Shown in pieces: positions 1-46,414 of a stretch of DNA of 46,414 nt. How positions within the stretch are numbered: position 1 is the stretch's first letter; each line of letters opens with the position of its first letter. Under the pieces are notes generated by a model. It made no database searches. It was not told the DNA's origin and was given only the letters and a program-made list of their open reading frames with translations. Location of the stretch: the NCBI GenBank assembly GCA_021815405.1, contig JAKAGV010000023.1, forward strand, positions 1 to 46,414, in the 5' to 3' direction. The stretch comes from Bacteroidota bacterium. Lineage in GTDB: Bacteria; Bacteroidota; Ignavibacteria; Ignavibacteriales; Ignavibacteriaceae. The translations under genes and the position numbers were made by a program.

Positions 1-102
1 GTATGCCAGACTTCCGAAAAAAAGTATAATAAAAAACAATGAAGAAATTATCAACTGAGGAAGAATAATTTTAGTTTCGTTTTGTAGAGTTAATTTTTCC
101 AT
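1..102 (-). CDS. N-terminus of an unidentified membrane protein (partial, runs off the left edge)
   Basis: An ATG at 102-100 opens 34 codons without a stop to the window edge. A strong ribosome-binding sequence, GGAGGATCATCCTT, lies immediately upstream. The translation begins MEKLTLQNETK and then becomes strongly hydrophobic (residues about 13-34), consistent with a first membrane segment or an uncleaved signal anchor. It lies 105 bp beyond the GH27 gene on the same strand and could be the next gene of the same transcription unit. Too little is visible to assign a family. A transporter or membrane sensor would fit, but this is a guess. Confidence 0.6.
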   Translation of the reverse strand, partial: MEKLTLQNETKIILPQLIISSLFFIILFFGSLAY

Positions 103-207
103 AAGGATGATCCTCCGGATTATTTTATTAAGTTGGCTCTTTTTTAATAGTATCAAAGTCAATAGTTTCTTACCTATAAATAGAGATTAAAAGCTAAAAT
201 AATCTAA

Positions 208-1629
208 CTATTCTTTTAACATAAATAATCCGGCTCCATGTGCACCAAGCTTTGCACTTATAGATTTTTCTTTTATACCCAAGTCTTTCTTCGTCCATAA
301 ATTTTTTATTCTGTAGGATCCCTTCATCCCCGGAACCATATCAAATTTAAATTCAATCGTATTCGGTTTGTCTTCCAGATTGAACAGCGCTAAGTATCTA
401 ACTCCATCTATGGAACCTTTTGCTATCCAGATTGCTTCATCTTCATTTCTGAATACCTGATGGTTATCAGTGCTGTGCTGATCTACTTCAATTACTTCTT
501 TATTTTGAAGAAGCGAAATTACCCAATTAGGCGAGGTTAAAAGATCACCTCCCATAATTAAGGGAGAGTGTGCGATGCACCAGAGGCTTAGTAGTGTGTG
601 AGTTTCGTCTTTTGAAAGATGCGACATTCTATCCGGTCCGACGGGTCTGTCGTTTAATGAAAGATGTCCAAGCGGCATCATGTCTGCATCCGGATAATGA
701 TGTTTTTGAATGTACGGAGACCACTTATCCAATAAATCAAAATTATGTTTAACGTCTTTCCAGTTGTCCCACATATCATCGGAGACGCGCCACATGTTCG
801 CATTCTTGATGAGATTATTTGCTTCGGATAAAGGCGCTTCACCCGGCGATAAACTAAGCACCATAGGTCTGCCGCACTGGTCTATTGCTTTGCGGATCAT
901 TTCTATCTCGCCTTTATGATACGGACGGGCAATGTCGTCAACCTTAATGAAGTCCGCACCCCATTTTGCATACAAATCGAAAAGTGAATTATAATATTCC
1001 TGAGCGCCCGGCTTGCTTGGATCAACTCCATACATATTGTTGTTCCACTTGCATAAGTCTGAAGAATTTGTATCGGCAATTTCCTGCGCGGTGTATGAAG
1101 TCCCTTTTATTGGCATGTTATCCCAATAAGCCTGTCTTGGTATTCCACGCATAATATGAAAGCCGAATTTAAGCCCAAGTTTGTGAACGTAATCTGCAAT
1201 CGGTTTGAAACCTTTACAGTTTGCTGCCGAAGGAAATCTATTTATTGCAGGCAGAAGTCTTCCGTACTTATCCATTGTTAAAGAATCAATCGGTCTGCCG
1301 TTTTTATCAAGACGGACATTCTGCTCTTCATAGAAAGATTTAGTTTTCTTCCATCCGCCCGGATCGGGGTTAAACCAGAGATAATCAATTACTGCATACT
1401 TCCAACCGTAGTTTAGCAAATTCTTTTTCATAAAATTTACTTCAGCTTTAAACTGTGATTCCGTAATTGTACTTCCGAAAGCATCGTAACTGTTCCAGCC
1501 CATCGGCGGCGTTGATGCTACGTCATTCACAGTTGAACCTTTAGCTTGCGCTAAAATAATTCCGTTGTAATTAATTACAGCGCTTAAAAAAAACATACTA
1601 ATAAATTTTATTGTGGCAGAGCTTTTCAT
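208..1629 (-). CDS. GH27 family alpha-galactosidase, exported
   Basis: Retaining glycosidase that removes terminal alpha-D-galactose (some family members act on beta-L-arabinopyranose) from oligosaccharides or galactomannan-type side chains. The 473 residues start with a Sec-type signal (hydrophobic residues about 8-28, ending near AQA). The TIM barrel opens with the family signature PPMGWNSYDAFG (about 41-52). The nucleophile is Asp231 in FIKVDDIA, matching KYD in characterised enzymes, and the probable acid/base is Asp285 in WRVSDDMWDNW. A C-terminal beta-sandwich follows. The barrel carries a larger insertion (about 160-210) than classical plant or fungal GH27 enzymes. There is no T9SS tail, so it is probably periplasmic. 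AAAGGA lies about 9 nt before the ATG. It is the last complete gene of the 16-gene run, 62 bp after the GH10 gene. Family is secure; exact substrate is not. Confidence 0.9.
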   Translation of the reverse strand: MKSSATIKFISMFFLSAVINYNGIILAQAKGSTVNDVASTPPMGWNSYDAFGSTITESQFKAEVNFMKKNLLNYGWKYAVIDYLWFNPDPGGWKKTKSFYEEQNVRLDKNGRPIDSLTMDKYGRLLPAINRFPSAANCKGFKPIADYVHKLGLKFGFHIMRGIPRQAYWDNMPIKGTSYTAQEIADTNSSDLCKWNNNMYGVDPSKPGAQEYYNSLFDLYAKWGADFIKVDDIARPYHKGEIEMIRKAIDQCGRPMVLSLSPGEAPLSEANNLIKNANMWRVSDDMWDNWKDVKHNFDLLDKWSPYIQKHHYPDADMMPLGHLSLNDRPVGPDRMSHLSKDETHTLLSLWCIAHSPLIMGGDLLTSPNWVISLLQNKEVIEVDQHSTDNHQVFRNEDEAIWIAKGSIDGVRYLALFNLEDKPNTIEFKFDMVPGMKGSYRIKNLWTKKDLGIKEKSISAKLGAHGAGLFMLKE

Positions 1630-1691
1630 TTTATTTAATCCTTTTAAAGATTTTAGACATCATAATTTTGTAAATTAAATTTAATAAACTT

Positions 1692-3011
1692 TTACCTCAG
1701 CAGTATCAATTTTTTTACCTCGGTAAAACTGACTGCATTAATTCTATCCGGATGGATTGTTAGGCGGTAAAAATATATTCCACTTGAAAGGTTATATCTG
1801 AGCGCTGAAAGCTGAAAGCTGTACATCCCCGCTTTTTCATTCTCATTTACCAATGTTGCTGCTTCTCTCCCAAGTACATCATAAACCTTAAGTGTTACAT
1901 AACCCGGATTTGGAACTTGGTATTTGATAGTTGTCGTCGGGTTAAACGGGTTCGGATAATTCTGCATAAGGACAGAATGATTTGGAATTCCTTTTGTCCT
2001 TTCTCCGGTTGAAATTAATGTTACATTCTGATGGCTGTCCAAATATTGATGCAGCCATATCATCGCCGGTCGTTCTTCTAAAAGGAATGTTAACAAGTAA
2101 GCATTTATATTCCATATCTGATACTCAATGTACCCCCAGAGAGTAATTCCTTTTATATCTGGATAAGTCCAGAATAATGGAAATTGTTTTTTATAAATTT
2201 CAAGCTGCGTTGAATCATTCGCAGCGCCAACGTCGTATTCCGAAATGTAAATCGACAAGCCTGTGGAGGCAAGTCTATTTAGATTAGCTCTTATAATACT
2301 GGTATCCACGTTTTCAAGTGAATGTCCCTGGCAGCCGATGCCGTCTATTAATCCTCTTGATTTCAGAGTATCTACAATTGTAATAAAATTTTTTGTTTCA
2401 TTACTATCGGATAGAATGCTATTTTCATTTAGAAGAAGCTTTGAACTTGGGAAATAAATACGGGCTTTTCTATATGCCCATATTACCCAGTCCCAACCTG
2501 TTTTTCCGCTGCCTCCTATTGCATTTTTATAAGGAGGCGGTGAATGAAGCGGCTCGTTTACACCATCCACTAACGCTGTTTTAGGATATCTTTTGCCGGC
2601 AAGTCTTATCCATGCCTCTACATATTCGGCTTGCTGTGTCGCATTTAAACTCGTAATCCATGAGGGCTGCGTTTGTCCCCACACCAGGTTATGAAACTTG
2701 AAAGGATAATTATGAGAAACAGCATAGTTATAAATAAAATCCAGCGTAGACCAATTCCATGAATTAGTATCCTGGCTGGAAGCTACGTTGCCCCATTTAC
2801 CGGCGTTTTCGGGGGTAACTTGATCCCAGTACTTACCAAAGTTTCCCGGTACGTAATTACCGCTGAATATGTTACCTAAAAATTTCGTCGTATCTTTTGT
2901 AAGCTGCGCATAAGAATTCAAAGACAATAAAAAATACAATATTGTAATAACAAGAAATATGAATTTTATTTTTTTTGTCTTGATATTTTTTGTAATCGTT
3001 CTTAAAAACAT
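1692..3011 (-). CDS. GH10 endo-1,4-beta-xylanase with T9SS sorting domain
   Basis: Endo-acting retaining xylanase that cuts the beta-1,4-xylan backbone outside the cell. Of 439 residues, about 15-36 form a signal peptide, about 38-325 the GH10 barrel, and about 345-439 the T9SS C-terminal domain. Family landmarks are FGKYWDQVTPENAGKW (about 58-73), the acid/base Glu153 in DGVNEPLH, and the nucleophile Glu258 in YISEYDVG. The tail contains QNYPNPFNPTTTIKYQVP and ends in a basic/hydrophobic strand, the arrangement that directs type IX secretion and surface anchoring or release. The catalytic domain is slightly compact for GH10. The start is only 6 bp after the upstream stop and has no clear ribosome-binding site, so translational coupling to the beta-helix gene is likely. 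Other GH10 activities (for example tomatinase-like) are possible but less likely. Confidence 0.93.
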   Translation of the reverse strand: MFLRTITKNIKTKKIKFIFLVITILYFLLSLNSYAQLTKDTTKFLGNIFSGNYVPGNFGKYWDQVTPENAGKWGNVASSQDTNSWNWSTLDFIYNYAVSHNYPFKFHNLVWGQTQPSWITSLNATQQAEYVEAWIRLAGKRYPKTALVDGVNEPLHSPPPYKNAIGGSGKTGWDWVIWAYRKARIYFPSSKLLLNENSILSDSNETKNFITIVDTLKSRGLIDGIGCQGHSLENVDTSIIRANLNRLASTGLSIYISEYDVGAANDSTQLEIYKKQFPLFWTYPDIKGITLWGYIEYQIWNINAYLLTFLLEERPAMIWLHQYLDSHQNVTLISTGERTKGIPNHSVLMQNYPNPFNPTTTIKYQVPNPGYVTLKVYDVLGREAATLVNENEKAGMYSFQLSALRYNLSSGIYFYRLTIHPDRINAVSFTEVKKLILLR

Positions 3012-3017
3012 ATGATA

Positions 3018-4724
3018 TTATTTAAGTAGAAGCATCTTTTTAGTTGAGGTAAAAGAGCCTGCATTCAATCTATAGAAATAAACTCCGCTGCTTATATTGG
3101 ATCCGTTAAAATTCACTTCATGATTACCTGCTTGCAGATTTTGGTTAACAAGGGTTACGATTATTTGACCTAATATATTATACACCGTCAAAGTAACTTT
3201 GCTTGTTTTTAAAATACTAAATCTTATTACGGTAGACGGATTAAACGGGTTCGGATAATTTTGTTCCAATAAAAATTTGAATGGAATGTTTTCATTGTAT
3301 TTTTTAACGTCTGTAATTTGCAGCCATTCTTCTAATTTATTGGGGAACCAATTCAGATCACCCGCAGGAAAACCATCTGTATCGCCGGTATAAGCAGGTG
3401 AGCTTGTCTGATATGCACAATTCATAGTATCTCTATGATAAATTGCGGTTCTCTTATCAAAGGGTTTATAATTATTGCCGGCATTATTTTCACCGGCACC
3501 TTTCGGCGGCGGCGTAAAATACCATTCGGCATAGTCTGCCATTGGCTTTGGTATGTTTACAAATGAAATAGTATCTAATTTTATAAATGCGGAAGAAGTA
3601 TCGGTTAATTGATTGGCTATAAAGTCTGTCATCTGCGGAGCCGGCTTTAAGAGCGGCTCGTACAGCGCTTTCATTTTATTCCATACTGCTTGAATTGGCG
3701 GAGTATAATACCAGTAGTTATTTTTTATATCCCAGTTAGTCGCATAAGCGGAATCTTCTTTCTGACTGTATATCCACGCTTGTTTAACCTTGTCCCGGAT
3801 AGTTGGGCTGAATGTTTCGGCATCCTCAATAAAATCATAATGACGCTGGTATACCGTATCCGAAGCAGCAACCATTGGATCCACAAAGAGATTATTCTTT
3901 ATCTCAACTTTGTCTCCTACTAATCCCAATGCAATTACACCGAATGTGCCGCCGTTATTTATAATTGTATTATGATCGAAAAAGAAATTCCGAATTCTGC
4001 TAGTGCTAGCTATATGGCGGAATATTCTATCCTGACCATTTACAAAAGTATTATTCACCATATACACGTTATCAATAGAAACATCCCTAATATCGACTGC
4101 TCTTCCGTCGGCAACATCCTGCCAGGGTGCGCATCCGCTGTTTGCAAAGATTGTATTTGTTACTCTTATCGATCTGATATGGGCAAATGTTCTAAGATCA
4201 GCCTGGTATGCGCTTAAGAATATGCAGCTATCTACAACCATACTGTAATTCCCTGCTTCGGTGTAAACAACCAATTCTTTAGGAGCTCCGTAAGTAAACT
4301 CTGCATAAGAAGGGTCTAAATCATATATGCCGTTCACTACAATATTTTTTAAATACACATTGCCCCGCGATTTTATAAAATCAATTGGTACGGTATATCC
4401 TCCCGGTGCAGTTATGCCATATATAATAGGCTTTGGACCCGTACCGTCTTCAGCTTCTATTCGAATATCCCAGCCTTCATTTGTAATTACTCCATTAAAG
4501 AACCACACGCCTCCGCGCTGCAAAATATAAACTCTTTCATTATCAATTCTGCTGCCGTTTGATAGTGTGTCTCCCATTATTATCTGGTTTATGTAAGTAG
4601 GATGCTTGGGCGCAGCAAGGTAAATCTCATGCGATTGAGGAAAATCTTTCGCTCCTAAAAATAAAATTAATATTGAAGTTAAGATCAAGTCGAAAGAATT
4701 TTTCATTTGAACTTTTAATTTCAT
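3018..4724 (-). CDS. T9SS-exported right-handed beta-helix protein (paralogue of the 25849-27540 product)
   Basis: 568 residues: a signal peptide (about 8-32), a long region of short beta-strand repeats rich in Asn (for example VYLKNIVVNG, IRVTNTIFANSG, VYMVNNTFVNG, FFFDHNTIINNGG) typical of a parallel beta-helix, then a T9SS sorting domain from about residue 485 (EQNYPNPFNPST). The fold is used by pectate lyases, polysaccharide epimerases and non-catalytic glycan-binding proteins. I cannot point to a catalytic residue set, so the activity is open. It is clearly paralogous to the protein encoded next to the TonB receptor: the start (QRGGVWFFNG versus QRGGTWFWHS), the motif ending KPIIYG, and FPAGDLNWFP near the end are shared. 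It precedes the xylanase by 6 bp, so it is probably a surface partner in plant-wall attack. Two start Mets are possible (residues 1 and 7). Confidence 0.75.
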   Translation of the reverse strand: MKLKVQMKNSFDLILTSILILFLGAKDFPQSHEIYLAAPKHPTYINQIIMGDTLSNGSRIDNERVYILQRGGVWFFNGVITNEGWDIRIEAEDGTGPKPIIYGITAPGGYTVPIDFIKSRGNVYLKNIVVNGIYDLDPSYAEFTYGAPKELVVYTEAGNYSMVVDSCIFLSAYQADLRTFAHIRSIRVTNTIFANSGCAPWQDVADGRAVDIRDVSIDNVYMVNNTFVNGQDRIFRHIASTSRIRNFFFDHNTIINNGGTFGVIALGLVGDKVEIKNNLFVDPMVAASDTVYQRHYDFIEDAETFSPTIRDKVKQAWIYSQKEDSAYATNWDIKNNYWYYTPPIQAVWNKMKALYEPLLKPAPQMTDFIANQLTDTSSAFIKLDTISFVNIPKPMADYAEWYFTPPPKGAGENNAGNNYKPFDKRTAIYHRDTMNCAYQTSSPAYTGDTDGFPAGDLNWFPNKLEEWLQITDVKKYNENIPFKFLLEQNYPNPFNPSTVIRFSILKTSKVTLTVYNILGQIIVTLVNQNLQAGNHEVNFNGSNISSGVYFYRLNAGSFTSTKKMLLLK

Positions 4725-4756
4725 TATTGATAATATGCTTTTAAATTATCACCGGC

Positions 4757-6034
4757 TTAGCTTTTAAGCTGCAGAGAATTTTCATTTATTTCAAAATCAT
4801 GATTTTCAATCAGGCGAATTATTTCGGCGCCGGCTAACAATACCGGACCATAACCGTGCGCTGCAAAAACATTAGTGGGTCTGTAATAATAAAATGCAGG
4901 ATCAAAGCCCATTCCGGTTCCAACGCATATGCCTTCAACTTGTCCAATACTATTAATTTTAGAAGCAACAGCGTTCCATCCTAAAATTACAACCGGTGCG
5001 AATGCACATTTGTCTATGAGTCCCTCGTTAATTGCCTTTGCAAGCGAGTAAGTAAAGATAGCCGTTGCGGAAGTTTCTATGAATGAATCGTTACGGTCAA
5101 GCAGTTGATGCCAAAAACCTGTACCTGCCTGATAAGCAGCCAATCCTTTGGCATGCGCACGGAATAGAGTAAGCACTTCTTGATAGCCCGGATGAGTATT
5201 AGGCAAAACACTTAATAATTCAATCATAGCCATAATTGCCCAGCCGTTTGCTCTTCCCCAAAAGAACTCCGGATGAACATCCATTTGCTTTACCCAGCCA
5301 TGAAAATATAAACCCTTTTGCTTATTAAACATCCTATTTGAAAATTGTACAACTTGTTTGACGGCATCATCAAAATATTTTAACTCGCCGGTTAACCCGC
5401 CTATTTGAGCAAGAGCCGGAACGCTCATAAATAAATCATCAATCCACAAAGTATCGGGATAAGGCCTATTGCGAGCAAAAGTTCCATCTGATAAACGGAA
5501 CTGTTTTTTGTAGATATAGTTAATAAAATTATTAATTAAAGGATGAAAGCCTATTTTCAATCCAGCTTGCTCAGCCTTAATCATAGCTGTACATAATGAT
5601 CCTGCATCGTCAAGAGCTTGCGGATGCAATACGGAATAAATAGGCGATCCTTTATCTACATTACTCATTTTGTTGTTCATAAAAAATAAACTTAAATCAG
5701 TAATCATTTTTAAAAGCTTTTCTGTATAATCGATAAAGCGTTTATCTCCCGTTACTTTTCCGGCGAGAAGCATGCCTGCATAGGTTACTCCCCATTCATA
5801 GCTAGTAAGTCTGAAGTCGCCATCAGCAAATCTTGTGTCTTCATTAATTTCATTGCCAGATCCATCGTTCAGGTTTTTCTTTTTGTAATTAAATTGTGCC
5901 GGCGTTGCCTTTTCCAAATAATTTAAAATTTGTACCAACTGAGATTTAATTATTTCTTTTGAGGGTATTCCGTAATGAATCTTATAATCAGGCTTCGATA
6001 AATGCAGCGCCGTATTTGAATCATTAACTTTCAT
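4757..6034 (-). CDS. GH105/GH88-type unsaturated (rhamno)galacturonyl hydrolase
   Basis: Removes the 4,5-unsaturated uronic acid that polysaccharide lyases leave at the non-reducing end of pectin oligosaccharides. The 425 residues form an (alpha/alpha)6 toroid. The recognisable elements are WGVTYAGMLLAG (about 81-92), the WIDDLFMSVPAL helix with the probable catalytic Asp199/Asp200 (the equivalent of Asp143 of YteR), FFWGRANGW (about 257-265), and the C-terminal HGYGPVLLAGAEIIRL typical of GH105. There is no signal peptide (it starts MKVNDSN), so it should act in the cytoplasm on imported unsaturated oligomers. It sits 51 bp after the lyase-like gene and 32 bp before the beta-helix gene, in a pectin-flavoured section with GH28. 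GH105 is preferred over GH88 because of overall resemblance to YteR. Confidence 0.87.
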   Translation of the reverse strand: MKVNDSNTALHLSKPDYKIHYGIPSKEIIKSQLVQILNYLEKATPAQFNYKKKNLNDGSGNEINEDTRFADGDFRLTSYEWGVTYAGMLLAGKVTGDKRFIDYTEKLLKMITDLSLFFMNNKMSNVDKGSPIYSVLHPQALDDAGSLCTAMIKAEQAGLKIGFHPLINNFINYIYKKQFRLSDGTFARNRPYPDTLWIDDLFMSVPALAQIGGLTGELKYFDDAVKQVVQFSNRMFNKQKGLYFHGWVKQMDVHPEFFWGRANGWAIMAMIELLSVLPNTHPGYQEVLTLFRAHAKGLAAYQAGTGFWHQLLDRNDSFIETSATAIFTYSLAKAINEGLIDKCAFAPVVILGWNAVASKINSIGQVEGICVGTGMGFDPAFYYYRPTNVFAAHGYGPVLLAGAEIIRLIENHDFEINENSLQLKS

Positions 6035-6085
6035 ATTTGCTGGTTATTCATTTAAGCACAATACTAAATATGTACTTTCACCGCT

Positions 6086-7864
6086 TCACTTAATGGTTAA
6101 AGTATGTTTGAAAGGGACGAACCCGGTAAAGTAAACATGCATACCTTTACCTTTTATCGTACCAAAATGTGAAGAGTATACCTCACCATCGATAAATCCA
6201 ATTCGATCAAACTCCGCTATCCCTGGTCCTATTTCAATTATATCGTTGTCAAATAGATATTTCGCATATCCGCTCTTTAAGAGATAATCGTCTTTTCCAT
6301 TTGCAGAAGTTACACCTTTCAGTGTACCGCCGTTCCTAAAACAGAACTCCAAAGTGACTGCAACATTTTTAGGTCCGTTCACTTCGATGTCTATTTTAAA
6401 TGTACCGTCTTTTTCTTCGATTACAACATTTGTCAGCTGCGAAAGTGTAGTTCTTTGGCGCGATTGATAATCCATCTTACTCCAGAATCTTCTATCCACA
6501 GATTCGGAAAGCTTATAGTCTCCGTTTTTATTTATTTTATTCGGTGGCATCGGTTGATAATAATACGCTTCCTTTTCTTCCGATAAGATATATTTATTTC
6601 CATCCTTCATTACTCCATCGCTTCTAAAATATCCCATATTAAAAAAGTTCGTGGACAACCTTACATATTCAAGAATCGCCTCTCCCTTTCTGTAAGTAAA
6701 AAAAGTGGGAATGCAGGAACGTCCAGAAGAAATAATTAAAGGCTTATCGTTTCCTCCGAATATTGAAGCCGTGATATTCTCTCTTCTAATTCTAGCAAGA
6801 CCCGACACAGGAAAAAGCTTCGCATAGCTGGCAGGCAGTGTTGAACCTTGAGGAAGTTTGTTTCCAAGCATAGGATAATCCATAATAAAAATCAAAGACT
6901 GCGATAATACATTATGATCAAAACTATGAAAAGTCTCAATCTCATGCGCTATTGATGCTAAGAATTGATCGTTTTCCAGAATAGCAAGAAACCTGTAAAA
7001 CATATAATATCCAGTGATAGATATTTGAGAATACTGATCCTGCCTTCTCGAATCAAGCGTAACCAAATCTCCGTTTGTTTCCATATAGTAATAGGTGGAT
7101 ACAAGATTCCTCTTAACAATATCAAAATACGAAGGACGAATTAATAAGCGCCCCATGTTTAATAATGAATAGTCAATGACCTGCGAATAGATTCTGCTTC
7201 TCTCCGAATATTGACCGTCTTCATCTATATAAAATCCCTCCGCTAACCATTCCTCAGCTCTTTTTAGAAATCTTTTCTCATTGAAAATTGAGTATAAACC
7301 GACTAAGCCAGAGGAAACTTCCCATCTATGATTTGGCGTATGTACGCCTCCATTTTCTAATGCATCACCAATGTTAAGCATGCATCTCTTCAACTTTCCC
7401 TTAAGAATATTCAATTCGCCTGATTCATGTCTACTTAGAACGCTCCAGGAAGGACATAAGTGGCGTAATAAAAAACCAGTATCCGGCGGAGATTGACGGT
7501 TACCTCCCGCATCAATGGTTCCATTAGGATATTGTATGCTGAGATAATGCGTAATAATCTTGTCCATTTTATTTAGGACAGAATTTGATCTATAATATTT
7601 TGAACCGGTATGACAATATGAGGCAGCAAGTATTGAAAAATCTACACTTGTTCTTCCAAATACTCCTTGCTGTTGATTCTCTTCGTCCAAACCGAGTATT
7701 TTCGCTGCAGCAAGATCATTATATTTTAATAAACGATTAATAAATTCTTTATCATCGCCAACATTTGTTTTTTCTTTTATAGGAAACATTTGTATCGGCA
7801 CAACAGAAGCCGCTATTCCCAAAGCACTTGTCTTAAGAAATTCGCTTCGACTAATTTTCTGCAT
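6086..7864 (-). CDS. Probable exported polysaccharide-lyase-like (alpha/alpha) toroid protein
   Basis: 592 residues that I cannot place in a named family with confidence. The first 25 residues look like a twin-arginine leader (ISRSEFLKTSALGIAAS), but the second arginine is replaced by serine. An all-helical half (about 40-340) contains TPNHRWEVSSGL with Asn178 and His179, and ERSRIYSQVID with Tyr226. A beta-rich half (about 350-592) follows. Helical toroid plus beta-sandwich with an Asn/His/Tyr set is the architecture of heparinase II/III, alginate and related uronate lyases, so a lyase acting on a uronic-acid polymer is the best inference. The position between a symporter and the GH105 enzyme fits, because GH105 consumes the unsaturated ends a lyase creates. 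A non-catalytic or hydrolase role cannot be excluded. Confidence 0.6.
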   Translation of the reverse strand: MQKISRSEFLKTSALGIAASVVPIQMFPIKEKTNVGDDKEFINRLLKYNDLAAAKILGLDEENQQQGVFGRTSVDFSILAASYCHTGSKYYRSNSVLNKMDKIITHYLSIQYPNGTIDAGGNRQSPPDTGFLLRHLCPSWSVLSRHESGELNILKGKLKRCMLNIGDALENGGVHTPNHRWEVSSGLVGLYSIFNEKRFLKRAEEWLAEGFYIDEDGQYSERSRIYSQVIDYSLLNMGRLLIRPSYFDIVKRNLVSTYYYMETNGDLVTLDSRRQDQYSQISITGYYMFYRFLAILENDQFLASIAHEIETFHSFDHNVLSQSLIFIMDYPMLGNKLPQGSTLPASYAKLFPVSGLARIRRENITASIFGGNDKPLIISSGRSCIPTFFTYRKGEAILEYVRLSTNFFNMGYFRSDGVMKDGNKYILSEEKEAYYYQPMPPNKINKNGDYKLSESVDRRFWSKMDYQSRQRTTLSQLTNVVIEEKDGTFKIDIEVNGPKNVAVTLEFCFRNGGTLKGVTSANGKDDYLLKSGYAKYLFDNDIIEIGPGIAEFDRIGFIDGEVYSSHFGTIKGKGMHVYFTGFVPFKHTLTIK

Positions 7865-7929
7865 TTTAATTACTATCTATTAATCATTCGTCTTTAAAAC
7901 TTGCATTAAATGGTGAAAACATTTAGTAA

Positions 7930-7964
7930 AGCGCAAAAGGCATTGCACCGTTAATCTTTGCGCT
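7930..7964 (-). terminator. Possible weak terminator or attenuator hairpin after the symporter gene
   Basis: Perfect 8-bp inverted repeats AGCGCAAA (7930-7937) and TTTGCGCT (7957-7964) enclose a 19-nt loop, in the 122-bp gap after the symporter stop at 7987. There is no long T run on the minus-strand side, so complete termination is doubtful. It may tune the expression of the genes at lower coordinates. Confidence 0.3.
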
Positions 7965-7986
7965 CTGCGCTATACCAAGTAGAGAA

Positions 7987-10173
7987 TCAATAAACACTCA
8001 CAGCCAAATACAATGTCCCAAGTACGATAAAAACAACTACTACAGAAAATAAAAATCCAATAGTATCCTGTCTGTTCCATTTATAAATTTCTAGATTACT
8101 CTTTGGAAATAATAACACTTTTTTAGTTTTTTCCGGATTGTCGAAGGATTCTTTTAAATCAGCAGCATCAGCAGCCGCACCTAAGCCTCTCACTCTTGTA
8201 CGCATCTTGATGAAGAATCTCTCTGTTACTTCGTCATTATTCTTTTTAGTCGATAATGAAACTATTATTAAGATTAAGAAAGGAAATACAAGTCTTATCA
8301 ACATCCTGATTGTTTCATTCAAAGCATAGGGTTCATCCTGAAGTTTGAATCCAATAGCGTGCAATATTACAAGCTCGGGATAGAAATAACCGCGCGCTTC
8401 AAGTATTCCATTTTTATTTAATTCCGGCTGCTTCGACCAAAATATTGCTTTTGAAGGTAATTCATATTTTTTTGCAAACTTTCTACCAACAACCAATTTT
8501 ATAGGGCGTTCACCCACAACTTTATGTTCTTGATTTAGTTCCTGCCAATCAGCTATTTCCTTATTTCTCTTCTCAACATCAAATTCTCTAGCTGTGTAAG
8601 TACGGGTTACCGGGTTTGGATGGGTTCTCAGTAGCATTGTCATATCCGTTCTTAAAGATGGAAATACTGCTGGAAGTGTTAATGGAATTACATAAAATAC
8701 AAAAAGTGTAATTAAAATTGATGCCCAAGCACCCTGCCTATTTGCACGCCGCCATTTTAATCCAAGCCAGAATGCGGGCGCAAAAATAACGAAGAACTCC
8801 CAGATGAATTTTAAAATTTCAAAGATGTTATCAAATTGCAGGGAGACAATTGTTCCGCCAATTAAAAACAATCCGCCGAATATTCTACTTGCCCAAACAT
8901 AATGGCGTTCACTTTTACCCGGCACTAATGGAAGGTAAATATTATGCAGCAATAAACCGGAAACAGTAAGCATTAAAGCACTTGCTGCAGACATTAGAGC
9001 AGCCATGAGTGAAGCAATCATAAATCCGATTAGTCCGAACCCGACTGGTCCAAGTAAATCGTAAGTTGCATATCCCCAAATCAAGTCCGAGTTTTGAATT
9101 TTACCTGTGTACAATAAAATCGCTGACAATCCAACAATACCCCAAAGAATAGTACAAAACCTTTTTATAAATACACCGGTAACAAAGCCGAATCTGGCTG
9201 ATTGTTCATCCTTTGCCGCTGCATTAGTTACTAATTGATTAGGCTGGGTTACAACGGTAATACCTGCGACCAACGATGCTGCAATTATAAAATACCATGT
9301 AAAATCAATTAAAGATGGCGAGCCAAATATATCAAAGAAAGAAGCAGGCAATTTATTATGAAGAATTTCCAGAGCGGCTTTTATATTTCCATTACCGTAC
9401 ACATGAGCAATCCGCGACCATGAAAATGGAATCAATATAACAGATAAGAAAATTATAAAAGTCCCTTGAAGCATGTCAGTATAGAATGCAGCTTCCAATC
9501 CTCCAAGAACGGCATAAGCAATTACGACGAAACAGACAATCCAAATAAGAAGCGATTGACTGAAATACGAAAATGAACTCTGCGGTTTTAAAAGACGTAG
9601 TTCTCTTAATCGTGTTTGTTCGGAATTGTTTAATGAGTTAAAGTCTCGCGATTCCAGGCTGCTTAGCTCTTGAGCTAGCTGGTATTCCTGTTTTTCTTTT
9701 ACTGTATATTCCGAAACACTTTTAGGAGTAATTGCCAGTATTGTTGTGCTCATTGCTTTATAGCCCACTGATAACAACCCCATCATTCCGATAGCAGCAA
9801 CCAGTGCATAAATCCCTGCCATTCTTTTTGAGCCATATCTTTCTTCATAGAAATCTCCCATAGTAAGTAACCTCATTCTTCGCATCCAAGGAGACGTTAC
9901 CCAAAATATGGGAGTAAAGAATACTAGTAACAAAGAACTCCATATACCAGCAGCACCATTATGAAAAGTTGTTGTAGCAACTCCTACAGGTCCGTCAGCA
10001 GAGGTTGCTTGCCCGAAGCTTGCAAATGTTTGGATTACCTTGCCGAATTTTCTTCCGCCTAAGAGATAATCTTCCCGGTTTTTAATCCGCCTGCTTGACC
10101 TGATGCCAATACTGATTATTACTGCAAAATATAAAGCAATTACAATAATATCAGTTATTTGAAGTCCAAACAT
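7987..10173 (-). CDS. Sodium/solute symporter family (SSS) carrier, extended form
   Basis: Inner-membrane Na+-coupled carrier for a sugar, inositol or uronate. The N-terminal region shows the SSS pattern: a first membrane helix, then DYLLGGRKFG (about 35-44), then SFGQATSADGPVG (about 51-63). Many hydrophobic helices follow. At 728 residues it is longer than the roughly 500-residue core. It has a charged loop at about 158-195 and a large soluble insertion around 510-615, before two final membrane helices. Such extended carriers are common in polysaccharide loci. GGAACT lies about 7 nt before the ATG, and the stop of GH28 is 16 bp upstream. Because no IolT- or ABC-type inositol carrier is present, it is a candidate for inositol uptake, but uronates are equally plausible given neighbours GH28 and GH105. 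Confidence 0.85.
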   Translation of the reverse strand: MFGLQITDIIVIALYFAVIISIGIRSSRRIKNREDYLLGGRKFGKVIQTFASFGQATSADGPVGVATTTFHNGAAGIWSSLLLVFFTPIFWVTSPWMRRMRLLTMGDFYEERYGSKRMAGIYALVAAIGMMGLLSVGYKAMSTTILAITPKSVSEYTVKEKQEYQLAQELSSLESRDFNSLNNSEQTRLRELRLLKPQSSFSYFSQSLLIWIVCFVVIAYAVLGGLEAAFYTDMLQGTFIIFLSVILIPFSWSRIAHVYGNGNIKAALEILHNKLPASFFDIFGSPSLIDFTWYFIIAASLVAGITVVTQPNQLVTNAAAKDEQSARFGFVTGVFIKRFCTILWGIVGLSAILLYTGKIQNSDLIWGYATYDLLGPVGFGLIGFMIASLMAALMSAASALMLTVSGLLLHNIYLPLVPGKSERHYVWASRIFGGLFLIGGTIVSLQFDNIFEILKFIWEFFVIFAPAFWLGLKWRRANRQGAWASILITLFVFYVIPLTLPAVFPSLRTDMTMLLRTHPNPVTRTYTAREFDVEKRNKEIADWQELNQEHKVVGERPIKLVVGRKFAKKYELPSKAIFWSKQPELNKNGILEARGYFYPELVILHAIGFKLQDEPYALNETIRMLIRLVFPFLILIIVSLSTKKNNDEVTERFFIKMRTRVRGLGAAADAADLKESFDNPEKTKKVLLFPKSNLEIYKWNRQDTIGFLFSVVVVFIVLGTLYLAVSVY

Positions 10174-10189
10174 TTGTATAGTTCCTTTT

Positions 10190-11593
10190 TTATTTGATTA
10201 GAACAGTTTTACAATTTTCATATTTGAACGGCTTTGCATTATCTCTAGCGCTTTTACCTGAAATATTTTCTATCAGCAAGTTTTCAACATCATTTGCATA
10301 TAAAACATTATTATAATATGGAGCTACATTCTTTCCCCACTTTAAAGAACAATTTTTTATTGAAATAGATTTTGCCCCCGATAAATAAAACCCCGCTGTA
10401 TCAGCCTTGAATAATCCAACAGTATCTGACGGACGTAAATCGTAAATACCCCCGGTATAATTCGTACTTTTGTCTATTTCAATTTCAACATTATTAAAGC
10501 GGACGGCGCTTATTTTATTTTTTTCGCAGCCGACAAATATTCCGTTTTCGCTTTTACAACTGATATTAGAGAAAGAAACATTTCTTACTTCACCTACACT
10601 TCCTTCCGTCTGTCCTTCCGCAAATCTTAAGTTGGAATCTTTATCCGAAATTGATTTTCTTTTATATGCTGTAACGTAAACCGGCTCGGCTTTACCCCAC
10701 CAAACATCATCGAACAATCTTCCTTCGATAGAAATATTTTCGAATGCAATATTTTCAACTATTCCTTCATCTCTGTTCTGGATCCCGATTCCGCGGTTAC
10801 TTGATTTTATTGCACAATCTTTTATGAAAACATTTCTAATTGCATCCATATTCTCGCTTCCAAGCTTAATTGAGCATGAAGTCGAAGTCATAGTGCAATT
10901 TGAAACAATTACATCTTCAGTCGGACCGAATTCCTTGTACTCTCTCCTTGTCTTGAAGCAGATACAATCATCTCCGGATTCTATGTAGCAATTTTTTATT
11001 TGAACATTCCTTGAATGATCTAAGTCGATACCGTCTGAATTTCTAATCTTCAAATTGTTTAAGATTCTAATTCCGTTTATTAAAACATTGACGCATCCTA
11101 CTAGATGCAGACACCAATATGCAGAATTCTTGAAAGTGATTCCGCTTATTTCTAAATCTTTAAAATTAACAAAAGTCATTATGTGCGGACGGCGGTCAAA
11201 CTTGTCGAAGTCTTTTAATACATAAGCAGCTTTCTCTTCCGGTCCCATAAAGGCAATGCCGTTGCCGTCAATAATACCTTCACCACTTATCTTAACTTTC
11301 TCTGCATTCTCACCGCCAATCCATATACTGCCTTCACCAAAGTTTTCTCTAAAAGCGCTCTTCGTGTAAAGTGATTCATCAGGATTTGCAAGTATTATTG
11401 CATTGGTTTCAAGATGAAGTTCAACAAATGATTTCAAATTAAAAGAACCAGTCAAGAAAATATTATTTCCAGGAATGTTGACAACTCCGCCGCCGGCAAT
11501 GCTGCAGTTATCAATGGCTTTTTGTATTGCACCGGCATTTTCGGTTTTACCATCACCAACAGCCCCGTAATTTCTTATGTCAAATATCTTCAT
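10190..11593 (-). CDS. GH28 family polygalacturonase-like enzyme, probably cytoplasmic
   Basis: Parallel beta-helix hydrolase of galacturonide linkages in pectin. It opens with IRNYGAVGDGKTENAGAIQKAI (given here in part, residues about 6-25), the standard GH28/pectate-lyase-superfamily N-terminus. The catalytic aspartate motifs are present: NSDGIDLDH and SGDDCICFK. The third family motif, GHG, is not found. The aligned stretch reads SCSIKLGSEN, as in a subgroup of bacterial GH28 enzymes from polysaccharide loci. There is no signal peptide, so it probably trims imported oligogalacturonides from an end. It has 467 residues, near normal size. It is 16 bp from its neighbours on both sides (GH92 upstream, symporter downstream), so it is co-transcribed with them. 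Substrate could be homogalacturonan, rhamnogalacturonan or xylogalacturonan. Confidence 0.85.
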   Translation of the reverse strand: MKIFDIRNYGAVGDGKTENAGAIQKAIDNCSIAGGGVVNIPGNNIFLTGSFNLKSFVELHLETNAIILANPDESLYTKSAFRENFGEGSIWIGGENAEKVKISGEGIIDGNGIAFMGPEEKAAYVLKDFDKFDRRPHIMTFVNFKDLEISGITFKNSAYWCLHLVGCVNVLINGIRILNNLKIRNSDGIDLDHSRNVQIKNCYIESGDDCICFKTRREYKEFGPTEDVIVSNCTMTSTSCSIKLGSENMDAIRNVFIKDCAIKSSNRGIGIQNRDEGIVENIAFENISIEGRLFDDVWWGKAEPVYVTAYKRKSISDKDSNLRFAEGQTEGSVGEVRNVSFSNISCKSENGIFVGCEKNKISAVRFNNVEIEIDKSTNYTGGIYDLRPSDTVGLFKADTAGFYLSGAKSISIKNCSLKWGKNVAPYYNNVLYANDVENLLIENISGKSARDNAKPFKYENCKTVLIK

Positions 11594-11609
11594 TTAATTA
11601 ATCTTCAAA

Positions 11610-13898
11610 TTATTTAAAAAGAGGAGGTAAAATTTTATCTCCCCAACTTGAAGGCTGGGCACTCATTTCCAAAACTAGTTCTCCTCCGTTAACAATATCC
11701 TGATGTTCAATCCATGCCTGGTTAAATGGTTTACCATTCAATAATGCTGATTTAATATAAACATTCTTATTGGAAAGATTGTGTGCTATGATTTTAAATT
11801 CCTTTCCGTTTTCAAGATGAATTATCGTCTGCTTAAAAAATGGCGAAGTTATAAGATAGTATGGTTGACCGGCATTCGGATAAATTCCCATCATATGGAA
11901 ATCAAGCCATGACGACATTGCCCCTGAATCATCGTTACCGGGAAGACCAGCATGTGAGCTGTTATAATTCTTTTCGACTATTTCTCTAGTACGCTTGCTG
12001 CTTAGATCAGGTCTTCCAATCCAGTGATACAAGCATGAAGTGAGAAAATCCGGCTCATTGCCTACATTATAATAATCTTTATCGAAGAACGTATTCAATC
12101 TATTAAGAAATGCTTCGTCTCCGCCGCATTTCTCAATTAACTTCAGAACGTTTTGAGGAACAAAGAAAGAATATTCCCATGAACAGCCTTCATAAAAGAA
12201 TCCGCACCACCAGCATACGCAAACGGGCCACTCAAAAGTTAACGGTGTGTAACGTACATAAGTTCTTCGTCCATTCTGAATATCGCATTGAACGCTATCA
12301 ACCCAATTGCCGGATGCATCCTTCGGCATAATAAAGCCTCGAGCACCGTGGTCTTCAACATTTCTCCAGAGGTTCTGCCAATTATTGGATTGTTTGATAA
12401 ACCGCTCATACACACCCATCCGGTTTATTCCTTTTGCCACTTCGGCTAAACAAAAATCATCGTAAGCGTACTCTACCGTTCTGTTTCCTGCACGGACATA
12501 ATTTGTAGAAACATATCCGAGCCGATTATAATCAGTCAGTCCACCTCTGCCTTCTTTCTCTGCTTTGCCTCCAGGTGGAATTTCTGCATCCTTTAGCATA
12601 GCTTCAAGAGCCAGACTATAATTGATTCCTTTCAATCCTTTTGTGTATGCATCTGCAATAACAACTTCTGCATTTGATCCGCCTTGTGTACGACCATTGC
12701 AGTTACCGCTTCTTGCATCAGGCAAGTAACCGTCATATTTATAAATACCAAGCAATGCATTAACAATATCAACTTCCCTCGAAGGATCAATTAAAGTAAT
12801 AAGAGGAAGTGAAGTTCTATAAATATCCCAAAGTGCATAGAAGTCATCATAATAAGGCAATGAAGAAATCCATAAAGGATTTTCACCTGTTCTGTTTACG
12901 GGCATCAGCATTGTATGATACATGGCAGTGTAAAACATTTTTTTCTGTTCAGGAGTGCCATCGATTTCGATTCTTTTTAATAGGTCTTCCCACTTGCTGC
13001 ATGTTTGCTGCTCAACTTCATCAAAATTCCAGTTAGGAATTTCTTCCATAATATTATGCTTAGCTTTTAATGAACTAAGAAAAGAAATTCCTATTTTAAT
13101 TTGAACGGTTTTAACATCCGGCTCATCGAAATAAAGAAACGCACCCGTCTTCTCGCCGGAATCATACTGCGACTTGACTCCTGGTAAAATTTTTTCCCCT
13201 TTCCATGTACCATAGTTTGTAAACGGATGATCAAAAACTGCATAGAAATAAACGGTGTAAGCTTTGCCATTGTTCCATCCGCCACGAATTCTTGAGTACC
13301 CTTCGACAGAAGTATCCGATAAGATTTGAACCTCTGAACCTACAAACTGCTGCGCCTCGCGCGCATCGGGAATTGATTCTTCACCAAGGAAAAACCCGGC
13401 ATCTATCTTAATTCCTTTCTTTCCTTCATTGTAAAAAGTATAACGATGAAAAGCCACTCTGACGGCTGCTGTAAGTTCAACTTTAATGTTCCACTTTTTA
13501 AGATCAACGCTGTAATATCCGCAGCGAGCCACTTCATTTGAACGTAATGATTCCTGGTATATTGAATTGAAGTTGCCTTCAAACGGCATAATGGAAATGT
13601 TTCCGTATTTTGGTCCGCCTCCTGTTCCGCTTACATGAGTTTGACTAAATCCGAAAACAGTCTTCGTGGTGTCTGCATCATAACCGCTGTTTGAACCAAT
13701 ATTGCAGTCCGGTCCTGGCTTTACCATTCCGAAGGGACAAGAAGGTCCAACAAAAATATGACCTCCTCCGCTTGAACCTATGAAAGGATCAATGTATTTG
13801 TAAAGATTCTGTGAATGTAAATTCGCAAAGAAAAAAATCATGAATAAGAAGAATAGAATTCTTCTTAAATTATTTTTTATGGTAGAATCTTTTCTCAT
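11610..13898 (-). CDS. GH92 family exo-alpha-mannosidase (first of two), exported
   Basis: Calcium-dependent inverting exo-mannosidase family acting on alpha-mannosides of N-glycans, yeast mannan or glycolipids. The signal peptide spans about 12-30. The N-terminal GH92 signature is YIDPFIGSSGGGHIF with CPFGMVKPGPD. The catalytic-acid region appears as EGCSWEYSFFVPQN and the base region as GNDDSGAMSSW. In these two motifs the usual Gln of WQY is Glu, and the Gln of GQMS is Ala, so this copy is divergent around the sugar site. I start it at the ATG at 13898, preceded by AGGA, rather than the TTG one codon earlier. It follows iolG by 32 bp and precedes GH28 by 16 bp. No T9SS tail, so it is likely periplasmic or a surface lipoprotein. 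Confidence 0.88.
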   Translation of the reverse strand: MRKDSTIKNNLRRILFFLFMIFFFANLHSQNLYKYIDPFIGSSGGGHIFVGPSCPFGMVKPGPDCNIGSNSGYDADTTKTVFGFSQTHVSGTGGGPKYGNISIMPFEGNFNSIYQESLRSNEVARCGYYSVDLKKWNIKVELTAAVRVAFHRYTFYNEGKKGIKIDAGFFLGEESIPDAREAQQFVGSEVQILSDTSVEGYSRIRGGWNNGKAYTVYFYAVFDHPFTNYGTWKGEKILPGVKSQYDSGEKTGAFLYFDEPDVKTVQIKIGISFLSSLKAKHNIMEEIPNWNFDEVEQQTCSKWEDLLKRIEIDGTPEQKKMFYTAMYHTMLMPVNRTGENPLWISSLPYYDDFYALWDIYRTSLPLITLIDPSREVDIVNALLGIYKYDGYLPDARSGNCNGRTQGGSNAEVVIADAYTKGLKGINYSLALEAMLKDAEIPPGGKAEKEGRGGLTDYNRLGYVSTNYVRAGNRTVEYAYDDFCLAEVAKGINRMGVYERFIKQSNNWQNLWRNVEDHGARGFIMPKDASGNWVDSVQCDIQNGRRTYVRYTPLTFEWPVCVCWWCGFFYEGCSWEYSFFVPQNVLKLIEKCGGDEAFLNRLNTFFDKDYYNVGNEPDFLTSCLYHWIGRPDLSSKRTREIVEKNYNSSHAGLPGNDDSGAMSSWLDFHMMGIYPNAGQPYYLITSPFFKQTIIHLENGKEFKIIAHNLSNKNVYIKSALLNGKPFNQAWIEHQDIVNGGELVLEMSAQPSSWGDKILPPLFK

Positions 13899-13930
13899 CA
13901 AATTCCTGCACAGTTTAATATTTAAGATCT

Positions 13931-14950
13931 TTATTTATCAAAAACTTCAGAAACTTTTACGGGGCGTTTAAGTTTTAAAGATTTCTTTGCCGCTAGTCCG
14001 ATTGCAACCGATAAAAGTCCATCCTTTCCACCCACACTAACGTGAAGATCTTCGGCAACCGCATGACAGAATTCTTTTATTTCACTAGCATACGCTTCAA
14101 TATATCTGTCCATAAAAAAGTTTAATGGCAAAGAAGAATGTACACCATCTCTGCTGTAATAATCATGATTATCCGGAGCGTTATTATCTACCTTAACCAT
14201 GCCTTCCGAACCGAATATTTCAACACGCTGGTCGTAACCGTAAACAGCTTGACGGCTGTTATCAATTACTCCTAGCGTTCCGTTTTCAAACTTTAAAGTT
14301 AGTATAGCCGTATCAACATCTCCAGCTTTACCAATTTTTTCATCAACCATTACACCGGCAGCAACATAGACCTCTTCAACTTCACTTCCAACAATATAAC
14401 GCGCCATATCAAAATCGTGAATCGTCATATCCAGGAACATTCCTCCAGAAACAGCTACATATTCCGGCGGCGGAGGGGCGGGGTCTCTTGACGTAATTTT
14501 TAAAATGTGCGGTTCACCGATTTTCCCTTCAACAACCATCTGCTTAATTTTTTTGAAGTTAGAATCGAAACGCCTGTTAAAGCCGACCATTAATTTTACG
14601 CCGCTCTTTTCAACAGCATCAAGTGCATTTTGAATAGTATTCAAATCAAGATCAACAGGCTTTTCACAAAAAATATGCTTACCTGCTTTTGCCGCTTCAA
14701 TAATAATGCGTGCATGTGTATCGGTAGGAGAACAAATTAATACGGCATCAATTTCCTGATTGTTTATAATATCGCGATAATCTTCCGTCACTGATTTTAC
14801 AGAAAAGCGGCTTGCTAATTCCTTTGCGGATGATTTGTTAATATCTGCCAGCGCAACAATTTGTGCTTCAGGAATGTTTTGAGCAATTGTTTCTGTATGG
14901 ACTTTTCCGATGCGTCCAGTTCCGATTACTCCTATTTTTATCTTTTTCAT
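13931..14950 (-). CDS. iolG: Inositol 2-dehydrogenase
   Basis: Catalyses the first step of inositol catabolism, NAD+-dependent oxidation of myo-inositol to 2-keto-myo-inositol (scyllo-inosose). The 339-residue Gfo/Idh/MocA protein has the Rossmann motif GVIGTGRIG (about 7-15). The catalytic lysine is Lys97 in CEKPVD, and the active-site pair Asp174 and His178 lies in FLDMTIHDFD, positions matching the Lys-Asp-His triad known in Bacillus IolG. It is the last gene of the iol block, 26 bp after iolE and 32 bp before the first GH92 gene. Related enzymes act on scyllo-inositol or other polyols. The iolE neighbour and the complete pathway make the inositol role very likely. Confidence 0.92.
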   Translation of the reverse strand: MKKIKIGVIGTGRIGKVHTETIAQNIPEAQIVALADINKSSAKELASRFSVKSVTEDYRDIINNQEIDAVLICSPTDTHARIIIEAAKAGKHIFCEKPVDLDLNTIQNALDAVEKSGVKLMVGFNRRFDSNFKKIKQMVVEGKIGEPHILKITSRDPAPPPPEYVAVSGGMFLDMTIHDFDMARYIVGSEVEEVYVAAGVMVDEKIGKAGDVDTAILTLKFENGTLGVIDNSRQAVYGYDQRVEIFGSEGMVKVDNNAPDNHDYYSRDGVHSSLPLNFFMDRYIEAYASEIKEFCHAVAEDLHVSVGGKDGLLSVAIGLAAKKSLKLKRPVKVSEVFDK

Positions 14951-14976
14951 TTTGTATCCACCAACATTTATAGTAA

Positions 14977-15876
14977 TTAAATTCCAAGTGTTTTAATAAA
15001 ATTTCTGTTGTTCTGTGCGCACTCTTTTGGTTTACCCATCCCGGGCAAAACGTCCTGCTCAACAACAATCCATTTTTCATATTTCATATTTTGTAACTCA
15101 CAGATGATGGATTGAAAATCCACCGAACCTTTGCCTAGCTCGCAGAAAACTCCGTTTCTTACCGATTCAAAATAATCCCAATTCTGCAATCGCGACTTTC
15201 CCGAAACTTTATTATCGCAGTCCTTAAAATGAATATGCCAAATTCTATTAGAATATTTTTTCAATGCTTCAACCGGATCTCCTCCGCCGAATTTATAATG
15301 CCCGGTATCCAGTACAAGTCCAAGTAAGTCTGGTACGGTTGAGTTCATCAGCATCTCTATTTCTTCCGGAGTTTCAATATAGCCTCCGCAATGATGATGA
15401 AATATGGTTCTCAATCCGGTTTCTTCTTTAACTATTTTTGCAAGTTCATTTGCGCCTTTACTAAAAATATTCCATTCGACTTTTGTTAATCCCAAATCCG
15501 GTGTAATTCTACCAGCATTTTTAGTTCTTACCGGAATAGTTCCATTATCATCAGCTAAGACAATAAAAGCTTCGGGAAATCCCGCATCCCGCATTAAAGC
15601 CGCTGTTTTGACTGCTGTATTTATTCCTTCATCATGCTTACTTTTTTCTTTTAATAAAACCGGAACAAAAGCACCTAACAATTTCAAATTTCGTTTATCC
15701 AGCTCCGACTTTAATTTTTGCGGGTCGGTAGGCATAAATCCCCAATCACCTAATTCTGTTCCTTCATATCCGGTTTGTTTTATTTCATCAAGTACCTGAA
15801 TGTAATCAGGTGATTTTCCTTCTAATTCGAATTCAAGAACTCCCCATGAACAGGGAGCATTAGCTATTTTAATCAT
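14977..15876 (-). CDS. iolE: Inosose dehydratase (2-keto-myo-inositol dehydratase)
   Basis: Removes water from 2-keto-myo-inositol to give 3D-(3,5/4)-trihydroxycyclohexane-1,2-dione, the substrate of IolD. It is a TIM-barrel metal enzyme of the xylose-isomerase-like superfamily. Visible landmarks are the N-terminal IANAPCSWGVLEFE, FHHHCGGYIETPEE, VLDTGHYKFGGGDP, WHIHFKDCD and VVEQDV, which carry the acidic and histidine metal ligands. I place the start at the ATG at 15876 because GAGG lies 7 nt before it; a GTG four codons earlier would overlap that site. The gap to iolA is 17 bp. The length of about 299 residues is normal for IolE. Confidence 0.92.
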   Translation of the reverse strand: MIKIANAPCSWGVLEFELEGKSPDYIQVLDEIKQTGYEGTELGDWGFMPTDPQKLKSELDKRNLKLLGAFVPVLLKEKSKHDEGINTAVKTAALMRDAGFPEAFIVLADDNGTIPVRTKNAGRITPDLGLTKVEWNIFSKGANELAKIVKEETGLRTIFHHHCGGYIETPEEIEMLMNSTVPDLLGLVLDTGHYKFGGGDPVEALKKYSNRIWHIHFKDCDNKVSGKSRLQNWDYFESVRNGVFCELGKGSVDFQSIICELQNMKYEKWIVVEQDVLPGMGKPKECAQNNRNFIKTLGI

Positions 15877-15893
15877 TTTATACCTCACTTATA

Positions 15894-17363
15894 CTAAAAT
15901 TTTCTAGTCCATTCTTCATGCCAGCGTTCAATAACAACTTTTGTTTGAGTAAAAAATTCTACTGCGTGTTTTGATTGCCCATGTAAATCTCCAAAGAAAG
16001 ATTCTTTCCATCCACTGAACGGGAAAAAAGCCATTGGAGCCGGGACTCCAATGTTAACTCCAATATTTCCGGCTAAAACTTCATGCCTAAACTTTCTTGC
16101 TGCCGAACCACTAGTTGTAAAAATACATGCTGCGTTTCCATACCTTCCTGTGTTAATAAATTTAATTGCATCATCCAGAGTATCGACATACTTAAGATTC
16201 ATAACCGGTCCGAAAATTTCTTTTTCCGCTGCTTCGGAATTTTCCGAAACATTTTCAATTACTGTTGGAAGAAGATAATTTCCTTTTTCAAATGTTTTAA
16301 CATTTTTATTCCTACCGTCAAGCAAAACTTTGGCTCCTTTGCTTTCTGCATCTTCGATTATTTTTTCAATCCTTATTTTGCTTTCTTTAGTAATAATCGC
16401 TCCCATCTGAGAGCTTTTATCCAGACCGTAGCAGGTAGTTTTGGATTTGGCATCATCAATAATTTTATCTTTAAACTTTTCCTTCGCATCGCCGACAAGA
16501 ATAATTGTAGAAGCTGCAAGACATCTCTGACCTGCACAGCCGTAAACACTATCCGCTATAATTCTAGTGGTCGTTTCAATATCTGCATCCGGCATAACAA
16601 CCAAAGGATTTTTTGCACCACCCTGTGCCTGAACTCGCTTGCCATTCTCAGTTCCTTTTGAGTAAATATATTTTGCAACTTTGGTAGAGCCTACAAAACT
16701 GACAGCCTTTATTTCGGAATTAGTTAGAATTGCATCAACAGTTTCTTTGGCACCGTGAACCAAATTCAATACTCCATTAGGGAGATTCAATTCTTCAAAG
16801 AGTTCAAAGATGCGTGTCATTGTTCCGGGAACTTTCTCCGACGGCTTAACAATGTAAGCGTTTCCGCACGCAAGCGCGTAAGGAAAAAACCAGAATGAAA
16901 TCATCACCGGAAAATTAAATGGAGCTATGCATGCACCTACTCCCAGCGGCTGACGGATTACAAACTCATCAATGCCTGAAGAAATATCTTCCGAAAATTC
17001 TCCTTGCATCATTGTTGGTATCCCGCAAGCGACTTCGATATTTTCCACGGCTCTTACAACTTCAGCTTTGGATTCTGCAAAGGTCTTACCACTTTCCATC
17101 GTGCAAATTGAAGCAATCTCATCGGCATTGTTTTCAAGAATAGTTTTCATCTTAAAAAGGTATTGAATCCTTTTTTCAGCCGGAAAGTTTCTCCATTCAT
17201 CAAAAGCTTCAGCCGCTTTTGCTGCAGCTAAATCCAAATCTTCTTTGCATCCTTGCGGCACCTGACTTATAATTTCGCCGGTACCCGGATTTTCAACATC
17301 CAGGAATACTTCCGTTTTGCTATCAATCCATTCTCCATTAATATAGTTTTTAAGTCTTCTCAT
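15894..17363 (-). CDS. iolA: Methylmalonate/malonate-semialdehyde dehydrogenase (CoA-acylating)
   Basis: Final enzyme of the inositol pathway: converts malonate semialdehyde to acetyl-CoA and CO2 with NAD+ and CoA. The 489-residue aldehyde dehydrogenase has the MMSDH-type sequence throughout: PFNFPVMISFWFFPYALACGN (in part, about 148-165), FVGSTKVAKYI (about 223-233), and the catalytic Cys281 in YGCAGQRCLA, the hallmark of the MmsA/IolA subgroup. EIFGPVMNLKYVDTLDDAI follows near the C-terminus. It lies within the iol block, between iolD (53 bp upstream) and iolE. In other genomes the same enzyme serves valine degradation (mmsA); its place here favours inositol use. Confidence 0.93.
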   Translation of the reverse strand: MRRLKNYINGEWIDSKTEVFLDVENPGTGEIISQVPQGCKEDLDLAAAKAAEAFDEWRNFPAEKRIQYLFKMKTILENNADEIASICTMESGKTFAESKAEVVRAVENIEVACGIPTMMQGEFSEDISSGIDEFVIRQPLGVGACIAPFNFPVMISFWFFPYALACGNAYIVKPSEKVPGTMTRIFELFEELNLPNGVLNLVHGAKETVDAILTNSEIKAVSFVGSTKVAKYIYSKGTENGKRVQAQGGAKNPLVVMPDADIETTTRIIADSVYGCAGQRCLAASTIILVGDAKEKFKDKIIDDAKSKTTCYGLDKSSQMGAIITKESKIRIEKIIEDAESKGAKVLLDGRNKNVKTFEKGNYLLPTVIENVSENSEAAEKEIFGPVMNLKYVDTLDDAIKFINTGRYGNAACIFTTSGSAARKFRHEVLAGNIGVNIGVPAPMAFFPFSGWKESFFGDLHGQSKHAVEFFTQTKVVIERWHEEWTRKF

Positions 17364-17416
17364 TTACTACTCCAATATTCCATTTCTCTGAAATTCTAAT
17401 TCCATATAAATTAAGT

Positions 17417-19276
17417 CTATAAATAATATCTCTGCTTCTTTTTATTTTGAAGATAAGTCAGGTACGCTTCCTTCACCGAATCCATCTCCGAAACTTCAGC
17501 GACGGCAACTTCCCACCAAGAATATCCCTCGATTCCTTTTTCCAAATCTGTTTCAATATAGATGACAGTTGTCTTCTCCGATTTCTTTGCTTCTTCAAGA
17601 GCTTTCTTAAAAGATGAGATATCGTCTGCTTCAATTACATTTGCGCCGAGGCTGCGTGCGTTTGCTGCGAAATCTACGGGAAGAACTCCTCCGTCAAGCT
17701 CTCCACTTTGGTCGTTCCTGAATCTGTATTTTGTTCCGAACCTCTGGCTTCCTAAAGATTCCGAAAGAGAGCCAATGCTTTTAAATCCGTTGTTGTTCAG
17801 AAGTATAATGGTCATTTTTATACCTTCCTGAACAGCAGTGATTATCTCGTGGTTGTTCATCAGATAATTGCCGTCTCCGACCATTACATAAATCTCGCGG
17901 TCGGGATAAGCCATTTTAGCACCTAGCCCGGCAGCTATTTCATATCCCATAGTTGAGTATCCGTACTCAAGATGAAATCCTTTAGAATCCTGCGTACGCC
18001 ATAGTTTGTGAAGATCACCGGGCAAGCTTCCTGCTGCACAAAGTACAACATCTTTAGCTCCTGAAAAATCATTTACTGCACCTACAACCTCTGCCTGACT
18101 AACCGGAATCTGTTTTGTCTCCTTATAATATTCAGATACTTTTTTATCCCATAATTTGTTGAAGTCGATCGCTTTTTGCCGCCAGCTTTCATTATCTTTA
18201 ACACCTTTCAGATAAAGGAGAATTTCTTCCAGAGTAACTTTAGCATCTCCAACTACCGGCAATGCAGAATGTTTGAAAGCATCAAAATCAGCAACATTAA
18301 TGTTTATGAATTTCACTTCCGGATTTTGGAATGCTGTTTTAGATGCAGTTGTAAAATCTGTGTAACGTGTTCCTATTCCAATTATCAAATCAGCTTCTTC
18401 AGCCATGGCGGCAGCGCCTTCTGTTCCGGTAGCGCCGATTGCACCGAGGTTTTCCTGTTTGTTATATGGAACGGCTCCTTTTCCAGCAAATGTCTCCGCA
18501 ACCGGAATACCGGTAATTTCAATAAATTTATTTAGAATTTCTTCTGCGCCGCTGTAAATTGTTCCGCCGCCGGAAATAATTAAAGGTTTCTTACTTCGCT
18601 TAATCCACTCGATTGCTTTTAAAAGAATTTCTTTATCCGGTCTTTGTCTTTGTATTTTCCAAATTCTTTTTCTGAATAACTCTTCGGGAAAATCAAAAGC
18701 TTCTGCCTGAACATCTTGAGGAATGGAAAGAACAACAGCGCCTGTATCAGCCGGTGAAGTCAACACCCTCATAACTTCCGGTAACGAAGTAATTAATTGT
18801 TCTGCGCGGTTGATTCTGTCCCAGTATTTTGCAACAGGCTTAAAGCAATCGTTCACCGAAATGTCTTGGGTCGTGTCTCTTTCCAATTGTTGAAGTACAG
18901 GTGCGACATTTCTTCTCGCAAAAATATCTCCCGGTATCAGCAGCACCGGCAGACGGTTAATCGTTGCCGCCGCGACTCCTGTAATCATATTTGTTGCCCC
19001 AGGTCCGATTGAAGATGTACAAATAAATGTACTCAATCTATTTTTCATCTTAGCATAAGCTGCCGCAGTATGAACCATCGATTGTTCATTACGTGTTTGA
19101 TAATACCTGAAATCTTTATTTTGCTGAAGTGCCTGTCCGATTCCAGCAACATTGCCGTGCCCGAAAATTCCAAAGCATCCTGCAAAGAAAGGGTTTTCAA
19201 TTCCGTCGCGTTCAACATATTGGTTCTTTAAAAATTTTATTGCAGCTTGTGCAACAGTTAATCTAATAGTCTCCAC
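17417..19276 (-). CDS. iolD: 3D-(3,5/4)-trihydroxycyclohexane-1,2-dione acylhydrolase
   Basis: Thiamine-diphosphate-dependent ring-opening enzyme that hydrolyses the cyclic diketone to 5-deoxy-glucuronate. Of its 619 residues, Glu64 in TRNEQSMVHTA is the conserved cofactor-activating glutamate, and GDGNYLMNNHE in the C-terminal third is the ThDP/Mg2+ motif. The three-domain layout of acetolactate-synthase-like enzymes is complete. It starts at GTG (19276) with a textbook AAAGGAGG upstream, located inside the 3' end of iolC. The iolC stop is immediately adjacent, so the two genes are tightly coupled. Other ThDP enzymes are shorter and have a different N-terminus, so identity is secure. Confidence 0.94.
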   Translation of the reverse strand: METIRLTVAQAAIKFLKNQYVERDGIENPFFAGCFGIFGHGNVAGIGQALQQNKDFRYYQTRNEQSMVHTAAAYAKMKNRLSTFICTSSIGPGATNMITGVAAATINRLPVLLIPGDIFARRNVAPVLQQLERDTTQDISVNDCFKPVAKYWDRINRAEQLITSLPEVMRVLTSPADTGAVVLSIPQDVQAEAFDFPEELFRKRIWKIQRQRPDKEILLKAIEWIKRSKKPLIISGGGTIYSGAEEILNKFIEITGIPVAETFAGKGAVPYNKQENLGAIGATGTEGAAAMAEEADLIIGIGTRYTDFTTASKTAFQNPEVKFININVADFDAFKHSALPVVGDAKVTLEEILLYLKGVKDNESWRQKAIDFNKLWDKKVSEYYKETKQIPVSQAEVVGAVNDFSGAKDVVLCAAGSLPGDLHKLWRTQDSKGFHLEYGYSTMGYEIAAGLGAKMAYPDREIYVMVGDGNYLMNNHEIITAVQEGIKMTIILLNNNGFKSIGSLSESLGSQRFGTKYRFRNDQSGELDGGVLPVDFAANARSLGANVIEADDISSFKKALEEAKKSEKTTVIYIETDLEKGIEGYSWWEVAVAEVSEMDSVKEAYLTYLQNKKKQRYYL

Positions 19277-20284
19277 CTAAAATCCTCCTTTCGATTTGAT
19301 AAAGTTCATGACTTCATGTAAAGTAGGATTGAAGTTTGCACATCCATGCTTGGTGACTAATATAGCTCCGCAAGCATTTGCCATACGGCATGCTTTATAC
19401 CAACCCCAGCCATTTAAATATCCGTAAATAAATCCTGCCGCAAATGCGTCACCAGCGCCCAAGATATTTACAACTTCAACCGGAAAGCCAGGGACTTTAA
19501 TGATTGTTCCATCCTTCAGAAAAACCGATGAACCTTTTTCTCCGCGCTTCACAATTAAAGCTTCAACTCCAGTCTTCAGAATTGCCTTTATAGATTCATC
19601 TACATTGCCGGAAATTTCCGGAGCTGAAATCTGCTGGTTCTTAATTTTGATTTGAGAAGGATCTTTTAACATTGTGGCTAAAATTTCCTCTTCGGTACCG
19701 ATAGCCATTTTGCAGTAATTTAGAAATGCACGAGCCGTCACTCCGTAAGCCCGAGGATCATGCCATTGGTCTGCTCTGAAGTCCAGATCAACTAGAACAG
19801 GAATATTATTTTCGACAGCTCTCTCAGCCGCATAGAAAGCTGCTGAGCGTGATGGTTCCACATTAAGTGCAGTAGCAGAAAATTCAATCATTCTCGAATT
19901 AGCAATGTCCGCGTTCATTACATCGTCAATATTTATTTTTGAATCGGCACAGTTGTCCCGGTAATAAACCAGAGGGAAATTATCGGGAGGTTCAATTCCA
20001 AGAATTACTGCACTGGTACGTGCATTATCCTTTATAGGAATAAAAGCTGTCCCAACGCCTTCTTTCTTTAAGAAATTCAATAAAAATTTTCCCACCATAT
20101 CGTTTCCAACGGCTGTTAACAGCGCTGAGTTCAAACCCAGCCGCTTAGCTCCAACAGCTATGTTTAGAGGCGAGCCTCCAACAAATGCACCGAATTCTTT
20201 TATCTCGACAAACGGACTGCCAATATTGTTGCTGTATAAATCAATTGAAGAACGACCATAAGTTATTACATCATATTTTTTCAT
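19277..20284 (-). CDS. iolC: 5-dehydro-2-deoxygluconokinase
   Basis: Phosphorylates 2-deoxy-5-keto-gluconate with ATP. This PfkB/ribokinase-family protein has 335 residues, with the N-terminal glycine motif FVGGSPLNIAVGAKRLG (about 34-50) and the catalytic PfkB signature NILGAGDAFAAGF with the base Asp279. Unlike some Proteobacterial IolC proteins it is not fused to a C-terminal aldolase-like domain; the aldolase is the separate iolJ gene nearby. It overlaps the end of iolB by 14 bp and abuts iolD with no gap, which marks a coupled operon. The pathway context decides the assignment over fructokinase or KDG kinase. Confidence 0.9.
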   Translation of the reverse strand: MKKYDVITYGRSSIDLYSNNIGSPFVEIKEFGAFVGGSPLNIAVGAKRLGLNSALLTAVGNDMVGKFLLNFLKKEGVGTAFIPIKDNARTSAVILGIEPPDNFPLVYYRDNCADSKINIDDVMNADIANSRMIEFSATALNVEPSRSAAFYAAERAVENNIPVLVDLDFRADQWHDPRAYGVTARAFLNYCKMAIGTEEEILATMLKDPSQIKIKNQQISAPEISGNVDESIKAILKTGVEALIVKRGEKGSSVFLKDGTIIKVPGFPVEVVNILGAGDAFAAGFIYGYLNGWGWYKACRMANACGAILVTKHGCANFNPTLHEVMNFIKSKGGF

Positions 20285-21182
20285 TTTTAATTCTCATATT
20301 CATTTCCATGGTTACAAGCGGAAGGCGTTCGTCCATTTTCTTCCATGTTCCATAAATCCATTTATGGTCGGGGTCGTCGCTATTAGCAAGTGACTGATCA
20401 CTTCCAGCTAAAAAGTTTAAATAATAAGTGTTGTATCCGTGCCCTGCAGAAACCGGATGATAACCTTTTGGAATCATTACCACATCATCATTATGCGGCT
20501 CTGCAATTTCATTCAGGCTTCTATCATCGCTATAAATTTTTTGGAGTGCGAATCCCTGTGGCTTATCGAATTTGTAAAAATAAATTTCCTCCAGTTTAGC
20601 TTCGATTAGCTTTCCAACATTGTCAAATTTGCGTTCATCATGCTTATGTGCAGGAAAAGAGCTCCAGTTTCCAGACGGAGTATAAACTTCAACACACACT
20701 AATTTATTACATGCAGAGCCGGGCGGCAGAATTGAATTAATTTGCCGTGAAGCATTATCGCCTCCGCGAAATTCGATTCCATAATTTTGAACATTTTCCG
20801 GAGTAATGAAATATCCTTTAAATTGTTCACTACCTTTTGTGTAGCCAAAAGCAATATCAAGTGATTCGCTTCCTGCAGCCAATGTAAATTCTGTATGAGG
20901 CGGCAAATAAGCTGCGTGAGGCATTCCGCTAAAAACATCTTTTCTTGAGTTCTCAGTTTCCCATTCGCCCCACTTCGATGAAATTGTAAACTTACCGCCT
21001 AAAAGTACAATACAAAGCTCATTTTCTTTTGTATCCAAATTCCACTTCTCTCCTCGGGACATTTTCTTAGCACCGAAGTTAAGATGTACCCAACCTGCTT
21101 CATTTGCACAAATATTTTGATATATGCCTGATTCTTTAACTTCAGGGCGAATTAACAATTTACATTTAGAATCGCGTTTCAT
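20271..21182 (-). CDS. iolB: 5-deoxy-glucuronate isomerase
   Basis: Isomerises 5-deoxy-D-glucuronate to 2-deoxy-5-keto-gluconate. The 303-residue protein has two cupin halves. The metal site is recognisable in SSFPAHKHDERKFDN (His179, His181 and a following Glu), with YFYKFDKPQGFALQ and VMIPKGYHPVSAGHGY as further IolB landmarks. The ATG at 21182 overlaps the iolJ stop in an ATGA arrangement, so translation is probably coupled. The closest alternative, KduI (a uronate isomerase of the same superfamily), has a different sequence around the metal site and is not expected inside an iol block. Confidence 0.93.
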   Translation of the reverse strand: MKRDSKCKLLIRPEVKESGIYQNICANEAGWVHLNFGAKKMSRGEKWNLDTKENELCIVLLGGKFTISSKWGEWETENSRKDVFSGMPHAAYLPPHTEFTLAAGSESLDIAFGYTKGSEQFKGYFITPENVQNYGIEFRGGDNASRQINSILPPGSACNKLVCVEVYTPSGNWSSFPAHKHDERKFDNVGKLIEAKLEEIYFYKFDKPQGFALQKIYSDDRSLNEIAEPHNDDVVMIPKGYHPVSAGHGYNTYYLNFLAGSDQSLANSDDPDHKWIYGTWKKMDERLPLVTMEMNMRIKNEKI

Positions 21183-22102
21183 TTCTTACTCACAACTAAC
21201 GATTGGCATTTATGCTTTACAAATAATTTTAACTCTTCAATATATTTTTCCCCCGGAATAACTAAATCGAATAATTCGGGTGAATTCATAAAAAACTCTC
21301 GGTGCACTCTCGTCCAGATGAGCCGTAAATCGGTGGCAATATTTATTTTAGTTACTCCAAGTTGAATAGCATTTAATAATTCATCGTAAGCAATTCCTTT
21401 GGCATCGGATCTAATTTTGCCGCCTGCATTATTTATTCTCTGAATTTCTTCATCCGGAACAGAAGATGCACCGTGGAGAACTAATGGAAACTCCGGTAAG
21501 AAAATTTGAATTCGTTTTAGAATTTCAAAATTCAAACCTGTGCTTCCCTTAAACTTATAAGCCCCATGGCTTGTACCTGCAGCAATTGCCAAACTGTCGC
21601 AGCCGGTTCTCTCGACAAATTCAACTGCTTGATCAGGATCAGTATATTTTGCTTTCCTGGAATCAATATCGATTTCATCTTCCACTCCACTTAATACACC
21701 AAGTTCGGCTTCAACAGAAATACCTTTATCGTGAGCTCGTTTCACTATTTCAGTAGTTATAGTTATGTTATTTTCAAAATTTTCATGCGATGCATCAATC
21801 ATAACAGAATTATAGAAATCTGATTCAATAGCACGTTTGCAATGCTCAGTATTTCCGTGGTCTAAGTGAACCGAAAAATTTACCTCTCCATAAATTTCTT
21901 CTGCGGCAGTAATCATTCCTTTAAGAAATTCCACACCAATATAGTTTCTAGCTACCGGTGTAATCTGAACTATTACTGGGACGTTAGCTTCCGAAGCTCC
22001 TTTGAATACACCATGAATTTGTTCAGCATTAAATATATTGAATGCAGCTATTCCGTATTTTGTGTAAGCTTGGTTTAATATGTCTTGGGTCTTTAATCTC
22101 AA
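21179..22102 (-). CDS. iolJ: 6-phospho-5-dehydro-2-deoxy-D-gluconate aldolase (class II)
   Basis: Cleaves the phosphorylated product of IolC to dihydroxyacetone phosphate and malonate semialdehyde. The class II zinc aldolase has 307 residues. Asp81/His82 lie in FSVHLDHGNTEHCK, Glu residues in VEAELGVLSG, and a phosphate-binding stretch HGASSVPDEEI is followed by GVTKINIATDLR. It closely resembles fructose-1,6-bisphosphate aldolase, and only the location identifies it as IolJ. The start is a TTG at 22102 that overlaps the TGA of the upstream GH92 gene by 4 bp. This is a direct translational link between a mannosidase and the inositol genes. Confidence 0.85.
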   Translation of the reverse strand: MRLKTQDILNQAYTKYGIAAFNIFNAEQIHGVFKGASEANVPVIVQITPVARNYIGVEFLKGMITAAEEIYGEVNFSVHLDHGNTEHCKRAIESDFYNSVMIDASHENFENNITITTEIVKRAHDKGISVEAELGVLSGVEDEIDIDSRKAKYTDPDQAVEFVERTGCDSLAIAAGTSHGAYKFKGSTGLNFEILKRIQIFLPEFPLVLHGASSVPDEEIQRINNAGGKIRSDAKGIAYDELLNAIQLGVTKINIATDLRLIWTRVHREFFMNSPELFDLVIPGEKYIEELKLFVKHKCQSLVVSKK

Positions 22103-24351
22103 AGTTCTTTTCTCAATTTGAATTCTAAAGTCCCTCCGCTCATAAGTTGCGAGTATTTAATCTGAAAATTCTTAATCGGCTTTCCGTTAAAATAAATTGC
22201 ATTGACAAACTTTTTACCGTCTATTAAACCGTCGGCTTTAATAATTAATTTCTTTCCGTTCATCAGATTCAAAATTATTTTTTCAAATGCCGGAGTTGTT
22301 AAAACATATTCCTGTTTTGAAGGACAAACGGAATATAAACCCATAGATGCCAAAACATACCATGCTGATATTTGCCCTGCATCATCGTTTCCGCTTAAAC
22401 CTCCAGGACTGTCGTTGTATTCTTCTTTTAAAATTTGCTTAACAATTTTCTGAGTCTTCCACGGCTCACCGGAATATAAATATAGGAAAGGTACTTCCTG
22501 ATCGGGTTCGTTGCCATGCCAGTATTGACCACAAGCAAAAAACTCATCCAGGTTGTTATTAAACTTTTCTTTCCCTCCCATCAGTTTAATCAATCCTTCA
22601 ACATCCTGAGGCACATACCAGGTGTATTGCCATGGTGTCCCTTCAGTTATATAAGGCATACGCTTAGTTTTTATAAAATTCTTAGTAAAGGTACCGTTGG
22701 AAAATCTTCCACACACGCAATCAACCTTCTTGTCAAATACATTCTTATAATTTTGGGAGCGGGCAAGAAAATAATTATAGTCTTTCATCTTTCCCATTTT
22801 CTTAGCAATCTGACTTAAGGCAAAATCATCATAAGCATATTCAAGTGTTCGCGAAACTTGTTCTCCTTGATGAAAAGATTCTTTAACGCTGTCATCCAAT
22901 GGAATGTAACCGTACTTCATATAAGATTTAAGCGCTCTAACTCCTTTGCCGTTCAAATAATTTTTATAATTCTTAGGTTCTTGTGTCGCATTCTTTTTCA
23001 GATATTGATATTGCTTTTCGTTTAGATTGATTATGCCTTTTACATATGCATCCGCAATAGCCGAGATTGCATGATCACCAATCATCTCTGAAGTATAACT
23101 GTTCCAACAAGGATAAATAGGCAGCCAACCGCCTTGCTCTGCCATCAAGAGAAGCGAATTCACCATATCCGCGTTATATTTTGGAATCAGCAAATTGAAT
23201 AATGGATGCAATGCCCTGTAAGTATCCCACATTGAAAAATCGCAGTAATAATTTTGTTTGCCGGAGTTGCAAACAGAATCACCCCCATCAAAGCTGGGGT
23301 ATGAACCATCGCAGTCATTATAAATTCTCGGTTGAAGAAAACTATGATATAATGCAGTATAAAAAACTATTTTATTTTGTTCTGGACATCCTTCAACTTT
23401 AGCTTTAGAAAGCATTGTGTTCCATACTTTTTTTAATTTCTCTTTTGCAGAATCAAAATTCAATCCTTTTGTTTCGTCTTCAAGATTTTTCCTTGCTTCA
23501 TCAATGCTTGTAAAAGATGTCCCCGCTTTTACAACTATGGTTTTTTCTTTCTGCAGATGAAAAGCAACAAACACTCCAATATTCTTTTCTTTAGAAATTT
23601 CTTTCTTGCCATTATAAAAAGTAGAATCATGATAGACACCATACGAGGTAAAGGGCTGACTGAACTTTGCTACAAAGTAGCCGCAAAATCCGGCTTTATG
23701 TCCCCAGCCCTGATAAATTCTATGCACAGGATTAAAACCAATAATTTCATTTTTATCAGGAATAATTTTTATAAAGCCATCGCCATAATTACTGTTTGGT
23801 TCAACAACAATAAAACCTTTGTCAGCATCATTAAAATTAAATTTTAATAATCCGCACCGGGTAGTCGAAGTAAGCTCAGCGATAACGTTGTAATCTTTCA
23901 AATAAACTTTATAGAAATATGGAGAAGAGAATTCTTCTTTATGCGAAAAGTGAGAACCGCGTTTTTCAGGAAGACAATTAAGCTTTCCGGTTTCAGGCAT
24001 TAAAGTAAAGCTGCCGTAATCCTGGGTGCATGAGCCGCTAAGCCAATGAGATCCCCTAAATCCGGTTATAAGTGTGTCGGAATAATAATAAGGAGCCACA
24101 CATTTAGCTTCTGTATTTCTTGTTTGAGGTGTCCAGTTTGTCATTCCGAAAGGCGTGGTAACTTCCGGAATTACCTGAGCATTATTTTCAGTACCCGAAC
24201 CATGTTTCAACGAACTTATTGTAGTAGAAGCAGCGGTTCCAATTATGGGATTAACATAGTTTACTAATTCTTTATTATCTACCGACTGACGCGCAGCAAT
24301 AAAAATAATCATTACGAGAAGACTTAGTAAAACAAAATATTTTTTCTTCAT
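22099..24351 (-). CDS. GH92 family exo-alpha-mannosidase (second of two), exported
   Basis: Second GH92 enzyme, 750 residues, only distantly similar to the first. A signal peptide (about 2-20) is followed by YVNPIIGTAASTTISS and PFGMTNWTPQTR. The active-site region is canonical: TEGTPWQYTWYVPQDVEGL supplies the catalytic acid and GNDDAGQISAWYVLASMGLY the base pair, with GNEPDQEVPFLY between. It is therefore more likely than the first copy to be a standard alpha-mannosidase. It is the first gene of the 16-gene run, 123 bp after the LacI regulator, and its stop codon overlaps the iolJ start. This implies that its substrate is linked to inositol supply. Confidence 0.91.
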   Translation of the reverse strand: MKKKYFVLLSLLVMIIFIAARQSVDNKELVNYVNPIIGTAASTTISSLKHGSGTENNAQVIPEVTTPFGMTNWTPQTRNTEAKCVAPYYYSDTLITGFRGSHWLSGSCTQDYGSFTLMPETGKLNCLPEKRGSHFSHKEEFSSPYFYKVYLKDYNVIAELTSTTRCGLLKFNFNDADKGFIVVEPNSNYGDGFIKIIPDKNEIIGFNPVHRIYQGWGHKAGFCGYFVAKFSQPFTSYGVYHDSTFYNGKKEISKEKNIGVFVAFHLQKEKTIVVKAGTSFTSIDEARKNLEDETKGLNFDSAKEKLKKVWNTMLSKAKVEGCPEQNKIVFYTALYHSFLQPRIYNDCDGSYPSFDGGDSVCNSGKQNYYCDFSMWDTYRALHPLFNLLIPKYNADMVNSLLLMAEQGGWLPIYPCWNSYTSEMIGDHAISAIADAYVKGIINLNEKQYQYLKKNATQEPKNYKNYLNGKGVRALKSYMKYGYIPLDDSVKESFHQGEQVSRTLEYAYDDFALSQIAKKMGKMKDYNYFLARSQNYKNVFDKKVDCVCGRFSNGTFTKNFIKTKRMPYITEGTPWQYTWYVPQDVEGLIKLMGGKEKFNNNLDEFFACGQYWHGNEPDQEVPFLYLYSGEPWKTQKIVKQILKEEYNDSPGGLSGNDDAGQISAWYVLASMGLYSVCPSKQEYVLTTPAFEKIILNLMNGKKLIIKADGLIDGKKFVNAIYFNGKPIKNFQIKYSQLMSGGTLEFKLRKEL

Positions 24352-24474
24352 ATATTAATTTCAACTTATGGAATTGAGAGCATTCACTTAATAAATCATG
24401 TTGAAATTTCCTTTTTGAATTGGAAACCGCAATAAATTTTTTCATTAAATAAATTTGCTTTAACTTTGTTTTCT

Positions 24475-25491
24475 TTAAGAATTTTGGGATACTGAATTCC
24501 TCTCAATTATTTTATGTTCTAATATTACTTTTTCAACTAGCGGAGATGAAGAATTGTTGATCTGTTTGATCAATAAGTTGGCTGCAGTTTTGCCTATTTC
24601 ATAAGCAGGCATTTGAATTGTTGTTAATGGAATTTTCACATATTTTCCAAAATCAATATTGTCGAATCCCATAACAGATACGCTGTTCGGAACATCTATT
24701 CCTAATTCTGTAAGAGCATTAATTAATCCAATAGCTACAAGATCGTTATAACAAAAAACGGCAGTAGGAAGCTCAATATTTTTTGAAAATAATTCTTTCC
24801 CTGCTTCATACCCGTTTGGGGTATACGGTTCAACAGGGACAATATAATTTTTATCAATTTGAAGACTGTTGTCAATGAGTGCTTGCTTATAGCCTTCCAG
24901 TCTTCTTTGACCATGACCCGAATGAACCGGACCTGCAAAGTGAGCAATTCTTTTATGCCCATGATTAATTAAATATGTCACAGCATCGTACGCCGCCTTT
25001 ATATGGTCAATATCAACAACATTGGTAGAATAATTAGTAATTATTCCAAGAACCACCACCGGGTAATTGTCATTAAGTAAATTGTGAAGATAAGTAAAAT
25101 CGGATTCTTCGCTCTGGAGTGGAGAAATAATTACTCCATCAACTCTCTTGCTTACCAAAGTTTTGATTATCTCAGTCTCTTTTTCAGTAGATAATTCGGA
25201 GCTTCCTAACAACACAGAGTATCCAAGATTCGAGCACTCATCATATACTCCTCGCATTAATTTTGCAAAGTAAGGATTATCAATTTCTTTTATAATAAGA
25301 CCTATACTTTTAGTTTCCCTTATTGCTAAAGATTGGGCAATCTGACTTGGATTATAATTATATTTTTCAATTATTGCCAGCACTTTTGAACGGGTCTTTT
25401 CCGAAACACCGGATTTGTTGTTAAGAACAATAGACACAGCAGATTTGGAAACATTAGCAAGTTTAGCAATATCTGAAATTGTCATTCTCAT
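24475..25491 (-). CDS. LacI-family transcriptional repressor
   Basis: DNA-binding regulator of 338 residues. The N-terminal helix-turn-helix (MTISDIAKLANVSKSAVSIVLN, in part, residues 3-22) and hinge helix (NPSQIAQSLA, about 52-61) are standard. A periplasmic-binding-protein-like sensor domain (about 62-330) follows, containing VDGVIISPL, IAHFAGPVHSGHGQRRLEGY and SVMGFDNIDFGKY. A near-perfect LacI-type palindrome lies 60 bp before its start, and related sites precede the TonB receptor and the GH51 operon. Autoregulation and control of the whole cluster are therefore likely. The effector is unknown; a monosaccharide or inositol derivative is plausible. Confidence 0.92.
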   Translation of the reverse strand: MRMTISDIAKLANVSKSAVSIVLNNKSGVSEKTRSKVLAIIEKYNYNPSQIAQSLAIRETKSIGLIIKEIDNPYFAKLMRGVYDECSNLGYSVLLGSSELSTEKETEIIKTLVSKRVDGVIISPLQSEESDFTYLHNLLNDNYPVVVLGIITNYSTNVVDIDHIKAAYDAVTYLINHGHKRIAHFAGPVHSGHGQRRLEGYKQALIDNSLQIDKNYIVPVEPYTPNGYEAGKELFSKNIELPTAVFCYNDLVAIGLINALTELGIDVPNSVSVMGFDNIDFGKYVKIPLTTIQMPAYEIGKTAANLLIKQINNSSSPLVEKVILEHKIIERNSVSQNS

Positions 25492-25550
25492 ATTATAACC
25501 AGATTATTTGTAAGTAACTTTTTCATTTTAACATTTATACAACAAAATTA

Positions 25551-25564
25551 CTAAACCGATTTAG
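25551..25564. promoter_or_regulatory. LacI-type operator upstream of the lacI gene
   Basis: CTAAACCGATTTAG, extended to an 18-bp near-palindrome at 25549-25566 (TACTAAACC / GATTTAGTA, one mismatch) centred on CG, the usual centre of LacI-family operators. It lies 60 bp before the regulator's start codon. Confidence 0.75.
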
Positions 25565-25791
25565 TAAATCCAATTTTACGATGTAATTTATTGATATTCT
25601 CATTTATATGGTACTATAATTCTTTATTTACTAAACAATTAAACTCAGAAAATCCTTATATGAATTTATAACTTCAATATATTTAACTCTATTTATCAAC
25701 ATAATTTTCAATACTTTTTCAATATTGCAATTGTTTAATTACTTGTCCATTTTTTTTATTATCTCATTGATTTATTATCTCAAAAATAAAA

Positions 25792-25838
25792 CCTGCTTTC
25801 GCTGAATTACACAAGCGTCTGTAAATCGCGAAAGCAGG
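25792..25838 (-). terminator. Rho-independent terminator of the TonB receptor/beta-helix operon
   Basis: Perfect 11-bp arms CCTGCTTTCGC (25792-25802) and GCGAAAGCAGG (25828-25838) flank a 25-nt loop, starting 10 bp after the beta-helix stop. On the minus strand the hairpin is followed by a T-rich stretch (TTTTATTTTTGAG), as expected for termination. Confidence 0.75.
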
Positions 25839-25848
25839 CAGAAAGGAG

Positions 25849-27540
25849 CTATTTGAGTAAAATCATTTTCTTAGTAGAAACAAAATTACCAGCTCTCAAT
25901 GTATAGAAATATATACCGCTTGATAAATTATCAGCATTAAAATTAAATTCATAACTTCCTGCTGCTTGTTCTCTATTGACAAGCGTAGATACTTCTTGAC
26001 CTAAAATGTTATAGATTTTTAAAGTTACGAGTGCAGGTACTGTTATACTATATCTAATGGCAGTAGATGGATTAAATGGATTTGGATAATTCTGTTCCAA
26101 AGTATATTTAGATGGAATATTAGAATTTATAGTCTTAACATCGGTTAACTGTTCCCATGCAGCTTTTTTATCTGGATACCAGTTTAAATCACCAGCAGGA
26201 AATCCACCGTTAGCGCCTGTATAAGCTGGTGAAGACGTTGAATAAGTACAATTCATTGTATCTGCATAGTATAGAGTTAAACGCTTGTCATAAGGTGTAT
26301 ATGTACCGCCGCTTGAATTGCTGCCTGTACCACCCAGTGAAGCAGGTTCAGTAGCCCAGAGAACTGGTGCTGTCATGGGAGCTGGGACATTTGTAAATGA
26401 AAAATTATTTAGCTTAAAAAATGCCTGCGTTGTATCAACCTTGGCTTTGATACTATCAGTCAGAATTCTTCCCATACCAATGTTAGGCATCCAACCTTCA
26501 TTAGCAATTGTATTCCAAACAGCTTGGATTTGAGGTGTTATATAATAGTAGTTATCAGAGATATTCCAGTTGGTAGCAGACTGACCAGGGAGCGTGTCTG
26601 ATGCGGCTGGTGAATTATAAATCCATGCCATTTTAACATATCCGTTTGCGTCAAATTCATTCATTTCTTGAAAATCCCAGTGACGCTGAGAAGCAGTATC
26701 AGCTCCAAATGCCATAGGATCGACCAATAGGTTGTTAGTTATCTGGACTTGTGCACCCACTGCACCTAGTGCTATTAAACCATACCTGCCTCCATTTTCA
26801 TAGACAGTATTATGGTCAAAGATAAAATGATTCAATCTGCCTACGCTGGCGATATGCCTTACAACCCGGTCATAACCATACATATAAGTATTATTAATAA
26901 AAACAAGACTATCAATTGATACATTTCTACAATCAACTGCACGTCCGTTACCGACATCCACTAAAGGCGGCAGACCCATATTTGCAAAAATGTTATCCCG
27001 GAAAATTATAGTTGGTACTGCCGCAAAAGCACTGGCAACTGCTTGTCCGACATTCGAGAACACATTTCCGTCAAATTCCATCCTTGGTCCAGGTGTTGCG
27101 CATCTAAACAAAATGAACGGACCGCCATAAGTATTGAATGCTGAAGTATCGAGGTCAAAATAACCACTTATAATAAGATTCTTAATTGTAACATCGCCCT
27201 GAACATCAACCCAATCATATGGTGCTGCTGTAGTACCAGTTGCTTCTGTACCATAGATGATTGGTTTTCCGCCGCTGCCGGTATCGGCTGCTTCAATATC
27301 TAGTTTCCACCCGGCATTAACAATTGTGCTATGCCAGAACCAAGTACCGCCTCGCTGAAGTTCGTATACTCTCAGCGTATCTTTACGCGCTCCGCTTGCC
27401 GTAGTATCTGCATTAATGATGTCATCAAGATAGGTGACGCCAGTTGGTTTTGTTAGAAACATAATATGCTGCCCGAATGTTAGAGTCAAGGACGACAATA
27501 ACAAAAAGATAGGTAACATAATACGTAATGCTGCTTTCAT
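25849..27540 (-). CDS. T9SS-exported right-handed beta-helix protein next to the TonB receptor
   Basis: 563 residues with a signal peptide (about 4-23). A beta-helix region has strand repeats such as VTIKNLIISGYFDLD, IIFRDNIFANMG, LVFINNTYMYG and FIFDHNTVYENGG. The T9SS sorting domain starts near residue 480 (EQNYPNPFNPST). By eye it shares its whole length with the 3018-4724 product, so the two arose by duplication. It is 64 bp after the TonB receptor gene, preceded by a strong GGAGG site, and followed by a terminator, so the two genes form a two-gene operon. In that position Bacteroidetes loci usually encode SusD. This protein is not SusD-like but may play the same surface glycan-capturing role. 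A lyase or esterase function remains possible. Confidence 0.75.
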   Translation of the reverse strand: MKAALRIMLPIFLLLSSLTLTFGQHIMFLTKPTGVTYLDDIINADTTASGARKDTLRVYELQRGGTWFWHSTIVNAGWKLDIEAADTGSGGKPIIYGTEATGTTAAPYDWVDVQGDVTIKNLIISGYFDLDTSAFNTYGGPFILFRCATPGPRMEFDGNVFSNVGQAVASAFAAVPTIIFRDNIFANMGLPPLVDVGNGRAVDCRNVSIDSLVFINNTYMYGYDRVVRHIASVGRLNHFIFDHNTVYENGGRYGLIALGAVGAQVQITNNLLVDPMAFGADTASQRHWDFQEMNEFDANGYVKMAWIYNSPAASDTLPGQSATNWNISDNYYYITPQIQAVWNTIANEGWMPNIGMGRILTDSIKAKVDTTQAFFKLNNFSFTNVPAPMTAPVLWATEPASLGGTGSNSSGGTYTPYDKRLTLYYADTMNCTYSTSSPAYTGANGGFPAGDLNWYPDKKAAWEQLTDVKTINSNIPSKYTLEQNYPNPFNPSTAIRYSITVPALVTLKIYNILGQEVSTLVNREQAAGSYEFNFNADNLSSGIYFYTLRAGNFVSTKKMILLK

Positions 27541-27604
27541 ATAATCCTCCAGATTATTTATTTTTAGTTATTTAGTTAGTGTTGCCGCTATATAATTTTG
27601 CATT

Positions 27605-30595
27605 CTAAATTTTAACCCTTAACCAAAGATCAGCGCTTGTTCCATATCTTACACTAGAAGTTTGAAGCGTCCAACCTGTAATAGCATTCTGCATGCTTGT
27701 TCCTTCACTGTAATTATTTAAATTATTTATATTCAGACCTACGTCAAGATGATCATTTATTACTTGCTTTAATGCTAAATCTAATCTTGAATATGCGTCC
27801 TGCATTGGATTAGAACGCTGATCGGTAGAAAATCCATTATAGTAACTGCCCTGGTAAAAGTACGAAAGCCTTGCAGAGAAGCCGGCAATATCATAACCTA
27901 CCATAACATTGCAAAAAAACTCCGGCGAGTTAACTATCCTGCTCTTCGCTTCTTCAAGGAGTACCTTCGGTTTGGCTATTGGGAAACCTCCTATATAAGT
28001 TGTATCATAAACAATTTTAGCAAAAGGCGTATAGGTCTGGTCCTTGACAAGAGACAAATTGTAGCCTAAGGTAAGCCCCTTCAAGAATCCTGGAAGAAAC
28101 AAAAAATTTGTCTGTTGTTCAAGTTCAAAACCCCAAACATAGGTTGGCTTTGTGGAATTGTATGGATAATACAAACCGTAAGTTGTACTAAATGGGCGTT
28201 TGTTTCCTTTAAATTGTATTCCAAGACTGTCGGCAAGATTACTGTTTGGAAATATCGGGAATCCGTTTAGAAATTGAACCTGGTTATCTATTTTCTTGAA
28301 GTATGAAGATAAGGAAATTAGTCCGATCTGGTTTCCATAAAATTGCACGTTGACTTCATAGTTCCAAGCGCTTCCGTTCTTAAGATCTGCATTACCAATT
28401 TTTACCATAGGTGCACCAACGTATGGAGCTACACCGATAAGTAAATATGTAGGCAATCTATAATTAAAATCTGGTCGCGTAATACCTCTATAAGCAGCGA
28501 GACGAACATTCATGAAACTTGTTGGGCGAAGTATCATTTGAACGTTAGGCAGAACTATAGATTCATTATGCTTAGCCGTAGTATCATTGAAGACAGAATA
28601 GATTGATAGCGGCTGAGTAGTATAGTATGATGCATATCTATCGTTATCTGCTTCAAGGCGAACACCTGTTATCAACGTAGCAAAGGTTCCGAAATTCAGA
28701 GTATTCATTAAGTAAGCCGCACTCACACTTTCCAATGCATTGTATCCGGTTCCATCTTCTGCAGTACCATCGGCATACTCAGGCGACATGTTTGTGGAAT
28801 CGATACCATTAATGCTAAGGTTATACCAATTCCTAATGCGACTTGCATCTATAATTGGATTTAACGAATACAAACCGTACAAATTACGAGTTGAGTTGTC
28901 GATAAAGTTAGTCATAAGTATCAAACCCCCAACTTTTTGAAGATTTCCGAAACCGTACGCAGCCCATGGCTTAGGTACAATCTGACCATTTGATAATTGT
29001 ATAGAGTTCATCGCCTGCGTACCATTATAATATGGAGCGAAATCATATTTGCTTGATCTCCGGTGGTAATGATCATTATACTTGCCCCCAAACTTCAGTT
29101 CTCCGCTTAAATCAGAGAAAGTATAATCTCTCTTTATATCAACACTCACTGTTCGTTGAAAGTCAAGATTGTTACTTGTTCTAACATTTCCATAGGTCAG
29201 GTAAGCGTAACTGAAATTGTCGACAGCGTAAGGAATAATCGCTTGATAGGGACCATGCCTCAATGAAACTGGAACCGGTTTCATTCCTGAAAGTACATTG
29301 CCATTAGAATCAAGCGTTGAAGGCTCCTCGAATGTAAGGTTATAGTTGTATGGTTCATCAGTGGTTGATTGAGTAAATGATAGGTTCCAATTAATTTGCC
29401 AGGTATTAATATTATTATTGCCTTGAAGCGAAAGAGAAAGAATATTTGTGTTAATATCCTGCCCTGTAAAATTATAATCCGGAGTAGCCCACTCTACAGG
29501 ATAGTCTCGTGCAATCATCGATAGACGCCGTTCGGTTCGATCAACATCCCCATCAAATTTTATAACACCGCCATCGGGAGTAGCATAGTCAAGAAGCAGC
29601 CGTGCGCCTCTTCTTTTTCGTGTTTCCGGAGTATATTGAATAGCAAAATCGCTGATCGACCATTGAGTATTATTGAGCAACGTTTGGTCGTATGTAACAT
29701 TATAATTTTCACTGCCACGGTCACGCTGCTCGATATTTCCAAAAAGCTGTACACCTAAAAGATTATTGAAGAACCGTTCTCCATAGTTTCCATAAAAATT
29801 GTATTGATTGTATGTGTTGTCTAAGGCTCCATAAGAACCTTGAGCTGTAACCTGAATTGTTCTTACTGCCGGAGCCGTTTTTGTTACAAAATTTACGCTG
29901 CCTGCAATAGCCTGACCATCCATGTCTGACGTAATAGCTTTAGTAACAGTGATTCCTGAAAGCGATCCTTGTGCTATTGTACTTAAGTCTACTCCTCTCG
30001 AATCCGCATCTGTTGGAGATAATTTTGTCCCATCTAATGTAATTGATGTGTAGCTTTCGCCTAAGCCGCGCATTATTATTTGATTTGCTTCTCCGCCAGA
30101 ACGTATTATAGATATACCCGGCAAACGTCCAAGAGCTTCTGCGGCATTTGCATCAGGCAATTCACGTATTTTTTGTTCAGAAACTACATTTACAATTTTA
30201 TCTGAAGAAACTTGTTGATTGATAGCTGCAGCCTGTCCTGTTGCTTGTGCACTGACTACAATTTCTTTCCCTTGCAGTGCATTATTCCTTAATTTGAAAT
30301 TCAGAACGATTGTCTGGTTGTTGGAAACCGTGATTTTTCTTTCTAAGGAGTTGTATCCTATATACGAACATTTTATTGTATATTGCCCCGCCGGAACAGC
30401 TTCAATCATATATTTACCTTCGAGGTCTGTAGCAGCACCTAAAGAAGTTCCAACAATAATTACATTTGCACCAATCAGCGATTCATTTGTTGACGAATCT
30501 CTTACTACTCCTCTAATTATTCCTGAAGCAAAGAGCACTGATGGCAACAAAAGAAAAGATATTATCAATATATTTATGGTAAGTAAATGCTTCAC
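27605..30595 (-). CDS. TonB-dependent outer-membrane receptor with carboxypeptidase-regulatory-like N-terminus
   Basis: Energised outer-membrane transporter of 996 residues. Order: signal peptide (about 5-23); carboxypeptidase-regulatory-like beta-sandwich (about 24-110, GIIRGVVRDSS, SLIGANVIIVGTSLGAATDLEGKY in part); plug domain (about 135-245, with IRELPDANAAEALGRLPGIS and MRGLGESYTSITLDG); and a beta-barrel to the end, finishing WLRVKI. The start is GTG at 30595 with AAGG upstream. It has the size of SusC-type importers, but no SusD gene is adjacent; a T9SS beta-helix gene follows instead. Two LacI-type operators lie 60 and 138 bp before the start. Substrate is unknown, probably an oligosaccharide released by the enzymes of this locus. 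Confidence 0.92.
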   Translation of the reverse strand: MKHLLTINILIISFLLLPSVLFASGIIRGVVRDSSTNESLIGANVIIVGTSLGAATDLEGKYMIEAVPAGQYTIKCSYIGYNSLERKITVSNNQTIVLNFKLRNNALQGKEIVVSAQATGQAAAINQQVSSDKIVNVVSEQKIRELPDANAAEALGRLPGISIIRSGGEANQIIMRGLGESYTSITLDGTKLSPTDADSRGVDLSTIAQGSLSGITVTKAITSDMDGQAIAGSVNFVTKTAPAVRTIQVTAQGSYGALDNTYNQYNFYGNYGERFFNNLLGVQLFGNIEQRDRGSENYNVTYDQTLLNNTQWSISDFAIQYTPETRKRRGARLLLDYATPDGGVIKFDGDVDRTERRLSMIARDYPVEWATPDYNFTGQDINTNILSLSLQGNNNINTWQINWNLSFTQSTTDEPYNYNLTFEEPSTLDSNGNVLSGMKPVPVSLRHGPYQAIIPYAVDNFSYAYLTYGNVRTSNNLDFQRTVSVDIKRDYTFSDLSGELKFGGKYNDHYHRRSSKYDFAPYYNGTQAMNSIQLSNGQIVPKPWAAYGFGNLQKVGGLILMTNFIDNSTRNLYGLYSLNPIIDASRIRNWYNLSINGIDSTNMSPEYADGTAEDGTGYNALESVSAAYLMNTLNFGTFATLITGVRLEADNDRYASYYTTQPLSIYSVFNDTTAKHNESIVLPNVQMILRPTSFMNVRLAAYRGITRPDFNYRLPTYLLIGVAPYVGAPMVKIGNADLKNGSAWNYEVNVQFYGNQIGLISLSSYFKKIDNQVQFLNGFPIFPNSNLADSLGIQFKGNKRPFSTTYGLYYPYNSTKPTYVWGFELEQQTNFLFLPGFLKGLTLGYNLSLVKDQTYTPFAKIVYDTTYIGGFPIAKPKVLLEEAKSRIVNSPEFFCNVMVGYDIAGFSARLSYFYQGSYYNGFSTDQRSNPMQDAYSRLDLALKQVINDHLDVGLNINNLNNYSEGTSMQNAITGWTLQTSSVRYGTSADLWLRVKI

Positions 30596-30654
30596 GCTTA
30601 TACCTTCTATTAAATTTATTAAATAAATACACTTACAATATTTTAAAGAGATTG

Positions 30655-30668
30655 CTAAACCGTTCTAA
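30655..30668. promoter_or_regulatory. LacI-type operator 1 of the TonB receptor gene
   Basis: CTAAACCGTTCTAA, sharing the CTAAAYCG left half and central CG with the site before the lacI gene. The right half is imperfect. It lies 60 bp before the GTG start, the same distance as the lacI operator from its gene. Confidence 0.6.
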
Positions 30669-30732
30669 TTTCAATTTAAATTGTTATAAACTTCTATAAT
30701 TACGCATATTATAAATATCTGACATTAATTAA

Positions 30733-30746
30733 CTAAACCGCTCCAG
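30733..30746. promoter_or_regulatory. LacI-type operator 2 of the TonB receptor gene
   Basis: CTAAACCGCTCCAG, with flanking AA and TT extending the dyad (AACT...AGTT). It lies 78 bp from operator 1, a spacing matched by the pair in front of the GH51 operon. Confidence 0.6.
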
Positions 30747-31011
30747 TTATTTACAAAAAATATTTTTTAAAGTCAAGATATTTTCTGGGTTTGTAAGTTT
30801 TATTTCTAGATGATGTGAGAATTGTACATCCCTACTGACAAGGAAAGATCCTAGAAAGGGAAATTAACTTTAGTTAAGTTATTGTTTCATAGTAAAAATT
30901 TTAAGTAATATCGCGAATGATTGAATAATTTTAAAACTTCTTTTTCGGATATGAGCTGTTCATGTGACACAGAAATATATGTTATTTGAATTGATATATC
31001 TGAATTTGTCA

Positions 31012-31857
31012 TTAGGCATTCTTCGCATTTAAATATAAAGCCGCTGCACCCAGTATTGCAATATTTTCTTTTTCAGAAACTGTAATTTTTATTTTTTCAG
31101 CAGATTTTGAGTAAGTAAAACGTTTTATTGATTTCCACATTTGTTCTTTAAAATATAGGAATGATTTACTTACTGATCCGCCAAGTACAATAACTTCCGG
31201 ATCCAACGCATACATAATCATCTTAATGGCATTACCAAGGTTTTCACCATAATTCCTATATATTTCTAAAGCTGAAGAATCTTTATCAGCAGCTTTCTTA
31301 GCAAGTTCTTTCCCTGATATGCCAATCTCATTCAAAAAATATTGCCCGCTGCAATAATACTCATAGTTCTTATCTTTATAAGCTATCTCACCAAATTCAC
31401 CAGCACCACAATTAGCGCCTTCATAAAGCTTATTATTAATAATTACACCTGCACCAAGTCCGGTACCTATTATTAATCCAACTATATTTTTATAATCTTT
31501 TACATTACCGAAATATTTTTCTCCTACAGCAAAGCAGTTAGCATCATTGTTAATATATGTGGGAATTTTAAAGTTCGACTCTAATATTTCTTTTAAATGA
31601 ACTTTTTTCCATGACGGAATATTTTGTACCTGATATACTATGCCTTTTTCAACATCAACAATGCTTGGCACTCCGACACCAATACCTTCAACTTTTTCAT
31701 AATCAAATTTTCTTATTAAGCTAAACAAATCATCAAAAACTTCATTTTCGCTGCTATCTTTTCTAACCAGCATTGATTCAACTTTTGTCAATTCATTTCC
31801 TTCTACTAAGCCAACCCTTATATTAGTTCCACCGATGTCAATTCCAAGAAGTTTCAT
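31012..31857 (-). CDS. ROK-family sugar kinase
   Basis: Cytoplasmic ATP-dependent hexose kinase of 281 residues. It has the phosphate-binding motif DIGGTNIRVG (6-15), the catalytic Asp105 in YINNDANCFAVGE, the ROK stretch IIGTGLGAGVIINNKLY, and GAGEFGEIAY. The zinc-binding CxCGxxGCxE motif that follows in most ROK kinases is missing: the region reads YEYYCSGQYF, with a single cysteine. There is no N-terminal helix-turn-helix, so it is a kinase and not a ROK repressor. It is 36 bp after the FucP-type transporter gene and is the last gene of the GH51 operon, so it probably phosphorylates the sugar brought in by that carrier (glucose, mannose or similar). Confidence 0.87.
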   Translation of the reverse strand: MKLLGIDIGGTNIRVGLVEGNELTKVESMLVRKDSSENEVFDDLFSLIRKFDYEKVEGIGVGVPSIVDVEKGIVYQVQNIPSWKKVHLKEILESNFKIPTYINNDANCFAVGEKYFGNVKDYKNIVGLIIGTGLGAGVIINNKLYEGANCGAGEFGEIAYKDKNYEYYCSGQYFLNEIGISGKELAKKAADKDSSALEIYRNYGENLGNAIKMIMYALDPEVIVLGGSVSKSFLYFKEQMWKSIKRFTYSKSAEKIKITVSEKENIAILGAAALYLNAKNA

Positions 31858-31893
31858 ATTCCAAATTGTAAATTGTTATTGTCAATAATTATT

Positions 31894-33150
31894 TTAATTA
31901 GTCGCTGCTACTGCCTTTGTCTTGATAGTCTGATTAGCTATAATCGGATTAGCCCATATTCCAATACTTAAAATATAAGCAAGCGTGACAAAAACGAAAG
32001 ACATACCAGTTCGGAGTCCCAAATTATCACCAAGCCAACCAATGAATAACTGAATTATTGCTCCTCCAATAATTGCAGTTACTAAAATTCCCGTAAAAGA
32101 GCCGTGATGACTTTCAACTGAATTTAATGCAAGCGAAAAAATTATTGGCCACATAACAGATAGCGAGAATCCAACCATAGGAAAAGTAATAAGCGCAAAT
32201 CTACTCGGACCAAATAATGACATGCTTAAAAAGATTGTAGCTAATATTACTGCACCGAGTAATACTCTTCTGCTATCAAAAAGCTTTAGCAAACCCAATC
32301 CGATTAAAGATCCGATAGACATCATCCCCCAAAACCAACCGACAATTGAAGCTCCAATGGTTACTGGATCATAATTATGATATGTATAAAGAAATTTTGA
32401 AATCCAGTATGATACACCTTGTTCTGTTCCCACATAAGCAAAAATACCGATGAAATAAAGAATAACTATTTTATTTTTAAACAAACTTTTGTGCGTTGCC
32501 CAACTGCCGGATTTTTCATCTTCATTTCTTTCGACATCTGGAAACCTTGACAAAAGAATCACGATGATCATAAATAACAAAACAACTGTAAACAAAATAT
32601 AAAGTGATACCCATGAAAGATTATTAGGTACTAAACCGCCGAAAATTGTTTTGACAATATTATTTGAATTTGTTTCATTAAGACCGGATATCAGATACGT
32701 TAAAAACATTGGTGCTAAGAATGAAGCTCCTCCAAAAACTAATTGCGCCATTACCGAGTTGAATGCAAAATGTTCTTCTCCTCCTGAAACTCTTAAGAGT
32801 GGATTAATGGCAACCTGCAACATTGCCATTCCGGTCCCCATCAAAAATAGAGAAATAAGAAAAACCAAGTAATGCGGGAAAATAGAAAACGTCAATGCGC
32901 CAATAAACGCCATTGAAAAGGCAGCAATCATGATTTTCTTTTCTTTATATTTTTCAACCAGGATGCCAGCAGGAATGGACATAACTCCGTATGCAATAAA
33001 AAAGGCAAATGGAAGAAACGCCGAAAGCGTTAAGCTTAGATTGAAGCTTTTAATTACATCCGGGTTGAGTGCACCAAGAATGTTTGTTATAAGCGAAATA
33101 ACAAAAAATGTAAGAAAGATTAATCCTACTATGAAATAATTCCTTTTCAC
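31894..33150 (-). CDS. Sugar permease of the major facilitator superfamily (FucP-like)
   Basis: Inner-membrane proton-coupled sugar carrier of 418 residues with about 12 hydrophobic segments. It shows the FucP/GluP group features: the N-terminal ALNPDVIKSFNLSL, the loop ILVEKYKEKK after helix 2, and MLQVAINPLLRVSGGEEHFAFN (in part) in helix 4 and the following loop. The start is GTG at 33150 with AGGTG upstream. It lies between the GH63-like enzyme (110 bp upstream) and the ROK kinase (36 bp downstream). The arrangement enzyme, carrier, kinase suggests uptake and phosphorylation of the hexose released by the GH63-like enzyme. Fucose itself is unlikely, since no fucose pathway is present. Confidence 0.88.
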   Translation of the reverse strand: MKRNYFIVGLIFLTFFVISLITNILGALNPDVIKSFNLSLTLSAFLPFAFFIAYGVMSIPAGILVEKYKEKKIMIAAFSMAFIGALTFSIFPHYLVFLISLFLMGTGMAMLQVAINPLLRVSGGEEHFAFNSVMAQLVFGGASFLAPMFLTYLISGLNETNSNNIVKTIFGGLVPNNLSWVSLYILFTVVLLFMIIVILLSRFPDVERNEDEKSGSWATHKSLFKNKIVILYFIGIFAYVGTEQGVSYWISKFLYTYHNYDPVTIGASIVGWFWGMMSIGSLIGLGLLKLFDSRRVLLGAVILATIFLSMSLFGPSRFALITFPMVGFSLSVMWPIIFSLALNSVESHHGSFTGILVTAIIGGAIIQLFIGWLGDNLGLRTGMSFVFVTLAYILSIGIWANPIIANQTIKTKAVAATN

Positions 33151-33260
33151 TTTTCACCTAGGTTTATTAATATTTACTTTATAGATTATTTTCAAATAAC
33201 CGGAATTAAATTTTTAATATCTTTAGAGCAGTTCATATTCTACCGCTTATTCTAGTGCTC

Positions 33261-36077
33261 TTACTTTTTATAAATTTCCAATTTTCCGCTTTTGGTTTTA
33301 TCTATCGGGATATCTATACTTAATGTTCCTTGAGCTAACGACTTATAAGCAATACTTTTCCCATCCCACTTAACTTCATATTGATAATTCGGGTTCATAC
33401 AAGCAACTACTGAAGCTACTTTATTTTTGTCATCGTAAGCGGTTAAATCAGCCGAGAACTTACTGAAATTATCTTCAAACTTTTTATTATCCATCCAAAT
33501 ATCAAATCCGGTTGTAAAATTTCCGGGACGGTAGTAAGCGGAGAACCACATTACAACAGGCGAAGATAAGCTGCTGAATATATGCCATCCCGCTCCTCTC
33601 CTTGTTTCATTTAAAAAGTGCTCCATACAATTGTAAGAGGTTTCAACTTCATTCTTCCAGATATCTAATCCTCTTTTCGCAATTTTATATGCAAAATCAG
33701 ATTGCCCTAAATCCAGCATTGTCTTCCAGAAAAACCATTGATGTGCCATCCATACAGTACCATTCCAGTAACCGTCGGTTCTATAATACGGTGCTGATTG
33801 ATCTACTGCTGTAAGCCCCGCATTAGACCAAAGATGTTTATCGGATTCAAGAGAGGCAAGAATTTTTTCTTCCTGATCTTTATTGCAAATTCCTGCAACT
33901 AACGGATAAGCTCCATCAAATGTCATATCATAATTTACTTTGTCATCATATTTCAGAATATGCAAAGGTTGCCCTTCTTGATTATGAACAACATAACCAA
34001 AGTAACCTGATTTCTCATCCCAGGAATATTTTTGAAGTGCATTTGAAAAAACATTTATGTCCTTGTCATAAGAGTTGATATCATTCTTGATGCCTAAATA
34101 ATTCGCAGCCATCTTTAATATCTTTGCTATTCTGATAACCTGCGAAGTAGCAATAACTGGCGCTACCGTGGATTCTAGCTGATTATTATGCACATAAAGC
34201 TGCGGAGGAAGATCATCCCAGCCGCCGGAATTATAGAAGTAATCCCATGTTTTTAGAATATTCGATTTGAGCGAATTCATCGTCGAACTTCCTAGCTTGC
34301 CAGCCATAAATTCATAATATTGCTTAAGACGCGGATAAAAATATTCCAGCATTGGCTTTGATTGTGTATGGTTCCATAGCGACAAATATAAATAGTGCTG
34401 TGTCGGCACAGGCGAGCCATGAAGAATAAATGCAGATTGAGCACCAGGATTTTGAACGTATTCATTTAAACTTTCAATTGCGTTCCAGGTATTTGACTGC
34501 AGCAGTCCCATCCCTATAAAACCTGCATCCCAAGTATAAAGACAATCCCACCATCTTCCCGGTACATACAGACGAATATATTGTTTCTGGGTATAAACGG
34601 GATATACCACATTACAATCCATCGTTGCATTCATACGTTCGATGCTGAATTTATATTTTTCACCAGCCGGATTGCAATCCATATTTACAACATGCTTTTT
34701 AGCAGCCAGGTAATAATCTTCATATTTATCTTGAGAATTATTCATCTCTTTTAAATACTTTTCAACTTCTTCCTTAGTGCCGGAACAAACAACGCCATAA
34801 ATAGTTTTAGTTGATTTAGGCTTCATAACAATTGGTCTTAAGAATACATCTGTATAGTGTCCTTTACCTTCGCCATGGAATATCGTCTGCACATGTTCAT
34901 TAACCTCTTGTTTAAAATAATCTGAAAGATCTCGGCAGAACCATTGTCTAATTTTAAATAGATCGAATTTCCACAAAAGTCCATAATAAACATTCACATC
35001 ATCATACTTAAGAATAATTGAGTTTTTAATAGGTCCATTTATAATTTTCGGAACCGGATTCCATTCTTTCAGTTTGAATTGAATTTTATTTGCAGAATCA
35101 GATTCAACCAAAGCAAAACCATCCAATTGAATTCCACTTCCACCATCTGAAATCAATTTTAATTCATGTATACCTTTGTCTAGCTTGCCAATTCTTAGTG
35201 TATCTAAAGCAAAATCATTTGTCCCGTTGAAAGTAATTTGCTTATCAATCATACCCGAAAAATTGAATGAGACTGTTTGACTTGAATCCATTTTATATCT
35301 GACAAGAAACAGAGCATCATTAAAATTTTCCTTTACATTAATTTTATAAGAAACAAAATCACCTTTGTCTTGTCCAAAACCCAATCCGATTCCGGAACCA
35401 TTAACAAAGCCGTTATCTCTAATTTCACCACGCATAAAGCCATCGTAGACACAGTTATCGGTTGGTCTTGTTTTGGCAAATTTCAGATGTTCATAATTAA
35501 GTGCATCAAACCATTGAGCACCTTCAGGCAACGTTACGATGGCAGGATGAATCGGAATATAATAAGTATATTCTGTAACATTGGGAAAATTCATGAATGC
35601 CATAAAGTGCAGTGCAAGATTCTCGTACTCATTAGTTTTATTAACACACTCTATTCTAATCAAGCGTGACATCGGTGTTATTTTAGAATATGAGATATCG
35701 GTATAAACCTGATCTTTCCATTCCAGCTCATGGCGGAAGCTGAAATAATCCAGATCCGGAGATGCGTCCCAAGGATGATAATCACCTTCATAAAGTACAT
35801 CAGGTACTTCAACTTTTCTCCTATAAAATCCCGGGAAAACACTCAGGTCAAACCTAAGTCCACTTTTTACGTCCGGTATATTGGAAATGCCATTATAACG
35901 TTCTGTATAAGGTCCCCATGCAGGCAGGTCAAGATCATGCGTACCTTCCAGCGTTTTAAGTGTATCCATGGTAATAACAGCTTGAGCATAATCATTTTGC
36001 CATGGCAATATAAAATTTGAAATTGCAAATAATGTGAAGATTAGCTTTGCTAAAGAAATCCTGGGGACTGTTCTCAT
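33261..36077 (-). CDS. GH63-like six-hairpin glycosidase with inserted carbohydrate-binding-like domain, exported
   Basis: About 938 residues from the ATG at 36077, chosen because GGAG lies 8 nt before it; the ATG 11 codons earlier has no such site. Signal peptide, then an N-terminal beta-sandwich (about 50-225 of the longer numbering). Next is an inserted beta-rich segment (about 245-335: FNDALFLVRYKMD, GIHELKLISDGGSGIQLDGF) resembling a CBM6/35-type jelly roll, and then an (alpha/alpha)6 catalytic toroid (about 465-890). Toroid landmarks are GRWWDCLYTWDAGF (Asp528) and GGWDDLPPQ (Asp632/633), as in GH63 and related clan GH-G enzymes (alpha-glucosidases, mannosylglycerate hydrolases), and NGTVWMAHQWFFWK. 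It is 35 bp beyond the GH51 stop at 36146, in the same operon. Substrate cannot be read from sequence. Confidence 0.75.
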   Translation of the reverse strand: MRTVPRISLAKLIFTLFAISNFILPWQNDYAQAVITMDTLKTLEGTHDLDLPAWGPYTERYNGISNIPDVKSGLRFDLSVFPGFYRRKVEVPDVLYEGDYHPWDASPDLDYFSFRHELEWKDQVYTDISYSKITPMSRLIRIECVNKTNEYENLALHFMAFMNFPNVTEYTYYIPIHPAIVTLPEGAQWFDALNYEHLKFAKTRPTDNCVYDGFMRGEIRDNGFVNGSGIGLGFGQDKGDFVSYKINVKENFNDALFLVRYKMDSSQTVSFNFSGMIDKQITFNGTNDFALDTLRIGKLDKGIHELKLISDGGSGIQLDGFALVESDSANKIQFKLKEWNPVPKIINGPIKNSIILKYDDVNVYYGLLWKFDLFKIRQWFCRDLSDYFKQEVNEHVQTIFHGEGKGHYTDVFLRPIVMKPKSTKTIYGVVCSGTKEEVEKYLKEMNNSQDKYEDYYLAAKKHVVNMDCNPAGEKYKFSIERMNATMDCNVVYPVYTQKQYIRLYVPGRWWDCLYTWDAGFIGMGLLQSNTWNAIESLNEYVQNPGAQSAFILHGSPVPTQHYLYLSLWNHTQSKPMLEYFYPRLKQYYEFMAGKLGSSTMNSLKSNILKTWDYFYNSGGWDDLPPQLYVHNNQLESTVAPVIATSQVIRIAKILKMAANYLGIKNDINSYDKDINVFSNALQKYSWDEKSGYFGYVVHNQEGQPLHILKYDDKVNYDMTFDGAYPLVAGICNKDQEEKILASLESDKHLWSNAGLTAVDQSAPYYRTDGYWNGTVWMAHQWFFWKTMLDLGQSDFAYKIAKRGLDIWKNEVETSYNCMEHFLNETRRGAGWHIFSSLSSPVVMWFSAYYRPGNFTTGFDIWMDNKKFEDNFSKFSADLTAYDDKNKVASVVACMNPNYQYEVKWDGKSIAYKSLAQGTLSIDIPIDKTKSGKLEIYKK

Positions 36078-36145
36078 TACTTTCTCCAAATAATAACTGT
36101 TAAAAATCATTTTTAATTTTAAATGAACATAAATCCAAGCACATT

Positions 36146-38146
36146 TTATTTCTCTCTAAATAATATATTGGCAGGAATAATTTGCTTGCTCATATCAGGA
36201 CCTTTGATACTTACACTTAATCCCATCCCTCCGCCTGATTGGAAATACCATAATTCGATTTTATGATAGCCTGCTTTCAATTCTGCCATTCCGGATTTTT
36301 CTATTGGTGCATGTCTTCCATCGTTGTTTACAATAATTTTCCTATCAATAAAAATTACAGAACCATCATCCGATGTTGTATAAAAAGTGTATAGACCATC
36401 AATAGGTATTTTTATGTAACCATCATACTTCAATGCGAAATTTTCTTCACGAACACCTTTAGGTATTATAAAATTATTCACCAATCCGGATGATTTTGGC
36501 TTTAAAAAATTAAAATCCGGCATCATTCCGTTCTCGATTTCATAATAGTTATAATCTATTCTCTGATTTGGATTATTTAATTTTATCTCAGGCATAGGCT
36601 TCATCTCTAATTTGCCAAACAGCTCAAGGACAATGACAGACATTGGCGGCATAGAAACACTTAAATTACCGTTACTAAAGTTGAAGCCTGAGAATCCGGC
36701 AGGTTTAACCACATCAGGATCTTTAAAAGTATTATGTGCATTCATTTTATCAGCAGTCAATATCTTTCCGGAAATTTTATTTACCTTAAAACTATCCAAA
36801 CTTATATTAACAATTTCAGGTTTATTGGGATTAATATTACACAGGGAAATATGCATCTTGCCAGTGCTATCAATTGAAGCCGAACAATTCACTGTCGGCA
36901 GAGACTCTCCTTTATAAACATATTCGCTTGACGATACTTTTACCGGTATCATCATAGCATCTTGATGAACTTTATATAAATCAAACACCCAATATGTCGG
37001 AGTTAAAATCATTTTATCTCCCTTTGTAAGAATCATTGCCTGTAATACATTTACAACTTGCGCAATGTTTGCCATTCTAACTCTATCACAATGGTTATTT
37101 AATATATTTAAATTACATGCTGCTGCAATTGCATCTCTCATAGTATTCTGTTGATATAAAAAGTTAGGATTCGTTCCAGGCTCTACTTTGTACCAAGTTC
37201 CCCATTCGTCCACAACTAAAGCCACTCTTTTTAGAGGATCATATTTATCCATTATTGTAGAGTGTTTGTTAATAAGATCTTCCATCTTCAAAGTCTTTTT
37301 CATAATATCAAACCATCCACTCTCATCAAAGTCTGTCGCTGTTCTTTGATTTGCCCAGGCGTAATAATGCAGCGACAATCCGTCTATATAATCGGCATCT
37401 TCTTTCATTAATACTTTTGTCCAATTATAATCATCAGCGTTAGGACCACTGGCTATTTTAAACAACTTATTCTTACCGTAATTTCGCATGAATGTACCAT
37501 ATCTCCTGACCTGCTCAGCATAATATTCGGCAGTCATGTTTCCGCCGCATCCCCAGCTTTCATTTCCAACGCCCCAATATTTTACACCCCATGAATGATC
37601 TCTTCCATATTTCTTTCGCAGTTCCGTCATCGGACTTAAGTTATCCGAATTAACATATTCAACCCACTGCGAAAGTTCCTGAACTGTACCGCTTCCTACA
37701 TTGCCGGTAATATAAGGCTGGCATCCAACTAACTTGCAAAACTCAAGAAACTCACTGGTTCCGAAATGGTTGTTCTCAGTAACATCGCCCCAGTTAGAGT
37801 TTATCATCTTCGCTCGTTTTACGCGTGGACCGATTCCATCCATCCAGTGATATTCATCCGCAAAACAGCCGCCGGGCCACCGAAGCACCGGAACCTTTAT
37901 TTCTCTTAAAGCATCAATTACATCCTTCCTCATACCGTCGATGTTTGGAATTGGAGAATGAACACCAACCCAGATACCGCCATATATGCAATGACCGAGA
38001 TGCTCGGAAAACTGTCCATAAATAATTTTGTTAATTTTATATTCGTCTAAAGAAGCATCGAGCGTTATATTGTTACCAACTTTCTGCGCTCTAATTAAAG
38101 ATGGGGAAATAAATACAAATAAAAAAAGAAAATAAATTTTCTTCAT
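36146..38146 (-). CDS. GH51 alpha-L-arabinofuranosidase with C-terminal PA14 domain, exported
   Basis: Removes terminal alpha-L-arabinofuranose from arabinan or arabinoxylan. I start it at the ATG at 38146 (AGGA 8 nt upstream, followed directly by a signal peptide [12 protein letters not shown]), not at the Met 23 codons earlier. In the longer numbering the GH51 barrel has [15 protein letters not shown], the acid/base Glu219 in WGVGNESWG and the nucleophile Glu337 in [10 protein letters not shown] beta-sandwich follows. Residues about 570-689 form a PA14-type module ([20 protein letters not shown], in part; [24 protein letters not shown]), thought to bind glycans. It is the first gene of a four-gene operon, preceded by two LacI-type operators. 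No T9SS tail. Confidence 0.92.
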
Positions 38147-38242
38147 ACTGAATTCCTGATAATTCTTGAAGGCAAGTAAATTTTTTAGTTTGTTAAAAAT
38201 AATTACGAATTCCATGAATATGTAGTTATTTTATAATTTTAA

Positions 38243-38256
38243 CTAAATCGCTCTAA
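38243..38256. promoter_or_regulatory. LacI-type operator 1 of the GH51 operon
   Basis: CTAAATCGCTCTAA, same pattern as the other sites, about 97 bp before the chosen GH51 start. Confidence 0.6.
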
Positions 38257-38318
38257 TTATTAGACTATCAAATAACTATTTAATTTTCCAATGTTTATAT
38301 AATTATTAATATATAACA

Positions 38319-38332
38319 CTAAATCGGTTTAG
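38319..38332. promoter_or_regulatory. LacI-type operator 2 of the GH51 operon
   Basis: CTAAATCGGTTTAG, a near-perfect dyad (CTAAATC / GGTTTAG, one mismatch) and almost the inverted form of the lacI-gene operator. It is 76 bp from operator 1. Confidence 0.7.
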
Positions 38333-38387
38333 CTATTTAATGTTTTTTAATTTAAAAATCAAGTACCTGAGAGGAATAAATCATTAT

Positions 38388-38758
38388 TAACTCACATTGC
38401 GCAAGGGGGATAAAAATAGGTTAAGTTAGAGATAGAAAGATTAAGAGGTACACAATGGATAAGCAACTATTGGAGACCTACTCAGATTATTTAATAAGTT
38501 CATTTGGTTCTACAACAGCTTATAATGATAGCATATAATTTAGTGAGCTTATTCAGACAAGTGGTGCTTCAGAATAAAACTCAGGCAACATTGAATTCAT
38601 TAAAGTTCAAATGCTTTGCATTAGGAAGTTGGATAACAAAAGAGTCTCGCCACAAGGTATTAAAAATATCTATTTCTGGGAAAAGGAGAGATTGGCTGGA
38701 AGGTTTATTCTCAACTGTCGGTCAGTTATCCCCTCCTTTCTCATTTTCTATTGCATAA
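38388..38758 (+). mobile_element. Degenerate IS4-like insertion sequence remnant (copy 1)
   Basis: It begins TAACTCACATTGCGCAAG, a likely IS end that reappears (TAACTCACGTT) at 46161. An ATG at 38455 opens MDKQLLETYSDYLISSFGSTTA, the characteristic N-terminus of a group of IS4-like DDE transposases, but the frame stops at 38538. A second frame ending at 38758 reads LKFKCFALGSWITKES, faintly like the C-terminal part of the same transposases. The element may have lost its catalytic centre by internal deletion. No matching right end was found. The remaining 210 bp up to 38968 hold only the hairpin at 38931-38953. Confidence 0.6.
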
Positions 38759-38930
38759 TTTGGGTTTAATTATTGGGAACAAAAGAATAATGCAGCTTAA
38801 TTTACAATAAATTTTTACACATTTTTTTTACTAAAAGTATCTTTTCCTTTGAATCATTACACTACACTCTAACAACCTTTCAGAAGAAGAGTGAATTTGA
38901 TTTCCTTATTCAGAGGGAGAGAATTAAACT

Positions 38931-38953
38931 CCCCTCTCCATTTGGGAGAGGGG
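38931..38953 (-). terminator. Strong hairpin after the beta-propeller gene (terminator or dispersed repeat)
   Basis: Perfect 9-bp arms CCCCTCTCC (38931-38939) and GGAGAGGGG (38945-38953) with a 5-nt loop, 15 bp past the stop at 38969. This C/T-rich stem followed by ACAAGGGGTG resembles a dispersed palindromic sequence seen in many bacterial genomes. Here it could end transcription from the propeller gene, though no long T run follows. Confidence 0.55.
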
Positions 38954-38968
38954 ACAAGGGGTGTGGGC

Positions 38969-41101
38969 TTATTTCATCAAAATCATTTTTCTAGTTTCGG
39001 AATATTTTCCTGCTTGAATCCTGTAAAAATATATTCCGCTCGTCAATCCTGCAGCATCAAACTTAACATTGTATTCTCCCGCTGGTTTTTCTTCGTTAAT
39101 AAGAGTAGAGACTTCTCTTCCGAGAATATCATAAACTTTCAACAACACAAATGACTGATGTCCAATGGCAAATGACAAAGTTGTTGTCGGATTGAATGGG
39201 TTTGGATAGTTTTGTGAAATGGTAAATTCTGCCGGAAGATTGATTTTTATTTTTTCAACAGGAGTTAATGTTCCAATCTGGTTTTTCCATAAAGAGTTTT
39301 GACTTGTTGCAGCAAACAAGTAACCGTTATTAATGGCAAAAGAAGTAATATACACATCAGGAAGATCTTTGTATTTCCAAGTTGAATCGCTTTTATGCAG
39401 CCAATATATTCCTTGTGACCATGTTCCTGCAAAAACATTTGTATCAACAACAGTAAGAGCAGTAACGTATTTATCTAACAATGAAGGTGACCAGTTTGCC
39501 CCATTATTATTCGAACGGAAAACGCCTTTAGGAGTACCTGCAAAGAGTTCCGTACCTTGTACTGCAAGAGAAGTTACAGTATGATCTATCAGTCCATTAT
39601 TAACCGGTGTCCAGCTTGACCCGTTATTAGCCGACATATAAACTCCATGTCCTGTTCCGGCAAATAGATTTGTTCCAATTACTACAAGTGAGCTCACAAC
39701 TGTATTAGTATCTGCTAAAACAGGCAGACCTGTGCTTACGCGCGTCCAAGATGAGCCATTGTCTGTCGACATGTAAACTCCTCCCTCAACTCCAGCTCTA
39801 AAAGCTTTAGTAGCCGCAAATACAGAGGTGCCGATAAATGCAAAAGAACTAATCATTGTGCCTTTTTCAATCTGCACAGGAGTTTGATATGGCATCCCTG
39901 GTTCCCTCCAGCTATTTCCTTCGTCGGTTGAAGAATAAACATAACCATTATTATCACCAGCAAAGCCACTGTTGGCGCTTCTAAAAGCGATTGCGGAAAA
40001 GTCAGCCCAACCGGTATTATTATGTATAGTGCGTCTTGTCCAATTAGTGCCATTGTCTGTTGAACGATACATTCCACTGGCAGTTGCTAAAGAAATATTT
40101 CCGTTTGCTACAGCAATTCCATTAACGTAGTATTTCGGTTGCCCCCAGTTAATATTTGTCCAATTTGCACCGTAATTTGTTGATACATAGATTCCCTTGG
40201 ATCCTTCATTTACAGTTGATTCACTTGCAATAAGGGTTTCGCCGATAAAGCTTAAGTCTATAATCTGAGAAGAGGAAGACATTCCATTTGTTCCATCATT
40301 TAGCTTTTTCCAATTTGCACCGTCATCAGAAGATCGCCAAACACCAGAACCAGAACCGCATACATAAATATCTGTTCCGTGGAAGGCAATTGAATAAGGA
40401 TAGCTTACAGGTTTGCCATATGATATCCATCCTTGACCTTTATTCGGTGAGTAATAAATACCATTTCCCCATAGTCCTACATAAATATTATTTCCATTAA
40501 CTGCCAAAGAAATGGGGGAGTCGTTTGGCAGCCCTGTGTTGACGGCTGTCCAGTTAGTTCCATTATTAGTAGAAAGAAAGACACCGCCGCCCTCTGCGCC
40601 GCAATAGATGTCAGTACCGCTTACTGCAAAACATTCTATCTGTTCGGATGTTAGTCCGTTGTTTACCGCTGTCCATGTAGTACCGTTATCTGTTGTTAAA
40701 TAAACACCATCTGAATAGGTTCCGGCAAAAACATTATTGCCAATAACCGCAAGGCATTGTATACCAGCAGTATTATTCGGCAGTACGCATTTTTCCCAAA
40801 TCAGTCCATAGAGATCTCTCATGTACATACCGTCTCCCCAAGTACCGGCGAAGACTTTGGTGTTTGTTGCCGCAACAGACCGTACATCGCCTTCCATAAT
40901 ACCCCAATTTGAATGCTGCCAATCCATTCCGTTTTCAGAAACAAGAACCCCGCCGTAAGAAGCGGCATATATCTTACCTCCGCTAACAGTCAAATCGTTA
41001 ACCCAGCCGCCATTGGGTCCGGTTTGTATCCATTGTGCATTTGTAAATGAAGCACAAAATGCAAAAAGAAATAAAACAAAAAATAATAAATGTTTTTTCA
41101 T
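38969..41101 (-). CDS. T9SS-exported BNR/sortilin-type beta-propeller protein
   Basis: About 710 residues. The body (about 25-620) is a string of repeats of the Asp-box kind: VYLTTDNGTTWTAVNNGL, VFLSTNNGTNWTAVNTGLP, MYRSTDNGTNWTRR, VYMSANNGSSWTPVNNGL, each followed by a strand such as IYVGLWGNGIYYS. They form one or more beta-propellers. A T9SS sorting domain starts near residue 635 (SQNYPNPFNPTTTLSF). I start it at the ATG at 41101, since GGAG sits 8 nt before it within the earlier in-frame ATG. Such proteins are usually surface or extracellular binding or adhesion proteins; enzymatic function (sialidase-like) is unlikely because the arginine triad was not seen. It lies with the sensor gene between two IS remnants. 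Confidence 0.8.
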   Translation of the reverse strand: MKKHLLFFVLFLFAFCASFTNAQWIQTGPNGGWVNDLTVSGGKIYAASYGGVLVSENGMDWQHSNWGIMEGDVRSVAATNTKVFAGTWGDGMYMRDLYGLIWEKCVLPNNTAGIQCLAVIGNNVFAGTYSDGVYLTTDNGTTWTAVNNGLTSEQIECFAVSGTDIYCGAEGGGVFLSTNNGTNWTAVNTGLPNDSPISLAVNGNNIYVGLWGNGIYYSPNKGQGWISYGKPVSYPYSIAFHGTDIYVCGSGSGVWRSSDDGANWKKLNDGTNGMSSSSQIIDLSFIGETLIASESTVNEGSKGIYVSTNYGANWTNINWGQPKYYVNGIAVANGNISLATASGMYRSTDNGTNWTRRTIHNNTGWADFSAIAFRSANSGFAGDNNGYVYSSTDEGNSWREPGMPYQTPVQIEKGTMISSFAFIGTSVFAATKAFRAGVEGGVYMSTDNGSSWTRVSTGLPVLADTNTVVSSLVVIGTNLFAGTGHGVYMSANNGSSWTPVNNGLIDHTVTSLAVQGTELFAGTPKGVFRSNNNGANWSPSLLDKYVTALTVVDTNVFAGTWSQGIYWLHKSDSTWKYKDLPDVYITSFAINNGYLFAATSQNSLWKNQIGTLTPVEKIKINLPAEFTISQNYPNPFNPTTTLSFAIGHQSFVLLKVYDILGREVSTLINEEKPAGEYNVKFDAAGLTSGIYFYRIQAGKYSETRKMILMK

Positions 41102-41132
41102 GTTTTTCTCCATTAAGTCAGTTAGTATAATT

Positions 41133-41252
41133 TTAGTTAAGAAGATTCATAATCAGTATTATAATTGTTATTAATACTATTGAAATAATAGCATAAAGTG
41201 CTATCGAAATTATCCTTTCCTTTCTTTTAATTGCTTCAATACTTTTCTTCAT
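41133..41252 (-). CDS. Possible 39-residue single-pass membrane peptide
   Basis: An ATG at 41252 is preceded by a good ribosome-binding site (TTTGGAGAGATT). It encodes a basic start (MKKSIEAIKRKER) followed by a long hydrophobic helix ending NLLN. The stop is 31 bp before the propeller start. Such peptides are common near sensors and secretion genes, but nothing identifies a family. It could also be the end of a degraded longer gene, since the frame stays open upstream to 41384 (with only a TTG start). Confidence 0.35.
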   Translation of the reverse strand: MKKSIEAIKRKERIISIALYAIISIVLITIIILIMNLLN

Positions 41253-41502
41253 AATCTCTCCAAAATGAGACATGTAAATAGAAAATTGTTCGCATAAACC
41301 ATCTAAATTAATGTGTTCAAAATTAATTTCTGGAACGAAGTGCTGCTGATAATATTGTGTCAATCTTTGGCAATTCTGTTGCAAAACCTAGGAAAAAAGG
41401 AATATCAGAAAGGTGGAGTAGTGGAGTTATGTAATATTGAAATAATAATACAGGTTATCAATAATAGCTAACTTTTATTATTTTGGGTACTCAGATTACT
41501 TA

Positions 41503-44500
41503 TTACTGGTTACTGGTAACCGAAATCTTAGAGGTAAACTCAGAAGGAAGACAACCAAATTGCTGACGGAATGCTTTGGTAAAATAGGGCGGGTTGTTGA
41601 ATCCAACCTCAAATGCAACCTGTGTTACACTCAATCTTTTTTCTAATAACATCTGTGCAGCTCTTTTTAACCGGAATGATCTTAAAAATTCACCTGGCGG
41701 CTGCCCGGTAATTGCCATTAGTTTACGATGTAGCTGACTCCGGCTGACGAACATCTCTTTTGCAAACGCTTCCGAATCAAATTCTGTATTTGCAAGATTT
41801 TTTTCAACAATCTTAAATGCTTTATTTAGGAATTCATTATCGAGTGAATTGGTGGAAATGGCATCAGCAGTAATTTTAATTTCTTTAGAGAATTTCTCTT
41901 TTAACCTTTGCCGCTGTTCAAGAAGATTTTTTACACGAATAAAAAGTTCTTTCGAATCGAATGGCTTGGTTAAATAATCATCCGCACCAGTTTCCAGACC
42001 CTCAATTTTACTCTCGCTTGAAGCTTTGGCTGTAAGTAGAATTACAGGAATGTGCGAGGTTTCCCAGTTTGATTTTATAAGCCTGCAGAATTCTATTCCA
42101 TCCATATAAGGCATCATTATATCGCTTATAATTAAATCGGGCATTTTTTCAAAGGCTATTTTTAATCCTTCTTCGCCGTTCTTTGCTTCTAATAAATTAA
42201 GCAGCTTTTTGTCATTGTTATTCCCCTTCTGAGGATTTAGCTGCGGTAATTCCGGCTTTCCATCAATAACCTCATAAGTGCATAAATAGGACTGAAGAAG
42301 TCCGGACAAATATTTTCTTACATCCTGCGAGTCTTCAACAATTAATATCGAAAGATTTTTTAAGGAAGCACTTTGTAATGCGGTATGGTTCTCTGTTCTT
42401 ATTTTACTTTTCTCAAAAGTAAAATCTTCAGCTAATTGAAAATCAGGAATAATTGCTTCAGAATTTCTTTCTATTTCATTCCGGATAGAAACAGCCTCTC
42501 CGGTAGACACATCTTCCAATAGAATTATTAAATTAAATTCAGTACCTTTCCCTGGCTCGCTCTTTACATCGATTTGCCATTTATGCAAATCGACCAGTTC
42601 TTTTACTAAAGCCAAACCAATCCCAGACCCGCCGAATGCGCGGCGTGAAGAATCATCTACCTGGTAAAAGCGGTTGAAGATTTTATCTAATTGATCTTCC
42701 GGCATTCCTATTCCCGAATCGGAAATTTTTATTTCTGCTTGCTGCTTTGTTTTGTCTAAGTCAAGGAAAACCGATACAGTCCCGCCTTCACCGGTAAACT
42801 TAAAAGCATTTGATAGAAGATTATTAATTATCTTTTCAAATTTGTCACGGTCAAGCCATACGCTTTTTAAAGCTAATTCTTCCGAGCCGTAAAATATTAA
42901 TTTAATATTTTTTTGAGAAGCAAGTGATTCAAAAGATGAAACTATTCCCCGAAGTAGAGTTATTAAGTTTTCTTCTTTTGTCTTTAACGGAATTGAAGCA
43001 GCTTCAAGCTGTGACAGCTCGAGTAATTGATCAATCAGTTCCTGAAGCTTCTGACTGTTACGCTGAATCATTTGCAATTGATCGGTTCCGTTCTGTCCCG
43101 ACTTTTGTTGTGTCCATTCATTTAACAATTGCTCAACTGGACCCTTGATCAACATTAATGGAGTACGGAATTCATGAGAAAGGTTTGCAAAAAATCTGGA
43201 TTTCAGTACCTCAAGTTCCTGAAGTTTCTTTGCTTCAAATTCCCGCATCTTAAGCTCATGACGGAGTTCAGCACGGTCATTCTGGAATTTTCTTATAGCG
43301 AACATGCCCGATACAATAAGTAAAATGTATAAAGGGTAAGCCCAGCCGGATTTCCACCATGGCGGAGTAATTATTACTCTTATTGATGCTTCATTCTTAC
43401 TCCAGACACCATCGTTGTTAGTTGCCTTTGCTTTAAAAGTATAAGTACCCGGCTCCAAGTTTGTGTAAGTGGCAAACCGCCTTGTGCCGCTGTAAACCCA
43501 ATCCTTGTCCAAACCTTCCAGCATATAAGCATATTGGTTTTTACCAGGTTGTGTAAAACTTAATGAAGCAAATTCAAATGATACATCATAATCTTTATAT
43601 GATAATTCTATTTCACTTAACGCGGATAAAGCTTTGTTGAATTTTACTTCCTTGTTAAATTTTTTAAATGAAGTTAGAATTACGGGCGGTTCGTAAGAAT
43701 TATCTTTAATATTATCCGGGTGAAATACATTAAACCCGTTCATTCCGCCGAAATACAATGTCCCATCTTTATCTTTATAACAAGCATTATGATTAAACTC
43801 ATTTCCCTGGAGTCCGTCTTTTGTTGAATAATTCTTAAATATACCCGTCGCCCGATTAAACTTCGATAATCCGTTATTTGAACTTAACCAGAGATTGCCG
43901 CCCTGATCAGCAATTATATCATATATACAATTGCTCGGGAGTCCATCTTTCATGGTGTAATGTTTGAACAAACCTTTTGCTTTATCGAATCTATTGAATC
44001 CGTTATCCGTACCAATCCAAAGTACTTCGTTACTCATAGCGGAAGTGTTTACTAAATTAGAATCGTCTTCGTAAATTGAAATAACATTATTACTGCAAAT
44101 TGAATTTTCAGTATCGGGATTACACTGGTAATGTGTAAAGATTTCTGTTTTGGGGTTAAACCTGTTTAGCCCACCTGCTGAAGTACCAATCCATAAAATA
44201 TTCTGTCTATCAAGAAGAAGGCATTTAACATTATTATCTGAAATTGTATTTGAAGATGCCGGATTATGTGTGTAATGAATAAAAGTTTTATTTTTTATTA
44301 TTAATTTATTTAGCCCCTTATTAGTTCCAATCCACAAAACGCTGTCGCCGTCTTCAAGAATAGAGGTAACAATATCTGAATTAAGACAGTGCGGATCGCT
44401 GGCAGCGTTTACACAATAGTGATAGAATTTGTTCGTCTTTCCCCGAATGGATTGATTCCCCAAATCGTACTCATTTAGCCCGCCGAAGAAAGTTCCCGCC

Positions 44501-45795
44501 CATACTTTTTCGGAATGCCCGGCGCTCATAGCAATTATTGTATTGCTTGAAAGGCTGTTCTTGTCTGCTGGGTTGTGGATATAATTAATAAATTTTCCGG
44601 TGCTTTTATCCAGCCTGTTTAATCCGCCTAAATTAGTACCGACCCATAAGTTACCATTTTTATCTTTGCATATACTTGAAACATAGCTGTCACTTAAGCT
44701 TCCCTGAACATTCGGATAATGCTTATAATGAATAAATGCTTCCTGCCGAAGATTTAATTTATTTACGCCACCGCCGAAAGTACCAAACCAAAGATTACCT
44801 TCTCTATCTTCACAAACAGAATAATGCTCGTTACCGTTTAGACTGTTATAATCTTCTTCCCTATGAAAATAACGGATAAATGAAATTGCCTGTCCAGTGC
44901 GCGGGTTTATCTCACTATTAAATCTATTAAGCCCGTCTAACGTTCCTACCCAGATATTTTTGAAGCTGTCTTCTAAAATATAGCGTACATTATTATTGCT
45001 AAGACTATTCGGATCAGTCGCGCTATTTTTAAAGTAGCGGATATTATTATTCTTTTTGTTAAAACGGATTAAACCATTTGATAATGTCCCGAGCCACAGT
45101 ATACCTTCTTTATCTTCATAAATTGTTACAACATCAGGGAAATACCTAATAAACTTTTCTTCTTTAGAATCATACTTGCATAAGCCGCCAACAGTTGCTA
45201 CCCACATTATACCGTCACTGTCAATATATATTGATTTAACATGAGAATGACTCAAACTAAATTTGTTTAAGGGATCATGCCGGAAGGTTCTGAATTCATT
45301 TTTTATCGGATCAAATTCATTTAATCCTTTATCAGTCCCTATCCAAAGTTTTCCTTTTATATCTTCACAAATAGAAGTTATACACCTGCTTAAAATACTT
45401 TTAGAATTATTTATGTAATTTGTAATACGAATAAACTTTTCTGTTTCGTAATCATATCTGTTCAAACCTCCTTTATCAGTACCAATCCATAAATTGTTTT
45501 TTTTATCGACATACATACACTGAATAATGTTATCTGAGATAGAAGAAGTATCTGCGGGGTTATTTGTGAAGATAGTCAGATCATAACCATTGTAGCGGTT
45601 CAAACCATAACCAGTTCCAAACCATAAATATCCCCGCTTGTCCTGAACAATGCTAAGTACTACACTTTCGGATAGACCATCTTCAACGGAGAGATGTTCA
45701 AATTTCAAATCCTTTATTTGAGAAAAGAGACAATTGCTGAAAGCGATTAAAAAGAGAAATATAATATTATCGAGAATTACTTTACCCCTTGACAC
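41503..45795 (-). CDS. Hybrid two-component sensor/AraC-type regulator (HTCS)
   Basis: One-protein signalling system of 1430 residues that senses glycan fragments in the periplasm and activates transcription. Order: signal peptide/anchor (about 8-26); fourteen Reg_prop repeats (for example LWFGTGYGLNRYNG, LWIGTSAGGLNRFNP), enough for two seven-bladed propellers (about 30-715); Y_Y_Y domain (about 745-810); membrane helix (818-834); HisKA with phospho-acceptor His874 in NLSHEFRTP; HATPase with NNLLSNAFKF and GGSGIGLALVKE; receiver domain with VEDS (1153-1156) and phospho-acceptor Asp1225 in IISDIMMPYMDG; AraC-type helix-turn-helix (about 1330-1425). The receiver has an unusual charged insertion (about 1178-1202). 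The start is GTG at 45795 with AAAGG about 11 nt before. Its targets are not visible here; the neighbouring propeller gene and cluster are candidates. Confidence 0.95.
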   Translation of the reverse strand: MSRGKVILDNIIFLFLIAFSNCLFSQIKDLKFEHLSVEDGLSESVVLSIVQDKRGYLWFGTGYGLNRYNGYDLTIFTNNPADTSSISDNIIQCMYVDKKNNLWIGTDKGGLNRYDYETEKFIRITNYINNSKSILSRCITSICEDIKGKLWIGTDKGLNEFDPIKNEFRTFRHDPLNKFSLSHSHVKSIYIDSDGIMWVATVGGLCKYDSKEEKFIRYFPDVVTIYEDKEGILWLGTLSNGLIRFNKKNNNIRYFKNSATDPNSLSNNNVRYILEDSFKNIWVGTLDGLNRFNSEINPRTGQAISFIRYFHREEDYNSLNGNEHYSVCEDREGNLWFGTFGGGVNKLNLRQEAFIHYKHYPNVQGSLSDSYVSSICKDKNGNLWVGTNLGGLNRLDKSTGKFINYIHNPADKNSLSSNTIIAMSAGHSEKVWAGTFFGGLNEYDLGNQSIRGKTNKFYHYCVNAASDPHCLNSDIVTSILEDGDSVLWIGTNKGLNKLIIKNKTFIHYTHNPASSNTISDNNVKCLLLDRQNILWIGTSAGGLNRFNPKTEIFTHYQCNPDTENSICSNNVISIYEDDSNLVNTSAMSNEVLWIGTDNGFNRFDKAKGLFKHYTMKDGLPSNCIYDIIADQGGNLWLSSNNGLSKFNRATGIFKNYSTKDGLQGNEFNHNACYKDKDGTLYFGGMNGFNVFHPDNIKDNSYEPPVILTSFKKFNKEVKFNKALSALSEIELSYKDYDVSFEFASLSFTQPGKNQYAYMLEGLDKDWVYSGTRRFATYTNLEPGTYTFKAKATNNDGVWSKNEASIRVIITPPWWKSGWAYPLYILLIVSGMFAIRKFQNDRAELRHELKMREFEAKKLQELEVLKSRFFANLSHEFRTPLMLIKGPVEQLLNEWTQQKSGQNGTDQLQMIQRNSQKLQELIDQLLELSQLEAASIPLKTKEENLITLLRGIVSSFESLASQKNIKLIFYGSEELALKSVWLDRDKFEKIINNLLSNAFKFTGEGGTVSVFLDLDKTKQQAEIKISDSGIGMPEDQLDKIFNRFYQVDDSSRRAFGGSGIGLALVKELVDLHKWQIDVKSEPGKGTEFNLIILLEDVSTGEAVSIRNEIERNSEAIIPDFQLAEDFTFEKSKIRTENHTALQSASLKNLSILIVEDSQDVRKYLSGLLQSYLCTYEVIDGKPELPQLNPQKGNNNDKKLLNLLEAKNGEEGLKIAFEKMPDLIISDIMMPYMDGIEFCRLIKSNWETSHIPVILLTAKASSESKIEGLETGADDYLTKPFDSKELFIRVKNLLEQRQRLKEKFSKEIKITADAISTNSLDNEFLNKAFKIVEKNLANTEFDSEAFAKEMFVSRSQLHRKLMAITGQPPGEFLRSFRLKRAAQMLLEKRLSVTQVAFEVGFNNPPYFTKAFRQQFGCLPSEFTSKISVTSNQ

Positions 45796-45975
45796 AATCG
45801 GTAAACCTTTTATTAATTGTTCCGAAAATTCACTTTCTTGAAAATTACAAAATTAATTAAAGAGATAAAACCTTTTATTTATATCTTTATATGCTCGTAT
45901 CAAATTACCCGGTTTACTTGGTTAACTATCGAATGACAATATATTGATTAACGAATTACAAATAACGATTAGCTA
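45796..45975. other. AT-rich leader before the HTCS gene, no gene seen
   Basis: About 180 bp. No LacI-type operator of the kind found elsewhere in the window is present. It should contain the HTCS promoter, but I cannot assign boxes. Confidence 0.4.
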
Positions 45976-46160
45976 TTACCGGTTGACAAGTTCCGCTTGT
46001 TCAAAACAATTGGTTTCAGCAAGAATAGTGACATGGTTATTTCACCGACACCTTTTATTGTAGAAACATTTTTTATTTTATCATTAAGCTCAGGCTTGCT
46101 TTGAATTAGATTGGTTATTTCAGATAATATTTAACCAAGTTGTTTTTCTAAAGTATTTAA
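45976..46160 (-). pseudogene. IS110-family transposase fragment with stop and frameshift
   Basis: Minus-strand reading gives LNTLEKQLG, a stop, ILSEITNLIQSKPELNDKI, then NVSTIKGVGEITMS, and after a frameshift LAETNCFEQAELVNR and a stop. The helical linker followed by a helix-hairpin-helix (IKGVGEIT) and LAETN matches the C-terminal Transposase_20 region of IS110-type enzymes. The fragment is broken twice and cannot be functional. It ends exactly where the IS4-like sequence begins (46161). Confidence 0.7.
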
Positions 46161-46277
46161 TAACTCACGTTACACAACAAAAATAAAAATATCATAAGTT
46201 AGTGAAGGAAAAATTAAGAGGTATGCGATGGATAAGCAATTGTTGGAGACCTATTCAGATTACTTAATTAGTTCATT
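46161..46277 (+). mobile_element. 5' end of an IS4-like element (copy 2), interrupted by another IS
   Basis: Starts TAACTCACGTTACACAAC and carries an ATG at 46228 opening MDKQLLETYSDYLISSF, nearly the same DNA as copy 1 at 38388 (ATTAAGAGGTA leader and GGAGACCTA segments shared). The match to copy 1 ends at about 46277, where the IS3-type end begins. It interrupts the IS110 fragment on its left side. Confidence 0.65.
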
Positions 46278-46414
46278 CTCATTAAGCCTTCCCCCATTCC
46301 CTGTACAGGAAAACCGGTAATTTAAGGTGGATTAATTTAATAGAATTAATTATTTAAAAGAACTACTGACCTGCAAAATATATCTGAGACGGTGTTTTGT
46401 AATTTAACGATTGA
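46278..46414 (-). mobile_element. 3' end of an IS3-family element, running off the right edge
   Basis: The minus strand at 46413-46363 reads QSLNYKTPSQIYFAGQ and a stop, the typical C-terminus of an IS3-type OrfB integrase (NYKTPxxxY). The following noncoding stretch has AATCCACCTTAAATTACCG and then AGGGAATGGGGGAAGG, like the right end of many IS3 elements. The tip (about 46278-46300) abuts the truncated IS4-like transposase, so this element probably inserted into it. Confidence 0.6.

Follow-up and report, generated by a model that had tools for sequence, protein, structure and literature searches.

What does a TonB-dependent receptor gain from a partner tagged for delivery by the type IX secretion system (T9SS), at a position where a Bacteroidota locus would have SusC followed by SusD? 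This question is raised by two adjacent genes of an Ignavibacteriaceae genome. The window, by which we mean the whole stretch of DNA analysed (46,414 nucleotides, contig JAKAGV010000023.1 of assembly GCA_021815405.1), had received a sequence-only reading in which a surface beta-helix hands glycan to the receptor in place of a SusD lid.

The gene pair and its receptor

Both genes lie on the minus strand, and the 64 bases between them contain a GGAGG ribosome-site-like stretch (identified by eye). The unit comprises the following features:

27605..30595, minus strand: TonB-dependent receptor, best score with TIGR01782 (996 aa, GTG start)
30254..30517, minus strand: receptor N-terminal extension, CarboxypepD_reg-like domain (PF13715), residues 27-114
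29900..30205, minus strand: receptor plug domain, residues 131-232
27719..29389, minus strand: TonB-dependent barrel match, residues 403-959
25849..27540, minus strand: T9SS-sorted, putative beta-helix-type partner (563 aa, signal peptide without lipobox cysteine)
26149..27468, minus strand: helix-family domain of the partner (A1 family), predicted distant relative of DUF5123, residues 25-464
26173..26193, minus strand: conserved G-D-L-N-W-x-P motif, residues 450-456
25861..26088, minus strand: type IX secretion C-terminal sorting domain, residues 485-560 of 563
25782..25839, minus strand: intrinsic terminator of the pair, from folding energy against shuffles

The terminator stands directly 3' of the partner stop codon and is formed by an outer stem of 12 pairs with a U-run behind it. 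Its folding energy of -28.2 kcal/mol (z -5.6) was equalled by none of 200 shuffles, and a simple hairpin scan did not return it because that scan was limited to loops of at most 8. Coordinates, intergenic gap and hairpin all agree with the description of the locus as a two-gene unit closed by a terminator. A promoter scan at the pair returned 28 sites against a shuffled mean of 26.5, which is no excess over shuffled sequence.

Next, we classified the receptor. It matched the Pfam families CarbopepD_reg_2 (E 2.5e-25), Plug (E 1.3e-13) and the TonB-dependent barrel (E 2.5e-19), and its solved relatives, retrieved by sequence search, align mainly with the N-terminal extension and the plug. The best NCBIfam model was TIGR01782, a receptor model named after Xanthomonas and Caulobacter, with 305.6 bits against a cut-off of 310, a value that 5 of the 8 sister receptors of the same genome exceed. 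The SusC model TIGR04056 gave 61.8 bits against a cut-off of 368.25, and it was listed for 6 of 9 further paired receptors with at most 86.5 bits. The idea of a SusC without its SusD was therefore abandoned, since the receptor falls outside the SusC family and its paired sisters behave alike. The regulatory-like domain that the sequence-only reading had assigned to the receptor is indeed present as PF13715, but a specialised role for it was rejected because this domain is a common N-terminal extension, found also in the SusD-adjacent receptor of a comparison locus (L186).

The partner protein and its kinship to DUF5123

The partner begins with a signal peptide (assigned by eye) and ends with a type A T9SS tail, TIGR04183, which scored 48.0 bits against a cut-off of 23. 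Such a tail closes 65 of the 66 helix frames whose 3' end is present. A loose lipobox-like pattern, the one applied to DUF5123 proteins, was found in whole frames of 5 of 76 distinct partners, each of which also carries the usual AQ signal end, and a narrower pattern run on trimmed sequences gave 0 of 80; the window partner showed no lipobox-like pattern. Its closest named relatives come from metagenome-assembled genomes named Bacteroidetes bacterium (86%) and Candidatus Kryptoniota (70%). A scan of genome contigs gave three loci, one of them through the tail alone.

Aligned with nine relatives from the same genome (the A1 alignment), the window partner falls into a single family in which certain Asn, Thr and His positions are invariant or nearly so, a pattern that resembles the ladders of beta-helices, and which has a closing GDLNW motif. 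Across 72 aligned partners the G-D-L-N-W-x-P motif keeps its G in 71, its D in 67 and its W in 69. The predicted beta-helix fold rests on family members and not on a Pfam match of the window protein: PF13229 (Beta_helix) matched 4 of 10 members with E-values from 1.6e-4 to 1.7e-3, all under the cut-off, and the long member L132 passes it. With the tail omitted and E-values up to 10 admitted, the window partner itself had no Pfam beta-helix match and no match to a SusD Pfam family, its sole match being DUF5123 (E 0.0021, below the cut-off). Two AlphaFold2 single-chain models (pLDDT 45.6 and 26.4), built from four and two sequences, were too poor to confirm the fold. Of the earlier description of a T9SS-sorted beta-helix, the sorting tail is thus firm, while the helix finds support in family members and none in the window protein's own Pfam results.

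Profile comparison places the helix family at a distance from DUF5123, to which it is apparently related: the helix profile aligned with DUF5123 proteins at 97.7% probability (E 1.8e-12) over 214 columns, as compared with 0.3% for a GH28 control made of two sequences. The window partner alone scored 19.6 bits with PF17161 (DUF5123), under the cut-off of 35.1. A lipobox is present in 7 of 8 DUF5123 proteins, and the eighth (L179/L192) has a T9SS tail. Seven of the lipoproteins were aligned and the gene surroundings of six (L186-L191) were examined; there, the order is a receptor-sized gene, SusD and DUF5123. Receptor and SusD were confirmed by Pfam in L186, the single locus scanned, while in L187-L191 gene size and order point to the receptor, and L190 additionally matches the receptor profile. 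The protein encoded at L192:6205-7554 carries the T9SS tail and no lipobox, and no SusD match was found within 12 kb around its gene; this tail suggests that surface anchor types have been exchanged within the DUF5123 family. As for function, excerpts of the literature describe BT4112 as a homogalacturonan surface-binding protein, a pectin SGBP (PMC8002723), and BT4109-14 includes a DUF5123 protein according to a table (excerpt of PMC10434189); judging by this table, BT4112 is probably that DUF5123 protein.

We also scanned partners for additional domains. Twelve long partners were found and ten of them scanned, together with another set of ten, eight of which were scanned without tails. Domains of carbohydrate-binding type exceeded their cut-offs in 5 of these 20 partners, ten of which had been chosen for their extra length: an F5/8 type C domain in one partner of the own genome (E 2.4e-22) and CBM35, over its 28-bit cut-off, in 4 of the 10 long partners (L128, L139, L142 and L147). 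In four more long partners CBM35 remained below the cut-off (L130, L132, L141 and L149).

Conservation of the pair, distribution of SusD and a possible regulon

In the own genome, all nine receptors of the subfamily, defined as those scoring above 1000 bits with the receptor profile, adjoin a T9SS-tailed helix gene, eight with the helix gene downstream and one with it upstream. In the same genome 23 other, distinct receptors were examined (one that lies in the overlapping loci L051 and L052 was counted once), which have a T9SS-tailed gene directly downstream in no case and directly upstream in three (Fisher p 8.6e-7 for a downstream T9SS-tailed neighbour). A chance neighbourhood was rejected on these counts; the three upstream neighbours mean, in turn, that standing beside a T9SS gene is not unique to the subfamily. 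Ten strong helix genes were found in the genome, only one of which, the paralogue at 3018-4724 in the window, has no adjacent receptor, and an eleventh helix match is weak (27.7 bits). A second recurring cassette was observed in L046, L047 and L048 (C26, C19 and C6 of the own genome), where a T9SS-tailed protein of about 850 aa is followed by a receptor of about 900 aa and by a third gene for a protein of 1047, 1103 or 1044 aa.

The pairing extends to related bacteria. A receptor survey of the own and 20 further genomes at E 1e-60 or better gave 78 rows, two of which were joined, and 60 of the resulting 77 receptor matches in 21 genomes are adjacent to a helix gene (58 downstream, 2 upstream). 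Sixteen of the remaining 17 lie at contig ends (12 by rule, all starting at most 223 bases from the end, and four more that end there), which leaves one real exception, L196, a receptor without a helix gene and with a different T9SS gene upstream. Starting from the partner, the helix loci sampled across the own genome, relatives, class and phylum numbered 70 (the one or two top matches of each genome), and 68 of them have an adjacent receptor. Two of these loci, L139 and L141, have overlapping open frames and were paired on inspection; L084 and L099 are the two without a receptor, and the orphan helix genes L200 and L202 have no receptor in reach. At E 1e-15 the helix family was detected in 41 of 296 genomes of a phylum sample and in 27 of 119 genomes of a class sample, with at least 13 matches in some class genomes; copy numbers are lower bounds, since up to 13 candidates per genome were scored in the class sample and up to 5 in the phylum sample. 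A lack of conservation, which could have undone the sequence-only reading, is contradicted by both surveys.

Receptors and partners also diverge together. Identity distances of the two proteins correlated with r = 0.90 over 72 pairs, a value inflated by species relatedness, and 0 of 5000 permutations reached it, none rising above 0.17. The nine pairs of the own genome, which are free of species relatedness, gave r = 0.90 as well (0 of 5000 permutations). The larger set kept 72 of 80 pairs after removal of duplicates (L071, L088, L193 and L194) and short sequences (L072, L087, L100 and L152). Joint duplication and divergence of the two genes would be expected to produce such a correlation.

A SusD for this receptor was also sought elsewhere in the genome. 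The genome, 99.98% complete, gave no match to PF07980, PF14322 or PF12771, each of which returned matches in a Bacteroides control; these three families define the search, PF12741 being outside it. A SusD homologue elsewhere, which would have counted against the earlier reading, was thus not found among the families searched. At the level of the class the picture is different: PF07980 matched in 32 of 119 genomes (30 over the cut-off), and pair and SusD occur together in 10 of the 119, no more rarely than by chance (odds ratio 1.9, p 0.22). The pair hence does not exclude SusD, and a strict replacement of SusD at the genome level was rejected; the orphan paralogues argue against it too. Excerpts of published work report that SusCD genes were hardly found in Ignavibacteriales gene clusters and were absent from those of Ca. 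Kapabacteria (PMC10576277), and that Melioribacter roseus has a SusC-SusD-SusE operon (PMC3534657), so that at least one relative does have SusD.

Just downstream of the pair lies a LacI-family gene, and the surrounding window offers several elements that bear on regulation and on the orphan paralogue:

24475..25491, minus strand: LacI-family regulator (domain match), probable regulator of the pair
25550..25565, no strand assigned: operator-like palindrome upstream of the LacI gene, the site that set the consensus
30732..30747, no strand assigned: operator-like palindrome upstream of the receptor gene, with a further CGGTTTAG half-site at 30655-30662
38318..38333, no strand assigned: operator-like palindrome upstream of the arabinofuranosidase-like gene, a consensus match
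31012..38215, minus strand: possibly co-regulated genes (ROK kinase, MFS transporter, MGH1/trehalase-like glycoside hydrolase, arabinofuranosidase-like protein with PA14)
3018..4724, minus strand: orphan partner paralogue, 49% identical, with T9SS tail and no adjacent receptor

Allowing up to 3 mismatches, the palindrome upstream of the LacI gene recurs at only two other sites of the window, before the receptor and the arabinofuranosidase-like genes; the consensus was set by eye on the 25550 site, and only the other sites are independent. L102 shows similar palindromes upstream of both the receptor and the LacI gene, L197 upstream of the receptor and L101 upstream of the LacI gene. These sites suggest a regulon that may unite the pair with the ROK kinase, the MFS transporter and the glycoside hydrolases.

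Further genes of the window were recorded as observations in their own right. The orphan paralogue lies 6 bases from a T9SS-tailed GH10 gene and near genes of GH88, GH28 and alpha-galactosidase type. Between two GH92 genes, the region 13931-22102 encodes MocA, a xylose-isomerase-like TIM barrel, an aldehyde dehydrogenase, a TPP enzyme, PfkB, KduI/IolB and a class II aldolase, a set which we take to resemble a full myo-inositol catabolic pathway. A 592-aa protein with a signal-like start (6086-7864) matched neither Pfam nor NCBIfam at the thresholds applied, and 41503-45795 encodes a hybrid two-component regulator with Reg_prop, Y_Y_Y, kinase, receiver and AraC-type domains.

The role of the partner at the receptor

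Taken from the genes as they stand, the reading that we hold to be probable, with appreciable doubt, is that the partner is a dedicated surface glycan-capture protein of a SusD-independent receptor and that the pair forms a glycan-uptake module. Control of the operon would lie with a LacI-type repressor that acts through the operator-like sites and that a sugar signal probably releases. The signal peptide would take the partner across the inner membrane, and the type IX system, acting on the C-terminal tail, would bring it to the surface, as its domains imply. There, the putative beta-helix would bind polysaccharide and hold it at its own receptor, helped in some members by the added carbohydrate-binding domain, and the receptor, to judge from its TonB-dependent family and its best score with TIGR01782, would import fragments released by surface enzymes. 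Under this scheme the partner would correspond, as T9SS cargo, to the DUF5123 lipoproteins encoded after SusC-SusD in other Bacteroidota. A stable contact between partner and receptor is likely in light of the strict pairing and the co-divergence, while surface display, glycan binding and hand-over to the receptor are what we infer. The orphan helix genes, the co-occurrence with SusD, the T9SS neighbours of three other receptors, the small size of the GH28 control and a profile match to a glycoside hydrolase in the PDB (below) were counted against this reading.

Other roles were weighed against it. The helix protein could be a true lid that caps the mouth of the receptor, with movements like those of SusD or BtuG as they open and close, an option we rate as unlikely although it comes second in our order. 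Near-obligate one-to-one pairing, co-divergence within a single genome and the lack of a match to the three SusD families searched all fit a lid, and a lid other than SusD is known for vitamin B12, where BtuG sits on BtuB (excerpt of PMC10404256). The orphan paralogue in the same window, however, has no adjacent receptor, those DUF5123 lipoproteins that were examined stand beside SusD, and pair and SusD occur together in class genomes; moreover, unlike the lipoproteins SusD and BtuG, the window partner is T9SS cargo that lacks the lipobox cysteine. The broader proposal that a T9SS-delivered beta-helix caps or loads a TIGR01782-type receptor, as a widespread third lid type beside SusD and BtuG, is a tentative one that we regard as possible yet doubtful.

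Beta-helix proteins of such glycan loci are often enzymes, and GH28 is present in the window, so the partner might instead be a glycoside hydrolase or lyase of an uncharacterised kind, cutting polymer beside the receptor. Two partner residues, D210 (69 of 72) and H243 (71 of 72), are near-invariant, and the sole match of the helix profile in the PDB at E up to 10 is the glycoside hydrolase BT_1002, a weak hit (E 0.039) that keeps this alternative alive. Against it, no GH, PL or other catalytic Pfam family was found in the 20 partners scanned, a result with which a new enzyme family would be compatible, and NCBIfam matched 4 helix-family proteins with T9SS models only, through the tail. Positions conserved in at least 70% of partners are, by eye, mostly Asn, Gly, Thr, Pro or hydrophobic and not charged, the window partner has Ala and Thr in columns 186 and 323, where arginine is common (56 and 60 of 72), and the profile kinship is to DUF5123 and not to GH28. 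An enzyme is thus distinctly unlikely in our estimate and ranks third, after the dedicated glycan-binding partner and the lid. More improbable still is a receptor that acts by itself, on the model of the Xanthomonas and Caulobacter CUT loci, with the helix gene as a co-regulated accessory that makes no contact. The best receptor score with TIGR01782 speaks for such independence, as does the Xanthomonas CUT study, which in its excerpted text found no SusD-like protein (PMC1790865), but pairing through many duplications, together with co-divergence, exceeds ordinary co-regulation, and the same excerpt gives the CUT receptors no very significant similarity to characterised Bacteroidetes receptors.

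Returning to the dedicated glycan-binding partner, comparison with known systems shows both likeness and difference. SusC-SusD importers, polysaccharide utilisation loci and utilisomes share with the window a receptor with PF13715, an adjacent surface-protein gene, and glycoside hydrolases and a sugar regulator nearby, and in utilisomes SGBPs are in stable contact with SusC (excerpt of PMC7618045); here, in contrast, the receptor fails the SusC model (61.8 bits against a cut-off of 368), the genome is without a SusD-family match, and the partner is T9SS cargo lacking a lipobox. The DUF4957/DUF5123 surface lipoproteins, the third gene after SusC-SusD, resemble the partners through the distant similarity over 214 columns and through the closing motif, GDPRW there and GDLNW in the partners (with P for L in 8 of 72). 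The window partner differs from them in its sub-threshold DUF5123 score (19.6 against 35.1 bits), in directly following a non-SusC receptor and in its T9SS tail in place of a lipobox. CUT loci, known in Xanthomonas for receptors without SusD, are alike in the receptor model that scores best here (TIGR01782), the lack of SusD and a neighbouring regulator, inner-membrane transporter and degrading enzymes, but a fixed T9SS helix partner such as that found here is not mentioned for them in the excerpt of PMC1790865. BtuB-BtuG likewise joins a Bacteroidota receptor to a non-SusD surface partner (a predicted surface location here; excerpt of PMC10404256), yet BtuG is a lipoprotein lid for B12, whereas the window pair is known from genes alone and its partner has DUF5123 as its only Pfam match (E up to 10, tail omitted). 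Among the open-licence matches listed, the excerpts held no description of the pair, which is not proof of absence, and the excerpt of PMC10576277 names no other outer-membrane receptor system for Ignavibacteriales or Ca. Kapabacteria.

The pair is a real conserved module, to be regarded as a variant of the known receptor-plus-surface-protein theme until a complex is seen. It looks like a little-described way to catch complex sugars without the usual SusD, spread through Bacteroidota and represented by nine pairs in this genome. For bacteria as poor in SusCD as these, a conserved receptor with its T9SS partner is a concrete candidate for polysaccharide capture, and, if this is true, the pair would tie the import of nutrients directly to type IX secretion.
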